Of a stretch of 64,000 bases of DNA, positions 1 to 64,000 are shown in pieces; position 1 is the first letter of the stretch; every line of letters starts with the position of its first letter. The DNA is from Flavihumibacter petaseus NBRC 106054. Its GTDB lineage: Bacteria > Bacteroidota > Bacteroidia > Chitinophagales > Chitinophagaceae. Below the pieces are notes generated by a model. The model worked only from the letters and a program-made list of their open reading frames with translations. It ran no database searches and had not been told where the DNA came from. The position numbers and the translations under genes were made by a program. Where the stretch lies: contig NZ_BBWV01000003.1 of the NCBI RefSeq assembly GCF_000974785.1, positions 682,001-746,000 of the forward strand, written 5' to 3'.

Positions 1-2
1 CG

Positions 3-1997
3 GAACAGGTAATTGCCAATGGCAATATCAATGTAACCTGTAAGAAAGGTGACTTAACCTATAAGCTCAACTTATTTGTGCCGGCAGGAAGCAATAAGGT
101 GATCCTTGAAATGTCAGTAACCGGCAAGCCATGTGCGGTTACCCTTGGCATCTGGAGTCAGACCGGTTTTGACTCCCGGAATGAATCCGGCGAAAGAGAT
201 GGCATATCCTATACGATGCGCCATTTTGATTCACCGGAACTGGACTGGCCTTCCCATGTTGCGCTGGCCGTGCACCCCATCGGTAGTACGGGAAATTATT
301 TTACATTAAAGCCATCGACAAAAGTGATCGTGGTAGTTGGCGCCAGCACCAATCATGAGCAATCAGATTACCTCGGTGCTGCCATCGCCAGTGTGAAGCA
401 TGCATCACCTTCAGTGGTGGCTGGGTTGAGGAAAAGCAATGATCAATGGTGGAGAACCTTCTGGAATCAATCCCATGTTGAGTTGGGAGACACCCTCCTG
501 GAGAAATATTATTACGGCGCGCAATACCTGTTGGCATCCTGCAGCAGGAACAGCAATTTTCCGCCGGGATTGTGCGGCAATTCCATTACTGCAGATGCCG
601 TGAGTGCATGGCAGGGAGATTATCATGCGAATTACAATTACCAGGCACCCTGGTGGGCGAGCTTTTCGTCCAATCATGTTGAGCTTACCGACGGGTACGA
701 TAACCCGGTGCTTGCTTATATGCAGAAAGCACAGGTTCATGCGAAGGAGCTGATGCATTGCCGGGGTGTTTATTATCCGGTGGGGATAGGGCCGAAGGGC
801 TTTGCGTCATCCATGTATCCGCTGACAGAAGAAAAGATGATGAAAAACTATGGCATCAAAGACCTTAATCTCGAAGGGGGACTGATGTTCTGCGGACAAA
901 GAAGCAATGCCGCATTCCTGACTGTCAATATGTTTCAACGATTTTATCACACTTATGACCGGGAGTATGCCATGAAAGTGTATCCTTTTATCCGGGAAGT
1001 AGCTGATTTCTGGGAAGATTACCTGAAGTATGAAAACGGGCAGTATAACGATTACAATGATAATTTTTGGGAAGTCGGACCGTGGACAGACAACTGGCGA
1101 CTGGACATGCAATCCGGCGATACCAATAACACCAATACGCTTGGACTTCTGAAAATGTTCTACAAGGGCATCCTGGAGATGAGCGCATTCCTCCAGGTAG
1201 ACCAGGATAAAAGGGCTAAGTGGGAGCACATTCAACAACATTTGTATCCTGTTCCACTGGCAGTGTCGAATGGTATGACCCGGGTCAAGGCGGCTGAGCG
1301 CGGAACCAGCTCAGGAAGTGAGGGGAGAACCAAGCCCGGGTTTGGCAGGGTTTCGGCGTATGCCTGGGTGTTTCCTTCAGATATTACAGGAGTGCGGTCA
1401 ACTCCTGAATTTGCAGAGATCCTCCGGAAGGAAATAGGCAGGTGGGATTCATTGCCTGGCGGAGATGCCACCTGGAACAACCTGGGTAACGGATTTGAAA
1501 CCTACTTTACCACGGCGATACGGGTGGGTTATGATCCCGAAGCAGTAATTACAAAACTCAAAGAGCGAATTGCTAAAACTGCCCTGCCGAACTTCTGGGT
1601 GCAGCAGTCGGGCGGGTTGACGGAAACCCTCAGCGCGGTTCCGTCCTGCATCAACGAAATGTTGTTGCAGAGCTACGAAGGGATGATCCGGGTGTTTCCT
1701 GCCTGGCCGGGTGAAAACGCCCGCTTTCACCACCTCAGGACATACGGGGCGTTCCTTGTATCTTCGGAGAAGCAGGCAGGCACAGTCCGCCAAGTGACCA
1801 TCAACAGTGAAAAAGGAAGGCCCTGTTCAGTAGAGAATCCCTGGAACACTGCGTTGTCTGTAACAGAAGACGGAAAACCGCTTATCGCAACAGTGAATGG
1901 AAATGTCTATACATTTCCTACCAAAGCAGGAAGCACTTACCAGCTTACCGCCAAACTTACCGCCACCCAAGCCCGGGGGCTACATGCTTCAAAATAG
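3..1997 (+). CDS. GH95-like (alpha/alpha)6-barrel glycosidase, 5' truncated by window edge
   Basis: The reading frame is open to the first base of the window, so the N-terminus (and any signal peptide) is missing; a GTG at 78 is only an internal codon. What remains is about 664 residues. The middle section carries aromatic and acidic stretches typical of six-hairpin glycosidases, such as WQGDYHANYNYQAPWW and FWEVGPWTDNW, and a late GENARFHHLRTYGAFLVS stretch followed by a small beta-rich C-terminal domain. This architecture resembles the GH95 alpha-L-fucosidase group and neighbouring unassigned families. Fucosidase activity is an inference, strengthened by the L-fucose catabolic operon 7 kb downstream. 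The last 41 bases overlap the convergent oxidoreductase gene. Related families (GH65-like) cannot be excluded. Confidence 0.6.
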   Translation, partial: EQVIANGNINVTCKKGDLTYKLNLFVPAGSNKVILEMSVTGKPCAVTLGIWSQTGFDSRNESGERDGISYTMRHFDSPELDWPSHVALAVHPIGSTGNYFTLKPSTKVIVVVGASTNHEQSDYLGAAIASVKHASPSVVAGLRKSNDQWWRTFWNQSHVELGDTLLEKYYYGAQYLLASCSRNSNFPPGLCGNSITADAVSAWQGDYHANYNYQAPWWASFSSNHVELTDGYDNPVLAYMQKAQVHAKELMHCRGVYYPVGIGPKGFASSMYPLTEEKMMKNYGIKDLNLEGGLMFCGQRSNAAFLTVNMFQRFYHTYDREYAMKVYPFIREVADFWEDYLKYENGQYNDYNDNFWEVGPWTDNWRLDMQSGDTNNTNTLGLLKMFYKGILEMSAFLQVDQDKRAKWEHIQQHLYPVPLAVSNGMTRVKAAERGTSSGSEGRTKPGFGRVSAYAWVFPSDITGVRSTPEFAEILRKEIGRWDSLPGGDATWNNLGNGFETYFTTAIRVGYDPEAVITKLKERIAKTALPNFWVQQSGGLTETLSAVPSCINEMLLQSYEGMIRVFPAWPGENARFHHLRTYGAFLVSSEKQAGTVRQVTINSEKGRPCSVENPWNTALSVTEDGKPLIATVNGNVYTFPTKAGSTYQLTAKLTATQARGLHASK

Positions 1998-2979
1998 AAG
2001 ACAATACATGCACATTATAGTCCACACCTAAGGTATTGGGTATAGTGAGCAGGAGCGTGTCTGCTTCTTTGATGGCTTCGTCCTCTGCCAGTTCCTTAAT
2101 GAGCTGGTCGGGTTCGGCCGCGTAGCTTCTTCCGAAAATGGCTCGTTTGTCCTGTTCTATCATCCCGATCTTATCGCGGCGGTCGGATTCCTGTCCGAAA
2201 AAGTAGTGGTCCTGTTCGGTCACCAGGGCAAAAATGGAGCGGCTTACTGACACCCTCGGCTCACGGGTATGTCCGGCTTTTTTCCATGCCTCCCGGTACA
2301 GCCTGATCTGCTCCGCCTGCTGAATATGGAAGGGTTTGCCACTCTCATCATATTTGAGGGTGGAGCTCTGAAGATGCATGCCCTGCTCGGCTGCCCACAC
2401 CGCCGTTGCATTGGATGCAGCGCCCCACCAGATCCGATCGCGCAGTCCTTCGGCATGCGGTTCAACACGCAGGAGTCCCGGCGGATTGGGAAACATCGGG
2501 TAGGGGTTCGGTTGGGCAAATCCTACACCTTTTAACTTGTCCAGGAATTCCAGTGCTTTGCGGCGGCCCATATCTGCATCAGTTTCCCCTTCAGCAGGCT
2601 CGTATCCGAAGTAGCGCCAGCCGTCGATGACCTGTTCCGGCGACCCGCGGCTGATGCCCAGCTGCAGTCTTCCCCGCGAGATCAGGTCGGCAGCGCCGGC
2701 ATCTTCCACCATGTACAGCGGGTTTTCATACCGCATATCGATCACGCCCGTTCCTATTTCTATTTTGCTTGTTTTGGCGCCGATGGCAGCAAGCAGGGGA
2801 AATGGTGAGCCGAGCTGTGCAGCAAAATGATGCACCCGGAAATAGGCGCCATCCAGCCCAATCTCTTCCGCTGCTACTGCCAGGTCAATGGACTGCAGGA
2901 GCACATCACTGGCCGACCGGGTTTTGTATGCCGGATGGTTGGACCAGTGCCCGAAAGACAGAAAGCCTATTTTCTTCAT
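1957..2979 (-). CDS. LLM-class flavin-dependent oxidoreductase (luciferase-like)
   Basis: A 340-residue protein of the bacterial luciferase-like TIM-barrel family, which uses reduced flavin (FMN or F420) for monooxygenation or dehydrogenation. It starts MKKIGFLSFGHWS, and has the typical early EEIGLDGAYFRVHHFA strand-helix unit, followed by IEIGTGVIDMRYENPLYMVEDA and GRLQLGISRGSPEQ, which form the flavin-side loops in this family. No signal peptide, so cytoplasmic. The substrate is not predictable. It is divergent from the UvrA-like gene with only 38 bases between starts, and its 3' end overlaps the convergent glycosidase by 41 bases. Confidence 0.85.
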   Translation of the reverse strand: MKKIGFLSFGHWSNHPAYKTRSASDVLLQSIDLAVAAEEIGLDGAYFRVHHFAAQLGSPFPLLAAIGAKTSKIEIGTGVIDMRYENPLYMVEDAGAADLISRGRLQLGISRGSPEQVIDGWRYFGYEPAEGETDADMGRRKALEFLDKLKGVGFAQPNPYPMFPNPPGLLRVEPHAEGLRDRIWWGAASNATAVWAAEQGMHLQSSTLKYDESGKPFHIQQAEQIRLYREAWKKAGHTREPRVSVSRSIFALVTEQDHYFFGQESDRRDKIGMIEQDKRAIFGRSYAAEPDQLIKELAEDEAIKEADTLLLTIPNTLGVDYNVHVLSSILKHVAPGLGWR

Positions 2980-3017
2980 AATCGGTAAGTATAATATTTG
3001 CAGTTACAATCTTTGCT

Positions 3018-5534
3018 ATGAAAGAAGGACTACCCAAAAACGCTGCTGCCGGAGATTTTGTTCGCGTTCGTGGCGCAAGAGAGCATAATCTTAAAAATAT
3101 CAATGTTGATTTGCCGCGTAATGCGCTGGTGGTTTTCACCGGGGTTTCAGGATCAGGCAAATCGTCGCTTGCCTTTGGTACGCTTTACGCAGAGGCACAA
3201 CGCCGTTACCTGGAATCCGTGTCACCCTATGCCAGGAGGTTGTTTAACCAGATGTCCGTTCCGGAGGTTGATGAGATCGATGGATTGCCGCCGGCGGTAG
3301 CGTTACAGCAGCAGCGAGGTGCGGTGACAACACGATCTTCTGTGGGAAGCGTTACAACTTTATCCAACCTGTTGCGGATGTTATATTCCAGGGCGGGGGA
3401 TTACCCGAAAGGGCAACCCATCATCTATGCAGAAGGATTTTCTCCCAATACGCCGGATGGTGCATGTCCGGAATGCCACGGGCTGGGGCGTATCTATGAC
3501 GTAACGGAAGCGTCGATGGTGCCGGATGACACCCTGACGATCCGTGAACGTGCGATTGCAGCATGGCCTGCAGCATGGCAGGGCCAGAACCTCCGCGAGA
3601 TACTCATGACCCTTGGGTATGATGTAGATAAGCCGTGGCGGGACCTTCCGAAGAAGGATCGGGACTGGATCCTGTTTACGGATGAGCAGCCTACGGTACC
3701 AGTGTATTCCGGGTTTACTGCCGCGGAGATGAAAAAAGCGCTCCGGCAGAAAATGGAGCCCAGTTATATGGGCACCTTTACCGGTGCAAAGCGCTATGTA
3801 ATGCAAACATTTGCGAATACGCAGAGCCAGTTGATGAAAAAAAGGGTGATGCAGTATATGCGCAGTACAGACTGCCCGGTGTGTCTCGGGAAGAGACTTA
3901 AAAAGGAATCGCTGTCTGTGACCTTCGCAGGGCAGGATATTGCGGATATTTCCAGGCAACAGTTGTCAAGGCTGAATGAAATATTTCTGCCCTATGCGAA
4001 AAAAATACACCTTGCTGACGCAGACGATCATCCTGAAAAAACAATGGTTGCGCAGCGCATTGCAGAAGACCTGGTGGCGAGGCTGGCGATCATGCTTGAC
4101 CTGGGCCTTGGATACCTGACCCTGGAACGCAGCACGCCGACTTTATCGCCGGGTGAATTGCAAAGGCTGCGGCTGGCGACACAGGTGCGTTCCAACCTGT
4201 TTGGCGTGGTGTATGTGCTGGACGAGCCATCGGCGGGATTGCATCCTGCAGATACAGAAGCGCTGATCCGGGCACTGGACAAATTAAAGCAAGCCGGCAA
4301 TTCGCTTTTTGTGGTGGAGCATGAAGTGGATGTCATCAGGCATGCGGACTGGGTAATTGATGTGGGACCAGCTGCCGGGGTGAATGGTGGTGAAATTATT
4401 TACAGCGGTCCTCTCGATGGCCTGCAGGAAATCAAACAGTCAGTTACACGCCGGTATATAGGAGAGCTGCACGCACCCAAAAGAACAACACGTACTGCAA
4501 CACACTGGTTACGGCTCGAAGGTGTGTCACGCAATAACCTTCACCACCTCGGTGTGAGATTTCCGTTAGGCGTTCTGACAAGCGTTACCGGTATTTCCGG
4601 TTCCGGGAAAAGCAGTCTTGTCAGCCAGGCATTGGTTGACCTTGTCGCAGCACATTTAGGACACGAAGTTGATCAGTCACCGGAAGAACAAGATGATTTA
4701 TTACTGGAGGAAACGATGCAGTCTTCCGGACGGATAGTGGAAGGCATGGAGCATATCAGGCGTCTGGTGCGGGTTGATCAGAAACCGATCGGGCGAACAC
4801 CCAGGTCTAATCTTGCCACCTATACCGGATTGTTTGATCACGTAAGGAAATTATTCGCTGCTACTAAAATGGCGAAAGCGAGACGCTATGACGCCGGGCG
4901 ATTTTCATTCAACGTGGCGAAGGGGCGCTGCCCGCATTGCGCCGGGGAAGGATTTGTGATGGTGGAACTGCTCTTCCTGCCGAGTGTATATTCTCCCTGT
5001 CCGACCTGCAAGGGTACACGCTACAACGAAAAGACTTTGGAAGTAAAGTACAGGGACAAGAATATCGCAGAAATATTGTCAATGACCGTGGATGCAGCCA
5101 GTGAATTTTTTGTTGATGAGGAAATACTGCAGCGCAGCCTTGATGTGGTGAAACAGGTGGGATTGGGTTACCTGAGACTCGGGCAGCCTGCAACGGAGTT
5201 GTCCGGCGGAGAGGCGCAGCGCATTAAGCTGGCGACCGAGCTGCAGCGCGCACAGCGGGGCAATTCCCTTTACATACTGGATGAGCCGACAACCGGTTTG
5301 CACCCTTCCGACGTGGAAAAACTGATGGTGCAGCTCAACAAGCTGGTGGATGCTGGTAACACCGTAATTATCGTTGAACATGATATGCAGGTGATTGCAG
5401 CGAGTGACTGGGTGATCGATATTGGTCCCGGTGCCGGTGAAAATGGCGGAACGATTGTGGCGGAAGGCATTCCGGCAACTGTTGCGAAGCATAAAAAAAG
5501 CAAAACAGCGGAATATCTTTCCCGGTATGTATGA
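3018..5534 (+). CDS. UvrA-type excinuclease ATPase, short (UvrA2-like) form
   Basis: 838 residues with two ABC ATPase modules: Walker A GVSGSGKSS near residue 42 and GISGSGKSS near 525, and signatures LSPGELQR and LSGGEAQR (near 728). Zinc-type cysteine pairs are seen at CPECHG (about 149), CPVCLG (about 286), CPHCAG (about 637) and CPTCKG (about 661). Full UvrA is about 940 residues; here the segment between the first Walker A half and the first Cys pair is short, so the UvrB-binding domain appears to be missing. That is the hallmark of class II UvrA proteins, associated with tolerance to DNA-binding drugs or auxiliary repair. I therefore do not call it uvrA. The ATG at 3018 is the only good start. 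Confidence 0.88.
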   Translation: MKEGLPKNAAAGDFVRVRGAREHNLKNINVDLPRNALVVFTGVSGSGKSSLAFGTLYAEAQRRYLESVSPYARRLFNQMSVPEVDEIDGLPPAVALQQQRGAVTTRSSVGSVTTLSNLLRMLYSRAGDYPKGQPIIYAEGFSPNTPDGACPECHGLGRIYDVTEASMVPDDTLTIRERAIAAWPAAWQGQNLREILMTLGYDVDKPWRDLPKKDRDWILFTDEQPTVPVYSGFTAAEMKKALRQKMEPSYMGTFTGAKRYVMQTFANTQSQLMKKRVMQYMRSTDCPVCLGKRLKKESLSVTFAGQDIADISRQQLSRLNEIFLPYAKKIHLADADDHPEKTMVAQRIAEDLVARLAIMLDLGLGYLTLERSTPTLSPGELQRLRLATQVRSNLFGVVYVLDEPSAGLHPADTEALIRALDKLKQAGNSLFVVEHEVDVIRHADWVIDVGPAAGVNGGEIIYSGPLDGLQEIKQSVTRRYIGELHAPKRTTRTATHWLRLEGVSRNNLHHLGVRFPLGVLTSVTGISGSGKSSLVSQALVDLVAAHLGHEVDQSPEEQDDLLLEETMQSSGRIVEGMEHIRRLVRVDQKPIGRTPRSNLATYTGLFDHVRKLFAATKMAKARRYDAGRFSFNVAKGRCPHCAGEGFVMVELLFLPSVYSPCPTCKGTRYNEKTLEVKYRDKNIAEILSMTVDAASEFFVDEEILQRSLDVVKQVGLGYLRLGQPATELSGGEAQRIKLATELQRAQRGNSLYILDEPTTGLHPSDVEKLMVQLNKLVDAGNTVIIVEHDMQVIAASDWVIDIGPGAGENGGTIVAEGIPATVAKHKKSKTAEYLSRYV

Positions 5535-5602
5535 TCTGACAATAATACTGTTGTCGGGAATTCGAACCAGAAGCCTGGGTGAGGAGGGGAAGGCTGACCC
5601 AA

Positions 5603-6043
5603 TCAGGATTTTGGCGGTTGCTGCTTTAGAACAAGCAACTGATGAAACCGCTTTACATCTGCGGTCTCGCTACTGTTGAACACTTCGTTGTTCTGGTATT
5701 TTGATTTCAGGAAAAGGACCCTTTTATGGGTAGGATATTGCTGAAGAATGGCGTTTATCATCTGGCCGATGGTTTCTTCTTTCTGATACAAGGGTTTACT
5801 GACCGGAACGGTGGACTTTATCCGCGTGGGCATTCTTTTGATCAAAGCCTCCAGGGTTGCGAGTTTTGCAGGTTCAATACCTTCAATCTTTGAAGCTTTT
5901 CCAAAAAGACCTTCCAGTTGCTTTTTACTCAGGCTGCCCCGCTGGAGGTACTGTTTATAGAGGCTGATGACAAAAGAAGACACCGGGTAGGCCAGAATAC
6001 ATTCTTCCAGCACTTCATTGACAATATCGTATGTTGGCCGCAT
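5603..6043 (-). CDS. Hypothetical protein, mostly helical
   Basis: 146 residues, starting MRPTYDIVNEVLEE and ending in a basic, glutamine-rich tail. It is predicted to be helical and soluble, with no signal peptide, membrane segment or motif I recognise. Composition and codon use match neighbouring core genes, which supports it being real. It is convergent to the UvrA-like gene with a 68-base gap. No function is offered. Confidence 0.6.
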   Translation of the reverse strand: MRPTYDIVNEVLEECILAYPVSSFVISLYKQYLQRGSLSKKQLEGLFGKASKIEGIEPAKLATLEALIKRMPTRIKSTVPVSKPLYQKEETIGQMINAILQQYPTHKRVLFLKSKYQNNEVFNSSETADVKRFHQLLVLKQQPPKS

Positions 6044-6100
6044 CAGGCGACAAAAATAGGGGAACAGCGGTTGTCCTGTTGTTTTTGCCTGGATAGCCGT

Positions 6101-6637
6101 TCAGAATTCCAGCGTGTCTTTTCTACAGAACCAGGTCGGATCGCAACCTGACGTTACGCAGCCGCCCAGCTGGAAGTCCACACCAATTTCTCCCTTTAAA
6201 TCAGGTGAAGGAAGTCCCCAATAAATGGGAATAACAGCATCGGAAGTTTTGCACCCTGGACAAAGCTTTCCCCCCAGGTATCTATTGACTTCGCAGTCAA
6301 TGGGAAAAGTCAGTGTCCTGACTGTAGAAGAATTTGAGAGCGTTATTCTGGCACCATTGTGAAAATACCTGGTTGAACTATCTGCATACTGAGCAAGTCC
6401 GTCCAGGGTGACCCAAACAACGGATGCCTTTTTCAGGTTAAATGTCAAATTCAGACTGTCAGGAACCAGTACAGAAGATTTATAAGTAAAGTCTGATGTT
6501 GAAATGTCGATATCTATGGGTTGATTTCTGAAAATTTTAGCCAGTGGAGGCAAAATCTTAATAGTCAGCGTAAGCTTTTTCTCTGAAGGAGATTTACAAA
6601 CAAACAGGAGTGCCACTAAGGTTATCAGGGTCTTCAT
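6101..6637 (-). CDS. Hypothetical exported protein
   Basis: From the ATG at 6637 the product is 178 residues and begins MKTLITLVALLFVCKSPSEKK, a good signal peptide with a Cys close to the end of the hydrophobic stretch, so it is probably exported and possibly a lipoprotein. The frame is open upstream to 6733, but that extension has no signal character and is unlikely. The mature part is beta-rich, with clustered cysteines near the C-terminus (CEVNRYLGGKLCPGC, GGCVTSGCDPTWFC) that could form disulfides or bind metal. The gene is AT-rich compared with its surroundings. Family not recognised. Confidence 0.55.
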   Translation of the reverse strand: MKTLITLVALLFVCKSPSEKKLTLTIKILPPLAKIFRNQPIDIDISTSDFTYKSSVLVPDSLNLTFNLKKASVVWVTLDGLAQYADSSTRYFHNGARITLSNSSTVRTLTFPIDCEVNRYLGGKLCPGCKTSDAVIPIYWGLPSPDLKGEIGVDFQLGGCVTSGCDPTWFCRKDTLEF

Positions 6638-6753
6638 TTTATTAAGCGATTGATCAATTAATCTGGCCTTAAAAAAATATTGGTATCTTAATATTGACTC
6701 ATTTAAGATAGTGACTTCAGTCCAACTTTGCAAAGCATATGTTGGCTGCAGGA

Positions 6754-7237
6754 TTAAAACGGCAACTTCATTATATCTCCTTTGATGGGAAACTGTTTTA
6801 CGATACTCTCCAGTGTAGTCACTTTTGTTTTATCCACATTAGAGAATACCCGATTGATGATCGTTTCAAACAGACATTAGTATTCAGGAAAATAAACTGA
6901 TTGATGATGATAATGTCTCCTGCAACTGGTTTGTTGATCTTTTTGAAAAATAAGTTGTCCAATTGGTTTTACCGGATCTTCATAACTCAGGCTTTTGTCA
7001 ACCAGTACATAAAACCAGGATGACAAATCATCGACTTTTGAAAAGTCAGTTGAGTCATAGTATTTGGCGCTTGAATTTAGAAAATAGGTCGGCTTGTTTT
7101 GGCTGGTTTTTTCATAATACAGGTATGTCAGGCTAAACTTTCAGGCAATTGGCGGGAATAATTTTGTCTATGTCAGTTGCTACATGTTTTTCGACTTCTG
7201 ATTTCCAAAAGTCAAGACAAGTTATAGCTCTTCTGCC
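6754..7237 (-). pseudogene. Multiply frameshifted remnant of an exported or hypothetical protein
   Basis: No single frame is open, but reading the minus strand and switching frame three times (near 7135, 6950 and 6870) gives a continuous sensible protein: DFWKSEVEKHVATDIDKI, then SLTYLYYEKTSQNKPTYF and SSWFYVLVDKSLSYEDPV, then KINKPVAGDIIIINQFIF, then ETIINRVFSNVDKTKVTT, ending GDIMKLPF and a stop at 6754. Each piece has natural composition for the area, which is unlikely by chance. The N-terminus is missing or merges with the end of the upstream lipoprotein gene, so the 7237 boundary is approximate. Sequencing indels are an alternative explanation. Confidence 0.5.
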
Positions 7238-7908
7238 AGCTGGTCTACAAACGATTTAGTCATGCTGGTAAAATTGGAGTTGTATTCGGATAGATATTCT
7301 GATGTCGCCGATTTCCATGATTGAAAAAATCGTCGCCCTTTAATATCATTTATATTCTTAACAGTGATTTGTCCGGATTTTAAAGTGTTGTCAGCTTCCA
7401 TTAATTTATAAGAAACGACCAGGTCCTTAAAATCTGGTTCTATGTAGATTTTAGACCAGCTGTATGCAAGTATTAACCATATCAGATTTTCTTTGATGAC
7501 AAGGGAAAATGCTGCAGGTGCCTGTTCTACTATCAGTTCTAATTTCCGTCCATTCAATTTATCGGTAAGCCTTTTGGTCGCTACGGAATTTATTGCATTT
7601 GAAAAGTTGATTACCGGGATGGACGGATTCAGCGAACAGTTTTTCCGCTGGTCATATTTCCAATAAACCAGTAAAGGCAGGAATTTATCTGTTTTATGCA
7701 CCGTTGTTGAAATAGATTTATCCGAAGTAAATGCCGGAGATACTTCTATTTCAGGCTTCATTTTCTTGCCTGGTTCGGGGAATTCATTGTTGTAATGTAC
7801 AGCAACGAAATTATTTACTTTATTGGCTGTCAGACAACTGGAGAGTGTAAGTAAAAAAATGGCAAGTACGGAAATAGCAACAGGATTGATTTTCATAGAA
7901 ATTTTCAT
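7222..7908 (-). CDS. Hypothetical lipoprotein
   Basis: 228 residues with a lipoprotein signal peptide: hydrophobic stretch followed by LLTLSSC, cleavage before Cys25. A second Met at residue 5 (start 7896) gives a slightly tighter signal and is an equally good start. The mature part has no recognised domain; it holds a hydrophobic LIWLILAYSWSKIYIE segment around residue 145 and a helical C-terminus. It lies in an AT-rich stretch with the preceding hypothetical gene and pseudogene, on the same strand, suggesting one acquired block. Function unknown. Confidence 0.6.
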   Translation of the reverse strand: MKISMKINPVAISVLAIFLLTLSSCLTANKVNNFVAVHYNNEFPEPGKKMKPEIEVSPAFTSDKSISTTVHKTDKFLPLLVYWKYDQRKNCSLNPSIPVINFSNAINSVATKRLTDKLNGRKLELIVEQAPAAFSLVIKENLIWLILAYSWSKIYIEPDFKDLVVSYKLMEADNTLKSGQITVKNINDIKGRRFFQSWKSATSEYLSEYNSNFTSMTKSFVDQLAEEL

Positions 7909-8159
7909 TAGCGTTTGGTTCTTTAAGCGCCTACGGCGTTCCCTGCTGTTGATGCAGGACTGTCATGATGCTGAACCAGTTTCACGAGGTTTAAGGTTTA
8001 GGATTGCCAAGATAATAATTCCGCATTGAATTTTTTAGTCTGTTCCCGCTGATCCCGGCGACTCCAGGTACTTAACAGAATCCGGGGGGTAGAAATCGAT
8101 CAGATCCCAGAAAAGGCAACAACCGTTAGCGACATGGACTGCCATGGGTTCTTCCTTTG

Positions 8160-8197
8160 ACCTCTTTGCAACCTCTGTTCAACCTCTGTAGGACCTC
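8160..8197. repeat. Four ACCTC motifs spaced exactly 11 bp apart
   Basis: ACCTC begins at 8160, 8171, 8182 and 8193. The intervening bases are also similar (TTTGCA, TGTTCA, TGTAGG). An 11-bp period is close to one helical turn, so all motifs face the same side of the DNA. The period is not a multiple of three, which argues against a coding origin. Confidence 0.7.
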
Positions 8198-8226
8198 AGA
8201 TTCTATACGCCGGGTACTCGGGTGCT

Positions 8227-8262
8227 CCTCGGAATCCGAGGCAAACACCTCGGAATCCGAGG
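8227..8262. repeat. Two copies of a 15-bp perfect palindrome, period 21 bp
   Basis: CCTCGGAATCCGAGG occurs at 8227-8241 and 8248-8262. Each copy is a 7-bp inverted repeat around a single central base, so it cannot form a normal RNA hairpin loop but would suit a dimeric DNA-binding protein. Confidence 0.75.
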
Positions 8263-8338
8263 CGAAGCAGTGGTCCTACATAGGGAACAATGACCGGGAA
8301 CAGAGGCGGAATCAAGGGTTTTGTGATCTCATCCCTGA

Positions 8339-8404
8339 AAAAGTGCAACCCCGTCCCGCCAAAAGTGCAACCTCGTCCCTGGAAAAGTGCAACGTCGTCC
8401 CAAA
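8339..8404. repeat. Three tandem 22-bp units
   Basis: Units at 8339-8360, 8361-8382 and 8383-8404 share AAAAGTGCAAC followed by a variable base pair and CGTCCC. A decayed fourth unit may lie just upstream. The 22-bp period is twice the 11-bp period seen at 8160-8197. Confidence 0.75.
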
Positions 8405-8576
8405 TGCCTTTTCCGGCTCGCACTGTTTGCTAATTTTGTGTCAAGGTCTTTGAATATGCAGATGTAGCGCAAGATGCCGGATGCGTGATCAGGGAGTGGG
8501 CGGCCCGGGGGTAAGGGGCGGCAAGCAGTCAAAATCCGGGAAATAGACTGGCCGGGGAAAGGCCATCGGTATTTTG

Positions 8577-8813
8577 TTATACCAGGCGCTTATGCATGAA
8601 CGCGCCGCCAGATCCTGACTTCAGGTATTTCTCAAAAGCGAAAGCTTTATACTTATCAGGGAAAGCCGCGTAGAATACCAGCGAGACAGGAAGATTGTGA
8701 GCAGTTGCCGGAACATGACCTGCCTGGTGTCTCCTGAACCGGTCCTTCAGATCGATTGTACAGCCGCGGTAGTAGTCTCCATTTGCGCAAAGAAGGATAT
8801 AGACATAATACAT
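8577..8813 (-). CDS. GIY-YIG nuclease-domain protein (UPF0213-like)
   Basis: 78 residues, a stand-alone GIY-YIG domain. The defining strands are visible as YYVYILLCANGDYYRGCT, followed by the conserved Arg in LKDRFRRHQAG and the Glu in FEKYLKSGSGG. Typical members run about 80-95 residues, so this copy is near full length, with a slightly short C-terminal helix. Such small proteins are common in Bacteroidota, often in several copies, and their physiological role is unsettled; nuclease activity is inferred from the fold only. It sits alone between repeat-rich DNA and the tRNA gene. Confidence 0.85.
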   Translation of the reverse strand: MYYVYILLCANGDYYRGCTIDLKDRFRRHQAGHVPATAHNLPVSLVFYAAFPDKYKAFAFEKYLKSGSGGAFMHKRLV

Positions 8814-8879
8814 GTCCGAAAACTAAATAAAGGCTTTTTTTAGCGGTAGCGTATTATCACCGCATTTGATACGGCAAAC

Positions 8880-8914
8880 AAAAACGCGGCTTCCATGAGG
8901 AAAACCGCGTTTTT
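8880..8914 (-). terminator. Bidirectional-type hairpin terminator downstream of tRNA-Ser
   Basis: AAAAACGCGG (8880-8889) pairs perfectly with CCGCGTTTTT (8905-8914), leaving T runs on both strands. It lies downstream of the minus-strand tRNA gene and upstream of the GIY-YIG gene, so it probably ends tRNA transcription. Confidence 0.7.
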
Positions 8915-8978
8915 AACGAAGCGGACTGCGTCCGCTCTTACCCACCGGGACATTCAGCATGTTACCTGGAGGGCGAAG

Positions 8979-9004
8979 CCCACCTACGCTAAAGCTTCGG
9001 TGGG
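8979..9004 (-). repeat. Hairpin next to the tRNA 3' end
   Basis: CCCACC (8979-8984) and GGTGGG (8999-9004) enclose TACGCTAAAGCTTC. There is no T run. The loop sequence resembles short dispersed intergenic repeats, but copy number cannot be judged here. Confidence 0.45.
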
Positions 9005-9010
9005 TGAGAG

Positions 9011-9095
9011 CGGAGAGAGAGGGATTCGAACCCCCGGACCTGTTACAGTCAACGGTTTTCAAGACCGCCGCATTCGACCGCTCTGCCATCTCTCC
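9011..9095 (-). tRNA. tRNA-Ser(UGA)
   Basis: An 85-nt cloverleaf on the minus strand. The acceptor stem GGAGAGA (9095-9089) pairs with TCTCTCC (9018-9012), with discriminator G at 9011 and no encoded CCA. The anticodon loop CTTGAAA gives anticodon TGA on a 5-bp stem (GCGGT/ACCGT with one G-T pair). A long variable arm, typical of class II serine tRNAs, precedes the T arm GGGTTCGAATCCC. It has its own promoter at 9101-9130. Confidence 0.96.
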
Positions 9096-9100
9096 GGGCG

Positions 9101-9130
9101 CAAAATTAGGGTTTGAAACTTTCCACCAAA
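9101..9130 (-). promoter_or_regulatory. Bacteroidota-type promoter for tRNA-Ser
   Basis: On the minus strand, TTTG (9130-9127) lies 18 bp upstream of TAATTTTG (9108-9101), matching the -33 TTTG and -7 TAnnTTTG elements of Bacteroidota. The -7 box ends five bases before the tRNA 5' end. This is the best two-element promoter in the window. Confidence 0.75.
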
Positions 9131-9242
9131 ATATTTTTTTATTTTTTACGCAAATGCCCGCCGGTACTGCGTTTCAGCGGAATGGGCCGATGCCGGGGAA
9201 GGTGGGGCGGTTAATTTAAATGATGTTTTTGTCGGATTTGGG

Positions 9243-9261
9243 GTGGCTGGTTATCAGCCAC
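9243..9261. promoter_or_regulatory. Inverted repeat upstream of the fucose operon
   Basis: GTGGCTG (9243-9249) and CAGCCAC (9255-9261) are perfect 7-bp arms around GTTAT, about 35 bases before the permease start. It may be an operator or leader hairpin; no regulator gene is in the window. Confidence 0.4.
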
Positions 9262-9296
9262 TTCACTAATTTTCACCCCGAAAATATCATCATTGC

Positions 9297-10592
9297 ATGC
9301 CAGCCAAAAACAAGTATTTAGTTCCCTTTATCCTGGTCACCAGCCTCTTCTTCCTGTGGGCCTTCCTGCACAATATCAACCCGATATTGATCCCCCACCT
9401 CAAGAAAGCCTGCCAGCTCAACGACACCCAATCCGCCCTGATTGACTTTGCCGTGTACATGGGCTATTTCACCATTGCCCTGCCTGCCGGCTGGTTCATG
9501 AAGAAATATGGTTATAAAAACGGTATCCTGTTCGGCCTCCTGCTGTATGGCGTTGGAGCCTTGCTGTTTCTGCCCGCAGCAGGCATCAGGAGCTTTCCGT
9601 TTTTTCTCTTCGCACTGTTCGTGATTGCCAGCGGTGCTACTTTCCTGGAAACCATTGCCAATCCCTATATCACCAAACTCGGGGAGCCCAGCACCGCCGC
9701 ACAACGCCTCAACTTCGCGCAATCCTTTAATGGTGTCGGTGCTTTTGTTGCGCCCATCATCGGCGGTAAATTTATTTTCTCAGGAATCGAACACTCCAAA
9801 GAAGAACTGGCGAACATGCAGGCCAACGGCACCCTCGGCGCCTACCTGCAAACAGAAGCGAATACGGTCCGAATGCCGTATCTCGTAATAGGTATTCTTG
9901 TATTTGTGCTGATCGGGCTTTTCTTCATGGCGCATTTGCCGGAAGGCGAGAATGGCAATGGCAACAAAGCCGGTGGAAGCAGCGATGGGCATCACGACCA
10001 TTCCGTTTCCGGATTTAGCCTGGCCGTACTGAAAAATAAACAGGTTTCCATGGCCGTGCTGGCGCAGTGCTTTTATGTTGGCGCACAGGTTTGTGTGGGA
10101 AGCTTCTTTGTGCGGTACTCCGCCTACGTGGTGAGCCTGCCTGAAAAAGATGCCGCCCAGTATTTATCGATCGCCATGATCGGGTTCATGATCGGCCGGT
10201 TTACCGGTACCTTCTTCATGCGGTATGTAAAACCGGCAACACTGCTGTTGATCTATGCCACTATCAGTATGGCGCTGCTGGCTTTGGCGCTGACCGTAAA
10301 AGGCAACGCTGCTGTGTATTGTCTTATGGCTGTTCCGTTCTTCATGTCCATCATGTTCCCGACAATCTTTGCGCTGGGCATCGACGGACTGGGTGGTGAG
10401 TCACAAATGGCTTCGTCCCTGTTGGTGATGTCCATCGTGGGTGGTGCTATTTTCCCACTGATCATGGGACAGGTATCTGACCTGACAGGAGGAAATATCC
10501 AGCTGGCTTATATCGTGCCCCTGATTTGCTTCGGCGTGGTCGCGTGGTTTGCGCTCAGTCAACAAAAAAAGCCCGTTCTGGCAACTGCGTAA
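9297..10592 (+). CDS. fucP: L-fucose:H+ symporter (MFS permease)
   Basis: 431 residues with twelve hydrophobic segments of the FHS/FucP branch of the major facilitator superfamily. The N-terminal FFLWAFLHNINPILIPHLKK matches the FucP-specific start, and LETIANPYITKLGEP and NFAQSFNGVGAFVAPIIGG are characteristic loops of the family. A hydrophilic His/Gly-rich linker (about residues 218-238) separates the two six-helix halves. It imports L-fucose, or a related sugar, with protons across the inner membrane. It is the first gene of a same-strand operon encoding the whole oxidative L-fucose pathway, which supports fucose as the substrate. Genes 2-6 follow with small gaps. Confidence 0.88.
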   Translation: MPAKNKYLVPFILVTSLFFLWAFLHNINPILIPHLKKACQLNDTQSALIDFAVYMGYFTIALPAGWFMKKYGYKNGILFGLLLYGVGALLFLPAAGIRSFPFFLFALFVIASGATFLETIANPYITKLGEPSTAAQRLNFAQSFNGVGAFVAPIIGGKFIFSGIEHSKEELANMQANGTLGAYLQTEANTVRMPYLVIGILVFVLIGLFFMAHLPEGENGNGNKAGGSSDGHHDHSVSGFSLAVLKNKQVSMAVLAQCFYVGAQVCVGSFFVRYSAYVVSLPEKDAAQYLSIAMIGFMIGRFTGTFFMRYVKPATLLLIYATISMALLALALTVKGNAAVYCLMAVPFFMSIMFPTIFALGIDGLGGESQMASSLLVMSIVGGAIFPLIMGQVSDLTGGNIQLAYIVPLICFGVVAWFALSQQKKPVLATA

Positions 10593-10628
10593 CAACTAAA
10601 CTCATAAACAGATAAACAACTAAACATA
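10591..10628. repeat. Intergenic AAC/TAAAC repeat
   Basis: The gap between the permease and the first dehydrogenase consists of AACAACTAAACTCATAAAC-like short units. The same motif family recurs at 24178-24205, 40378-40413 and, inverted, 40489-40514. Confidence 0.5.
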
Positions 10629-10630
10629 CG

Positions 10631-11395
10631 ATGTTCAGTTATAAGAATAAGATAGCGGTCATCACCGGGGGCGCTTCAGGTATCGGTAAATCCGCCACAC
10701 TGGCTTTTGCCCGCCAGGGCGCCAGTGTTCATGTGATCGAAGTGAATGATGCCAATGTGGCTGCGCTGAAAGAAGAAATGGCAAAAGAAGGTTTGAGTGT
10801 GGAAGCCCATATCGGCGATGTGTCTGACCAGCAGAAAATGATCAGCATTTTCAATGGCATCGGCAAGCTGGATGTACTCGTGAACAATGCCGGCGTTTCC
10901 CATATCGGCAAAGTGACCACTACCACAACGGCTGATTTTGACCGCCTGTTTAACGTGAATGTAAAAGGCGTCTACAACTGCCTGTATGCAGCGATCCCGT
11001 TGATGCAGGAGGGTGGCGGCGGCGCTATTCTCAACCTCTGCAGCATCGCTGCCTGGGTAGGCCTCGCAGACCGTTTTGCCTATTCTATGACCAAAGGCGC
11101 GGTCTATGCCATGACCATTTCAGCCGCGAAAGATTACCTGGCCGACAAGATCCGCGTCAACAGCATTTCGCCCGCCCGCGTGCATACCCCCTTCGTAGAT
11201 GGTTTCCTCGCGAAGAACTATGCCGGCCGGGAAGCGGAAATGTTCGAAAAACTGGCGAAATCCCAACCGATCGGCCGCATGGCCAAACCCGACGAAATCG
11301 CCAACCTCATGGTCTACCTTTGCTCGGATGAAGCGTCTTTCATCACAGGCACCGATTACCCTATCGATGGCGGTTTTCTGACACTGAATACCTGA
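10631..11395 (+). CDS. SDR oxidoreductase, probable 2-keto-3-deoxy-L-fuconate dehydrogenase
   Basis: 254 residues, a classical short-chain dehydrogenase: TGGASGIGKSATLAFA nucleotide-binding loop near the N-terminus, NNAG at about residue 87, and the catalytic YSMTK (YxxxK) near residue 150, with the C-terminal ITGTDYPIDGG substrate-loop end. It sits between the fucose permease and the FAH-family hydrolase. In the known non-phosphorylative pathway an SDR oxidises 2-keto-3-deoxy-L-fuconate to the 2,4-diketo acid, which the next gene product cleaves, so that role is assigned by context. The alternative is that this gene encodes the L-fucose dehydrogenase and the second SDR of the operon the later step. 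Confidence 0.82.
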   Translation: MFSYKNKIAVITGGASGIGKSATLAFARQGASVHVIEVNDANVAALKEEMAKEGLSVEAHIGDVSDQQKMISIFNGIGKLDVLVNNAGVSHIGKVTTTTTADFDRLFNVNVKGVYNCLYAAIPLMQEGGGGAILNLCSIAAWVGLADRFAYSMTKGAVYAMTISAAKDYLADKIRVNSISPARVHTPFVDGFLAKNYAGREAEMFEKLAKSQPIGRMAKPDEIANLMVYLCSDEASFITGTDYPIDGGFLTLNT

Positions 11396-11442
11396 TCGCT
11401 CTGATATTATAGCAAGGCATAAACCAACAGAAATTTTTTATC

Positions 11443-12300
11443 ATGAAACTGATCCGATTCGGCGAACCCGGCAAAGAAAAACCCGGTGTTCACATTGACG
11501 GCAAAAACTTTGATGTATCCGGGTTTATCCAGGATTACAATGAACAGTTCTTTGAAGAAGGCGGACTCGAAAATCTCGCCCGCATGCTGGTGAAGTACGG
11601 CAGTGATCTTCCTGTGATCCCCAACGGCGCCCGCCTGGGTAGTCCTGTTGCACGCCCCTCCAAGATCGTGTGCATCGGGCTCAACTATGCGCTCCATGCC
11701 AAAGAAACCAACGCAAAAACGCCGTCTGAACCGGTGATCTTTCTGAAATCCACCACGGCCCTCATTGGACCCAATGACCAGGTAACGATCCCGAAAGATT
11801 CTGTGAAGACCGACTGGGAAGTCGAACTCGCCATCGTGATCGGTAAGAAAGCTTCCTATGTGGAAGAAGCTGAGGCGTTGCAATATGTTGCCGGTTATAC
11901 CCTGCACAATGATATCAGTGAAAGGGAATACCAGCTGGAAAGAAACGGTACCTGGGACAAAGGAAAAGGCTGCGATACGTTCGCCCCGATCGGTCCATGG
12001 CTCGTTACGCCGGATGAAATTCCTGATATCCACCAACTGCGTTTGTGGCTCACCGTGAATGGTGAAAAGATGCAGGATGGTAACACGAACGATTTCATCT
12101 TCAACATCCCGCACGTGATCGCTTATACGAGCCGTTTCATGACCCTGCTTCCCGGTGATATCATTTCTACCGGAACACCTGCCGGTGTTGCGTTGGGCAT
12201 GGCTACGCCGCGCTACCTGAAACCCGGTGATGAAATGGAACTCGGCATCGATCACCTCGGATCTTCCAAACAAACCTGTATCGCTTATGCGGCGCGTTGA
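11443..12300 (+). CDS. FAH-family hydrolase, probable 2,4-diketo-3-deoxy-L-fuconate hydrolase
   Basis: 285 residues of the fumarylacetoacetate hydrolase family. The conserved core is visible: CIGLNYALHAKETN, EPVIFLKSTTALIGPND, DWEVELAIVIGKKA with the metal-binding acidic residues, GYTLHNDISEREYQ, and the C-terminal IISTGTPAGVALGM. In the oxidative L-fucose or L-rhamnose pathway such an enzyme cleaves the diketo acid to pyruvate and L-lactate. The N-terminal domain (about 60 residues) is short, as in the acylpyruvase branch. It ends overlapping the lactonase gene by 14 bases, a sign of translational coupling. Confidence 0.87.
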   Translation: MKLIRFGEPGKEKPGVHIDGKNFDVSGFIQDYNEQFFEEGGLENLARMLVKYGSDLPVIPNGARLGSPVARPSKIVCIGLNYALHAKETNAKTPSEPVIFLKSTTALIGPNDQVTIPKDSVKTDWEVELAIVIGKKASYVEEAEALQYVAGYTLHNDISEREYQLERNGTWDKGKGCDTFAPIGPWLVTPDEIPDIHQLRLWLTVNGEKMQDGNTNDFIFNIPHVIAYTSRFMTLLPGDIISTGTPAGVALGMATPRYLKPGDEMELGIDHLGSSKQTCIAYAAR

Positions 12301-13108
12301 TGCCCATAATCATTTCTGGCAGTACGATCCCGTACGCGATGCCTGGATCGATGATTCGATGCAGGTTATCCGGCGAAACTTTTTCCCGGACGACCTTGCA
12401 CCCCTGCTCGAAGCCAATGGCTTTGAAGGCTGCGTAGCCGTGCAGGCGGATCAGTCCGATACAGAAACGAAATTTCTGCTGGACCTCGCCGCGTCGGCGC
12501 CCTTTGTAAAAGGCGTTGTGGGCTGGACGGATCTCCGGGCCCCATTTGTGGAAGATCAACTGGACAAATACCGCGACCAGCCCTTACTCAAAGGGTTCCG
12601 CCATATCCTACAGGGAGAGCTTAATCGCTGCGGCATGCTGCAACCGGCATTCCTGAATGGTATCGCCGCTTTGGGAAAGAAGGGATATACTTATGATATC
12701 CTCATTTTTCCCGACCAGTTGCCGTTTGCCGCAACGCTCTGCGGCAAATTCAGCAACCAGGCTTTCATCATCGATCACGGCGCCAAGCCTTATATCCGGA
12801 AAGGGGAAATGGATCAATGGAAAAAAGACATGCAGGCCTTCCGTAAAATGGATCACGTATACTGCAAAGTATCGGGGCTCGCTACAGAGGCCGATTGGAC
12901 CAGCTGGACGCCACAGCAGATCCGTCCCTATATCGATACCCTCGTGGAAACATTTGGTATCAGCCGGCTGGTATTCGGATCGGACTGGCCCGTGAGCCTG
13001 CTGGCCGGAAGCTATGAAAGGACCGTTTCCCTGGTGGCAGATTGTTTCAGCGCATCCGAGCAGGAAGCCGTTTTCAGTACCAATGCCCGTCAATTTTATA
13101 AACTCTGA
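12287..13108 (+). CDS. Amidohydrolase, probable L-fucono-1,5-lactonase
   Basis: 273 residues from the ATG at 12287, which puts the metal-binding RVDAHNHFWQYD right at the N-terminus as in the family; an upstream in-frame start at 12227 lies inside the preceding gene and is rejected. Other motifs of the amidohydrolase-2 (lactonase) group are GFRHILQGE, FIIDHGAKP and the C-terminal LVFGSDWPVS with its catalytic Asp. It would hydrolyse L-fucono-1,5-lactone to L-fuconate. It overlaps the FAH gene by 14 bases and ends two bases before the next SDR, so the operon is tightly coupled here. Confidence 0.85.
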   Translation: MRRVDAHNHFWQYDPVRDAWIDDSMQVIRRNFFPDDLAPLLEANGFEGCVAVQADQSDTETKFLLDLAASAPFVKGVVGWTDLRAPFVEDQLDKYRDQPLLKGFRHILQGELNRCGMLQPAFLNGIAALGKKGYTYDILIFPDQLPFAATLCGKFSNQAFIIDHGAKPYIRKGEMDQWKKDMQAFRKMDHVYCKVSGLATEADWTSWTPQQIRPYIDTLVETFGISRLVFGSDWPVSLLAGSYERTVSLVADCFSASEQEAVFSTNARQFYKL

Positions 13109-13110
13109 AC

Positions 13111-13896
13111 ATGGATCTCCAATTAAAAGATAAAGTCATACTCGTAACCGGCGGTGCCAAGGGCATCGGCGAAGGCATCGTTCGTGTACTCGCGCAGGAA
13201 GGTGCGATCCCCGTGATCATTGGCAGGGATGTAAAAGATAATTCCAACCTGGTGAAGCAACTGGAAGCAAAAGGCCAGCAGGCTTTCCAGGTGGCGGCGG
13301 AACTGAACGATCCCGCCAATTGTGAAAAAGCAATCAAGGCTGTCGTAGGGCAATTCGGACGTATCGATGGTCTCGTGAACAATGCCGGCAAAAATGATGG
13401 TGTTGGCCTCGAGCATGGATCCTATACCGGTTTCATGGAATCATTGCACCGCAACCTGGTCCATTATTACCTGATGGCGCATTTTGCGTTACCGTATCTC
13501 AAGAAATCCAAAGGTCATATTGTGAACATCAGTTCCAAGACTGCAGAAACGGGACAGGGGAATACTTCCGCCTATGCAGCCAGCAATGGTGGCCGCAATG
13601 CGCTTACCCGCGAGTGGGCAGTTGAACTGTTGCCTTATGGCATCCGGGTGAACTGCATCATCGTAGCGGAATGCTGGACGCCGCAATATGAAACCTGGAT
13701 CCAGACCCTGCCGGATCCTGCTGCCAAACTGGCCAGCATCAATGCCAGGATACCTTTTGAAAACCGCATGACCACGGCAGAAGAGATTGCCAATACCACG
13801 GCCTTCCTGCTGTCGGAAAGGTCCAGCCACACAACGGGCCAGCTCATCCATGTGGATGGCGGCTACGTGCACCTCGATCCTATCATTCAAGACTAA
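13111..13896 (+). CDS. SDR oxidoreductase, probable L-fucose 1-dehydrogenase, with Asn at the catalytic Lys position
   Basis: 261 residues. The dinucleotide-binding loop is TGGAKGIGEG, NNAGKNDGVG follows near residue 91, ISSKTAETGQ supplies the Ser, and the catalytic Tyr is at about 155 in YAASNGGRN. By normal alignment the SDR YxxxK motif reads YAASN here (codon AAT), so the catalytic Lys is replaced by Asn. The protein ends in the usual TTGQLIHVDGGYVHLDP. As the second SDR of the operon, next to the lactonase that would use its product, it is the best candidate for oxidation of L-fucose to the lactone. The Asn may be a subgroup feature or require a different proton relay. Confidence 0.78.
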   Translation: MDLQLKDKVILVTGGAKGIGEGIVRVLAQEGAIPVIIGRDVKDNSNLVKQLEAKGQQAFQVAAELNDPANCEKAIKAVVGQFGRIDGLVNNAGKNDGVGLEHGSYTGFMESLHRNLVHYYLMAHFALPYLKKSKGHIVNISSKTAETGQGNTSAYAASNGGRNALTREWAVELLPYGIRVNCIIVAECWTPQYETWIQTLPDPAAKLASINARIPFENRMTTAEEIANTTAFLLSERSSHTTGQLIHVDGGYVHLDPIIQD

Positions 13897-13900
13897 GTAC

Positions 13901-15538
13901 ATGTCCCAACCAACTATACAAATTCACCCCAACGACAACCTGCTGGTGGCCCTGCAAAATCTGAAGGCAGGAACTGTCATCACCTGGAACGGGAACGCCA
14001 TCACACTCAGGGATGACGTACCGGCAAAACATAAATTAACGATTACAGACCTCGCGCCCGGCGATCCCGTGCTTATGTACGGCGTTACTGTCGGCAAAGC
14101 GATCGTCAATATTCCGCAGGGCGGATTGATCACTACTGAAAATATCCGTCACGCTGCTGATCCCTTTGACTATCGCGGCAGCGACTATCACTGGACTGCT
14201 CCTGACGTATCGGCGTTTGCCAACCGCAGCTTCAATGGTTATCACCGCAGTGACGGCAGAGTGGGAACTGCCAATTACTGGCTGTTCATTCCCACCGTAT
14301 TCTGTGAGAACCGTAACCTCGATGTGATCAAGGAAGCATTGGTGAATGAACTGGGCTACGGGGTAACGGACCAGTATAAACGCTATACGCATCAGCTGGC
14401 GGATGCGATCCGCCAGGGAGACAGCCTGAGCACCATTTCCTTCCAGCCGGGCAAACCTAAACAGGACCGCCTGTTCAAACATGTGGATGGCATCAAATTC
14501 CTGAACCACGATGGTGGGTGTGGCGGGATCCGGCAGGATTCGGAGATCCTCGGCAAGCTGCTGGCGGCCTATGCCAATCATCCCAACGTGGGTGGCATTA
14601 CCGTGCTGAGTCTCGGTTGCCAGCACCTGCAGACCCGCGATTTCCTGGAAGAGCTGAAAACATTGAACCCGGCTTTCGACAAGCCGCTATACGTATTCGA
14701 GCAACAGGAATCAGAAAGCGAACCACAACTCATTACTTCGGCGATCCGCCAGACTTTTGAAGGATTGCAGGAGATCAATAAGCAGCAACGCGAGCCAGCT
14801 CCTTTATCAAAGTTGACCATCGGCGTGAAATGCGGTGGGAGCGATGGCTTCAGTGGTATATCGGCAAACCCTGCCGTGGGCTATTGTTCCGATCTGCTGG
14901 CAGCATTGGGCGGCACGGTACTGCTGGCGGAGTTTCCGGAACTCTGCGGTGCCGAACAGGACCTGATCGATCGTGCGGTGGATGAACCCACAGCCCGGAA
15001 ATTCATCCGGCTGATGAAAAGCTACGATGCGCTTGCGCACCAGGCGGGTTCGGGGTTCTTTATGAATCCGAGTCCCGGTAACATCCGCGACGGCCTCATT
15101 ACTGACGCCATCAAAAGCGCAGGTGCAGCCAAGAAAGGTGGCCATTCGCCTGTAACTGATGTTTTGGATTACACGGAACAGGCTTCCCGGCCCGGACTCA
15201 ACCTGGTGTGCACACCGGGCAATGATGTGGAGGCCACTACCGGCAAGGCCGCCGCAGGCGCTACTATTATCCTGTTTACAACCGGATTGGGTACGCCTAC
15301 CGGTAACCCGGTTTGTCCCACTGTCAAGATCAGCACCAATACGCCGCTTGCCCGCCGGATGCCGGACATTATCGATATCGATACGGGAGCCATTATCACG
15401 GGAGAGAAGACGATCCAGCAGATGGGAGAAGAAATCCTGGAATATTGTATTTCGGTAGCGAACGGGGAAGTGATACCGAAGGCGGTGCAGCTGAACCAGG
15501 ATGACTTTATTCCCTGGAAGAGAGGGGTGAGTTTGTAG
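13901..15538 (+). CDS. UxaA-family dehydratase, probable L-fuconate dehydratase
   Basis: 545 residues from the ATG at 13901 (MSQPTIQIHPNDNLL); the in-frame extension back to 13787 lies inside the preceding SDR and is rejected. The N-terminus (to about residue 90) is a SAF domain; the rest matches altronate/galactarate dehydratase: GTANYWLFIPTVFCENRN, HDGGCGGIRQD and GVKCGGSDGFSGISANPA contain the conserved Cys and Gly residues. UxaA enzymes dehydrate sugar acids using iron. In this operon the expected substrate is L-fuconate, giving 2-keto-3-deoxy-L-fuconate, instead of the enolase-type dehydratase used in Xanthomonas. It is the last gene of the operon. Confidence 0.87.
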   Translation: MSQPTIQIHPNDNLLVALQNLKAGTVITWNGNAITLRDDVPAKHKLTITDLAPGDPVLMYGVTVGKAIVNIPQGGLITTENIRHAADPFDYRGSDYHWTAPDVSAFANRSFNGYHRSDGRVGTANYWLFIPTVFCENRNLDVIKEALVNELGYGVTDQYKRYTHQLADAIRQGDSLSTISFQPGKPKQDRLFKHVDGIKFLNHDGGCGGIRQDSEILGKLLAAYANHPNVGGITVLSLGCQHLQTRDFLEELKTLNPAFDKPLYVFEQQESESEPQLITSAIRQTFEGLQEINKQQREPAPLSKLTIGVKCGGSDGFSGISANPAVGYCSDLLAALGGTVLLAEFPELCGAEQDLIDRAVDEPTARKFIRLMKSYDALAHQAGSGFFMNPSPGNIRDGLITDAIKSAGAAKKGGHSPVTDVLDYTEQASRPGLNLVCTPGNDVEATTGKAAAGATIILFTTGLGTPTGNPVCPTVKISTNTPLARRMPDIIDIDTGAIITGEKTIQQMGEEILEYCISVANGEVIPKAVQLNQDDFIPWKRGVSL

Positions 15539-15562
15539 CGGAAGGTTTGAAGTCTGCGGTTT

Positions 15563-15600
15563 GGGGTTTGGAGTTGGGTTTGAGGTCAACTCCAAACCTC
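15563..15600 (+). terminator. Hairpin after the fucose operon, within a GTTTG repeat
   Basis: GGTTTGGAGTT (15565-15575) and AACTCCAAACC (15588-15598) form an 11-bp perfect stem 24 bases after the dehydratase stop. The following T run is poor (ATTTT), so termination is plausible but unproven. The arm belongs to the GTTTG-rich intergenic repeat family. Confidence 0.45.
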
Positions 15601-15709
15601 ATTTTCCGGTTCCGGACCTTTTTGGCCTAAACGCGGGATAATGATGGGATATCCCCAGCGGAATTTAGAAAATCAGCGAAAAATGCTGAACTTTCTCCAA
15701 ACCCAAAAC

Positions 15710-16498
15710 ATGAGCAAGTCTGCACTCTTTGACATGCCGGCTCCCCTCATAGCCATCGTCATATTTGTCCTGATTTTCATAGCCAACGGAACAGGTTTTC
15801 GATACCGGAAATCCAGGTTAAGAAGAAATAAGGAAAATGAAGATGAGGGTGAAGGGCTGGGAACAGTAGAAAGTTCAATGCTGGGCCTGATGGCGTTGAT
15901 CATGGGCTTCACGTTCAGTATGGCTGCTTCCAAATTTGAAGCCCGCCGGCAGATCGTAGTGGAAGAAGCCAATAACATAGGGACAGCCTTACTCCGTTGT
16001 GATATGTATCCTGATAGCGTCCGTAATTTGCTGCGCGCTCATTTCAAAGACTACCTCGATACAAGGATTGCGTATTATGAAGCAAGGGATGATGATGACA
16101 AAATCAGGACAACCCTGGATCAGACCGCTGATCATTTCAAAAGGATCTGGCAGATAGCGTCATCATTCACCCATGATCCTCGCTTTCTCATCTCATCAGC
16201 TCAGATGATCCCTGCATTGAATAACATGACGGATATTGTCTCCACCCGTGAGGCCTCCCGGGTGGCGAAAGTGCCCCCAATCATCCTGATCCTGCTGCTG
16301 GTATTGACTTTGGGATCTTCCTTCCTGCTGGGCTACGGAACAAAAACCAAACAGCGAAATGATGTCATGATTTTTGGGTTTACGTTGCTGACAACAATGG
16401 TTTTGTACCTGATCATTGAGCTGGACAGGCCAAGACGCGGAATCCTTACCCTTGATGCTGCCGAAAAAATGATTGTGGATCTCAGGAAGGGGTTGTGA
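15710..16498 (+). CDS. DUF4239-like (bestrophin-like) membrane protein
   Basis: 262 residues from the ATG at 15710; longer starts exist at 15683 and 15641 but add no membrane or signal features. Four hydrophobic segments are visible: LIAIVIFVLIFIANGTGF near the start, SMLGLMALIMGFTFSMAA around residue 60, and a pair near the C-terminus (PPIILILLLVLTLGSSFLLG, MIFGFTLLTTMVLYLIIEL). Between them lies a charged helical domain with EEANNIGTALLRCDMYP, typical of DUF4239 proteins related in fold to bestrophin channels. Ion-channel activity is only a hypothesis. It stands alone, 170 bases after the fucose operon. Confidence 0.7.
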   Translation: MSKSALFDMPAPLIAIVIFVLIFIANGTGFRYRKSRLRRNKENEDEGEGLGTVESSMLGLMALIMGFTFSMAASKFEARRQIVVEEANNIGTALLRCDMYPDSVRNLLRAHFKDYLDTRIAYYEARDDDDKIRTTLDQTADHFKRIWQIASSFTHDPRFLISSAQMIPALNNMTDIVSTREASRVAKVPPIILILLLVLTLGSSFLLGYGTKTKQRNDVMIFGFTLLTTMVLYLIIELDRPRRGILTLDAAEKMIVDLRKGL

Positions 16499-16961
16499 TG
16501 AGTAAGGTTTGCAGTTTGCGGTCTGTGGTTTGAGAGTTGGTTGCCTGAAAGAAAAATCAGGACAGACATGAACAAACGAGATATGGTACTTCTTTTCTAA
16601 AAAAAGGACAATTCATTAAACTGAGTGAAATGAGCCACCACACTGAGTTTCAGAAGCGTATGTGTATTATTCGTTTAAATGCCGTTTCCTTAAACGGTAA
16701 ATTGTTAATGTAATAATGATAGCCGTGAAACTTTCAAACATGAAGCTTATTTCCCGCCTGGCTTGATAATCTTTTTTGACTCTTGAGCGCCATTTACGAG
16801 TGCCCGCGTTGGCAAACGTTTAGTTTTGTGAAATGTAGTGTGGTGGCTCATTTCACTCAGTTTTATGAATTGCTCTATTTTGAAAAGAGGATATATCCCG
16901 TTATATTTTGCCAGACAGCAGTAACTTCAGAGCGTAGACTTCATTAACTACGATCAGCCAT
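16499..16961. other. Gene-free stretch carrying an inverted-repeat element
   Basis: No gene on either strand. It begins with a GTTTG-type repeat (16505-16540) and is otherwise filled by the MITE-like element listed separately. Composition is AT-richer than the neighbouring genes. Confidence 0.7.
16609..16872. mobile_element. MITE-like element with 36-bp terminal inverted repeats
   Basis: The left arm 16609-16644 and the right arm 16837-16872 are inverted copies matching at 35 of 36 positions, sharing GAGTGAAATGAGCCACCACA. Weaker inverted similarity extends outward to about 16591 and 16888 and inward by some 10 bases. The 192-bp interior holds no ORF but contains a small stem CGTTTAA/TTAAACG. 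This suits a non-autonomous transposon or a solo pair of IS ends; no clear target duplication is visible and no transposase is in the window. Confidence 0.6.
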
Positions 16962-17780
16962 ATGCGTCAGTCCCTCCGTCCCATTTGCCTTGCGATGTTG
17001 CTCTGTTGTTCCGTGCTGCCCGGTCTGGCGCAGAACGCGAATGTTGTTGCTGCATCCCCCGATATGAGCCTCTTCCAGAAAAAATTGTACATCTCGTCGG
17101 CCGGTGACACCCTTCAATACCGCATATTATATCCGGAAGGGTATGAGCAGGGCGGGAAATATCCGCTCTTCATCTTCCTGCACGGTTCAGGCGAAAGGGG
17201 GTCAGACAATGAAAAACAACTGACGCACGGAGGCGCACTTTTCCTGGCGGATTCCAACCGGAAACAATTTCCGGCGATCGTGGTCTTTCCGCAATGCCCG
17301 CAGAATGAATCCTGGACCAATATCACAGTGAACCGGCAGGCAGATCACAACGAATTCATTTTTGACTATTCCCAACCGATGAAACGGCCGTTGCAAAGGA
17401 CACTTAACCTAATACTTGCCCTGATCGCCACGGAAAAGGTGAACAAGAAAAAGGTGTTCCTCTCCGGTCTATCCCTGGGTGGTATGGGAACTTTCGAACT
17501 GGTGTATCATGCGCCGGCGGTATTTCATGCAGCGGCACCGATCTGTGGTGGTGGCGATACGGCCTCGTATAACCGCCAGACAGCGAAAGTGCCCTTCCGG
17601 ATCTTCCACGGCGCGGACGACCAGTCTGTGAATGTGCAATATTCCCGTGATATGGTTAAACGCCTGGAAAACCTGAAAGCCAAAAAAGTATCCTACATCG
17701 AATACCCTGGCGTAAAACATGACAGCTGGAACAACGCATTCGCCGAGCCGGACTTTCTCGCCTGGTTCTGGAAGCAATAG
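16962..17780 (+). CDS. Exported alpha/beta-hydrolase (esterase/prolyl oligopeptidase-like)
   Basis: 272 residues starting with a signal peptide (LAMLLCCSVLPGLAQN). The alpha/beta-hydrolase core is clear: FIFLHGSGERGSDNEKQ provides the oxyanion region, GLSLGGMG (about residue 175) contains the nucleophile Ser, the acid lies in FHGADDQSV, and the His in GVKHDSW. The layout matches dienelactone-hydrolase or carboxylesterase-like proteins with a prolyl oligopeptidase-type fold, often attached to polysaccharide loci as carbohydrate esterases. Substrate unknown. It precedes the ABC exporter by 23 bases on the same strand but functions need not be linked. Confidence 0.82.
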   Translation: MRQSLRPICLAMLLCCSVLPGLAQNANVVAASPDMSLFQKKLYISSAGDTLQYRILYPEGYEQGGKYPLFIFLHGSGERGSDNEKQLTHGGALFLADSNRKQFPAIVVFPQCPQNESWTNITVNRQADHNEFIFDYSQPMKRPLQRTLNLILALIATEKVNKKKVFLSGLSLGGMGTFELVYHAPAVFHAAAPICGGGDTASYNRQTAKVPFRIFHGADDQSVNVQYSRDMVKRLENLKAKKVSYIEYPGVKHDSWNNAFAEPDFLAWFWKQ

Positions 17781-17803
17781 TTTCTCTCTACCTTCGCGTT
17801 TCC

Positions 17804-19639
17804 ATGAAGCACCTTACCTCGCTGAACAAATATTTCTGGAAGTACCGCTGGCGGCTGTTGCTGGGCATCCTTTTTATCGTCCTTTCCAACTATTTCCGGA
17901 TCCTGGCACCGCAGCTGACCGGGTTCGTGATCGATGCGGTGGAACAACACCTGCCCGGTTACACGGCGAAAAAAACGCTGCATGCCTACGATCCCCTGGT
18001 GCAATATGTGGTCGCCTTTTCGAATAACATATCTTTCCGGCAGATGCTGGTGCTTTGCGGCATTGTGCTGCTGGGAACCGCGCTGCTCAGCGGATTCTTC
18101 CTGTTCCTCGTGCGGCAGACCATCATCGTGATGAGCCGTCACATCGAATTTGATCAGAAGAACGAGATCTACCGGCATTACCAGTTGCTTGACCTTAGCT
18201 TTTATAAAAAGAACAGTACCGGCGACCTGATGAACCGGATCACGGAAGATGTCAGCCGCGTCCGCATGTATACCGGTCCGGCTACCATGTACTTCATCAA
18301 CCTGGCCGTGACCATCGGGTTCAGCCTGTTTTATATGTTTACGGCCAACTGGAAGCTGACCCTGATCGTTCTGGCCCCGTTGCCTTTACTCGCCCTGACG
18401 ATTTATTACGTGAATACGATCATCAACCGCCGCAGTGAAAAGATCCAGGCACAGTTGTCTGACCTGACGACCACGGCCCAGGAATCTTATTCCGGTATCC
18501 GGGTGATCAAAAGTTTCGTCCAGGAAAAGGCACAGGAAGAGTATTTCGGGGAGAATGCCGAGGCCTACCGCAACAGCGCGATCGGCCTGGCGAAGGTGGA
18601 AGCAATCTATTTCCCCTCCATGTCGCTCATGATCGGCATCAGTACCCTGCTGACCATCCTGGTCGGCGGCATTTATGCCCTGCAGCCCGGTTCCGGCGTT
18701 ACAGCGGGTACGCTGGCGGAATTTGTGATGTACATCAATATCCTGACTTTCCCGGTAAGCGCGATCGGGTGGACGGCCAGTATGATCCAGCGGGCGGCAG
18801 CCTCCCAGAAAAGGATCAACGAATTCCTGGATACCCGGCCCCTGATCCTTCAGCCGGAGGCTGCGCTGAAACCCGAGGTGCGCGGCAATATCCGTTTCAA
18901 TAATGTGAGTTTTACCTACGAACATACCGGGATCAGGGCCGTTCACAATTTTACACTGGATATCAGGCAGGGGGAGAAGGTCGCCGTCATCGGGCGTACC
19001 GGCAGCGGCAAAACGACCCTTGCCCAGCTGTTGCTGAGGATGTATGATCCGCAGGAGGGCAGCATCGCCCTGGATGGTGTGGATATCCGGAAAATTGACC
19101 TGCATCATCTCCGGGAAGAAGTCAGTTATGTACCACAGGATGTTTTCTTATTCAGCGATTCCATCCGCAACAATATTGCTTTTGGCGAGGCAACCGTAAA
19201 CGCAGCTGCAGTGGAGCAGGCGGCAAAAGCTGCCAGTGTTCACCGGGAGATCGAAGGATTTTCGCAGCAGTATGACACGATGATCGGGGAGCGGGGAGTT
19301 ACCCTAAGCGGTGGACAAAAACAGCGGATCAGCATTGCCCGGGCATTGCTGAAGCATCCCGACATCATCGTTTTTGATGATTGCCTCAGTGCGGTGGATG
19401 CCAAAACGGAGCGACAGATCATCACTAACCTCGAAGAATACCTGCAACAAAAGACCGCCATCATCATCACGCACCGCATCTTTTCCCTGTTCAGTTTTGA
19501 CAAGATCATCGTGCTGGAAGACGGCCGCATCGTTGAGCAGGGCACACACGAAGAACTGATTACAAATAACGGTTATTATCAATTCCTGTACGAACACCAG
19601 CAGGACGAGCCGGAAGAGGACCTGGCAACGGATAAATAG
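17804..19639 (+). CDS. ABC exporter, fused permease-ATPase (type IV), non-canonical catalytic residue
   Basis: 611 residues: six transmembrane helices (about residues 15-320) followed by an ATPase domain. Walker A is GRTGSGKTT near 396, the signature LSGGQKQR near 501 and Walker B IIVFDD near 520, followed by CLSAVDAKTE and the H-loop in IITHRI. The residue after Walker B is Asp instead of the usual catalytic Glu, as in the degenerate-site subunits of heterodimeric exporters (TM287/YheI type), so the protein may pair with another subunit encoded elsewhere. Probably exports a lipid or drug-like molecule. A TACCTTCG box at 17789-17796 may be its promoter. Confidence 0.88.
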   Translation: MKHLTSLNKYFWKYRWRLLLGILFIVLSNYFRILAPQLTGFVIDAVEQHLPGYTAKKTLHAYDPLVQYVVAFSNNISFRQMLVLCGIVLLGTALLSGFFLFLVRQTIIVMSRHIEFDQKNEIYRHYQLLDLSFYKKNSTGDLMNRITEDVSRVRMYTGPATMYFINLAVTIGFSLFYMFTANWKLTLIVLAPLPLLALTIYYVNTIINRRSEKIQAQLSDLTTTAQESYSGIRVIKSFVQEKAQEEYFGENAEAYRNSAIGLAKVEAIYFPSMSLMIGISTLLTILVGGIYALQPGSGVTAGTLAEFVMYINILTFPVSAIGWTASMIQRAAASQKRINEFLDTRPLILQPEAALKPEVRGNIRFNNVSFTYEHTGIRAVHNFTLDIRQGEKVAVIGRTGSGKTTLAQLLLRMYDPQEGSIALDGVDIRKIDLHHLREEVSYVPQDVFLFSDSIRNNIAFGEATVNAAAVEQAAKAASVHREIEGFSQQYDTMIGERGVTLSGGQKQRISIARALLKHPDIIVFDDCLSAVDAKTERQIITNLEEYLQQKTAIIITHRIFSLFSFDKIIVLEDGRIVEQGTHEELITNNGYYQFLYEHQQDEPEEDLATDK

Positions 19640-19770
19640 CGGGGGTAGTGGTAAACACTTAGTTGATTATAAAAGTTTTGTAAAATTTTGCGATTTGAAC
19701 AACAACCGCTTTATTTGTCTCTTATTCGGCACCTAACGAAATTAATTAACTGCAAAAAACAACAAAACCT

Positions 19771-20208
19771 GTGGCGTACGAGAACAATGACAAAAAGATG
19801 GAGAGTGTTTACAGCAAACGGATCAGAGCTGGAAAACGCAGGACCTATTTCTTTGATGTGCGTGCAACCAGAAGCAACGATTACTACCTGACCATTACAG
19901 AAAGCCGTAAAAAATTTGACGACAACGGTTATGACCGTCACAAGATCTTTTTATATAAGGAAGACTTTAATAAATTCCTGAAGGCATTAACTGAGGCTGT
20001 TGATTATGTAAAGACCGACCTCATGCCGGATTTTGATTTTGATGCCTATAACCACGACAACCTCGAAGAAAATGGCGACGGCGCGGAGCATGTACATCAT
20101 GCACCGGTTGTTGCAGCCGCGAGTGTTGCCCCAACCAATGGTGCTGCTGTAGTTGCAGCAAGCATACCTCCGGTTGATGGTGACAACGAGGAAGTAGACA
20201 AGTGGTAA
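19771..20208 (+). CDS. DUF3276 / PUR-domain nucleic-acid-binding protein
   Basis: 145 residues with a GTG start; the first ATG (codon 10) would remove the MAYENN start shared by Bacteroidota relatives. The domain (to about residue 90) has the PUR-alpha-like pattern SKRIRAGKRRTYFFDVRAT, NDYYLTITESRKKF, HKIFLYKEDFNKF. Family members bind single-stranded nucleic acid. The C-terminal third is Ala/Val/Pro-rich with acidic residues, low complexity and probably disordered. It is monocistronic, followed directly by a strong terminator. Confidence 0.87.
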   Translation: MAYENNDKKMESVYSKRIRAGKRRTYFFDVRATRSNDYYLTITESRKKFDDNGYDRHKIFLYKEDFNKFLKALTEAVDYVKTDLMPDFDFDAYNHDNLEENGDGAEHVHHAPVVAAASVAPTNGAAVVAASIPPVDGDNEEVDKW

Positions 20209-20232
20209 TTCGACCAACCAATTGCTTATTCA

Positions 20233-20260
20233 GCCCCTTGCTTCAGCAGGGGGTTTTTTA
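20233..20260 (+). terminator. Rho-independent terminator after the PUR-domain gene
   Basis: CCCC (20234-20237) and GGGG (20250-20253) close a stem continued by TTGC/GCA around a short loop, followed by TTTTTTA. It lies 25 bases after the stop. Confidence 0.8.
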
Positions 20261-20403
20261 TTGAAGGCAGGTGTTGGCGCAGGCTGTGGCGTGTATATTA
20301 AAACGGGTTTCCATACAATAGCGATGATGCTCATTTCGTTGGTAACGCGCCTCTTAGACAAAACTTATTTTAAAAACAAAGTTAAAGAGTAGCCATCAAT
20401 GGC

Positions 20404-20411
20404 TATTTTTG
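20404..20411 (+). promoter_or_regulatory. -7 box for sdhCAB
   Basis: TATTTTTG matches TAnnTTTG and ends 18 bases before the sdhC ATG. A small hairpin (AGCCATCAATGGCT) overlaps it. No clear -33 TTTG is seen, so only half of the promoter is supported. Confidence 0.5.
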
Positions 20412-20429
20412 TGCAAAATTTTGACAAGG

Positions 20430-21137
20430 ATGAAATGGTCTGAATTCTTCACTTCATCGATTGGTAAGAAATTCGTGATGGGGCTCACTGGTATTTTTCT
20501 CGTCTTGTTCCTGATCGTTCACGTTAGTATCAATGCCTGCATATTTGCTGATCTGCCCATTTTCAATGCCGAAGACAACGGTAGAATGTTCAATGTCGCT
20601 GCCCATTTCATGGGTTCCACGGTATTGATCAGAATCCTTGAATACGGACTTTTCATCGGCATACTCCTGCACATCGTTCAGGGCTATGCACTTACCGTAA
20701 AAAACCGTGCCGCCCGCGGTGTGGGGTATGCGGTAAACCTGGGCAACCGGGGCAGCAAGTGGTACAGCCGTTCCATGGGACTGCTGGGCACCCTGATCCT
20801 GCTATTCCTGATCCTCCACCTGGGGCATTTCTGGACAAAAGCGCGTTTCACCGACCAACTGTCACCGGTAACCTATAATGGGGTAGAAATGCATGATATG
20901 TTCACCCGCATGAAGGATGTTTTTGCCAGCCCGCTGGTGGTACTGGTGTACATCCTGGGATGCATTTCTCTGGCCTATCACCTCGCTCACGGCTTCCAGA
21001 GTGCCTTCCGTACGGTAGGTGTGCACAATAAGAAATACAATATTCTCCTGACCAGCCTGGGTTATGGCTTCTCCATTATCGTTCCCCTGGTCTTTGCCCT
21101 GATGCCCATTGCCATGCACTTTGGCTGGGTTGCCTGA
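20430..21137 (+). CDS. sdhC: Succinate dehydrogenase cytochrome b subunit
   Basis: 235 residues from the ATG at 20430 ([15 protein letters not shown]); a GTG at 20409 lies within the putative promoter and is rejected. Five hydrophobic segments, with the membrane His residues that ligate haem in the Wolinella/Bacteroidota b558 type (for example [44 protein letters not shown]). It anchors the flavoprotein and iron-sulfur subunits to the inner membrane and passes electrons to menaquinone. First gene of sdhCAB. Confidence 0.92.
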
Positions 21138-21162
21138 TTCAATAAATTCAGATTTTCTGCAT

Positions 21163-23136
21163 ATGCTCAATTCAAAAACTCCTGCGGGTCCGCTTGAACA
21201 GAAATGGACAGAATTCAAAGGGCACTGCAAACTGGTGAACCCTGCGAATAAGCGCAAGCTGGAAATTGTAGTGGTGGGAACCGGTCTGGCGGGTGCTTCG
21301 GCAGCGGCTGCGCTGGGTGAACTCGGTTACAAGGTGAAAGCGTTTTGTTTCCAGGATTCTCCCCGCCGGGCACACAGCATCGCTGCACAGGGCGGTATCA
21401 ATGCTGCCAAGAACTATCAGAACGATGGCGACTCTGTTTTTCGTCTTTTTTATGATACCATCAAAGGAGGTGACTATCGCGCACGCGAATCCAATGTTCA
21501 CCGCCTTGCTGAAGTAAGTACCAGCATTATCGACCAGTGCGTGGCCCAGGGTGTTCCCTTTGCCCGCGAATATGGCGGCTTGCTGAGCAACCGTTCCTTT
21601 GGTGGAACACAGGTGCAGCGCACCTTTTACGCTGCCGGTCAGACCGGGCAGCAATTGCTGATCGGCGCCTACCAGGCCCTGGAACGCCAGGTAGCCCTGG
21701 GTAATGTGACCATGTATGCCCGCCATGAAATGCTTGAAGTGGTGATCGTAGATGGCAAGGCCCGCGGTATCATCGCCCGCAATCTTGTAACGGGCGAACT
21801 GGAAAGACATTTCGGGCACTCGGTACTGTTGTGCAGCGGTGGATACGGAAACGTATTCTACCTCAGCACCAACGCCATGGGCTGTAACGTAACGGCTGCC
21901 TGGAAAGCCCACAAAAAAGGCGCATATTTCGGCAACCCCTGCTTCACACAGATCCACCCCACCTGTATCCCGGTGAGTGGTGACCACCAGAGCAAGCTGA
22001 CGCTGATGTCAGAATCCCTGCGGAATGATGGCCGGATCTGGGTACCCAAAAAACAGGGAGATGCCCGTCGCCCCAATGAAATTCCTGAAGAAGAAAGAGA
22101 CTACTATCTCGAAAGAAGATATCCTGCCTTCGGTAACCTCGTTCCCCGTGACGTGGCCAGCCGTGCGGCCAAAGAGCGTTGCGATGCGGGTTATGGCGTA
22201 GGCACCTCCCGGCAGGCGGTATACCTTGATTATGCCGATGCGATCCAGCGTTATGGAAAAGGCGAAGTGAACAAGCGCAACCTCCAGGGGCTTTCTGCAG
22301 CAGAAGTGACCCAGCTGGGCAAGGATGTGGTGAAAGAGAAATACGGTAACCTTTTCGATATGTACGAAAAGATCACCGGCGAGAATCCCTACGAAATTCC
22401 CATGCGGATCTACCCCGCGGTACACTATACCATGGGCGGACTGTGGGTGGATTATGAACTGATGACAACGGTGCCCGGACTGTACTGTCTCGGTGAAGCG
22501 AATTTCAGTGATCACGGTGCCAACCGTCTCGGTGCATCTGCACTCATGCAGGGGCTGGCTGACGGCTACTTCGTGATTCCCTATACCATCGGCAATTACC
22601 TGGCTGATGACATCATGACCAAGGCGATCCCGGAAGATCATCCTGCATTCGTAGAAGCAGAGAAATCAGTTTCCGACAGGATCAGTCAGCTCATGAATAT
22701 CAAGGGTAAACAGACCGTAGAAAGCTTCCACAAGCGGCTCGGTAAGATCATGTGGGACAAATGCGGTATGGCCCGTAACGAAAAGGGACTGAAGGAAGCC
22801 ATCGTGGAGATCCAGCAGCTGAAGAAAGAGTTCTGGAGTGATGTAAAGATCCCCGGAGTAGTGAACGAAATGAACCCTGAACTCGACAAAGCCAACCGGG
22901 TAGCGGATTTCATCGAGCTGGGCGAACTGATGTGCCTCGATGCACTGAATCGCCGGGAAAGCTGCGGCGGCCACTTCCGGGAGGAAAGCCAGACCGAAGA
23001 AGGAGAAGCAAAACGCAATGACGCTGAATTCTCCTATGTTTCTGCCTGGGAATACAAGGCAGAACACGAATGGCAATTGCATAAAGAAGATCTGAATTTT
23101 GAAGTTGCTAAACCTACGCAGCGTTCTTACAAATAA
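21163..23136 (+). CDS. sdhA: Succinate dehydrogenase / fumarate reductase flavoprotein subunit
   Basis: 657 residues from the ATG at 21163 ([15 protein letters not shown]); a start at 21109 would overlap sdhC and is rejected. FAD binding is shown by [17 protein letters not shown], the covalent-FAD region by [17 protein letters not shown], and the active-site region by [19 protein letters not shown] and [14 protein letters not shown]. Catalyses succinate oxidation (or fumarate reduction) in the TCA cycle. It follows sdhC by 25 bases and precedes sdhB by 9. Confidence 0.96.
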
Positions 23137-23145
23137 ATACGAACC

Positions 23146-23910
23146 ATGTCTAGTAACAACATGAACCTGACACTGAAAGTCTGGAAGCAAAAGAACAGCC
23201 AGGATACAGGACGTTTCGAAACTTACCAGGTGAAAAATGTTTCTGAGGAAATGTCATTCCTGGAAATGTTCGACATATTGAATGAAGAACTGATCCGTGA
23301 AGGAAAAGACCCGATCGCTTTTGACCACGACTGCCGCGAAGGAATTTGCGGAACCTGCTCAATGTATATCGACGGGAAACCTCACGGTCCCTGGCAGGCG
23401 AATACAACCTGCCAGCTGCACATGCGGGCCTACAAAGATGGTGATACCATTACCGTTGAACCCTGGAGGGCAAATGCTTTCCCGGTCATCAAAGACCTGA
23501 TGGTGGATCGTTCTTCCTTTGACCGGATCATCCAGTCGGGTGGTTATATTTCGGTGAATACCGGTAACGCAGTTGATGCCAACGCGCTGCCCGTTGAGAA
23601 AGACAAAGCTGATGCTGCTTTTGCTGCCGCTGCCTGTATTGGTTGCGGTGCCTGTGTGGCCGCCTGTAAAAACAGTTCAGCAATGCTGTTCCTTTCTGCT
23701 AAAGTGAGCCACCTGGCACTGCTGCCACAGGGAGGTCCCGAAAGGAAGACCCGTGTACTGAACATGGTGGCGCAGATGGACAAGGAAGGCTTCGGCTCCT
23801 GTACCAATACCGGTGCCTGCGAAGCGGTTTGCCCGAAGGAAATCTCCCTTTCCAATATCTCCCGCCTCAATGGGGAATATATTGCTGCGGGACTGGTGTC
23901 AGAAAAATAA
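23146..23910 (+). CDS. sdhB: Succinate dehydrogenase / fumarate reductase iron-sulfur subunit
   Basis: 254 residues with ligands for three clusters: [14 protein letters not shown] for the 2Fe-2S plus a later Cys in [21 protein letters not shown] for the 4Fe-4S, and [15 protein letters not shown] for the 3Fe-4S and remaining ligands. It relays electrons from the flavoprotein to the cytochrome b subunit. Last gene of the operon; a terminator follows 22 bases after the stop. Confidence 0.96.
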
Positions 23911-23931
23911 CCACGACCTTACTGCATAAAA

Positions 23932-23959
23932 AAAGGGCCGTCCGTGGGGATGGCCCTTT
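23932..23959. terminator. Bidirectional terminator between sdhB and the small minus-strand gene
   Basis: AAAGGGCC (23932-23939) pairs with GGCCCTTT (23952-23959), with A/T runs outside the stem on both sides. It serves the converging sdhB and the 54-aa gene. Confidence 0.75.
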
Positions 23960-23976
23960 CTGTTGCGTGCCGCTTC

Positions 23977-24141
23977 TCAACTGAAGGGGCAATGCCTTGA
24001 ACAATCTTTTTTCTTTTCTTCCTTTTTGATCTCCTTTTTTTCAGGTGCCGGACTGGACTTTCTGCTCCTGTTCTGTAAACTGGCAAAAGCAACGGCGGCC
24101 ATGAAAGCCACCAATACCAACAATAGTACCTGCTTTCTCAT
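23977..24141 (-). CDS. Small exported Lys-rich protein (54 aa)
   Basis: A short ORF starting MRKQVLLLVLVAFMAAVAFA, a clear signal peptide or membrane anchor, then a basic/acidic helix (APEKKEIKKEEKKKDC) and a tail with two Cys (DCSRHCPFS). Support: a proper start, signal-like N-terminus and placement directly before a bidirectional terminator. The opposite strand has a 66-codon frame with no protein-like features. Function unknown; a small membrane-associated or periplasmic protein is likely. Confidence 0.6.
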   Translation of the reverse strand: MRKQVLLLVLVAFMAAVAFASLQNRSRKSSPAPEKKEIKKEEKKKDCSRHCPFS

Positions 24142-24155
24142 AACCCTGAATTTGA

Positions 24156-25886
<1,731 letters not shown>

Positions 25887-25901
25887 AACTGTCAGCAGAC
25901 T

Positions 25902-26741
25902 TTATTTTCGGTTTCTACCAAGTTGATAAGTAAGGCCGGCACCAATTCCTGCAAAATACCGGCTGCCCGTGAATTGCAAATGAAAGCTGATTGGATCCCC
26001 GACAAACGCTACGGTATTCCTGACCACTGCCGGCACAGTTGTATGAAAATTGTAAATGTTTCCGTCATAGTCATATTCATCGGTGGGCAGTTGCTTAAAA
26101 TGGGTACCCACGGCAAGCTGGTAGGCGATCTTCGAGCCGTTCTTTTTCTTCCGGAATACCAGTTCTGTAGTTAGAAAATACAGCTGTTGTAAATTTTGCC
26201 GGTCAATGTATTCGTAATAATCTCCGGGTAATGCCTTCCTGTATTTTACATATTGGCCACCTTCATATCCTATAGTCCCTTCCAAGCCGATAATACGCCA
26301 GTCGAAGTTCGGATGAACTGGTATCACATAGGAGAATCCTGCAGTGACAGCACCTGAACAGACAAAATAGAGATCTTTCTGGGGATAGTGCATCGCAGTA
26401 TCAGTAATCAAAACCTTGTCGCTGGAGTTATAAGACCCGAGATTAACCTGTGCACCCCCGAAATACTGGAAGCGACCGGCTTTACCGGCATGATGAAATT
26501 TGATCTGTCCCAGCAGTGCCATATCGAAATCGTCATTATCGCCTACGCCGTTAATGGAGCCTGCAACCGACAGGTAATTTGCTGACCTGACGCTGTCATT
26601 TTGGGTAGGTTGAACCTGGTAGGTACTCTGGGTAAAGGGCAGCGGACTCATGACGATTCCCGGACCTGTGCAACTGGTCAGCAGCAATGAAATGGCGGGA
26701 AACGGCCATAGCCGGATAGCAAAATTGGATAAGGTTCTCAT
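25902..26741 (-). CDS. Lipoprotein, predicted beta-rich, paralogue A
   Basis: 279 residues with a lipoprotein signal (ISLLLTSC, Cys about 24). The mature part is beta-rich with aromatic alternation (FHHAGKAGRFQYFGGAQVNLG, EGGQYVKYRKALPG) and ends AGIGAGLTYQLGRNRK, resembling a barrel-like closing strand. It is clearly paralogous to the next upstream gene: shared blocks include FHHAGxAGRFQYxGG, EGGxYVxYRK and xSYxVQPTxxDS. Probably sits in the outer membrane or on the cell surface. No known domain. Confidence 0.65.
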   Translation of the reverse strand: MRTLSNFAIRLWPFPAISLLLTSCTGPGIVMSPLPFTQSTYQVQPTQNDSVRSANYLSVAGSINGVGDNDDFDMALLGQIKFHHAGKAGRFQYFGGAQVNLGSYNSSDKVLITDTAMHYPQKDLYFVCSGAVTAGFSYVIPVHPNFDWRIIGLEGTIGYEGGQYVKYRKALPGDYYEYIDRQNLQQLYFLTTELVFRKKKNGSKIAYQLAVGTHFKQLPTDEYDYDGNIYNFHTTVPAVVRNTVAFVGDPISFHLQFTGSRYFAGIGAGLTYQLGRNRK

Positions 26742-26786
26742 GATATATAGTTAAGGTTTAATAAATCGAACTATCCAAAATAGCAA

Positions 26787-26813
26787 AAAAGGCGCTGGTT
26801 AAGAGCGCCTTTT
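26787..26813 (-). terminator. Terminator between the two lipoprotein genes
   Basis: AAAAGGCGCT (26787-26796) and AGCGCCTTTT (26804-26813) form a perfect 10-bp stem just after the stop of the upstream paralogue, so the two genes are likely transcribed separately. Confidence 0.8.
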
Positions 26814-26818
26814 GGAAT

Positions 26819-27655
26819 TTATCTAAGATTACTGATACGATAGGTGATGCCAGTTCCAAAACCGAGCAGGTAGCGGCTTCCATACACCTGGAAATAAAAA
26901 TACATCGGGTCATTGCCCAGGTGCAGGGTATTGCGTACGATCGCCGGGGTGCTGTAACCGTTCAATACCGCGCTGCTACTGCCGTTATAATACTCATCAT
27001 AGGGCAGTTCCCTGAAAGTGGTGCCAACGGAGAACTGGTAACCCAGCTTGAAGCCCGAACGTCTCTTCTTAAACACCATTTCCGTACTCAGGTAGTAAAC
27101 CTGCTGGAAATTCTCTTTGTCCACATACCCCAGCAAATGATTCGGAAGACCTTTCCTGTATTGAACATATTTACCGCCCTCATAACCAACACTTCCATCC
27201 ACACCCAGGATCCGCCACTCAAAGCTTTTGGACACCGGCAGGGTATAATAGGCGCCAAAACTGACGGCGCCCGCAAAAACGAAATTGGACCGCCTGTAGG
27301 GGTACTCGCTAAATGTGCTGTCTTCATACAGGCCATCCGTGATGTTATACGCCCCGGCGTTCAACTGCAGGCCACCATAATACTGGAAACGACCGGCTGT
27401 ACCGGCATGGTGAAATTTGAACTGGGCCAACTGGGAATTGTCTTCCAGGTCGCGGCCAATGGCGTTAAAAGAACCGGCAAGACTCACATAGTTGGCGTGG
27501 GAGATACTGTCACTCAGGGTCGGCTGTACATGGTAGGAACTTTGGGCGTAAGGGATGGAACTCATCAGGAGCTTATTTGATCCGGTACAGCTTCCTAAAA
27601 GGATGACCATCAGGCTGAGGCAGGCAAAAACGGGGATAGGGTTTCTAGATTTCAT
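26819..27655 (-). CDS. Lipoprotein, predicted beta-rich, paralogue B
   Basis: 278 residues from the ATG at 27655 (MKSRNPIPVFACLSL); the frame extends to 27691 but without signal features. The lipobox is VILLGSC. Organisation equals paralogue A: VQPTLSDSISHANYVSLAGS, FHHAGTAGRFQYYGGLQLN and EGGKYVQYRKGLPN, ending LGFGTGITYRISNLR. Tandem duplication is the likely origin, with clear divergence since. Divergent from the 1161-aa envelope gene. Function unknown. Confidence 0.65.
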   Translation of the reverse strand: MKSRNPIPVFACLSLMVILLGSCTGSNKLLMSSIPYAQSSYHVQPTLSDSISHANYVSLAGSFNAIGRDLEDNSQLAQFKFHHAGTAGRFQYYGGLQLNAGAYNITDGLYEDSTFSEYPYRRSNFVFAGAVSFGAYYTLPVSKSFEWRILGVDGSVGYEGGKYVQYRKGLPNHLLGYVDKENFQQVYYLSTEMVFKKRRSGFKLGYQFSVGTTFRELPYDEYYNGSSSAVLNGYSTPAIVRNTLHLGNDPMYFYFQVYGSRYLLGFGTGITYRISNLR

Positions 27656-27764
27656 GCACCATTGACAGATGGCCGCGGGGAATCGCTGCATCCGCTGTAA
27701 TCCGCTCCCCGTCTGGAAAGCACAATAATCAGCTTATATTCGCGCTTTAAGGGAAAGGGAGCGT

Positions 27765-30700
27765 TTGGGAAAACTACTGCTTATACCATTGCTGATCGTA
27801 CTCGCGACGGGACTTTCCCGGGCACAATCGACTATTGGCCCCGGCAAGTCGTCTCCCGCTTCCAACCTCCGCGAAAAATACCTTCCGGTTCATGCCGGGC
27901 TCACGGTAATCGACAGCTCCTCACTGATCCCCAACACGGTTCATATTCCGGGCATTCCGGCACACTGGTACACCGTCGACTGGCTGAATGGAACCGTTTA
28001 CTGGAAGCAGGTGCCCCCCATAGACTCTGTACTGGTTCGTTACCGTGTGCTGGGGAGCAGGCTGAATGCCAGCAGGCAGCGGCTCAATTTTGACAGTATT
28101 GCCAACAGCTACGCCAGCCAGCAGGAATTGCGGAAGGCTTATGGAGATCCCAATGCAGACAACGAATTTTTCAATTTTGGCAATATCACGTACAACGGCA
28201 GTTTCGGAAGAGGGATTTCCTTCGGCAATGCCCAGGATGCAGTGGTTACTTCCAACCTCAATCTCCAGATCAGCGGTTACCTTGCCGACAGTATTGAGAT
28301 CGCAGCTGCCATTACCGATAACAATATTCCCATTCAGCCTGACGGAACCACCCAACAGCTGAACGAGTTTGACCGGATCTTCCTGCAATTCAAAAAGAAC
28401 GGCTGGGCCCTGAGTCTCGGCGATATCGATCTGCGGCAGAACCGCAATTACTTCCTGAATTTCTATAAAAGGCTACAGGGTGCTTCTTTTGAAAATACAT
28501 CCACCATCGGAAGAAATATTACCAACAGTACGCTCTTCAGCGGATCGATTGCCAAGGGGAAATTCACGCGGAATGTATTTGATGGCATGGAGGGCAACCA
28601 GGGGCCGTACCGCCTTACCGGCGCCAATGATGAATTGTACTTCGTGGTGCTTGCCGGAACGGAACGGGTATTTATCGATGGTGAACTGATGCAACGGGGA
28701 GAAGACCGCGATTATACGATCAATTACAATACGGCTGAGATCACCTTCACGCCAAGGCGGATGATCACCAAAGACCGGCGCATCCAGGTGGAGTTTGAAT
28801 ATGCAGACAGGAACTACCTGAATACGAACCTGTACCTCGCCAATGAAACGAATTTTGGAAAAAGGTTTCGGTTGCGGATGGGTGTGTTTTCCAATAATGA
28901 CGCCAAAAACTCACCCATCAACCAAACGCTGGATCCTCAACAAAAACAGTTCCTGTCAGCAATCGGTGATAGTGTACAATATGCTTTCTACCCGGTGGCC
29001 CAGATCGATACGTTTTCTCCTTCCAAAATCCTCTATAAAAAAGTGGAGATTGAAAACAACGGGCTGAAAGATTCGATCTATATCTATTCTACCAATCCCG
29101 ACAGTGCACGGTATAATCTATCCTTCGTGGATGTAGGTGCGGGGAAGGGCAATTATGTGCCGGACCTCAATGCGGCGAATGGTAAAGTGTACAAATGGGT
29201 GGCGCCTGTCAACAATGTTCCGCAGGGGCAGTATGAAGCGGCAACTTTCCTGGTGACGCCCAAGCGCCAGCAGGTGCTGACGTTTGGCGGCGATTACCAG
29301 GTGGACAACCGAACCCTGATCAGTGCGGATGTGGGCATGAGCCGGTATGATATCAATACCTTTTCCACTAAAGGAAAAGGCAACGACCGTGGACTTGCCG
29401 GACGACTACAGCTGAAGCACGTGATCCCGATCAGCAGGGGCAGGCGTATCCAGGGTGACGGCTCCGTGGAATGGGTGGAACACAGTTTCAAGCCCCTGGA
29501 GCGTTTGCGCAATGTGGAGTTCACCCGTGACTGGGGATTGCCGCTGGTGGTGCAGCCTGCTGATGAAACGATGTTCAGCGCCGGCCTTGAGCTGGGGGAC
29601 GACAGGAACAACAAACTCCGGTACCAGCTGACCGGTTATAACCGGAGTGATGGCTTTTCGGGTATCCGTAACAGTTTGACCCAGTTGCAGGAAACGAAAG
29701 GCTGGCGGTTCAACAACCAGGTCAGCATGACAAGCTCAGAAAGCGGCACGGATAAGGGATACTTTTTCCGGCCCACGTTCGATATTTCCAAAACGTTGTC
29801 AGGACTGCAGAACTATACCCTCGGCGCCAGTTATTCGCTCGAGCAGAATATAGCCCGGTACAAACAAAGCGATACCATCACGCCTTACAGTTTCTCCTTC
29901 GATGTCCTCAAAGTATATCTGAACTCTGATGATAAGAAGCCGAACCGCTGGGGCGTCAGTTATTATACCCGGGCAGACCAGATGCCTGCCGGATCCAAAA
30001 TGGAACGGACGGACCGAAGCCAGAACATCAGCCTGATGACGGAGTTGCTGAAAAGCCAGGCGCATCAGCTTCGCCTGAACACCACCTACAGGGTGCTGAA
30101 GGTAGATCACAAAACAGTCGCCAATACCGCGTCAGACAAAAGCCTGCTGGGCCGGATGGAATACGCCGTTAATGAATGGAACGGGATGCTGAGTGGTAAC
30201 GTATTATATGAATTGGGGGCAGGGCAGGAGCAGAAGCGCGATTATGCATTCCTCGAAGTGCCTGCCGGCCAGGGGGAGTATGCGTGGTTTGATTATAACG
30301 GGGATGGTGTGCAGCAACTGAATGAATTCGAGATCGCACAATTCTCTGATCAGGCAAAGTTCATCCGCATATTCACTCCTACCAATGACTTTGTGAAAGC
30401 CAGTTACAATAGCTTCAATTATAGCCTGGCGCTGAATCCGAGGAATGCGATCGAACTGGCGACCGCCAGCGGCCTGAAGAAATTCATAGCCAGGATCAGC
30501 CTGCAGAGCAGCCTGCAGTTATCGCGCAAACAGATTTCTGATGGCATCAGCCAGTTCAATCCTTTCAGCAAGAATTTCGATGACAGTACCCTGATCACCC
30601 TGGCGAATATCTGGGTGAACAGCCTTGCGTTTAACCGGTTCAGTTCGAAGTGGGGATTTGACATCAGTCAGTCCCGCAATCGGGGGAAAATATTACTCAC

Positions 30701-31250
30701 CTATGGGCTGGAAAGCCGCGCCCTGGATGACTTTACCTTTCGGACCCGATGGAATCTTACGCGCAAAATCACGTTCGAGCTTACCGGTAAAACCAACATG
30801 AATGAACTGGAAACGGCGAATGCGCAGTTTGATAACCGCAATTACCGGATTGACGGAAAATCACTGGAGCCGAAGCTGAGTTTTACCCAGGGGGCGAATT
30901 TCCGCGTGAGTGGCGGCTATCGCTATGGCCGCAAGGAAAACCGCGAGGGCGCAGGGGAAATCTACCTGTCCAATGCCTTTAATACAGACATCAAATACAA
31001 TATTCTGCAAAGTACTTCCGTTCAGGCCAGGTTCACGTATAACACTATCAAGTATCCTTATGCGACGAACAGTACGGTCAGTTATGTGATGCTGGATGGC
31101 CTTCAACCGGGTCGAAACCTGTTGTGGACGCTGGATCTTACCAAGAGGCTTGGCAGGAATCTTGAAATGAATATACAATATGAAGGAAGAAAACCTGGTG
31201 ATACCAGGATCATACACATTGGCCGTGCCGGATTGCGTGCGATCCTTTAA
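27765..31250 (+). CDS. Large exported envelope protein with SprA-like repeats
   Basis: 1161 residues beginning with a signal peptide (LLLIPLLIVLATGLSRAQS). The only start in position is TTG at 27765; no in-frame ATG or GTG lies upstream before the frame loses signal character. Around residues 195-345 it has modules resembling SprA of the type IX secretion/gliding apparatus: NRNYFLNFYKRLQGASFE, then GPYRLTGAND and FIDGELMQRGEDRDYTIN. The remainder is long, beta-rich and Tyr/Asn-rich, ending GRAGLRAIL, consistent with an outer-membrane barrel. It is half the length of true SprA, so this is a relative, not SprA itself. Role unknown. Confidence 0.75.
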   Translation: MGKLLLIPLLIVLATGLSRAQSTIGPGKSSPASNLREKYLPVHAGLTVIDSSSLIPNTVHIPGIPAHWYTVDWLNGTVYWKQVPPIDSVLVRYRVLGSRLNASRQRLNFDSIANSYASQQELRKAYGDPNADNEFFNFGNITYNGSFGRGISFGNAQDAVVTSNLNLQISGYLADSIEIAAAITDNNIPIQPDGTTQQLNEFDRIFLQFKKNGWALSLGDIDLRQNRNYFLNFYKRLQGASFENTSTIGRNITNSTLFSGSIAKGKFTRNVFDGMEGNQGPYRLTGANDELYFVVLAGTERVFIDGELMQRGEDRDYTINYNTAEITFTPRRMITKDRRIQVEFEYADRNYLNTNLYLANETNFGKRFRLRMGVFSNNDAKNSPINQTLDPQQKQFLSAIGDSVQYAFYPVAQIDTFSPSKILYKKVEIENNGLKDSIYIYSTNPDSARYNLSFVDVGAGKGNYVPDLNAANGKVYKWVAPVNNVPQGQYEAATFLVTPKRQQVLTFGGDYQVDNRTLISADVGMSRYDINTFSTKGKGNDRGLAGRLQLKHVIPISRGRRIQGDGSVEWVEHSFKPLERLRNVEFTRDWGLPLVVQPADETMFSAGLELGDDRNNKLRYQLTGYNRSDGFSGIRNSLTQLQETKGWRFNNQVSMTSSESGTDKGYFFRPTFDISKTLSGLQNYTLGASYSLEQNIARYKQSDTITPYSFSFDVLKVYLNSDDKKPNRWGVSYYTRADQMPAGSKMERTDRSQNISLMTELLKSQAHQLRLNTTYRVLKVDHKTVANTASDKSLLGRMEYAVNEWNGMLSGNVLYELGAGQEQKRDYAFLEVPAGQGEYAWFDYNGDGVQQLNEFEIAQFSDQAKFIRIFTPTNDFVKASYNSFNYSLALNPRNAIELATASGLKKFIARISLQSSLQLSRKQISDGISQFNPFSKNFDDSTLITLANIWVNSLAFNRFSSKWGFDISQSRNRGKILLTYGLESRALDDFTFRTRWNLTRKITFELTGKTNMNELETANAQFDNRNYRIDGKSLEPKLSFTQGANFRVSGGYRYGRKENREGAGEIYLSNAFNTDIKYNILQSTSVQARFTYNTIKYPYATNSTVSYVMLDGLQPGRNLLWTLDLTKRLGRNLEMNIQYEGRKPGDTRIIHIGRAGLRAIL

Positions 31251-31301
31251 CCAATGATTCACTTTTTTTTAAATAATTTCGCCCACTATTAAAATCCTTG
31301 T

Positions 31302-31850
31302 ATGAAAAGATTCAGTTTATCGATTTTGTGTTTATGCATTTTCATGGTTGCTGCCCGTGCCCAGGACAGTGAATACAAATCAGCCATTGGTGGCAGGTTG
31401 AGTACGGGTTATTATGAGTTGCTTTCTGCTTCCTACAAAACGTTCATTACCGAAAAGGGTGCGATTGAATTGGATCTTGGTTTTCGTCCGCGGACCTATA
31501 ATTATCCCGGCGACAAGATCAATTGGGTAACATTGGCATTTTCCGCTGCCTACCAGCATCATTTTCCCATCCAGCCAGTTCCCGGATTGCAATGGTATAT
31601 TGGAGGTGGTCTGACCGCGTACAATTCTTTCAGTGATGATGATCATTATACCGGGTTTGGCCTGGGAATCTTCCCTACCGGCGGTATTGATTACAAATTC
31701 GGCAATATTCCCCTGAACCTGTCTGCCGATTTCCGTCCCACCTTCAGCCTGGTAGATCCTTACGATAGTGATGATCCTTACCACTATAATGGTTACAATT
31801 CTTTCAATGGTGGTAATGTAGGGGTGTCTGTGCGTTACACTTTCCGTTAG
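31302..31850 (+). CDS. Small outer-membrane beta-barrel protein
   Basis: 182 residues with signal peptide (LCLCIFMVAARAQD). The mature region alternates polar and aromatic residues as in eight-stranded barrels (for example ASYKTFITEKGAIELDLGFR, WYIGGGLTAYNSF) and ends VGVSVRYTFR, with C-terminal aromatic as expected for outer-membrane insertion. A TAATTTCG box lies upstream. Related to the many OmpA-like/OprF-like small barrels of Bacteroidota; specific role unknown. Confidence 0.75.
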   Translation: MKRFSLSILCLCIFMVAARAQDSEYKSAIGGRLSTGYYELLSASYKTFITEKGAIELDLGFRPRTYNYPGDKINWVTLAFSAAYQHHFPIQPVPGLQWYIGGGLTAYNSFSDDDHYTGFGLGIFPTGGIDYKFGNIPLNLSADFRPTFSLVDPYDSDDPYHYNGYNSFNGGNVGVSVRYTFR

Positions 31851-31872
31851 TAAACATCATTTGATGATAGCG

Positions 31873-31902
31873 ATTCCGGCCATAGTGCCGGAATTTTTTT
31901 TT
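31873..31902 (+). terminator. Rho-independent terminator after the small barrel gene
   Basis: ATTCCGGC (31873-31880) and GCCGGAAT (31887-31894) form a perfect 8-bp stem followed by a run of eight further T bases. Confidence 0.88.
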
Positions 31903-31994
31903 GGTGGTGAGCGGGTAATTTAAAAACAGCAATTGGTAAATCCGGAAAAGATGGTCGTGTGTATATGCCTGTATTTTTATTAAAATACGATTGT

Positions 31995-34532
31995 ATGCCC
32001 GGGCACAACGCTAAAGTCATTTTACTTGTATTGTTATTGTCACTAACAACTGCGCTTGCTTTTTCTCAGCAATTGCCTTCACGAATGGGCCAGGCCGGCA
32101 CCCTTTCATTTGATGATGGCTGGCTGTTCAGGCGTTACGGGCTGCAGGCAGACGGTTTCAGTGTAGCTGAGGAAGCGAATATATCAGCCGTTGATTTTAA
32201 GGATGCCGGCTGGCAACAACTCAAACTGCCGCACGATTGGGCGATTACCGGCCCCTTCAGAATTGATCTGGCCGGAGAGACCGGAAAACTACCGTGGAAA
32301 GGAATCGGCTGGTACCGTAAGCATTTTGCGCTTCCTGCAGGGGATGCGGGGAAACGGATATTTATAGACTTTGACGGGGCAATGGCTTATGCGGAGGTTT
32401 GGCTGAACGGGCACTATATCGGCAAATGGCCTTATGGTTACAGCTCCTTCCGGATGGACTTGACACCGTACATCAAAGCTGGCCAGGAAAATGTGATTGC
32501 GGTCAGGCTGGATACAGAAAAATGGGATTCCAGGTGGTATCCCGGCGCGGGCATTTACCGGCATGTCTGGCTCGTGAAGACAGACCCGGTGCATGTAGGG
32601 CACTGGGGAACGACCATTACGACGCCGGAAGTGTCTGCGGCTGCTGCTGCTATCAAATTGAATACGGTGGTGGTTAATCATTCCGGTAAACCCGTTAGCG
32701 CTGCCATCCGCTCAACGCTTTTTGAGGTGGATGCCCATAACAGGATCATACGGGAAGCGGGATCGATGCCTGTTACCAGCGTTTTTGTCGGTGCTTACGA
32801 TTCAGTTGTATCCGTCAGCCGGACCAGTATGAAGCATCCGAAAATATGGGACCTGGAGCATCCCAACCGGTATATCGCAAAAACCAGTATCGAAGTAAAA
32901 GGCAAAATAACGGACACCTATTACACTGTTTTCGGGATCAGGACGATCAGGGTAACAGCGGACAGCGGTGTATTGCTAAACGGAAGACGGGTACAGATCC
33001 AGGGCACCTGTAATCACCACGATCTCGGGGCATTGGGCGCTGCGATGAATAAAAGCGCCCTGCGCAGGCAGTTGTCCATTCTGAAAGAGATGGGGTGCAA
33101 TGCGTTGAGAACATCCCATAATCCGCCTGCGCCGGAATTGCTGGAACTTGCAGACGAGATGGGGTTCCTGGTGTGGGATGAAGCGTTTGATGCCTGGAAA
33201 ACCGGCAAGAAGAAAAATGACTACAATAAGATTTTCACGGAGTGGCATGAGAAGGACCTGGCAGCTATGGTACGCCGGGATAAAAATCATCCATCCGTAT
33301 TTATCTGGTCAATTGGCAATGAAGTGATGGATCAGCAGGATGTAGCGCTCACCCGCATGCTGGTTGATATTGTACATAAGGAAGACCCCACAAGACCGGT
33401 ATCCAATGGCTATAATGATCCGGACGGAGGCCGGTCATCAGGCGCCGCTCAGGCATTGGATATTATGGGAGTCAATTATTTTTTCAGTCAACAACCTGTT
33501 TGGGATAAAGATCCCCGTTATGCGCAGAAACCTACGATTGGAAGTGAAACTTCATCCTGTCTCAGTACAAGAGGCGAATATTTTTTCGGATCACCCTACA
33601 GGAACTGGCAGATCAGTTCCTACGATGTGGCTAAACCAGGCTGGGGATGTATTCCAGATACCCAGTTCAATATATTGCAGCGGATGCCACGGCTGCTGGG
33701 AGAGTTTGTGTGGACGGGCTTTGATTACCTGGGAGAACCCACGCCCTATGGTTCTGATGAGACCAACCTGCTGAATTTCAGAAATGATCCCGCAAAGCGC
33801 GATTCGCTGGAGAAAAAGCTGGCCGAAATGAAGGCGAAGAATCCGCCTTCCCGCAGTAGTTATTTTGGCATCGTCGACTTGTGTGGGTTTCCCAAAGACC
33901 GGTATTACCTGTACCAGTCGGTATGGCGGCCTGAATTGCCGATGGCTCACCTGTTGCCGCACTGGAACTGGCCGGGCAGGATTGATTCTATTGTGCCGGT
34001 TCATTTGTATACATCCGGTGATGAAGCCGAGCTATTTCTTAACGGTAAAAGTCTCGGAAGAAAAAAGAAAATGGCGGGAGATTACAGGCTGATCTGGGAT
34101 AGCGTGGTGTACCAGCCGGGAAAGCTGACAGCGATAGCTTATAAGCAGGGCAGGCGGTGGGCGACAGACAGTGTGCAAACAACAGGAACAATGTCAGGGT
34201 TGAACCTGACGGCAAATCAGCAAACGGTCATCAGTAACGGAGAAGAGTTGCTGTTTGTCACTGCGACGGTGGTGGATGAAAACGCCATGCTGGTACCTGG
34301 TTCCAGCCCGCCTGTTCAGTTTGACGTGGAAGGGCCGGGTGACATAGTTGCTACCGATAACGGTGATCCGACAAGTTTTGAATCCTTTCAAAGCCACACG
34401 AAGGCAGCGTTTAACGGGATGGTATTGGTGATTGTAAAGCCAAAACCAGGGCTGTCTGGTAAGCTGCAGCTACATGCCCGAAGCGCCGGATTGCAGCCAG
34501 CTTCTGTGTCAGTGGAAATAAAGCAGCGGTAG
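31995..34532 (+). CDS. GH2-family exported beta-galactosidase-like enzyme
   Basis: 845 residues from the ATG at 31995, which gives a proper signal peptide (VILLVLLLSLTTALAFSQ); a start at 31959 is in frame but less likely. GH2 order is intact: sugar-binding domain (WYRKHFALPAGDAG, AEVWLNGHYIGKWPYGYSSF), immunoglobulin-like domain, then TIM barrel with RTSHNPPAPELLELADEMG and acid/base Glu in FIWSIGNE; nucleophile Glu is in LLGEFVWTGFDYLGEP. A C-terminal beta domain follows. Family members hydrolyse beta-galactosides or beta-glucuronides. First of three glycosidases in a row on this strand. Confidence 0.9.
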   Translation: MPGHNAKVILLVLLLSLTTALAFSQQLPSRMGQAGTLSFDDGWLFRRYGLQADGFSVAEEANISAVDFKDAGWQQLKLPHDWAITGPFRIDLAGETGKLPWKGIGWYRKHFALPAGDAGKRIFIDFDGAMAYAEVWLNGHYIGKWPYGYSSFRMDLTPYIKAGQENVIAVRLDTEKWDSRWYPGAGIYRHVWLVKTDPVHVGHWGTTITTPEVSAAAAAIKLNTVVVNHSGKPVSAAIRSTLFEVDAHNRIIREAGSMPVTSVFVGAYDSVVSVSRTSMKHPKIWDLEHPNRYIAKTSIEVKGKITDTYYTVFGIRTIRVTADSGVLLNGRRVQIQGTCNHHDLGALGAAMNKSALRRQLSILKEMGCNALRTSHNPPAPELLELADEMGFLVWDEAFDAWKTGKKKNDYNKIFTEWHEKDLAAMVRRDKNHPSVFIWSIGNEVMDQQDVALTRMLVDIVHKEDPTRPVSNGYNDPDGGRSSGAAQALDIMGVNYFFSQQPVWDKDPRYAQKPTIGSETSSCLSTRGEYFFGSPYRNWQISSYDVAKPGWGCIPDTQFNILQRMPRLLGEFVWTGFDYLGEPTPYGSDETNLLNFRNDPAKRDSLEKKLAEMKAKNPPSRSSYFGIVDLCGFPKDRYYLYQSVWRPELPMAHLLPHWNWPGRIDSIVPVHLYTSGDEAELFLNGKSLGRKKKMAGDYRLIWDSVVYQPGKLTAIAYKQGRRWATDSVQTTGTMSGLNLTANQQTVISNGEELLFVTATVVDENAMLVPGSSPPVQFDVEGPGDIVATDNGDPTSFESFQSHTKAAFNGMVLVIVKPKPGLSGKLQLHARSAGLQPASVSVEIKQR

Positions 34533-34639
34533 TGTTAATCAAGACGCACTTTTTTTTTCGTCACTAGCCCTTCTGGTCGATAAGGTTGTCTTATATATCG
34601 AATTATACCAGAAAGGGTACTTTAATATTTAAGACCGTG

Positions 34640-37600
34640 ATGAAAATTATCTTTTTCTTTTTGTCTGTGGTTCCGGCTTTGGCGCTGTGCCAGGAACAAC
34701 AATGTACCATCGATCTCCGCCGGGTGAATGAACCAGCAAAACCGGCGGTGATCAACATGACAGGTAAAGACCCTTCGGGACAGACCTTATCGGTGAACAG
34801 CAGCTATTTTGAACGGGATGGCAAACCCTGGATGCCCCTGATGGGAGAGTTGCATTATAACAGGGTGTTACCTGCTTTCTGGAACAGTGAGATCGCGAAG
34901 ATGAAAAGCGGCGGCTTGTCAGTTGTGGCTACCTATGTTTTCTGGAACGAACATGAACAGCATCCTGGTACCTGGGACTGGCGGGGCAATCGTGATCTGC
35001 GGCAATTCCTGGAGACCTGTCAAAGTAATGGCATGTATGTCTGGTTAAGGATAGGTCCCTGGAGCCATGGCGAGCAATTGCATGGAGGATTTCCGGAGTG
35101 GATTGAACAAATGAAAGGGAAGAGGACCAATGATCCCGCCTACCTGGAAGCAGCATCAAAACTATTTAAGCAGATCGGTAGTGTTACTGCGGGAATGTAT
35201 TTTAAGGATGGCGGCCCGGTAATCGGAATACAACTGGAAAATGAATATGCTTCCGGAAAGCAGGGACATATTTCAACGTTAAAAAAAATGGCTCAGGCCG
35301 CTGGTATTGAACCCGTGTATTGGTCGGTAACGGCCAATACTGTATTCGATGATGAGGCTATGGAAGTAATTCCGCTACAGGGTGCCTATCCCTACAGGGG
35401 CTGGGAGGCTGGTGGCGGGAAAGCAACCAAAGATTTCCTGTATGGCAATGACCAGTGGATCATGGACGACGCACTCGGCAAAGTGTTCTATGATGTACAC
35501 AAATTTCCGAAAGGCATGTGTGAGCAGGGATGCGGCAGCCAGATGACCTTTGCCAACCGTTTCGTGGTTGACCCGCATATCGTCGAGGCCCACTTGCAGA
35601 ATCAGGTTGGCAGGGGGATGAACCTGGTTGGTTATTATATGTTCCATGGGGGAACACAAACGCCGGGATTGAAGGAGCCAGGCCTTCCGGAGAGTTATGA
35701 TTTCCAGGCGCCCATCGGGGAATACAATGAATTGCGGCCTTCTTACCGGTATCTCAGGATACTGCACCAGTTCATCAATGACTTCGGCAGCGATCTTGCC
35801 CAAATGCAGGTGGTTGAACCGGAATATCCGGTAAAAGATCCATTGGATACCATACAACTGCGCTATTGCACCCGTGTAAAAGACAATTCGGGTTTTGTTT
35901 TTCTGAACAATGCCCAGGTACGGGTGGATATGCCGGATAAGAAGGTTCACCTTCAGGTTAAGCTTCCGGGCGAGACCATCGATTTTCCTTCATTTTGGTT
36001 GAAAGGAAAGACGAGTCCGGTGCTGCCATTCAACCTGTCAGTGAATGGCGTGCGGATCAAATATGTGACCGCGCAGTTGATGTGCAGAGTGGCCAATGGA
36101 AGTGATACGTTACTTTTTTTTCAACGATTGCCGGGCACGGAACCGATAGCTGCATTTGATGCCGCAACCCTGAAAAGCATTGATCAGCCGGCAAAATTCT
36201 TTAAGCAAAAAAATGGAGTGACCGCAATTTCTGTCGGCCAAAGAAAAAGTATTTCGGTGACAGCGGGCAATGGCAGTAGGGTGATCATGATATTCCTCAG
36301 CAGGCAGGAGGCGGAAAATGCTGTGAAAATACAGGCTGGTGAAAAAGAAGCGATGATCATTTCTACTGCGGATGTGAACTTCGATGATGGCCAGATCAGG
36401 TTGAGCCAGTTAGGCAAGCCATCTTTTCAGTTTACGATTTATCCTTCCGGCATTAAATATTTTTCTCCAACGGCAATAACCAGCAAGGGCACGATTTCGG
36501 ATGTGGTTGTAATTAAAGGTGAGGCCGTTAAGTTGCCTGTACAATTGAAGGAATCACCCTCGGGAATGATGGAACTTATTGTGCCGGAAAATATTCCTGC
36601 AGCATTGGAGGATGTTAAGGTGAACATTGATTATCTCGGCGGGGCTGCTAAGCTATTAAATGATAAAGGTGTGGTAGTAGGTGACCACCTTTTTAACGGA
36701 ACTACCTGGGTGGTGGGAATCAACAAGTTCTTGGGGAAAGGAAATTTGCGTATTGCAACAGAACCATGGAATGATAACATCACCGGAGTTGCTCCTGCTA
36801 TCGTCCAACGCGTGAAGGCGGCAAAACCTGGTGTAGTGAAAGTAACGATTGTGCCTGAGTACAAGGTGCAGGTGGACATCATTCCTGATTCCCTTCCCGC
36901 AGCCGTTTCTGCCGCGTCATTTGGAGCAATTCCAAATGATGATTTCAACGACAGGTCAGGGCTTCAAAATGCAGTGGATTACTGCAGAAAAAACAGGATC
37001 AGGCGATTATTGATTCCGCCTGGAACTTACAAGATTTCAGATGGCCGCGCAATACAGTTGATGCAGGATGTCATGAGCCACAAAATGGGACGCAATTCCC
37101 AGGATATCATTTATACACCTTATTACGACTATGTCAGGGGCATCAGGTTTGATCGTATTAACGACCTGGAGGTAATCGCAGACGGCGCCGTGTTTATGGT
37201 TGAAGGCTGGATGGAGCCCGTATCCCTTGAGAATTGTAAAGGAGTAACCATCCGGGGACTGACCATTGACTATGCAACACCGCCTCACAGCGAAGGATTG
37301 GTGACAGGGGCAACAGAAATGTATTTTGATATCAGGTTTAACGATGCATTTTTTGTGAAAGACAGCCTGGTGATGAACCGGATCATGTTTTGGGATAAGA
37401 CCAGGAACCGGCTGGCCGGAGAAACGATTTATTTTCCTGACAGCAGCCGAATGATTGGTACCGACCTGTTGCGGGTCTGGGCAAAGCACCCGCCTGGCAT
37501 TACCGGGATGATGGCATTGGTAAATCACACCTTCCATTTCCGTCCGGCAGTACTTCTCCTCGAATCATCAGCAACTACACTAGACCGGGTAACCATCCAT

Positions 37601-38560
37601 GCGCAGCCGGGAATGGGTATTGTCGGGCACCGTTGCACCGGCATCCTGTTGAATGGATTACGTATTGTACCACGCCCGGGAAAGTTCCAGTCCACCAACA
37701 CGGACGCTACCCACTTTACTGCCTGTAAAGGGACGATACGGATGGATGGCTGTATGTTCGAAGGGCATGGTGACGATGCTACCAACGTGCATGGCTATTA
37801 CCAGGTCGTCACCAAAAAACTGGACAGTAACCTGTACCGGATACAAATGGAAAAAGCCTGGGGAACGCATTCTATGACTTTAGATTATCCGGACACAGGT
37901 GATACCCTGGAACTGGTGTCGAAAAACAATCTCAAGACAACGGAAAAGTATATAGTGCGGCAGGTGGACACTTCCCGGGTGCAGTGGCACGCAGACATTC
38001 GACTTGACAGACCATTGCCGGACGACCATCAAAATTATTTTCTGATTGATGTGACGCGGTTACCCCGTCTAGAATTCGTCAATTCCACTGTCAACAGTCA
38101 CCTCGCCCGGGCCGTACTGGTGAAAACAAGGAATGTTCTGATTGAAAATTGCACATTCCGTGAAAGCACCGGTACTGCCATCCATATAGGAGCCGAAGGT
38201 GACTGGCGGGAGGGACCGGGTTCTTCCAATATTATCATTCGAAATAACCGGATATTTCGATGTGGCACTGGTGATGGGACCAATGACCAGGCTACTGCAA
38301 TAGCCATCAATGTGAAAGCATCGGATATTTCGGTGCCCGGAGTACACCAGCAGATTCGTATCGAGAACAACCTGATAGAAGGCGAACAGTCGCAGTATGG
38401 CATTTCAGTTTCAGGAGCAAAGAATGTCATGATCTGTAACAATACATTCTATGGATGCATTCATCCCTTGCAGGTAAAATATTCCTCCGGGGTTACATTT
38501 CTTAACAATAAAGAAGGCGGGACACTTTCCAAAATAATTCCGGACAAAAAATATGACTAA
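34640..38560 (+). CDS. Two-domain glycosidase: GH35-like beta-galactosidase fused to a GH110-like beta-helix
   Basis: 1306 residues from the ATG at 34640 with signal peptide (IIFFFLSVVPALALCQ); a TTG upstream at 34586 is rejected. Residues about 30-390 are a GH35 barrel: HYNRVLPAFWNSEIAKMK, RIGPWSHGEQLHGGFPEW, acid/base Glu in IQLENEY (about 202) and a likely nucleophile Glu in GMCEQGCGS (about 295). A beta-sandwich linker follows. From about 755, ASFGAIPNDDFNDRSGLQNA starts a right-handed parallel beta-helix; GDDATNVHG (about 1044) is the hallmark of GH110 alpha-1,3-galactosidases. One polypeptide could cut both alpha- and beta-galactosyl bonds. Fusion is continuous in the DNA, with no stop or shift at the junction. 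Confidence 0.85.
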   Translation: MKIIFFFLSVVPALALCQEQQCTIDLRRVNEPAKPAVINMTGKDPSGQTLSVNSSYFERDGKPWMPLMGELHYNRVLPAFWNSEIAKMKSGGLSVVATYVFWNEHEQHPGTWDWRGNRDLRQFLETCQSNGMYVWLRIGPWSHGEQLHGGFPEWIEQMKGKRTNDPAYLEAASKLFKQIGSVTAGMYFKDGGPVIGIQLENEYASGKQGHISTLKKMAQAAGIEPVYWSVTANTVFDDEAMEVIPLQGAYPYRGWEAGGGKATKDFLYGNDQWIMDDALGKVFYDVHKFPKGMCEQGCGSQMTFANRFVVDPHIVEAHLQNQVGRGMNLVGYYMFHGGTQTPGLKEPGLPESYDFQAPIGEYNELRPSYRYLRILHQFINDFGSDLAQMQVVEPEYPVKDPLDTIQLRYCTRVKDNSGFVFLNNAQVRVDMPDKKVHLQVKLPGETIDFPSFWLKGKTSPVLPFNLSVNGVRIKYVTAQLMCRVANGSDTLLFFQRLPGTEPIAAFDAATLKSIDQPAKFFKQKNGVTAISVGQRKSISVTAGNGSRVIMIFLSRQEAENAVKIQAGEKEAMIISTADVNFDDGQIRLSQLGKPSFQFTIYPSGIKYFSPTAITSKGTISDVVVIKGEAVKLPVQLKESPSGMMELIVPENIPAALEDVKVNIDYLGGAAKLLNDKGVVVGDHLFNGTTWVVGINKFLGKGNLRIATEPWNDNITGVAPAIVQRVKAAKPGVVKVTIVPEYKVQVDIIPDSLPAAVSAASFGAIPNDDFNDRSGLQNAVDYCRKNRIRRLLIPPGTYKISDGRAIQLMQDVMSHKMGRNSQDIIYTPYYDYVRGIRFDRINDLEVIADGAVFMVEGWMEPVSLENCKGVTIRGLTIDYATPPHSEGLVTGATEMYFDIRFNDAFFVKDSLVMNRIMFWDKTRNRLAGETIYFPDSSRMIGTDLLRVWAKHPPGITGMMALVNHTFHFRPAVLLLESSATTLDRVTIHAQPGMGIVGHRCTGILLNGLRIVPRPGKFQSTNTDATHFTACKGTIRMDGCMFEGHGDDATNVHGYYQVVTKKLDSNLYRIQMEKAWGTHSMTLDYPDTGDTLELVSKNNLKTTEKYIVRQVDTSRVQWHADIRLDRPLPDDHQNYFLIDVTRLPRLEFVNSTVNSHLARAVLVKTRNVLIENCTFRESTGTAIHIGAEGDWREGPGSSNIIIRNNRIFRCGTGDGTNDQATAIAINVKASDISVPGVHQQIRIENNLIEGEQSQYGISVSGAKNVMICNNTFYGCIHPLQVKYSSGVTFLNNKEGGTLSKIIPDKKYD

Positions 38561-40376
38561 AGCAAGGCTTGAAATTAATATAATGCGGTTGCTGGCACTG
38601 TTAATATTGATGCTGCCGGTATTTACCATGGCACAGGAAGTGGTCAGGGCAGATGCATTTGGGGTTCGATCCAACAGCTTCGAAAATGCAAGCGGCGCGA
38701 TCAGGAAAGCAATTGATTTTTGCAGGGGTAAATCAAATGCGACACTGTTGTTGCCGGGAGGGAGAATAGATGTGTGGCCGGAAGGATCCGTTCGGAAAGA
38801 GCTCTATATCTCGAATGCTACCGAGAACGATACTTTATCGAAGGAGAAGAATATTGCCTTTGACCTGGCGGATATGCATGACCTGACCATCGATGGGAAC
38901 AACACCCTCGTGGTGCTGCATGGTAAGATGGTATCCTTTGTACTGACGGGTTGCCGGAATGTGCAGCTTAAGAATATCCGTTTCGATTATGAACGGCCTA
39001 CGATGTCGGAAATGACGCTGGTAAAGGTTTCACCCAACGCAATTGAGGCAGCAATCCATCCTGATACCTGGTTTTACATCGATGAAAGCCAGCGCATCAA
39101 CTGGTACGGCGAGGGATGGAAAAGCAGGTCCTATCATACTATCCTGCTGGATACCGGTAGCGGCAGGATGCACTACAGCAGCTTTCAGCCGTTCGCAGGA
39201 AGCCGCGCGGTGAGGAGTGGCCCCCTCGCAGTACGGTTTGAGGGTGATTTTTCCCGCGGAAATTTTGCAGCCGGAAATGTGCTGACGACCCGCGATCCAT
39301 ACAGAGACAATGTTGGCGCATTTATCAACAGGTGCGCTAATGTCCGCCTGGAGGGTATCACCATGAATTATATGCATGGATTAGGGATTGTCTCGCAATT
39401 TTCAGAAGATATTTCGTTGGTGAAAGTGCGTGTGGCGCCACCTGAAGGATCTGGTCGTGTAATCAGCGCTTTCGCGGATTGTTTTCATTTTTCCGGATGC
39501 AGGGGACGTATCCTGCTGGACAGTTGCCTCACCTCCGGCTCACACGATGACCCGGTTAATGTACATGGCACCCATCTGAAGATCATTTCAATTAGCAAGG
39601 GTAACGAGGTGACTGTTCGGTTCATGCATCATCAGACCTATGGCTTCGAAGCATATTTTGCGGGGGATAGTATTGCGCTGACAGATCCGGCGACCCTACT
39701 GGCTAAAGGCTTTGCTGTGGTGAAAACCGCTAAACTGGTCAATCGCCGCGAAATGGTTTTGACGCTGGATAAAGACCTCGCCGGAATGATGGTTGGCGAT
39801 TGCCTGGAAAATCTCACGTGGACACCGGAACTGACTGTAAGGAATTCCCGTTTCGAAAAAACAAATACCCGCGGCCTGCTGGTTACCACCCGTAGAAAGG
39901 TAGTGATAGAAAATAATGTCTTTTACCGGACAGGAATGCATGCCATCCTTATTGCTGATGATGCCAGCAGCTGGTATGAATCGGGACCGGTGCAGGATGT
40001 AATCATCCGCAACAACCTTTTTGAAGGATGTGGTTATAATTCTGATCCGCAGCACACAGTTATCGCCATTTCCCCTGAAAATCATAAGCTGGTAGCAGAC
40101 CGGTTTGTTCACCGCAATATCACCATAACGGGCAACCGGTTCAATTTGGTTGATGTCAGTGTCATCACCGCCAGGAGTGTTGACGGGTTGCAATTCACCG
40201 GTAATATTATTTCCGGAGATGGGAACACGACAGGAAAGCCATCGTTCAGCCTGACGGCCTGTAAAAAAGTTGAAATCATTGGCAATGATTTCAGGGTAGG
40301 GTGGCGCCCGGAAATTCAGCTCGAAAATATGAAGGCGGATCAGTTGAAAGCTGATCTGCAGGTGGTGAAGAAGTAA
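38553..40376 (+). CDS. GH110-family alpha-1,3-galactosidase-like beta-helix protein
   Basis: 607 residues. The ATG at 38553 overlaps the stop of the upstream gene, suggesting coupling; an internal ATG at 38583 gives a tighter signal peptide (LLALLILMLPVFTMAQE) and is also possible. GH110 features: ADAFGVRSNSFENASGAI at the helix start, SGSHDDPVNVHGTHLK (about residue 330) with the catalytic Asp pair, and TYGFEAYFAGDSI. It is a sister of the C-terminal half of the preceding fusion. Enzymes of this family remove terminal alpha-1,3-galactose, as in blood-group B or carrageenan-type chains; substrate here is not proven. Confidence 0.85.
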   Translation: MTKARLEINIMRLLALLILMLPVFTMAQEVVRADAFGVRSNSFENASGAIRKAIDFCRGKSNATLLLPGGRIDVWPEGSVRKELYISNATENDTLSKEKNIAFDLADMHDLTIDGNNTLVVLHGKMVSFVLTGCRNVQLKNIRFDYERPTMSEMTLVKVSPNAIEAAIHPDTWFYIDESQRINWYGEGWKSRSYHTILLDTGSGRMHYSSFQPFAGSRAVRSGPLAVRFEGDFSRGNFAAGNVLTTRDPYRDNVGAFINRCANVRLEGITMNYMHGLGIVSQFSEDISLVKVRVAPPEGSGRVISAFADCFHFSGCRGRILLDSCLTSGSHDDPVNVHGTHLKIISISKGNEVTVRFMHHQTYGFEAYFAGDSIALTDPATLLAKGFAVVKTAKLVNRREMVLTLDKDLAGMMVGDCLENLTWTPELTVRNSRFEKTNTRGLLVTTRRKVVIENNVFYRTGMHAILIADDASSWYESGPVQDVIIRNNLFEGCGYNSDPQHTVIAISPENHKLVADRFVHRNITITGNRFNLVDVSVITARSVDGLQFTGNIISGDGNTTGKPSFSLTACKKVEIIGNDFRVGWRPEIQLENMKADQLKADLQVVKK

Positions 40377-40377
40377 A

Positions 40378-40514
40378 GTTTAGCTGTTTAATAGTTTGTA
40401 AGTTTAGTTGTTGGGCTCCGGGTCGCAGGTATTATAAGCTGGTGCCTGCTGTCCGCAGATTACTTGCACTGACGAACGCAACTGCTAAACTTATAAACAA
40501 TTAAACTCTTAAAC
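40378..40514. repeat. Inverted pair of GTTTAG-type repeats
   Basis: Segment 40378-40413 (GTTTAGCTGTTTAATAG start) and segment 40489-40514 are imperfect inverted copies, with about 75 bases of unrelated sequence between. Same family as 10591-10628 and 24178-24205. Confidence 0.55.
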
Positions 40515-40518
40515 AAAA

Positions 40519-40544
40519 AAGCCGTCTGCTCATGCAGACGGCTT
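40519..40544 (-). terminator. Terminator of the coiled-coil protein gene
   Basis: AAGCCGTCTGC (40519-40529) and GCAGACGGCTT (40534-40544) form a perfect 11-bp stem with TTTTTT following on the minus strand, 22 bases after the stop. Confidence 0.85.
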
Positions 40545-40565
40545 GTAATATACTTTCGCATCAGA

Positions 40566-41540
40566 TTATCCAAACAGGCCACCTTTTTTCAGTTCACGTG
40601 TTCCTTCGCCGATCTTGAATCCATTGTGATAGATCTCGATCTTGTAGTTGCCTTTCTGGAATTTATCACCTTGTTTCAGGGCAAATTCAACAGCGGTTTT
40701 CTTGGCAGTTTCGATTTTTACAGGAACTTTCGCAGTGAAAGGCTTTTCACCTTCTTCGCGGGTAGTAAAGGTTCCGGAACCAAGTGCTTCCTGGGCTACA
40801 GGTTTGCCATCAGGGCCGGTTACCACAACGTACACGTCAGCAGTTCCTGCAGGAGCGATACGGTTGTCAACATCAAAAGAAACAACCAGTTTGTCAACAC
40901 GCTTGGCAGAGGTAGTTACTTTCTCTTTGCCACCGTTCTTTTCGTTGATGGGTGTTACTGCAATGTTGTAAGCATTCAGGGTTGAAGCAATGTCAACTGT
41001 TTTTTCCAGTTCCTGCTTTGCAGAAGTGGTAGTCGCCAGGTCTGAAGTCAGCTGGGTGGTCTTACCTTTTTCTGCAGTGAGGTCGGTATTCAGTTGCGTG
41101 TTTTCGGTAGTAAGGCGGGCAACTTCCTGCTCCAGGCCGGCAACTTTATCATTCAGGGTAGTGATAAGTTCTTTGGCGCGTTTCAGTTCAGCTGCAGTAG
41201 CATTCTTTTTGTTGAGGATGCTGCGGATCTCACCTTTCAGTTTGGTGATCTCGCTGTTTTTTTCAGTGAGTTTACCTTCCAGCGCGTTGTTGCTGCCGGT
41301 TACAGAATCCAGGCGGGCGAGAGATGCATCAAAGTTGCGCTGCAATTCTGTTTTCTCGTCAGTTACCTGTGCGATGGTAGCTTCTTTCTGCTGAATGGTC
41401 TGTTCGTTCTTATTGTTGTTCCACAATAAGTAACCCCAGGTACCCAGGAGGCCGGCTGCCAGAAGGGCGATGATAAGGCCTTTATAATCCTTTTTAGGTT
41501 CCTGAGAGGGGGTTGCTGAAGGATAATTTGTCGTACTCAT
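40566..41540 (-). CDS. Membrane-anchored coiled-coil protein
   Basis: 324 residues: short cytoplasmic N-terminus, one transmembrane helix (LIIALLAAGLLGTWGYLLW, about 22-40), then a long heptad-patterned coiled coil to about residue 185 (for example KLTEKNSEITKLKGEIRS), and a C-terminal beta-rich domain (about 190-318, VVVTGPDGKPVAQEALG). No family name is assigned. Similar layouts occur in Bacteroidota envelope proteins. A polar-envelope or scaffold role is only a guess. Confidence 0.7.
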   Translation of the reverse strand: MSTTNYPSATPSQEPKKDYKGLIIALLAAGLLGTWGYLLWNNNKNEQTIQQKEATIAQVTDEKTELQRNFDASLARLDSVTGSNNALEGKLTEKNSEITKLKGEIRSILNKKNATAAELKRAKELITTLNDKVAGLEQEVARLTTENTQLNTDLTAEKGKTTQLTSDLATTTSAKQELEKTVDIASTLNAYNIAVTPINEKNGGKEKVTTSAKRVDKLVVSFDVDNRIAPAGTADVYVVVTGPDGKPVAQEALGSGTFTTREEGEKPFTAKVPVKIETAKKTAVEFALKQGDKFQKGNYKIEIYHNGFKIGEGTRELKKGGLFG

Positions 41541-41749
41541 TGATATTTGTTTTTGGAATTTTAGAAATGGTTAATGTCGGGTTGTAAAAGGTTTTAGTGA
41601 TTGTGTTCATCTAGGCCTTTTCTAAAACCGTGCCAGAAATTTATATTCCACATCCAGTCAGCATTCCGGTAAAGCTGAAAATCAGGCCCACACTAATTTC
41701 TGACTTTTTTCCCATCTTTCAATTATTATTGCATCCCCAAGTAATGCAC

Positions 41750-42745
41750 ATGTCTGTAGAATCAATTTTGGACGACTGGAAGAAAAAAAAATTCAAACCG
41801 GTATACTGGTTGGAAGGGGAGGAGGAATACTATATTGATAAATTGACCCGTGAGGCGGAACAGCATTTGCTGACTGAGGCCGAAGCCGGCTTTAACCTCA
41901 CCGTTTTTTATGGGCGGGAAGCAAACTGGACTGATGTGGTGAATGCCTGCATGCGCTATCCCATGTTTTCGGAAAGGCAGGTGGTGGTATTGAAAGAAGC
42001 GCAGCAGATGAAAGACCTGGACAAGCTGGAAGGCTATATTGCCAAACCGCTGTCGTCTACCGTGCTGGTAGTGGCCCATAAAGAGAAGAAAGTTGACGGC
42101 CGCAGCAAGCTTGCCAAAATCCTGAAAGATAAAACTGAACTGCTCCAGACCAAAAAGATGTATGACAACCAGCTGCCGGGCTGGACGGAAAAACTGGTAG
42201 AATCCAAAGGATACCAGATCCAGCCGAAGGCGCTTGCCCTGCTGGTAGATCATATCGGGAATGACCTTAGCCGGATCGACAATGAGATCGATAAGCTGCT
42301 GGTGAACCTGGGCAACCGGAAAGGCATAACCGAAGATGACATTGAGCAGTTTGTTGGTGTCAGTAAGGAATTTAATGTTTTTGAGCTGCAGGATGCCCTC
42401 GCTAAAAAAGACTATCCTAAGGCTATCAGGATCATCCGCTATTTTGAAGGAAACCCGAAGGCCGGCCCGATCCAGATGGTGCTGCCGGCACTATACAATT
42501 TCTTCAGCAAGGTTTTCCAGGTGTTTGGTGTTCCGGCAAGGGATGAAAAATCAGTTGCTGCTGCACTCGGCGTTTCGCCATTCTTTGTAAAAGACTATTT
42601 GGCGGCAGCGACGCGGTATGATTATGAGGGCGTGGAAAAGGTGCTGTTGTTGCTGCATCAGTACAACCTGAAATCGGTGGGAGTGGATTCCGCACCGGCA
42701 ACGGATGCACAGCTGATGCGGGAGATGGTGGGGAAGATGATGTAA
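41750..42745 (+). CDS. holA: DNA polymerase III subunit delta
   Basis: 331 residues from the ATG at 41750 (MSVESILDDWKKKKF); upstream in-frame starts at 41630 and 41744 add sequence without features. Family traits: KPVYWLEGEEEYYIDKLT at the N-terminus, SERQVVVLKEAQQM, SSTVLVVAHKEKK, and the domain III signal GNDLSRIDNEIDKLL. HolA opens the beta clamp as part of the clamp loader. A TATTATTG box about 20 bases upstream may be the -7 element. Confidence 0.88.
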   Translation: MSVESILDDWKKKKFKPVYWLEGEEEYYIDKLTREAEQHLLTEAEAGFNLTVFYGREANWTDVVNACMRYPMFSERQVVVLKEAQQMKDLDKLEGYIAKPLSSTVLVVAHKEKKVDGRSKLAKILKDKTELLQTKKMYDNQLPGWTEKLVESKGYQIQPKALALLVDHIGNDLSRIDNEIDKLLVNLGNRKGITEDDIEQFVGVSKEFNVFELQDALAKKDYPKAIRIIRYFEGNPKAGPIQMVLPALYNFFSKVFQVFGVPARDEKSVAAALGVSPFFVKDYLAAATRYDYEGVEKVLLLLHQYNLKSVGVDSAPATDAQLMREMVGKMM

Positions 42746-42864
42746 TACAGGAGGGTTTGAGGTTTGAAGTTTGAGGTTTGAAGTTTGGCATTGCCTGCCG
42801 ACATAGTCAGCCGTAGCGATAGCGAAGGCTGAAGCTTTTAGGACAAGACAGTCAGCGATTTTTC

Positions 42865-42903
42865 CCTTGCTTTAAAGTTGCCTTAACCTTGCTTTAAAGT
42901 TGC
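42865..42903. repeat. Direct repeat of 17 bp, period 22 bp
   Basis: CCTTGCTTTAAAGTTGC at 42865-42881 and 42887-42903, identical. Part of the tail recurs in inverted form at 42941-42950. Confidence 0.75.
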
Positions 42904-42917
42904 TTCTTCCCTATGAG

Positions 42918-42940
42918 AACCTTGCTTCTGAAGCAAGGTT
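42918..42940. repeat. 23-bp palindrome with single-base centre
   Basis: 11-bp arms AACCTTGCTTC and GAAGCAAGGTT around T42929. Like the palindromes at 8227 and 8248 it has a one-base centre, which suits protein binding better than an RNA hairpin. Confidence 0.7.
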
Positions 42941-43000
42941 AAAGCAAGGATTAAGTTACTATTAGACTAGTTTTAAGCTGATTTACAGGGAGTTGCAGTG

Positions 43001-43951
43001 TCAAAGGTGGCGGAGTGCCAGCCGGGCATTGTCGCGGTCGTGCGCGAGTTGCGCCTGGAGTGCGGGGAGACCGTCGAATTTTTGTTCCGCGCGCAGCCAC
43101 TGGTGGAAAGTGATCTGCAGGTATTCGCCGTAGATATCTTCATTAAAGTCCAGGATATTGACTTCAATGGTACGGTTCAACCCGTCGACCGTGGGCCTCA
43201 CCCCTATATTCATCATTCCCTTAAGCTGTGTTTTCAGGCCGGTGCTGGGATCGATCCTTTCTACGGTAACGGCATAGACACCGTTGGCGGGGATTAGTTT
43301 TTCGTTGTCCGTCAGCTGGAGATTGGCGGTGGGGAATCCGATCGTTCTTCCCAGCTGGTTGCCTTTCACCACAATCCCTTCAAAAAAATAGGGATGGCCC
43401 AGGAGGGACGTCGCCAGCCGGATATCCCCTTCCAGGAGGGCGGTCCGGATCCGGGTGGAACTGATGGTGGCAGTCTCCAGCAGTTTGGCCGGGATCTCAA
43501 CCAGTGAAAAAAGGCCGGAGGCGGCGTATTGCTCCAGCAACTGGAAGTCGCCACCGCGATTTCTGCCAAACCGGTGATCATAACCGATGATCAGGGTATG
43601 GGGGGTAAAACGTTTTACAAGGAAGGTTTCGACATAATCCTCGGGAGCCTGGGAAGCAAAGTCCTGGGTAAAAGGCACTACCACCAGGTGATCGATGCCA
43701 GCCTCACGGAGCAGGCTGATTTTTTCCGGCAGGCTGGTAAGCAGCTGAACCGATTGTGCTTCTTTACCCACGATCCGGCGGGGGTGAGGGTGGAAGGTGA
43801 TGATTACCGTTTCCCCGTTCACGGCTTCGGCAACTGCTTTCAGCTGGCCGATGATTGACCGGTGACCAAGGTGCACACCGTCGAAAGTTCCAATGGTTAC
43901 GATCGCGTTCCGGAAGGCCGGCAACTCCTGTATATTACGGTGAACCTGCAT
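43001..43951 (-). CDS. ribF: Bifunctional riboflavin kinase / FMN adenylyltransferase
   Basis: 316 residues from the ATG at 43951 (MQVHRNIQELPAF); the frame extends 69 codons further upstream, but that part crosses the promoter and the divergent purM gene and is rejected. The adenylyltransferase half shows IGTFDGVHLGHRSII and IIGYDHRFGRNRGGDF and ISSTRIRTALLEGDI; the kinase half has GRTIGFPTANLQL and NGVYAVTVE. Makes FMN and FAD. Its -7 box at 43964-43971 is back-to-back with that of purM. Confidence 0.94.
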   Translation of the reverse strand: MQVHRNIQELPAFRNAIVTIGTFDGVHLGHRSIIGQLKAVAEAVNGETVIITFHPHPRRIVGKEAQSVQLLTSLPEKISLLREAGIDHLVVVPFTQDFASQAPEDYVETFLVKRFTPHTLIIGYDHRFGRNRGGDFQLLEQYAASGLFSLVEIPAKLLETATISSTRIRTALLEGDIRLATSLLGHPYFFEGIVVKGNQLGRTIGFPTANLQLTDNEKLIPANGVYAVTVERIDPSTGLKTQLKGMMNIGVRPTVDGLNRTIEVNILDFNEDIYGEYLQITFHQWLRAEQKFDGLPALQAQLAHDRDNARLALRHL

Positions 43952-43963
43952 GCAGCGAGGGGG

Positions 43964-44001
43964 CAAAATTAGGAGAATAGGGGAATAAGTACTTAATTTT
44001 G
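43964..44001. promoter_or_regulatory. Divergent -7 boxes of ribF and purM
   Basis: TAATTTTG on the plus strand at 43994-44001 ends five bases before the purM ATG, and the same TAATTTTG on the minus strand (43971-43964) ends 13 bases before the ribF ATG. Only 22 bp separate the boxes, so the -33 regions overlap the opposite -7 boxes. Both messages would have extremely short leaders; purM may be leaderless. Confidence 0.55.
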
Positions 44002-44005
44002 CGCC

Positions 44006-45181
44006 ATGAGTTTGTATTCCCAAAGGGGTGTCAGCGCACAAAAAGAGGAAGTTCATAAAGCAACCGAAAAACTCGATCAGGGACTCTACCCGAACGCATT
44101 CTGCAAAATCTATCCGGATTTCCTTGGCGGTGACAGCAACTGGGTGAACCTCATGCACGCCGATGGTGCAGGCACCAAAAGTATTCTCGCATATTTATAT
44201 TGGAAGGAGACCGGCGATATTTCTGTCTGGAAAGGCATCGCCCAGGACGCTATCGTGATGAACATCGACGACCTGCTTTGTGTTGGAATCCATGATAACC
44301 TGCTGTTCAGCTCCACCATCGACCGCAACAAACGGCTGATCCCGGGGGAGGTACTCGAAGCGATTATTTCCGGTACGCAGGAGTTTTTTGATGAAATGAA
44401 GGGATACGGGGTCAATATTCATTACCTGGGCGGCGAAACTGCCGATGTAGGTGATGTGGTACGCACCATCGCGGTGAACGGAACGATGACCGCCCGCTGG
44501 CCGAAAAAGGATCTTGTGACGAATGACCGGATCCAGGATGGGGACGTGATTGTTGGTTTTGCCAGTGCCGGAAAAGCCCTGTATGAGCAATCCTATAACA
44601 GTGGCCTTGGCAGCAACGGGCTCACCAGTGCACGGCACGATGCATTAGATAAATATTATGCGGCGGCCTTCCCCGAATCTTTTGATACAGGCCTGGATAA
44701 TGCCGTGGTGTATATCGGACCGCACCGGATGACTGATACTGTGGAAGTGTCAGGTTTCGGTGAAATTCCGGTCGGAAAATTACTATTGTCACCCACCCGG
44801 ACCTACGCCCCTTTGCTGAAGTTATTGCTGAAAGACTTTTTCCCGGAGGTTCATGGGCTGGTACATGCCAGTGGCGGAGGACAGACCAAGTGCCTGAAAT
44901 ACCTGCCGCAACCATTCAGAATCGTGAAAGACAACCTTTTCGAACCTCCTGTTGTTTTTGATATACTGAAAGCCGCTTCAGGTTCCGACTGGCGCGAAAT
45001 GTACCAGGTATTCAATATGGGGCAGCGGCTGGAATTATTCACTTCGGCTTCCGCAGCACCGGCAATGATCGCAGCAGCAACGGAACTGGGCATAGCGGCA
45101 CAGGTTATCGGGCGGGTGGAAAAAGATGTTAAAAAAAATCTAATACTCACCGCAGCCGACAGCAGTTTGGTGACGTATTGA
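44006..45181 (+). CDS. purM: Phosphoribosylformylglycinamidine cyclo-ligase (AIR synthetase)
   Basis: 391 residues with the AIR-synthase fold signals: NLMHADGAGTKSILAYLYW, VMNIDDLLCVGIHD, HYLGGETADVGDVVR and VHASGGGQTKCLKYLP. The typical length is about 345; the extra residues are spread as insertions common to the Bacteroidota form. It closes the imidazole ring in purine synthesis (formylglycinamidine ribonucleotide to AIR). Single gene, divergent from ribF. Confidence 0.9.
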   Translation: MSLYSQRGVSAQKEEVHKATEKLDQGLYPNAFCKIYPDFLGGDSNWVNLMHADGAGTKSILAYLYWKETGDISVWKGIAQDAIVMNIDDLLCVGIHDNLLFSSTIDRNKRLIPGEVLEAIISGTQEFFDEMKGYGVNIHYLGGETADVGDVVRTIAVNGTMTARWPKKDLVTNDRIQDGDVIVGFASAGKALYEQSYNSGLGSNGLTSARHDALDKYYAAAFPESFDTGLDNAVVYIGPHRMTDTVEVSGFGEIPVGKLLLSPTRTYAPLLKLLLKDFFPEVHGLVHASGGGQTKCLKYLPQPFRIVKDNLFEPPVVFDILKAASGSDWREMYQVFNMGQRLELFTSASAAPAMIAAATELGIAAQVIGRVEKDVKKNLILTAADSSLVTY

Positions 45182-45515
45182 GTCAAGGAAAAGGGTGACC
45201 CGGGATGATCCGGAAGGGATGGGGAAATAATCGGGGAAGGTTGATAATAATGGGGAAGAATTTGGCAAGAATTTAGAAGTAATTGTATTGTATAACGGAA
45301 CGCAAATATTTATCAACAAGGCTGTATCGCATTCGGGTTAATATTTATCTGTAAAAAGCAGATAATTATCCACAGGCTCTATGATTTCTCTAACCTTGTG
45401 ATTATTTTTGCAGACAGTTCAAGACGATTTTCGCCTAACCTTAACCTACCTATCTGCAACCCCCGGCGAACCGTAAGCGTCATTCGAGCATAATTTATAA
45501 TATTAATAGACAGGC
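45182..45515. other. rpoD upstream region with DnaA-box-like sites
   Basis: No gene in 334 bases. It holds TTATCAACA (45310-45318), TTATCTGTA (45345-45353) and TTATCCACA (45366-45374, the perfect DnaA-box consensus), in an AT-rich setting. TTATCTG/CAGATAA (45345-45351, 45359-45365) also forms an inverted repeat. The rpoD -7 box follows at 45403. Confidence 0.6.
45403..45410 (+). promoter_or_regulatory. -7 box of rpoD
   Basis: TATTTTTG matches TAnnTTTG. The predicted start lies near 45416, giving a leader of about 100 bases. No clear -33 TTTG is found. Confidence 0.5.
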
Positions 45516-46373
45516 ATGAGGCAGCTTAAAATTGCTACACAGATTACCAACCGTGACTCCCAGGCGGTTGAAAAGTATCTCCAGGAAATTTCCAAAATCT
45601 CCATGATCACGCCGGAAGAGGAAACAACTCTGGCGCAGCGGATCAAAATGGGTGACCAGCGGGCGCTGGACAAACTGGTACAGGCGAACCTTCGTTTCGT
45701 CGTGTCTGTGGCTAAGCAATATCAGCACCAGGGTCTTTCCCTCAGTGACCTGATCAATGAAGGTAACCTGGGTCTGATCAAAGCTGCACAGCGTTTTGAT
45801 GAGACCAAGGGTTTTAAATTTATCTCTTACGCTGTATGGTGGATCCGTCAGTCGATTCTTCAGGCTTTGGCAGAACAGGGTCGTCTCGTAAGGTTACCAC
45901 AGAACAAGATTGGTACTTATAACAAGGCCAATAAAGCCTATATGGCTTTTGAACAGGAACATGAAAGGGAGCCTTCAACGGAAGAGCTTGCCGAGATCCT
46001 GGAAATGAGTGAAACCGAGATCAATAATATTTTCCAGAGCAACACCCGTCATACTTCCCTGGACGCACCGGTTCACGAAGCAGAAGATGTTGCCATGGGC
46101 GACCTGCTGGAAGGTTCAGATGACACGGACGAAGATGTTATGCAGGATTCTTTGCGTAATGAGATTCGCCGTGTGCTGAAATCACTCAGTCCCCGTGAGG
46201 CAGAAATCGTGAATGCCTATTTCGGACTGGACGGTGAAAATGGCGTTACGATCGAACAGATCGGCCAGAAATACGATCTTACCAAAGAGCGTATCCGCCA
46301 GATCAAGGAAAGGGCGATCAAGCGCCTTCAGAAAGCCCGTTACAGCAATGCGCTGAAAGCATACCTGGGTTAA
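45516..46373 (+). CDS. rpoD: Primary RNA polymerase sigma factor
   Basis: 285 residues, the short primary sigma of Bacteroidota (sigma-ABfr type) with no region 1.1. Region 1.2 and 2 are clear (VEKYLQEISKISMITPEEE; LRFVVSVAKQYQHQGLSL; YAVWWIRQSILQALAEQG for -10/-7 recognition), region 3 follows, and region 4 carries the helix-turn-helix TIEQIGQKYDLTKERIRQI (about 247). It directs transcription from the TAnnTTTG promoters seen throughout this window. Unique features: upstream DnaA-box-like sites and a strong terminator after the stop. Confidence 0.97.
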   Translation: MRQLKIATQITNRDSQAVEKYLQEISKISMITPEEETTLAQRIKMGDQRALDKLVQANLRFVVSVAKQYQHQGLSLSDLINEGNLGLIKAAQRFDETKGFKFISYAVWWIRQSILQALAEQGRLVRLPQNKIGTYNKANKAYMAFEQEHEREPSTEELAEILEMSETEINNIFQSNTRHTSLDAPVHEAEDVAMGDLLEGSDDTDEDVMQDSLRNEIRRVLKSLSPREAEIVNAYFGLDGENGVTIEQIGQKYDLTKERIRQIKERAIKRLQKARYSNALKAYLG

Positions 46374-46391
46374 TTACCCGGAAAATTGTTG

Positions 46392-46420
46392 AAAATCCTG
46401 CCCACGGCAGGATTTTCCTT
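46392..46420 (+). terminator. Terminator of rpoD
   Basis: AAAATCCTGCC (46392-46402) and GGCAGGATTTT (46406-46416) form a perfect 11-bp stem around CAC, then CCTTTT. Confidence 0.85.
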
Positions 46421-46438
46421 TTATGGTATATTGCGAAC

Positions 46439-47323
46439 ATGTACAGGGGGCTTCCTATCTGTTTACTGGCGTTGCTGACTTTTTACGGATGTGAAAAGGC
46501 TGTCAGCTTTGACCTGGATGAGCAACCACCCAAACTGGTGGTAGACGGCAGCATTGAGTCGACCAAACCGCCGATGGTGGTTCTTTCGAGAAGCCTTGAT
46601 TATTTCAGTGAGATCACCCCGGAAATATTGGAAAGCTCATTTGTTCATGGTGCGGATATCACCGTATCCAATGGAACCCTGACGCACCGGTTAAAGGAAT
46701 ATGCCGTTGAGGCACCGGAAGCTACTGTTTATTATTATGGGATAGATTCCAGCGATCTTGCGACTGCTTTCCTGGGGGAATTTGGAAAGACCTACCAGTT
46801 GCAGATATCGGTTGAAGACCAGCGTTATGCCGCCACAACTGTGATCCCGGACCTGACCAAAAGGATTGATTCGCTGGGATGGATGCCAAGTCCGAACAAT
46901 CCTGACACCAACAAGGTTGTATTACTGGCAGCTGTGACTGATCCCCCGGGATTCGGGAACTATATCCGGTATTTTACCTCCGTTAATCATGAAGCATATC
47001 TGCCTGGATTGAATTCAGTATATGATGATCAGATTGTCGATGGTCAGTCTTACACGATTGAGGTAGAGAAAGGGGTGAACCGGAATGAGGAGATAGATTT
47101 TGAGGACTATAGCTTTTTTGACCGTGGTGACACCGTAATTGTCAAGTTTGCCAATATAGACAAAGCCACTTATGATTTCTGGCGAACGATGGAATACAAT
47201 TATCAAAGTATCGGCAGTCCCTTTTCTTCCCCCACGAAGGTGCTGGGGAACGTTTCCAACGGGGCGCTTGGTTATTTTGGCGGTTATGCCGTTCAGTATA
47301 AGAGTATCATTATTCCCAAATAA
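46439..47323 (+). CDS. DUF4249 lipoprotein
   Basis: 294 residues with lipoprotein signal ending LLTFYGCEKAVSFDLDE. The DUF4249 pattern is recognisable: PKLVVDGSIESTKPPMVVLS, a central FGKTYQLQISVEDQRY, and a C-terminal GALGYFGGYAVQYKSI. Such proteins are usually encoded next to TonB-dependent receptors; here none is adjacent, and the gene lies between rpoD and trxB. Probably surface-exposed, function unknown. Confidence 0.78.
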   Translation: MYRGLPICLLALLTFYGCEKAVSFDLDEQPPKLVVDGSIESTKPPMVVLSRSLDYFSEITPEILESSFVHGADITVSNGTLTHRLKEYAVEAPEATVYYYGIDSSDLATAFLGEFGKTYQLQISVEDQRYAATTVIPDLTKRIDSLGWMPSPNNPDTNKVVLLAAVTDPPGFGNYIRYFTSVNHEAYLPGLNSVYDDQIVDGQSYTIEVEKGVNRNEEIDFEDYSFFDRGDTVIVKFANIDKATYDFWRTMEYNYQSIGSPFSSPTKVLGNVSNGALGYFGGYAVQYKSIIIPK

Positions 47324-47324
47324 C

Positions 47325-47332
47325 TATTTTTG
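47325..47332 (+). promoter_or_regulatory. -7 box of trxB
   Basis: TATTTTTG matches TAnnTTTG and ends 21 bases before the ATG at 47354. No -33 element recognised. Confidence 0.45.
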
Positions 47333-47353
47333 CCGACTCAAATTTTAGAATAC

Positions 47354-48304
47354 ATGGATCAAACTCCGTCCGAACACGTTCATTGCCTGATCATCGGATC
47401 AGGACCCGCCGGATATACTGCTGCAATTTATGCTGCCCGTGCCGCCCTGAAACCTGTATTATACCAGGGTATCCAGCCCGGTGGACAGCTTACCATTACC
47501 ACAGAAGTGGAAAACTATCCCGGTTATGCCGATGGCGTTCAGGGCCCGGAAATGATGGTCCATTTTGAAAAACAGGCGGTACGAATGGGTGCCGATATCC
47601 GTTTCGGACTGGCGACTAAGGTAGATTTTTCCCGGAGACCTTTCAAGGTAGAGATCGATGAGGAAAAGGTGCTTACAGCAGATGCCGTAATCATCGCCAC
47701 AGGTGCTTCTGCCAAATGGCTGGGACTGGAAAGCGAACAGCGCCTCAATGGTTTTGGGGTCAGCGCCTGTGCTGTGTGTGACGGGTTCTTTTTCCGCGGT
47801 AAGGAAGTTGCCATCGTTGGCGCCGGCGACACAGCCTGTGAAGAGGCGGTTTATCTTTCCAAATTAGCTTCAACCGTGCATATGATCGTTCGTAAGGGCG
47901 AAGACGGAATGAAGGCATCCAAAGTGATGCAGGACCGGGTAAAAGCTACACCGAATATCAAGGTTTACTGGCATTCCGAAACGATTGAGGTGATCGGTGA
48001 TCAGAAGGTAACCGCTGCGGTTGTGCGTAACAATCAGACGGGCGAAAAAACTGAAATTCCCCTGAGCGGATTCTTTGTTGCCATCGGACATCAGCCTAAT
48101 TCTGCCATTTTTGACAGCTGGCTGACCATGGATGAATCCGGCTATATTCAAACCATTCCCGGCACATCAAAGACCAATATTGAAGGCGTGTTCGCAGCAG
48201 GTGATGTACAGGATAAAACCTATCGCCAGGCGGTAACTGCTGCCGGCAGTGGTTGTATGGCTGCCCTTGATGCTGAAAGATTTCTTTCCGGACTCGGACA
48301 TTAA
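47354..48304 (+). CDS. trxB: Thioredoxin-disulfide reductase
   Basis: 316 residues from the ATG at 47354; the frame start at 47330 is a TTG inside the promoter. FAD-binding loop IIGSGPAGYTAAIYAARA, redox-active CAVC in SACAVCDGFFF, NADPH-binding VAIVGAGDTACEEAVYLS and the C-terminal GVFAAGDVQDKTYRQAVTAA. Keeps thioredoxin reduced using NADPH. Followed by folB 8 bases later. Confidence 0.95.
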   Translation: MDQTPSEHVHCLIIGSGPAGYTAAIYAARAALKPVLYQGIQPGGQLTITTEVENYPGYADGVQGPEMMVHFEKQAVRMGADIRFGLATKVDFSRRPFKVEIDEEKVLTADAVIIATGASAKWLGLESEQRLNGFGVSACAVCDGFFFRGKEVAIVGAGDTACEEAVYLSKLASTVHMIVRKGEDGMKASKVMQDRVKATPNIKVYWHSETIEVIGDQKVTAAVVRNNQTGEKTEIPLSGFFVAIGHQPNSAIFDSWLTMDESGYIQTIPGTSKTNIEGVFAAGDVQDKTYRQAVTAAGSGCMAALDAERFLSGLGH

Positions 48305-48312
48305 TTATTGAT

Positions 48313-48675
48313 ATGCTACTGACTGTTCATTTACATAAACTGGTATTTCATGCAGCGCATGGCCTGTATGAAGGAGAAGACAAAGTGGGTAATGATTTCG
48401 AAGTGAATGTCGATATCGAATACACGGTAAAGAAGGATAAGGTGCACGATATCCGCAACCTCATCAGTTATGAGGACGTGCTGCAGATCGTGCGGCAGCG
48501 CATGAATATACCGACGCCACTGCTGGAGGAACTGGCTTTTAGCATCATTCAGAAGATCAGGCACCGGTATGCATCCGTTCGCGTTGTCAGGTTGTCGATT
48601 TACAAACTGAATGCGCCGCTGGCTAATTTCCAGGGTAAGGTGGGCATTACGCTGCAACAGGAATTCGACAGGTGA
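48313..48675 (+). CDS. folB: Dihydroneopterin aldolase
   Basis: 120 residues, full length for the family, with HKLVFHAAHGLYEGEDKVGN at the active-site start (the Glu and later Lys are conserved), then NLISYEDVLQIVRQR and VRLSIYKLNAPL. Catalyses a step in folate synthesis. It ends one base before the convergent MATE gene. Confidence 0.9.
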   Translation: MLLTVHLHKLVFHAAHGLYEGEDKVGNDFEVNVDIEYTVKKDKVHDIRNLISYEDVLQIVRQRMNIPTPLLEELAFSIIQKIRHRYASVRVVRLSIYKLNAPLANFQGKVGITLQQEFDR

Positions 48676-50034
48676 TCAGATTACCTTTCCTTTCCAGCGG
48701 CCGCTCCTGATATAGAAGAAAGACAGCAGGAAAAGGATGATCCAGTAAAGCCATTCCGACATCCATGCAATGCTGATCGGCAGTTTGTATACCCGCAGCA
48801 CCAGGTATACATAGATCGTATACGCGATGATGGCCACGAGTTCAATGCGCAGGTTGACTTTGGAATGACCGGTACCGGTGACCGCATTCAGCCATACCGT
48901 AGCAAAAGACATCATCACCATCGCGAGGGAGACCACCCGCATAACGGGAATGGCCATGCTGACAAAGGATTCTCCCTGTCCGTAAATCTGCAGGATAGAT
49001 CCCGGAAAAATATTGAGCAGGGTTATCAGTACCAGTGAGAAATACAGGCTGAGTTTTACGATTCTCCGGATCAGCGGCTCTACTTCCTCATCTTTTCCCT
49101 GGCCGATAATATTGCTCACCATGGTATTGCTGGTGGCGGCAAATGCCCAGGTGAACACCCCAAAAAAACCAAGGATATTCCGCATGGTATTGCTGATGGC
49201 AAGGTCCCTGGAGCCATAGTGTTCTATCAGTATATAAAAGAATTCCCAGCTGAGGATGCTGATGCCATACTGCAGGATAAGCGGCGAAGACTGCACCAGC
49301 AGCAACCTGGCTTCCGGCCAGTCGGGCCGCAGGTCTTTGTATAAAGCGAGCTGTTTACTGATGCCTTTCCATTCGATGACAGCAAAAACTACCAGCATAC
49401 CGATGGCTTCAGCGATTACAGAAGCAACTGCGGCGCCATTGAAGCCCAGCCTGGGCAATCCAAGGCGGCCATAGATCAGGCTATAGTCCAGTGTTATGTT
49501 TGCGATGGTTTCAGCAGCTGTGCCCCAAATCAGCAACCTGCTTTGGTTCGTGCCAACGAGCAGGGCATTGCGCATCTGGTAGACATAGAGAAAGGGCAGC
49601 CCGAAAATCCGGATCCTGAGAAACGACAGGCAGGTGCTCCTGAGTTCCGGATCCTGCAGGGAGTAATTGAGTACCAGCGGGGCGAGGAGCCAGGTACAGA
49701 TGATGCCAAGGGCGGCGATGGCCATGGCAATATAGACGCCCTGGGCGAACAGTTTACCGATAGCTTCCGGCCTTTGCTGGCCTGCGCGGCGGGCAATCAT
49801 GGCCTGCAGACCGTTGTTGAGACCGAAGCCGATAACTCCGAAGATCAGGTAGTATACACCGGTGATGCCGGCAGCAGCAAGTGGCTTCTCACCAAGCCCC
49901 CCCAGGAAAATATTGTTGGTGATGAAATTGATTTGTGGTACGAAAATGGAGAAGCTGATCGGCAGGGCAATCGCCAGAATCTGGCGGTTGGTAGCCGTTA
50001 CACGGAGGTCAGCAGTTGGAATTGCCTGGGACAT
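48676..50034 (-). CDS. MATE-family multidrug efflux transporter
   Basis: 452 residues from the ATG at 50034 (MSQAIPTADLRVTATNR). The frame stays open another 103 codons to 50343 but that part overlaps the divergent DUF3822 gene and is not hydrophobic, so it is rejected. Twelve transmembrane helices in two similar halves, with GITGVYYLIFGVIGFGLNNG and a second-half ISNTMRNILGFFGVFTWAFAA. Exports drugs or metabolites by Na+ or H+ antiport. Divergent from DUF3822 with only 37 bases between starts. Confidence 0.9.
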   Translation of the reverse strand: MSQAIPTADLRVTATNRQILAIALPISFSIFVPQINFITNNIFLGGLGEKPLAAAGITGVYYLIFGVIGFGLNNGLQAMIARRAGQQRPEAIGKLFAQGVYIAMAIAALGIICTWLLAPLVLNYSLQDPELRSTCLSFLRIRIFGLPFLYVYQMRNALLVGTNQSRLLIWGTAAETIANITLDYSLIYGRLGLPRLGFNGAAVASVIAEAIGMLVVFAVIEWKGISKQLALYKDLRPDWPEARLLLVQSSPLILQYGISILSWEFFYILIEHYGSRDLAISNTMRNILGFFGVFTWAFAATSNTMVSNIIGQGKDEEVEPLIRRIVKLSLYFSLVLITLLNIFPGSILQIYGQGESFVSMAIPVMRVVSLAMVMMSFATVWLNAVTGTGHSKVNLRIELVAIIAYTIYVYLVLRVYKLPISIAWMSEWLYWIILFLLSFFYIRSGRWKGKVI

Positions 50035-50071
50035 AGAAGTCCGAAAATAATGTATTATTGCAGCGATCAAT

Positions 50072-50920
50072 ATGTCATATTCAACAAGATTTGAATTAGA
50101 GCTGGGCACTGCCGGCCAGCCTGCTGAAGCCATCCTGCTGTTGCAGGTAAATAATGCCGGGTTGCAGATGCTGGTGGCTGACCGCGACCGGAAACCCCTT
50201 AGATTTTCTATGGTGGAATTTGACCGGGAAACTGCCGAAACAGGATCTCTGTCTGCACTCTCTGAGTGGCTGGCGGAGAACAGGGAATGGACAAGGCAAT
50301 GGGGCAGGGTAGTCGTAGTACATGACTGCCAGCAGGCAACCATTGTACCGGCTTCCCTTTATAATGTTGACAACGGTAAAGAGTTGCTGGACCTGCAGTT
50401 CGGAGACCTGTTTAAAGGAACACTTTTAACGGAACAGATTACCGGGAGGCAGGATTATACTGTTTACCGGATCAGCACAGAAGCTTATCATACTTTATCT
50501 GCCGTGAATGGCATAACTGTTCACCGGCATTTGTATAGTCTATGGATGGCGTGGCTGGAAAAACAGCCAACAGCCGCGGATGGACAGGCATTTATGTTGT
50601 TTGAGGCCAGTCACGTGGTGATGGCGGTGCGGAAGGAAGACTGGTTACTGCTGCAACAATACGAGTACCAGCAGCCTGAAGACATCAGTTATTACCTGCT
50701 GGCCGTGCTGTCACAATATGACCTTTCACCAGAAACAGCGGAAGTGCATTTTAATGGCTGGATCGATCTTGAGTCGTCACTTTACGCTGAATTGAAAAAG
50801 TATATCCTTAATCTCCGCGTTGCCGCGGTACCCGGGGATCTGACCTGGGATCTGCGTCAGCTGGACGATCAGCCTGCTCATTATTTCACGCCCTTAATGC
50901 AGATGGCAACATGCGTATAA
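50072..50920 (+). CDS. DUF3822 protein
   Basis: 282 residues, soluble, no signal peptide. The family is usually found next to rsmD in Bacteroidota, as here. Conserved blocks include VHDCQQATIVPASLYN, LFEASHVVMAVRKED and VHFNGWIDLESSLY. The overall pattern suggests an actin-like (ASKHA) fold, but this is tentative. Its last 10 bases overlap rsmD, so the two are probably translated together. It heads a seven-gene run to rluF. Confidence 0.82.
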   Translation: MSYSTRFELELGTAGQPAEAILLLQVNNAGLQMLVADRDRKPLRFSMVEFDRETAETGSLSALSEWLAENREWTRQWGRVVVVHDCQQATIVPASLYNVDNGKELLDLQFGDLFKGTLLTEQITGRQDYTVYRISTEAYHTLSAVNGITVHRHLYSLWMAWLEKQPTAADGQAFMLFEASHVVMAVRKEDWLLLQQYEYQQPEDISYYLLAVLSQYDLSPETAEVHFNGWIDLESSLYAELKKYILNLRVAAVPGDLTWDLRQLDDQPAHYFTPLMQMATCV

Positions 50921-51450
50921 TCAGTGGAAAGCTGGGTGGCCGAAGGGTAAATCCTCCGGCAAAAATGCCGTTCACACGTCCTACCACGGACATTGCGAAG
51001 GAAGGCCTCTTTAATATCTTACAACAAAATATCGAATTCGAAGGTCTGAAATCACTGGATCTGTTTGGCGGTACAGGCAGTATCAGTTATGAACTGGCCT
51101 CCCGTGGAGCGACAGACCAGACGATTGTAGAAAAAGACCCGGCAATGTATGCGTTTATTCAAAAAACAGCAGCATCGTTCGGACTTGATCACCTGAAAGT
51201 GATTAAATCGGATGTATTTAAATTCATCGACTCCTGCAATGATCAGTTCGACTTTATTTTTGCAGGCCCTCCATATGCGCTCGAAGCGATCGATGAACTC
51301 CCCCGCCAGATTGTTGCCAAAGGATTGTTGAAGCCTGGCGGTATGTTTGTTCTGGAACATACCCCCCGCAACAAATATGAAGGCTTTGAAAAATTTGTTC
51401 AGACAAGGTCATATGGAACGACCCTGTTTTCCTTTTTCATCAACCGGTAG
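50911..51450 (+). CDS. rsmD: 16S rRNA (guanine-N2) methyltransferase RsmD
   Basis: 179 residues starting MRIISGKLGGRRVNPP. SAM-binding loop LDLFGGTGSISYELASRGA. The catalytic motif usually DPPY/NPPY reads AGPPYALEAID (about residue 121), Gly (codon GGC) for Asp. The C-terminal VLEHTPRNKYEGFEKF is present. Methylates G966-equivalent of 16S rRNA. Overlaps DUF3822 by 10 bases and precedes bioD by 3. Confidence 0.88.
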   Translation: MRIISGKLGGRRVNPPAKMPFTRPTTDIAKEGLFNILQQNIEFEGLKSLDLFGGTGSISYELASRGATDQTIVEKDPAMYAFIQKTAASFGLDHLKVIKSDVFKFIDSCNDQFDFIFAGPPYALEAIDELPRQIVAKGLLKPGGMFVLEHTPRNKYEGFEKFVQTRSYGTTLFSFFINR

Positions 51451-51453
51451 GGT

Positions 51454-52083
51454 ATGGAACGTCCCATTTTTGTAACGGGAATCGGCACCGGGGTCGGAAA
51501 GACGCTGGTTTCAGCCGTACTGGCAAGCGCCTGGGGAGCGGCCTACTGGAAACCCATACAGGCCGGGTATGAAGACGGTACCGACAGGCAGTGGGTGGCG
51601 GCTCATACAGATGAAACGGTCTCCACGATCTTCCCCGAACAATATGTATTACGGATGCCGGCATCTCCGCATATTGCAGCAAAGGCTGAATCACTGGAGA
51701 TCACCGTGGCAGCACTGGTGAAAGCAAAACCGGAAACAGCACAGCCTCTACTGATAGAAGGAGCAGGCGGATTACTGGTGCCGCTGAACGACCGGGAAAC
51801 TATGGCAGACCTTGCGGCAACAATGAAAGCAAGAATAGTGTTGGTAAGCAGGAATTACCTGGGCAGTATCAATCACAGCCTGCTTACGGCGGCGTATTGC
51901 AGCCAAAACGGATTGGATGTGCTGGGTTGGGTCTTCAATGACCGTTTCGGGAATTATGAAGAGGAGATTGCAGCAAGGACCGGATATCCCATCATTGCTT
52001 CCATTCTGCCCGCAACAACAGTTGACGTGGCATTTGTACGGGAACAGGCGAAACTTGTTCCGCCACTCAAAACATTTTTATGA
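51454..52083 (+). CDS. bioD: Dethiobiotin synthetase
   Basis: 209 residues with P-loop GIGTGVGKTLVSAVLA, KPIQAGYEDGTD substrate loop and IEGAGGLLVPL. Forms dethiobiotin from DAPA, CO2 and ATP in biotin synthesis. No other bio genes are nearby. Overlaps the following gene by 4 bases. Confidence 0.92.
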   Translation: MERPIFVTGIGTGVGKTLVSAVLASAWGAAYWKPIQAGYEDGTDRQWVAAHTDETVSTIFPEQYVLRMPASPHIAAKAESLEITVAALVKAKPETAQPLLIEGAGGLLVPLNDRETMADLAATMKARIVLVSRNYLGSINHSLLTAAYCSQNGLDVLGWVFNDRFGNYEEEIAARTGYPIIASILPATTVDVAFVREQAKLVPPLKTFL

Positions 52084-52652
52084 CGAAAACAGATCTGAGG
52101 AAAATATACAGGGAGAAGCGGTTGACCCTGACTGATAGTGAACGCAGCAAACTGGATGACCTCGTGCTCATCCGGTTCCAGGAATGGTCCCTGCCAGGTT
52201 TTCCGGAAAGCATACTGGCTTTCTGGTCGCTGGCTGAAAGTCACGAACCCAGCAGTTTTTTGCTGACAGATTTTATGCAGTTCAGGATCCCGGGGCTATC
52301 ACTTGCCTACCCGAAAACCTATCCTGAGGAGAGCAGGATGGAAGCGATAGGTGTTGATGATGATACGCGGTTTGTAAAGGGGCCTTACGGCATCGGAGAG
52401 CCGAAAAGCGGTCCCGTCTGGGATCCCCTGCAAATTGACCTGGTACTGGTTCCATTGCTGACCTTTGATCAGCACGGCCATCGTCTGGGATATGGTAAAG
52501 GCTATTATGACCGGTTCCTTGAACGATGCCGTCCGGATTGTTTTCGGTTGGGTATCAGTTATTTTCCACCGGTGGATGTCATTCCGGGGATCAATGAATT
52601 TGATGTACCTTTAAATGCCTGCATCACTCCAGAAACCGTCTATGAATTTTAA
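52080..52652 (+). CDS. 5-formyltetrahydrofolate cyclo-ligase
   Basis: 190 residues. Family signals: MTKTDLRKIYREKR at the N-terminus, VLVPLLTFDQHGHRLGYG and GKGYYDRFLERC, and the C-terminal PGINEFDVPLN. Converts 5-formyl-THF to 5,10-methenyl-THF with ATP. Overlaps bioD by 4 bases and lpxK by 11. Confidence 0.92.
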   Translation: MTKTDLRKIYREKRLTLTDSERSKLDDLVLIRFQEWSLPGFPESILAFWSLAESHEPSSFLLTDFMQFRIPGLSLAYPKTYPEESRMEAIGVDDDTRFVKGPYGIGEPKSGPVWDPLQIDLVLVPLLTFDQHGHRLGYGKGYYDRFLERCRPDCFRLGISYFPPVDVIPGINEFDVPLNACITPETVYEF

Positions 52653-53718
52653 TTTCCCATTATTGAAGCCGGTGCGGATCATTCTGTTTCCTTTCTCCCT
52701 GTTGTACTATCTCATTATTTTCATCCGGAACAAATGTTATGATTTCAAATTGTTCCCGACTTCGAGTTTTGCCCTGCCGGTAATTTGTGTGGGGAATATC
52801 GCTGCTGGTGGTACGGGCAAATCGCCAATGGTGGAATTCCTGTTGCAGTTCCTGAGCCGCGAACGGCGGTTGGCTACGTTGAGCAGGGGGTATAAGCGGA
52901 AAACACGGGGATATGTGCTGGCTAACGGACATACGAATGCGCTGGATATTGGCGATGAACCGATGCAGTTCTACCTGAAGTTTCCCGATGTGGCAGTTGC
53001 CGTTGGGGAGGACCGGGTGGCAACGCTGCCGCAGTTGCTTCATGATCATCCGGAAACCGAATGCGTTATCCTGGACGATGCTTTTCAGCACAGGTCCATC
53101 AGTGCCGGCTGGAATATACTGCTGACTGATTTCAATAACCTGTATACGCGGGACTGGTACCTTCCGACCGGTGACCTTCGCGACGAGAAGCGGAGAGCCA
53201 GGGAGGCCGATATGGTAGTGGTGACGAAATGCCCGGGGCATTTATCCAGGCAGGAAGCCGATGCGATCCGGGAAGAACTGTCGCTGGCTCCCGGGCAGGC
53301 GCTGTTTTTTTCCACGATCCACTACGGAGAATTATATCACATTACTGACAAACAGCATTATAAGCTTACCCCTGATGTGGAAGTGCTGCTGGTAACCGGA
53401 ATAGCGAACCCGAGACCATTGAAAAAACTGCTGAATGATCATTGCCGTACCTATGAGGAGCTGACGTACAGTGATCATCATATTTTCAGTATCGATGACC
53501 TGCGGGAGATCCGCAAGCGGTTTCAGCAGTTAACCGGCAAATACAAGATCATTCTGACTACAGAAAAAGACGCGGTCAGGCTCATCAAATTCAGGCAGGA
53601 ACTGCATGATATGCCTTTGTTTGTGATCCCGATTGAGATGCAGTTTTTGTTTCATGATACGGAGCGCTTTACTGGTTTAATTGGTAAATTTATTAAGGAG
53701 TTTTCCGCTCAATCCTAA
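52642..53718 (+). CDS. lpxK: Tetraacyldisaccharide 4'-kinase
   Basis: 358 residues from the ATG at 52642 (MNFNFPLLKPVRI); an earlier start at 52615 lies inside the preceding gene. A hydrophobic N-terminal anchor (LFPFSLLYYLIIFI) is followed by P-loop GNIAAGGTGKSPM, DDAFQHRSISAGWNILLTD and TEKDAVRLIKF. Adds the 4'-phosphate to lipid A precursor at the inner membrane. Confidence 0.93.
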   Translation: MNFNFPLLKPVRIILFPFSLLYYLIIFIRNKCYDFKLFPTSSFALPVICVGNIAAGGTGKSPMVEFLLQFLSRERRLATLSRGYKRKTRGYVLANGHTNALDIGDEPMQFYLKFPDVAVAVGEDRVATLPQLLHDHPETECVILDDAFQHRSISAGWNILLTDFNNLYTRDWYLPTGDLRDEKRRAREADMVVVTKCPGHLSRQEADAIREELSLAPGQALFFSTIHYGELYHITDKQHYKLTPDVEVLLVTGIANPRPLKKLLNDHCRTYEELTYSDHHIFSIDDLREIRKRFQQLTGKYKIILTTEKDAVRLIKFRQELHDMPLFVIPIEMQFLFHDTERFTGLIGKFIKEFSAQS

Positions 53719-53727
53719 TACAACAAA

Positions 53728-55719
53728 ATGAGTAAAAAGCGTGCAGGAAAGAAAAAGGAAAAAGGCAAGGAGCGCGTATTGCCCACCTGGACCGGTAAGC
53801 TCGACATCACCCGGAGCGGGATGGGATTTGTAGTGATCGATCAGCTGGAGCAGGACGTCCTGGTGAGGCCCAGTGATTTTAATACAGCGATGCATGGCGA
53901 TACGGTGGAAGTCAGGGTAACCAAACCTGCTGCCAGAAACGGCCGGATGCAGGGCGTGGTATCAAGGGTAATAGACCGCAAGCAACAGGCATTTGTGGGC
54001 AAACTGGAGATCAGCAAAACATTTGCGTTCTTTCTGCCGGAAAGTGATAAGCCGATGCCTGATATTTTTGTTCCGCTGTCCAATGTAAACGGTGCGACGA
54101 ACGGTGCAAGGGTAATGGTCAGGATGCTCGAATGGGAGCCGGGAAAAAAACCGCTCGGGGAAGTTATTGAGGTGTTGGAAGATGTAGCTGAAAATGACCT
54201 GGCCATGAAGGAGATCATCCTGGAAAATGGATTTCCCCTGACGTTTTCGGAAGATGTTCTGGAAGAGACTGCCCGTATTCCGGAAATATTATCGCAGGCA
54301 GATATTGCTGCAAGACGGGATTTTCGCGAAATCCTCACCTTTACCATCGACCCGGTGGATGCCCGTGATTTTGATGATGCCTTGTCGATCCGGAAACTGA
54401 AATCAGGGTACGAAATCGGCGTTCATATTGCCGATGTGAGTTATTATGTGCAACCGGACACTGCGCTGGATAAGGAGGCTTATCAGCGTGCCACTTCTGT
54501 TTATCTGCCCGACAGGGTGAACCCGATGTTGCCGGAACGCATTTCCAATGAACTGTGCTCGCTCCGGCCGCATGAAGATAAGTTTACGTTCTCCGCAGTA
54601 TTTCACATTACGGCAAAGGGAGAGGTGAAAGAGCACTGGCTGGGTCGCACGGTGATTCATTCCAATCACCGGTTCACGTATGAAGAAGTGCAGGAAGTGA
54701 TTGAATCAGAAGAAGGGCTGTATAAAGAGGAGCTATTGCTGCTTAACAACCTGGCCCAGAAATTCAGGAAGCAACGGTTCAAGAAAGGGGCCATCAATTT
54801 TTCATCACAGGAAGTGCGGTTCAAACTTGACGAACAGCGCAGGCCGATCGGCATCATGATCAAGGAAAGTAAAGAGGCGCATCAGCTGATCGAAGAGTTT
54901 ATGTTGCTGGCAAATCGCTATGTAGCGGAATACATCGGCAAGATCGAAGTCAACAAAAAATCCATTCCTTTTCCTTACCGGGTGCATGATCAGCCTGATG
55001 AAGAAAAGCTGGTACCGTTTGCTGCATTCGCACGGAAATTCGGACACTCCTTTGACACCAAATCGCCTGAAAAAATTGCCGCATCCTTTAACCAGTTGTT
55101 GCAGGATGTGCAGGGTCACCCCGAACAGCATGTGCTGGAGCAGCTGGGAATCAGGACCATGGCCAAAGCTATTTACACCACAAAGAATATCGGGCACTAC
55201 GGATTGGGATTTGAACATTACTGTCATTTCACGTCGCCTATCCGGCGGTATCCGGACGTGCTGGTACATCGTGTGCTGCAGGACGCGCTTGACAGTAAAT
55301 TTGTTTTCGATAAGAAGATGGAGGAGAAGTGCAAACACAGCAGCGAAAGGGAACGCGCGGCGATGGAATCAGAACGGGCCGGGAACAAGTATAAGCAGGT
55401 GGAATACATGCAGAATTTCCTGGGAGAAGAGTTTGACGGGGTGATCAGCGGCGTTTCCTCCTTTGGATTCTGGGTAGAGACTGTAGAGCATAAATGTGAG
55501 GGGCTGGTGAGTATCGCAAGCCTTTCGGAGGTGGACGATTTCCGGCTGATCGAATCAGACTACATGCTGGCAGGTTTGCGGTCGGGCAGGAAGTTTCGCA
55601 TGGGCGATAAGGTAAGGATAAGGGTAGTGTCTGCCAACCTTGACAAGCGGCAGCTTGACTATGAATGGGTAATCACGGCATCATTGAAAGAACATTCCAA
55701 GAAGAAAAATAATGGGTGA
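53728..55719 (+). CDS. rnr: Ribonuclease R
   Basis: 663 residues. A lysine-rich start, two cold-shock-like OB domains, then the RNB catalytic domain with TIDPVDARDFDDALS and ERISNELCSLRPHEDKFT, and a C-terminal S1 domain (FDGVISGVSSFGFWVETVEH). It degrades structured RNA 3' to 5'. The length is short for RNase R (often 700-800), with no extra HTH domain; RNase II-like is an alternative label. Its last 8 bases overlap the pseudouridine synthase gene. Confidence 0.93.
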   Translation: MSKKRAGKKKEKGKERVLPTWTGKLDITRSGMGFVVIDQLEQDVLVRPSDFNTAMHGDTVEVRVTKPAARNGRMQGVVSRVIDRKQQAFVGKLEISKTFAFFLPESDKPMPDIFVPLSNVNGATNGARVMVRMLEWEPGKKPLGEVIEVLEDVAENDLAMKEIILENGFPLTFSEDVLEETARIPEILSQADIAARRDFREILTFTIDPVDARDFDDALSIRKLKSGYEIGVHIADVSYYVQPDTALDKEAYQRATSVYLPDRVNPMLPERISNELCSLRPHEDKFTFSAVFHITAKGEVKEHWLGRTVIHSNHRFTYEEVQEVIESEEGLYKEELLLLNNLAQKFRKQRFKKGAINFSSQEVRFKLDEQRRPIGIMIKESKEAHQLIEEFMLLANRYVAEYIGKIEVNKKSIPFPYRVHDQPDEEKLVPFAAFARKFGHSFDTKSPEKIAASFNQLLQDVQGHPEQHVLEQLGIRTMAKAIYTTKNIGHYGLGFEHYCHFTSPIRRYPDVLVHRVLQDALDSKFVFDKKMEEKCKHSSERERAAMESERAGNKYKQVEYMQNFLGEEFDGVISGVSSFGFWVETVEHKCEGLVSIASLSEVDDFRLIESDYMLAGLRSGRKFRMGDKVRIRVVSANLDKRQLDYEWVITASLKEHSKKKNNG

Positions 55720-56674
55720 AGCAGTAAGTCTGAATAAGTTTATCAGTGATACAGGATATTGTTCCCGAAGAGAAGCAGATGAGCTGATCAGGGCCGGAAG
55801 AGTATTGCTGAATGGTGAACTGGCGCGCCCCGGCAACCGCTATTCGGATGGTGACGAGGTAGAAGTGGATGGCAGTATTGTGACACCTCAGCAAAAGGAA
55901 AAGCCCGTTTACCTTGTCTTCAATAAACCTGTTGGAATCACTACTACAACGGAGGAGCAGGTGGCAGGGAATATTATCAGTTTTATTGGCTATCCAAAGC
56001 GGATCTTTCCCATTGGCCGGCTTGATAAAGATTCTGAAGGGCTGATTTTCCTGACCAACGATGGCGATATCGTCAATAAAATGCTGCGGGCTGGCAATAC
56101 ACACGAAAAAGAATATGTGGTTAAAGTCAATAAACCGCTTGCACCTGGATTTGCAGAAAAAATGGCAGCTGGAATTCCACTGTCAGAAGGTCGTACGCTT
56201 CCGTGTAAAGTGACGGTTACCGGAAGGCAGACTTTCAGGATCACGCTCGTGCAGGGCCTGAACCGCCAGATCAGGCGGATGGTCGAGTATCTTGGCTATA
56301 TGGCGATGGCGCTGCAGCGGGTAAGGGTGATGCATGTTAAGCTTGATAAGCTGCCGGTTGGCAAATGGCGGCATCTCAGTGATGCGGAGCAGCATCAGTT
56401 GTTTGAAGCGCTTAAAACGTCTGACGGTTCTGCGAAAAGGAAGGCAAAACGGAGTTATGGAGTGCGTTCAGAAAAGATGGAAAAAAGGCCTGGGTTGAAA
56501 AAGGATGCGGCACCTAAACCGGCACCCAGGTCAGCACCGAAGGCTGATCAGGCCCCTGCGGCACATAAGCCCAAAAAGAAGGCAGACAAAGTACCAGGGC
56601 GGCCTCCCGGCAAAGCTGCGGCCAAAGTGCCTGCGAAAGGAAGTTACAAGGCATTTCGCGGCAGAAGAAAATAG
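55712..56674 (+). CDS. rluF: 23S rRNA pseudouridine synthase (RluF/RluB type) with basic tail
   Basis: 320 residues: S4 RNA-binding domain at the N-terminus (LNKFISDTGYCSRREADELI, RAGRVLLNG), then the synthase domain with the catalytic Asp in GRLDKDSEGLIFLTND and the RQIRRMVEYLG block. After about residue 235 a Lys/Ala/Pro-rich tail follows (for example KPAPRSAPKADQAPAAH), unusual and probably disordered or RNA-binding. RluF and RluB cannot be told apart securely. Overlaps rnr by 8 bases and ends 6 bases from the convergent peptidase gene. Confidence 0.9.
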   Translation: MGEAVSLNKFISDTGYCSRREADELIRAGRVLLNGELARPGNRYSDGDEVEVDGSIVTPQQKEKPVYLVFNKPVGITTTTEEQVAGNIISFIGYPKRIFPIGRLDKDSEGLIFLTNDGDIVNKMLRAGNTHEKEYVVKVNKPLAPGFAEKMAAGIPLSEGRTLPCKVTVTGRQTFRITLVQGLNRQIRRMVEYLGYMAMALQRVRVMHVKLDKLPVGKWRHLSDAEQHQLFEALKTSDGSAKRKAKRSYGVRSEKMEKRPGLKKDAAPKPAPRSAPKADQAPAAHKPKKKADKVPGRPPGKAAAKVPAKGSYKAFRGRRK

Positions 56675-56680
56675 GTACAG

Positions 56681-58234
56681 TTACCAGTCGATTGTCATGA
56701 TGGCCGCGTAGGTCTCGATGCCATTCCAGAAATTTTCAAGACGGATATTTTCATTTTCTGCATGTTGGTTATTGTCGTGGTTGGCAATCGGAACGATAAG
56801 CGTTTTGGCGCCCAATTGTTTTTCAAAAACATACAGGGGCAGGGAGCCGCCAAGTGTTGGTAACAGCACAATCGGTTCTTTACTGGTGGATTGAACCGCC
56901 TGTTTTACTTTTTGCACAAGCGGGAGGGAAAGGTCTGTACGTTGTGCATTGTATCCATCCAGTCCCCTGGTTACTTTTACCAGCTTTTTACCTGATTGCC
57001 GGTCTGTGGCGGTGGGGTCGTAATCAATCACCATAAAGCCTTTGGAACGGATATGATCGATTACTTTTTGTTGTTGTCTTTGCCAGTCGTTTCCCAATAC
57101 CAGCCGGAGGTCGATATTAGCGATGGCAGTGGTGGGAATTACATTGGCTGACAGCTTTCCGGTGTTGCCGCTGGCCATTCCATTGATGTTCAGTGATGGC
57201 TGGTTGATTGCTTCCATCAGTGACTGGCCGGGTGTTTCTGCTTCCTCAAAACCCAACTCATGTTTCATCTGCTCGTCTGCCGATGGAACCGCCAGAAGGG
57301 CTTTTTTTTCTGCTGTTGTCAGCGGCTGGACATCATCATAAAAGCCGCGAATGGAAACTCGTCCCCGGTCGTCTTTCATGCCGGCGAGGAGTTTCGAGAG
57401 TGTCATGGCAGGATTAGGCACCCAGTTGCCGTAGTGGCCACTGTGTAAGGGCCGGACCGGGCCATACACGGTAATTTCCAGGTGGGCATCTCCGCGGACG
57501 CCCAGTGCAATCATCTTTCTTCCCGACTGATGCACCGGGCCGTCGCAGATGATCCAACCGTCTGCCTTCAGCAATTCCCGGTTTTGTTTGAGGATTCCCT
57601 CCAGGTGGGGGGACCCTGCTTCTTCTTCTCCTTCGAAGAAGAATTTGATATTGGCGGATGGTCGTATTCGGGCAGTCTGCAAAGCTTCAAGGGCATACAA
57701 CAGGCCAGCTACGCCAGCCTTGTCATCTGAAGCGCCGCGGCCATAAATGCGCCACTCCGGTTGTGTATGACCGTTACTGTCCGGTAAAGTGATGGCCTGT
57801 CCCTTATTAAAAATTGCATCAGAATACAGGGCAGGAACGAAGGGATGTAACCCCGTGGCCCATTGCGCCGGATTCACCGGTTGCCCATCGTAATGGGCAT
57901 AGAAGATCAGGGTTTTTGAGGCACCGGGTACCAGGTATTCACCGTAAACCACCGGAGGCACTCCGGGTTCTTTTGACTCCAGGAGCTGTACGTTGGTGAG
58001 CTGGCGACGGATCATCATTTCCTGAATAAATGCGGCATTTTTGCGGATGTTGTTACTGTCTGAGGCAATGTTGGGAATTGACAGGAATTCAGAAAAGGTT
58101 TTCAGCCAGCCGATCTCTTTTTTCTTCCTTATTTCACGCACCTGCGATAATGGCTGTGCAACACCGGGAAGCGATAAGAACAGCAATAGTGCAAGAACAA
58201 CTTTGAAATGGAATCTGGCGGCTATTGATATCAT
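56681..58234 (-). CDS. Exported M20-family metallopeptidase
   Basis: 517 residues with signal peptide (LALLLFLSLPGVAQ). M20 metal ligands: IFYAHYDGQPVNPAQW (His/Asp), GRGASDDKAGVAGLLYALEA, FFFEGEEEAGSPHLEG (Glu pair), and the late His in PIANHDNNQHAENE. The inserted dimerisation domain is present. Members cleave dipeptides, N-acyl amino acids or carnosine-like substrates. It is 15 bases downstream of the amidase gene on the same strand, so the two form an operon for extracellular peptide or amide turnover. Confidence 0.88.
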   Translation of the reverse strand: MISIAARFHFKVVLALLLFLSLPGVAQPLSQVREIRKKKEIGWLKTFSEFLSIPNIASDSNNIRKNAAFIQEMMIRRQLTNVQLLESKEPGVPPVVYGEYLVPGASKTLIFYAHYDGQPVNPAQWATGLHPFVPALYSDAIFNKGQAITLPDSNGHTQPEWRIYGRGASDDKAGVAGLLYALEALQTARIRPSANIKFFFEGEEEAGSPHLEGILKQNRELLKADGWIICDGPVHQSGRKMIALGVRGDAHLEITVYGPVRPLHSGHYGNWVPNPAMTLSKLLAGMKDDRGRVSIRGFYDDVQPLTTAEKKALLAVPSADEQMKHELGFEEAETPGQSLMEAINQPSLNINGMASGNTGKLSANVIPTTAIANIDLRLVLGNDWQRQQQKVIDHIRSKGFMVIDYDPTATDRQSGKKLVKVTRGLDGYNAQRTDLSLPLVQKVKQAVQSTSKEPIVLLPTLGGSLPLYVFEKQLGAKTLIVPIANHDNNQHAENENIRLENFWNGIETYAAIMTIDW

Positions 58235-58249
58235 AGGATCTCCGGGTAT

Positions 58250-59899
58250 TTATATTTGTGGAATAGCAGGTGTAAAGGCGGGATGCACCCTTGCCTTATT
58301 CATTTGTTCAAATGCATAGGCCATTCCCAATAGCGGGCCTTCAGAAAAAGCTTTACTGAAGAACGAAAAGCCAACCGGGAGGCCATATACCATTCCGCAG
58401 GGAACTGAAATGTGTGGATAGCCTGATATGGCGGCAGGTTGGGTAAGGAATACATCACCCCACCGGTCACCATACCATCGATCGACGGCGCAGGCCGGGC
58501 CCATGGTAATGCCTGCGATGGCATCCAGTTTATTTTCAAGGATAACTTTGTCGAGAATCTGTTTGGATCCATCGTGGCATTCTTTCAGTGCTTTCAGGTA
58601 GTCTGGCTGTTCCAGGTCTCCCAGTTCCTGGCTGGATTCGAGTGTTTCCTGTTTGAAGTAAGGCATGGCTTTGTCTTCGTTAGCCTTGTTAAAAGCAATC
58701 ACATCCTGCAAGGATTTCATCTTACCATTGGCCGCAGCAAGGTATTTGTTGACGCCGGATTTAAACTCATATTTCATCACGGTAAATTCTGCGTCGCCAA
58801 GTTTGCTGATGCTGTCGAGGTATTCGATGTCTACAATAGTACCGCCAGCCTGGGTGATCGTATCTTTTGCTTTTTCGAGGAGGCGGTGCATGAACTGGTT
58901 TTTGCCCTGCGGCTTTTTCTCGATACCAATTCTTTTCCCTTTCAATGCATCGGTTTGCAGGAAGCGGGTGTAGTCCTTTTCCAGGTTAGCCGCTGCGCTT
59001 ACCGTAATGTTATCCGCCGCGTCTGCACCAACCAGGTAGTTCAGCAGGATTGCCGTATCTTCTACTGTGCGGGTAAGCGGACCGGCGGTATCCTGGGTAT
59101 GCGAGATGGGAATGATTCCTGACCGGCTGACAAGGCCAACTGTAGGTTTAAGGCCAACCACGCCATTCACGGAAGCGGGGCAGGTGATGGAGCCATCTGT
59201 TTCCGTTCCGACGGCTATAGCGCAGAGGTTGGCGGCAACTGCCACGCCTGACCCCGAGCTGGAGCCGCAGGGATTATGGGATAGGAGATAGGGGTTAAGC
59301 GTCTGACCACCGCGGCTGCTCCACCCGGAACAGGACGAGGAGCTCCTGAAATTGGCCCATTCAGATAAATTGGTTTTGCCCAGCAATACCGCACCGGCCT
59401 CCCGGAGACGGGTAACGAGGAATGCGTCTTTGGAAGCTTTGTTGCCTTCCATCGCAAGCGCGCCGGCAGTGGTCTGCATGCTGTCTGCCGTATCGATATT
59501 GTCCTTGATCAGTACCGGGATACCGTGCAGCAGGCCGCGGGTTTTTCCGGCTGCCCGTTCCGCGTCCATGGCCCGGGCGATGGAAAGCGCATCGGGATTG
59601 AGTTCGATCACGGCACGCAGTTTCGGGCCGCCCTGGTCTATTTCGCGAATGCGCCGGAGATAAACTTCTGTCAGCGAAGTTGCGGTGAGTACACCGGCTT
59701 CCATTTTACGTTGCAGTTCGCGGACAGTTGTTTCATTCAGATCGTCGTTTGCGGATTGATCTGACTTGCTGCTTTCGTTGGATGCTGTGTCTTTGCTATC
59801 CTTTTTTGCGTCGGATGTATTTTGGCAGGCCGTAATGGCGAGACCGGCCATAGCCAGGGAGGCGAGGCTGCCATCGCGGAGAAAATTTCGTCTTTTCAT
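58250..59899 (-). CDS. Exported amidase-signature-family enzyme with Tat-like signal
   Basis: 549 residues. The N-terminus [19 protein letters not shown] has twin Arg and then LAITAC, which fits a Tat-exported lipoprotein; a Lys/Asp/Ser-rich linker follows. The amidase-signature core is in [17 protein letters not shown] (catalytic Ser) and [13 protein letters not shown] (catalytic Lys), with [20 protein letters not shown]. It hydrolyses amides; substrate unknown. Operon with the M20 peptidase; a terminator of the upstream gene lies 4 bases before this start. Confidence 0.88.
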
Positions 59900-59902
59900 A
59901 GT

Positions 59903-59931
59903 AAAAAGCCCTGCGGGTGGCAGGGCTTTTT
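59903..59931 (-). terminator. Terminator of the Gfo/Idh/MocA gene
   Basis: AAAAAGCCCTGC (59903-59914) and GCAGGGCTTTTT (59920-59931) form a perfect 12-bp stem around GGGTG, four bases after the oxidoreductase stop (on the minus strand). It isolates the amidase gene. Confidence 0.85.
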
Positions 59932-59934
59932 AAG

Positions 59935-61281
59935 TTAAACATATTTGGTGACACCGGGCACCGCGACGGGATAAAATCCGTCAGCATTTGGCAGGATCGG
60001 TGGTGGTGCATCCCACGCATATACTTTGGGGTGAATATCAATGCCGCTGTTAATGGCCTTGTCCCACTCAACAATCTGTCCACTGTAAGTGGCCATTCTT
60101 CCCAGGATGGAAGTCATGGTACTTCTGGCACCGTTTTCGGCATCGGCAAACTTGTATTCGCCTTTGGCGATTGCCGCAAACAGTTCGTCATGTTCTGTTT
60201 GATAGGGGTTGTTTTCCAGTTTCGAATCGAACTGGTACAGCGATTTACCTTTGGCATCACTGATGCTGCCGGCACCGCAATGGATCTTGCCCTTTGTTCC
60301 CACCAGCAGTTCGTCCACACGGCTCATGGTACCGGGGATATGGCGGCACTGGCTGTTGAGAATGCTTCCGTCAGCGTAGGTGAATTCAACGAAGTGGTGA
60401 TCGAAGATCTCCCCGTTGTCTTTACCCTTGCGTACCTGGCGCCCACCCTGGCCCTGTGCCTTTACGGGATAGCCACCTTTGAACCAGTTTACTGCATCGA
60501 TATTATGAATGTGCTGTTCGTTGATATGATCGCCGCAGAGCCAGTTGAAATAATACCAGTTACGCATCTGGTATTCCATTTCCGTCTGTCCGGCCTGGCG
60601 CGGGCGTACCCATACGCCATCATTGTTCCACCAGGCCTGGGCTGAAATGATATCACCGATCAGGTTTTTTCTTTTGTACAGTTCGCGGTAGGAGTTCTGA
60701 TAGTGTCTTTGCAGCCCTACCACTACGTTAAGTTTTTTCTGTTTTGCAATTGCTGCTGCTGCCAGTACCCGTTGAACGCCGGCGGGATCAGTGGCAACCG
60801 GCTTTTCCATGAATACGTGTTTGTCCTGTTTGATGGCTTCTTCAAAATGAATGGGGCGGAAGCCGGGAGGGGTGGTCAGGATGATAACATCGGCCAGCGG
60901 GATCGCTTTCAGGTAGCCGTCGAAGCCAACAAATTTTCTTTCTTCGGGAACATCCACGTTTGCTTTTACATTCTTCACCGTGCTGCTGTAATCAGAGATG
61001 TCGTCAGCAGTCAGTGTTTTGTAACATTCGTCGAGCCGGTCACGGAAAGCATCCGCCATGGCGACCAGTTTAACATTCTGTTTGCTGAGCAGCGCCTGCA
61101 TTGCGGCACCGGTACCACGACCACCGCAACCAACCAGGGCCACTTTGATGGTGCCGTCTGCTCCGGAAAAATAATTGGCTTTTGACAACAGCGGTGCTGC
61201 CATTGCGCCACCTGCCAGTATACCGGAATTCAACATGAATGCCCGGCGGGATGATTTTTTGTGGAAAGCTTCGTTTGTCAT
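59935..61281 (-). CDS. Exported Gfo/Idh/MocA-family oxidoreductase
   Basis: 448 residues from the ATG at 61281 (MTNEAFHKKSSRRAF); the frame extends to 61320 over the preceding gene. The start contains a Tat-like RRAFMLNSGILAGGAMAAPLL, so export in a folded, cofactor-loaded state is likely. Rossmann loop VALVGCGGRGTGAAMQALL, the HVFMEKPVATDPAG motif and the catalytic-type His in GDHINEQHIHNIDAVNW. Such enzymes oxidise or reduce sugars, or act as NAD-recycling glycosidases. Downstream of the FGE-like gene with a 28-base gap, so probably one operon. Confidence 0.88.
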   Translation of the reverse strand: MTNEAFHKKSSRRAFMLNSGILAGGAMAAPLLSKANYFSGADGTIKVALVGCGGRGTGAAMQALLSKQNVKLVAMADAFRDRLDECYKTLTADDISDYSSTVKNVKANVDVPEERKFVGFDGYLKAIPLADVIILTTPPGFRPIHFEEAIKQDKHVFMEKPVATDPAGVQRVLAAAAIAKQKKLNVVVGLQRHYQNSYRELYKRKNLIGDIISAQAWWNNDGVWVRPRQAGQTEMEYQMRNWYYFNWLCGDHINEQHIHNIDAVNWFKGGYPVKAQGQGGRQVRKGKDNGEIFDHHFVEFTYADGSILNSQCRHIPGTMSRVDELLVGTKGKIHCGAGSISDAKGKSLYQFDSKLENNPYQTEHDELFAAIAKGEYKFADAENGARSTMTSILGRMATYSGQIVEWDKAINSGIDIHPKVYAWDAPPPILPNADGFYPVAVPGVTKYV

Positions 61282-61309
61282 CTTGCTGTTTGAAAGTTTA
61301 TTAGAAGAA

Positions 61310-62269
61310 TTATTTACCAAGATATTGTTGAAAGAATGCCTGAATTGTTTCGGCCGAGGGCTGGGGAAATGGTCTCACCACCCTGAAGCCGACAGAAGAG
61401 GCTTCTGTGAGCCACCAGCGGCTTTTCGGAATCTGGGGGTCACGGCGATTCCAGGTGGGATCAGATTTTACCCTTGCTGCAGAACGCAATTTTACCGGCT
61501 GGTCGTCATATCCGCCGCCGCGAACAACTTTGGGGTACCGGGAAGCACTATACGCTGCCAGTGGGTCTTTACTACCCTCGGCATACCCTTCGTAGGCATT
61601 GTCTGTATATGCGTCCAGGGTCCATTCGCTGACATTTCCCAGCATATCGTAAAGTCCCCATGGGTTTGGTTTCTTTTCTCCCGATTTGTGAAATTTATTG
61701 CCACTGTTGCCGTCGAACCAGGCATAGTCACCCAGTTTGTCCGGTTGGTCACCAAAGAAATATGCTGAAGATGAACCTGCGCGGCAGGCATATTCCCATT
61801 CTGCTTCTGAAGGCAGGCGATAAAAAACGCCAGTTTTTTCATACAGCCAGCGGCAATACATCAAGGCTGAATACTGGGAAAGGCTGTTCACAGGAAAGCC
61901 GCCTTCCTTACCCATTCCCTTGCTGAAATCAATATACTGGGGGCTGGGTCGGGTTATGGCGTCAGCCGTATTGTTCTGGGAAAAAGCGTCGTCTTTAAAG
62001 AAAACATCGAAGGCATCGCGGCTGGTTTCGAATTCAGCCATCCAGAAAGTACTGATTTCGTGCTCACGGGCCGGAGATTCGTCGGGTTGACGATTCTTTT
62101 CTTTGTCTGAACTTCCCAGGCGGAACTTCCCGGCAGGTATGGGTACCATTTTAAATTTCAGGGATGAACCAGGCACCGTCTGTTCATAGGGTTTGAAGTC
62201 TGCCTGCTGACCTTGCGCACTCATATTCATCACAAGACCGGCAAACACCAGCGTACCGAAAAATTTCAT
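61310..62269 (-). CDS. Exported formylglycine-generating-enzyme-like (SUMF1) protein
   Basis: 319 residues with a signal peptide (FAGLVMNMSAQGQQ). The FGE-sulfatase domain is visible as FKMVPIPAGKFRLGSS, YRLPSEAEWEYACRAG and DMLGNVSEWTLDAY, RGGGYDD and GFRVVRPFP. Proteins of this type include true formylglycine generators as well as gliding-motility GldJ/GldK-like lipoproteins and oxidases; the catalytic Cys pair of the true enzyme is not obvious, so sulfatase maturation is not claimed. Operon with the Gfo/Idh/MocA oxidoreductase. Confidence 0.85.
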   Translation of the reverse strand: MKFFGTLVFAGLVMNMSAQGQQADFKPYEQTVPGSSLKFKMVPIPAGKFRLGSSDKEKNRQPDESPAREHEISTFWMAEFETSRDAFDVFFKDDAFSQNNTADAITRPSPQYIDFSKGMGKEGGFPVNSLSQYSALMYCRWLYEKTGVFYRLPSEAEWEYACRAGSSSAYFFGDQPDKLGDYAWFDGNSGNKFHKSGEKKPNPWGLYDMLGNVSEWTLDAYTDNAYEGYAEGSKDPLAAYSASRYPKVVRGGGYDDQPVKLRSAARVKSDPTWNRRDPQIPKSRWWLTEASSVGFRVVRPFPQPSAETIQAFFQQYLGK

Positions 62270-62324
62270 TGCAGCGTAACGATTTTGGAGCTACAATTTA
62301 GGTTATTAAGTGATTGCGTGCTGT

Positions 62325-63356
62325 TCAATTTTGTTCTTCCCAGTATTGGGAAAACCCTTTGGTTGCATGATATTCGAGCTTTCCGTCCTGCAAACTGGTA
62401 ATCAGGATCTCAGCCTGCAACTTAATTGCCAATTTCTTCGCCTTTTTTATCTTCAGCAGTGTTCCGGCCTTCGTGAGCCAGTCAGCCACCACGGCATCTT
62501 TTGCGATGACCGTCACATTGCGCATGTTTGTGGAGCCATAACCGGTTCGGGGATCAACAATATGGGAATACCGCTTCCCGTTGTGCGCCTGGTGTTGGTA
62601 AACATCGCCGGATGTAGTGACGGATTGCTGGCGAAGCACCAGGTTGTCGGGTAAAGTTGATTCCTCTGATTCCGGCAGATTAATACTGATGCGCCAGCCC
62701 GGCCTTCCAGGAGGAGGGTCGCTGACGGATATATCGCCACTCACATCTATCAGCGCCGTGCGGATACCCAGTTGCAGGGTGCGGTTCAAAACTTCTTTGG
62801 CAATATAGCCCTGGGCGATACCACCGAGGTCCAGTAACATATGGGGCTGTTTGAGATAGACCTTATGCTCCTGCGTGTTGATTGTAACATGTTCAAATCC
62901 GCAGCGACGCCTTGTTTCATTGACCAATGTGCTGTCGGGCCAGGTTTTTTCCCTTCTTGATTTCCGCCAGAGCCGGGTCAGCGGACCCAGTGTTATGTCG
63001 AAAGTACCCCTACTGGCTTTCCAGGCGCCGGCAGCCTGGTTGATGATGTCGAACAATGCCGGGCTGCAGGTAAAGCCGGCCGGGTTTCCAGACGAAGCAG
63101 CGAGCCGGTTCAGTTCGCTGCTATCAATATAGTCACTGAAGATGAATACCAGAGAATCCACCAGGCTAAAGCAGTTTTCAGCAACCCGGGCGGCTTTAAC
63201 GCTGTCTTCCGAATATAGCGTAATGCCGAACGGGGATCCCATCTTCTCGCGGCTGAAGGCGTATTTCTTCGGCTGAGCGTGAAGGTTAGTGGCAAATGCG
63301 AGCAGGATGAGCAGGGGAAGCAGATATTGTAAGTGATAGTTTGGCTTGTCCGTCAT
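62325..63356 (-). CDS. apbE: FAD:protein FMN transferase (ApbE family)
   Basis: 343 residues with an N-terminal hydrophobic signal (LLPLLILLAFATNLHAQP). ApbE motifs: MGSPFGITLYSED, LLDLGGIAQGYIAKEVL, HIVDPRTGYGS and DAVVADWLTKAGTLL. It attaches FMN covalently to Thr/Ser of exported or membrane flavoproteins. No obvious substrate (Rnf/Nqr-type or FMN-binding domain) is present in the window. Divergent from the last gene with 55 bases between starts. Confidence 0.9.
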   Translation of the reverse strand: MTDKPNYHLQYLLPLLILLAFATNLHAQPKKYAFSREKMGSPFGITLYSEDSVKAARVAENCFSLVDSLVFIFSDYIDSSELNRLAASSGNPAGFTCSPALFDIINQAAGAWKASRGTFDITLGPLTRLWRKSRREKTWPDSTLVNETRRRCGFEHVTINTQEHKVYLKQPHMLLDLGGIAQGYIAKEVLNRTLQLGIRTALIDVSGDISVSDPPPGRPGWRISINLPESEESTLPDNLVLRQQSVTTSGDVYQHQAHNGKRYSHIVDPRTGYGSTNMRNVTVIAKDAVVADWLTKAGTLLKIKKAKKLAIKLQAEILITSLQDGKLEYHATKGFSQYWEEQN

Positions 63357-63411
63357 TTTTTTGCTGGATTGTTCCGGAAGGCGTTAAATTTAAAAAATAT
63401 AAAACAACTGC

Positions 63412-64000
63412 ATGTTAAGAAGAGACTTTGTGCAGCAGTCGGTTCTTGCCACCGGCGGTCTGCTAACCGGTACAATGGCTGCGGCACAGGCTGCCAAAAC
63501 AAAATCCGGCACTGCTGAAAAACCATTCAACCTGAACTATGCATTTCACGATGGCATGTTCGCAAATTCCGCTGGTCCCGATTTCATCGAACAGATCAAA
63601 TTCGGGCATAGTATGGGTTTCCGTGCTATTGAAGATAATGGCATGATGGGCCGGCCGGTGGAACAGCAGAAAAAAATCGGTGACACGCTGGCCTCCCTGG
63701 GAATGTCTATGGGTGTATTTGTGGTGACTTCCGATAACTGGCACTGGAAAACATCACTTACGACCGGTAAGCAGGAATTTATTGACCGGATGATCAAAGA
63801 CTGTAAGGAAACTGTTGAAGTGGCCAAGCGATGCAATGCCAAATGGGTTACTGTGGTACCGGGCAATTATGACCGGAGCCTGTCGCTGGAATACCAGACA
63901 AGCAATGTAATCAATGCACTCCGGAAGGCGGCAGCTATTCTTGAACCGCATGGAATTGTCATGGTGCTGGAAGCCCTGAGCGACAACCCTGATCTTTTTC
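63412..64000 (+). CDS. Exported sugar isomerase-like (hydroxypyruvate isomerase type) protein, 3' truncated
   Basis: The first 196 residues are visible. The N-terminus MLRRDFVQQSVLATGGLLTG is Tat-like with twin Arg, then AAAQAAK near the cleavage site. The TIM barrel begins NLNYAFHDGMFANSAG and contains GFRAIEDNGMMG and VTVVPGNYDRSLSLEYQT, ending in MVLEALSDNPDLF at the window edge, with the metal-binding Glu. This matches xylose isomerase-like hydroxypyruvate isomerase family proteins. Together with the Gfo-type oxidoreductase it suggests periplasmic sugar handling. Confidence 0.82.
   Translation, partial: MLRRDFVQQSVLATGGLLTGTMAAAQAAKTKSGTAEKPFNLNYAFHDGMFANSAGPDFIEQIKFGHSMGFRAIEDNGMMGRPVEQQKKIGDTLASLGMSMGVFVVTSDNWHWKTSLTTGKQEFIDRMIKDCKETVEVAKRCNAKWVTVVPGNYDRSLSLEYQTSNVINALRKAAAILEPHGIVMVLEALSDNPDLF

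Follow-up and report, generated by a model that had tools for sequence, protein, structure and literature searches.

A single reading frame of Flavihumibacter petaseus that apparently fuses a GH35 enzyme to a GH110-like β-helix

A 64,000-nucleotide stretch of the Flavihumibacter petaseus genome, referred to here as the window, contains a long reading frame that raises two questions: whether a GH35-like glycoside hydrolase and a GH110-like β-helix are truly joined in one protein and, if so, whether that protein could remove two consecutive galactose linkages from one glycan. The frame is the middle gene of a three-gene cluster, laid out as follows.

31872-31895, + strand: terminator-like hairpin upstream of the cluster (weak class signal)
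31959-34532, + strand: GH2 β-galactosidase of the GalB type, opening the cluster (NCBIfam NF041463 and Pfam GH2 domains)
34640-38560, + strand: GH35-GH110-like fusion protein, 1306 aa, its N-terminus signal-peptide-like by eye
38583-40376, + strand: stand-alone GH110, 597 aa, with the motif DDPVNVHG (PDB 8yk3, 1.9e-86; Pfam GLAA-B barrels I and II)
40519-40544, - strand: terminator-like hairpin that separates the cluster from the next gene, which is convergent; its 11 pairs make the longest stem of the 13 listed

A preliminary description of this DNA had placed both enzymes in one uninterrupted 1306-residue frame, with a GH2 on its 5' side and a second GH110 on its 3' side. The frame is borne out, as all 1306 codons are open and lie within an open frame of 1330 aa that has no internal stop. 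The neighbors are also as described: the GH2 gene scores 1013.3 bits against the GalB model (cut-off 900), and the stand-alone GH110 matches 8yk3 and exceeds the cut-offs of both GLAA-B models (PF23763 and PF23764). For the latter gene, the in-frame ATG at 38583 is a likelier start than the listed ATG at 38553, because the listed one overlaps the fusion stop and a signal-peptide-like stretch (by eye) begins at 38583, which is 22 bases past that stop. Regulatory signals in the region are close to background, with 13 terminator-like hairpins against 8.9 expected in shuffled sequence, a weak excess, and 14 promoter sites against 12.7 expected.

The N-terminal half of the fusion is assigned to GH35 by two lines of evidence. 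The Pfam GH35 model (PF01301) matches with 189.1 bits against a curated cut-off of 27, and an AlphaFold2 (AF2) model of the half, with a pLDDT of 89.8, aligns in the VIA fold comparison with the fungal GH35 enzyme 4iug over 648 residues (Z 38.2, rmsd 4.3). Sequence and fold agree with the GH35-like barrel and QLENEY glutamate that had been read from the letters, the motif starting at aa 198.

34814-35770, + strand: GH35 catalytic barrel, aa 59-377 (PF01301, 2e-55; AF2 model; VIA fold match)
35237-35239, + strand: E200, putative acid/base Glu in QLENEY, aligned to QVENEY of GLB1
35522-35524, + strand: E295, putative nucleophile Glu in CEQG, aligned with the SEF glutamate of GLB1

Both glutamates are invariant in the 26 rows of the GH35 alignment, and we take their acid/base and nucleophile roles to be those of GLB1. 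The solved relatives of this half are β-galactosidases, and they also include an exo-β-glucosaminidase and a β-1,2-glucosyltransferase. Its best partial NCBIfam match is likewise an exo-β-glucosaminidase (72 bits, below the cut-off of 1500), and the NCBIfam GH35 model NF051902 reaches 11.8 bits against a cut-off of 500, which excludes that one subfamily only and not GH35.

The C-terminal half is a distant, divergent branch of GH110. By sequence it matches the solved GH110 7jw4 at 8.7e-35, with the best stretch at aa 937-1293, and its AF2 model (pLDDT 94.3) has GH110 enzymes at the top ranks of both Foldseek and VIA. In the VIA comparison, the 10 rows with Z of 35.2-40.6 are all GH110 and align end to end over 516-533 residues, while the next, non-GH110 fold reaches a Z of 29.1 over 319 residues. 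Identity to the solved GH110s is 16-23%. The β-helix with GDDATNVHG had been part of the earlier claim; that motif begins at aa 1044, within the matched GH110 fold. Domain search and structure prediction of the two halves, which had been proposed as checks, thus identify the first as GH35 by Pfam and by fold and the second as GH110-like by fold.

36902-38557, + strand: GH110-like right-handed β-helix half, about aa 755-1306 (sequence match, AF2 model, Foldseek/VIA)
37703-37705, + strand: D1022, equivalent of PdGH110B D321 (base), in 49 of 49 branch rows
37772-37777, + strand: D1045-D1046, equivalents of PdGH110B D344 (acid) and D345 (base), in 49 of 49 branch rows

The residue equivalences rest on an HMM alignment, with the GH110 catalytic residues taken from PMC7939477. 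Beyond the three aspartates, the equivalents of PdGH110B N348, R453, W486 and E488 are kept in this alignment; across the 49-row branch alignment the three Asp, the Asn and the Arg are present in every row, and the Trp and Glu in 48, with one gap. PdGH110B N85 and R265 align to Ser and His; an Arg that is invariant in all 49 rows lies two residues away from the R265 position and may be its true equivalent. From these features, the fused half is likely an α-1,3-galactosidase, a prediction that goes no further because the branch is distant and a +1-subsite Arg is replaced.

A profile scan with alignment A1 yielded 47 named loci of this branch, of which L067, L074 and L086 are truncated by a contig end on the GH35 side and L090 and L096 on the other; a contig scan with the whole fusion protein as query confirmed no relative. 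The branch spans Bacteroidota, Verrucomicrobiota, Acidobacteriota, Bacillota and one metagenome-assembled genome (MAG) labelled as an archaeon, and we found no characterized member of it. The fused half sits in a five-row group with a support of 100/100, and the other four rows are unfused. Its nearest relatives, from Niabella drilacis (L097), Maribellus luteus (L061), a Chitinophagaceae MAG (L059) and Flavihumibacter sp. CACIAM 22H1 (L060), differ from the fusion in being stand-alone GH110-like genes of 559-639 aa.

At the point where the halves meet, the GH35 homology ends and a short linker follows, with no second signal peptide. A stop between the halves had been named as the result that would overturn the description, and the DNA as assembled has none.

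36875-36901, + strand: junction, about aa 746-754 (alignments A1 and A2, plus DNA)

The same fusion was also sought elsewhere, as had been suggested, and the sampled genomes contain no other frame with both a GH35 and a GH110-like half. These samples overlap, so that their sizes are not additive; they were searched at E cut-offs of 1e-3, 1e-40, 1e-20 and 1e-60, which a weaker fusion could escape, and in two of the searches mostly no more than two candidates per genome were scored among the matches listed. Two long frames of the branch were considered as second fusions and rejected, as neither has a GH35 match: the N-terminal part of L077 resembles Ig-type repeats (by eye), and that of L063 stands as a gene of its own in the closely related L064 (94.5% identical over this upstream gene). 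The fusion is a single case, and conservation lends no support to its use. Among the papers listed by literature searches, the titles, openings of abstracts and passages covered describe no GH35-GH110 protein, the excerpts of PMC12997984 and PMC8999789 merely listing the two families, and literature on Flavihumibacter and glycoside hydrolases gave no account of such a fusion.

Each half has its nearest relatives in stand-alone genes, and in two genomes these share a contig. In G387 (52% and 57% identical to the halves) they lie ~6.5 kb apart and in G804 (54% and 56%) ~8 kb apart, in both cases with the GH110-like gene first and the GH35 gene downstream, opposite to the fusion order; in G002 (53% and 61%) they are on two contigs. 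The G387 locus carries a SusC/SusD label (by eye). Only Maribellus luteus has the fusion-like order: there a GH35 gene precedes the GH110-like gene by ~100 bp, but this GH35 is 29% identical to that of the fusion and belongs to another subgroup. The Maribellus GH110-like gene has GH101-like and GH123-like neighbors, the latter by eye. The three-gene cluster is absent from the equivalent site in all 11 congeners examined. A foreign base composition was considered and set aside, as the GC content of 0.47-0.51 per 2-kb step resembles that of the flanks. Taken together, this is a real and apparently recent gene fusion in F. petaseus, in which a GH35 gene and a distant GH110-type β-helix gene would have been joined in frame with loss of the first stop and the second signal peptide.

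A fusion found in only one of the genomes sampled could instead be an error of assembly or sequencing that hides two genes in the cell, and the L063 frame, which joins genes that are separate in L064 and comes from a contig whose title gives a coverage of 1.17, speaks in favor of this. We consider it highly improbable here, since the junction lacks a signal peptide and intergenic DNA, which an error in a base cannot delete, and the gene lies on a 954-kb contig of a genome estimated to be 99.74% complete. The fusion could also be real but a decaying by-product, with one half dead and the work left to the adjacent GH2 and GH110, both intact. Its occurrence as a single case and the overlapping functions of those neighbors, which could substitute for it, are in keeping with decay, as is a terminal branch of 0.68 for the fused half, where the median is 0.36, yet the unfused L097 has a branch of 0.78. 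With neither a stop nor a frameshift, catalytic residues kept in both halves and high AF2 confidence for each, we regard decay as improbable.

A more serious alternative, although still a doubtful one, is that the fusion is real and its helix half cuts a different α-linked cap from that of known GH110s before GH35 acts. The +1-subsite Arg451 of PdGH110B, described as probably maintained across the GH110 family (PMC7939477), is a Leu in the fused half, an assignment that depends on the HMM alignment; across the branch the position is Leu in 37 of the 49 rows and Arg in 5. This replacement, and the fact that none of the four branch members scanned has a match to GLAA-B barrel I or II listed up to an E of 1, mean that the substrate of the fused half may differ, and the low identity to solved GH110s points the same way. 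Furthermore, a second, canonical-looking GH110 lies near the branch gene at the fusion locus and at 3 of the 47 named loci (L061, L075 and L097), and two enzymes for one and the same bond would be redundant. On the other side, the branch keeps the -1 subsite (the three Asp, Asn, Arg, Trp and Glu), which is tied to exo-α-galactosidase activity (PMC7939477); the +1 Arg is not universal among known GH110s, as AgaBb (8yk3) differs there (by eye); and L063 does match GLAA-B_II, if weakly and below the cut-off (E 0.001). On a bolder and rather unlikely extension, the fused helix would represent an uncharacterized, cross-phylum GH110 branch in which the +1 subsite and the α-linked target have both changed, working in a two-step exo-machine that uncaps a chain and straight away takes off the next sugar, its GH35 half hinting at the branch substrate.

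The best explanation, to which we give about an even chance, is that of a true fusion that is exported and acts as a two-site exo-glycosidase, removing α- and then β-galactose. The first proposal, of a single polypeptide that takes off two galactose linkages in succession, is plausible, though tempered by the divergence of the helix half and the mixed activities among the solved relatives of the GH35 half. The β-helix half would take off a terminal α-galactose by an inverting mechanism, with D1045 as the acid and D1022 and D1046 as the bases, and the GH35 half would next remove the newly exposed β-galactose by a retaining mechanism using E200 and E295. The adjoining genes would supply a canonical GH110 and a second β-galactosidase.

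Such an enzyme most likely acts on a non-sulfated glycan that ends in α- over β-linked galactose and is possibly fucosylated. A carrageenan-type target, one of those suggested earlier, is disfavored and was set aside, as the window holds no sulfatase matches (the whole genome has 16, of which 14 are above cut-off); an FGE-sulfatase-type gene at 61310-62269 in the window leaves that verdict unchanged. A blood-group-B-like or other fucosylated α-Gal glycan is possible, since L-fucose genes and one GH95 gene share the window, though 16-32 kb upstream of the cluster. If both sites work, the protein would be a natural two-in-one glycan trimmer and would hint at what its GH110 branch acts on. It is also an example of same-pathway enzyme genes merging into one gene. 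Enzymes that remove α-1,3-galactose are of practical interest for the conversion of group B blood, as described in passages of PMC12002104.

One of the closest known parallels is the λ-carrageenan cascade of Pseudoalteromonas distincta (GH110A/GH110B and GH2), which shares the GH110 fold and catalytic Asp with the fusion (excerpts of PMC12549532 and PMC7939477). In the part of PMC12549532 that describes it, GH110 and a GH2 β-galactosidase alternate on α- and β-galactose, an alternation that we likewise propose for the fusion; however, that cascade uses separate proteins, GH2 rather than GH35, and requires sulfatases, whereas here there is one polypeptide in a sulfatase-free window. Among the blood-group-B GH110s, PpaGal (Pedobacter panaciterrae; 9i4f) and AgaBb (Bifidobacterium bifidum; 8yk3), described in passages of PMC12002104, are matched by the stand-alone GH110 at 6.2e-67 and 1.9e-86, respectively; the fused half shares their fold, but is 16-20% identical to them and has a GH35 joined on. 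Similarly, the GH35 half aligns with the fungal β-galactosidases 4iug and 5ifp over 648 residues (Z 37-38), but at 17% identity, and the fungal enzymes are without a GH110 partner. The locus is a local variation on known enzymes and not a new kind of system, joining into one protein what its relatives have as two genes.

The frame at 34640–38560 on the forward strand is free of internal stops and encodes 1306 residues, so the GH35 domain and GH110-like beta-helix that the preliminary description placed in one uninterrupted frame form a real fusion. Pfam places GH35 at residues 59–377 (2e-55), while the NCBIfam GH35 subfamily model scores 11.8 bits, below its cut-off of 500, and the best partial NCBIfam match of this half is an exo-beta-glucosaminidase model (72 bits, cut-off 1500). 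In the C-terminal half Pfam finds only a generic beta-helix; by sequence, its best match among solved GH110 structures is 7jw4 (8.7e-35), with the strongest stretch at residues 937–1293. The neighbors are also as described, with a GH2 of the GalB type upstream (1013 bits, NCBIfam cut-off 900) and, downstream, a canonical GH110 that contains both Pfam GLAA-B barrel domains and matches 8yk3 at 1.9e-86. Two hairpins flank the three genes:

31872–31895, terminator-like hairpin
40519–40544, terminator-like hairpin

These are a weak indication that the GH2, fusion and GH110 genes may be one unit.

The two halves were folded separately, using alignments drawn solely from the window and the fetched loci. 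With the model of the GH110-like half (49-row alignment, pLDDT 94.3), all 15 of the best Foldseek rows are GH110, and VIA-align returns Z scores of 35.2–40.6 to GH110 chains over 516–533 of 559 residues, versus 29.1 over 319 residues for the next fold, RbmB. Because GH110 holds the top ranks, this comparison, which the preliminary description offered as a possible refutation, does not refute the assignment of the C-terminal half to the GH110-like helices. The GH35 model (26-row alignment, pLDDT 89.8) matches the Aspergillus oryzae GH35 enzyme with a Z of 38.2 over 648 residues.

According to PMC7939477, the acid of the Pseudoalteromonas distincta enzyme PdGH110B is D344, the bases are D321 and/or D345, the −1 subsite includes N348, R453, W486 and E488, and R451 at the +1 subsite is expected throughout GH110. 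An HMM alignment shows that these catalytic and named −1 residues are all retained in the fused half; in the 49-row alignment, the counterparts of the three Asp and of N348 and R453 are invariant, and those of W486 and E488 are present in 48 rows, with one gap. The R451 position is Leu in the fused half and in 37/49 rows, and Arg in five. The E480 position, where a 6-sulfate-accepting enzyme differs from a non-accepting one (PMC12549532), reads Ile in the fused half by the HMM alignment. The same alignment places other residues at N85 and R265. In the GH35 half, E200 (the Glu of QLENEY, earlier proposed as acid/base) and E295 show no variation in any of the 26 rows; their partners in human GLB1 are the Glu of QVENEY and that of SEF, the catalytic residues of that enzyme. 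The parts of the fusion fall in known families or near branches of them.

A search for the same fusion elsewhere found no second GH35 plus GH110-like frame in the sampled genomes. Among the matches listed for the whole-protein query, no two-half frame other than the window's own appeared in 59 near relatives and 394 family genomes or in 395 class genomes, and none appeared in two genera with related halves, sampled with 17 and 14 genomes; these draws overlap and differ in E cut-off. The GH110-like alignment query returned, besides the window's own, frames of 603–656 residues in 395 phylum genomes and 611–649 in 15 genus genomes. A GH35 match lay inside the GH110-like frame in none of 47 named loci, three of which are cut by contig ends on the relevant side. 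Among these 47, a clear GH35 gene sits beside the GH110-like gene in Maribellus luteus alone (L069 has a weak GH35-like match). No description of a GH35–GH110 arrangement appeared among the open-access papers listed.

Each half has its nearest relatives among stand-alone genes. Separate homologues are 53% and 61% identical in the congener G002, on different contigs; 52% and 57% in genome G387, about 6.5 kb apart at a locus with SusC/SusD-like genes (by eye); and 54% and 56% in genome G804, about 8 kb apart. In alignments, GH35 homologues stop near residue 745 of the fusion and mature beta-helix homologues start near residue 755. The simplest route would be a deletion between neighboring genes, or a rearrangement joining them, that removed the stop of one and the signal peptide of the other, and a sequencing base error could not remove both. 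In a tree, the fused half groups at 100/100 support with four unfused genes, that of Maribellus and three from Chitinophagaceae. Maribellus luteus has the order GH35, GH110-like, GH101-like, GH110, GH123-like (some names by eye), the first two lying about 100 bp apart. Its value as a model of origin is limited, as its GH35 is 29% identical and of another subgroup, and G387 and G804 have the opposite order, with GH110-like upstream and GH35 downstream. A long frame in the Verrucomicrobia locus L063 may, unlike the window's fusion, be a sequencing error: the corresponding stretch of L064, whose upstream gene is 94.5% identical, is split into two genes, and the L063 record title gives a coverage of 1.17.

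In these two loci (L063:3468–7145, L064:5879–9596) a coding stretch of about 677 residues directly precedes the GH110-like gene. It has no Pfam or NCBIfam match in either and no PDB-sequence match in L063, has relatives in L073, L076, L089 and L104, looks by eye like an (alpha/alpha)6 barrel, and may be an unnamed glycosidase. A GH110-like branch member, 39% identical, lies on an archaeon-labelled contig (L084, Candidatus Sigynarchaeum MAG, 834–2420), which could reflect transfer or a binning error.

The cluster itself is probably an insertion. Using the gene at 27765–31250 as an anchor, we fetched 11 congener copies with downstream DNA; tblastn (E up to 1e-6) found no GH2, fusion or GH110 match downstream in any of them, and all 11 have the same flanking genes. 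Nine of the 11 also share the gene for an outer-membrane protein at 31302. Three congeners fall outside this count, G002 having no anchor match and G006 and G010 having it cut by contig ends. Repeated loss in congeners would be a less simple account than insertion. The base composition of the cluster resembles its flanks and so does not point to a source. The anchor encodes a 1161-residue protein that Pfam does not match at E 0.1 and that by eye looks like a surface or outer-membrane protein; 14 of the 15 genus genomes, counting the window's own, contain a relative.

As for the target glycan, the window also contains:

78–1997, GH95 gene (72 bits, cut-off 27), a 778-residue frame whose start lies upstream of the window
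9297–15538, compact L-fucose catabolic cluster: FucP permease (375 bits, cut-off 280), L-fucose dehydrogenase (415 bits, cut-off 300), FAA hydrolase, fuconolactonase-type and altronate-dehydratase-type genes, the lactonase-type and FAA-hydrolase proteins scoring below their NCBIfam cut-offs

These genes make a fucosylated target attractive, although they lie 16–32 kb from the three-gene cluster, and the genes between look unrelated by eye. The scanned loci of relatives carry varying sets of GH97, GH101-like, GH123-like, GH51-type, GH43, GH127, GH89, GH95 and GH29 genes; this combination is compatible with glycoprotein or arabinogalactan-type glycans without picking out a single one. A GH101-like gene of 466–470 residues recurs near GH110-type genes (L054:9513–10913; L061, Maribellus luteus, 9642–11054); the L061 copy weakly matches an NCBIfam endo-alpha-GalNAcase model of 1962 positions, far longer than the gene. 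The genome of the window carries a GH101-like gene on a different contig.

From a signal-peptide-like start, seen by eye, we infer that the fusion is exported. Its GH110-like half would take off an alpha-galactose at the end of the chain, after which the GH35 half would take off the beta-galactose beneath. In the lambda-carrageenan cascade described in PMC12549532, separate GH110 and GH2 enzymes alternate and sulfatases are needed, whereas here both activities would reside in one polypeptide and the window has no sulfatase gene (14 score over the cut-off elsewhere in the genome). The alternating removal of alpha- and beta-galactose proposed for the fusion is nevertheless shared with that cascade.
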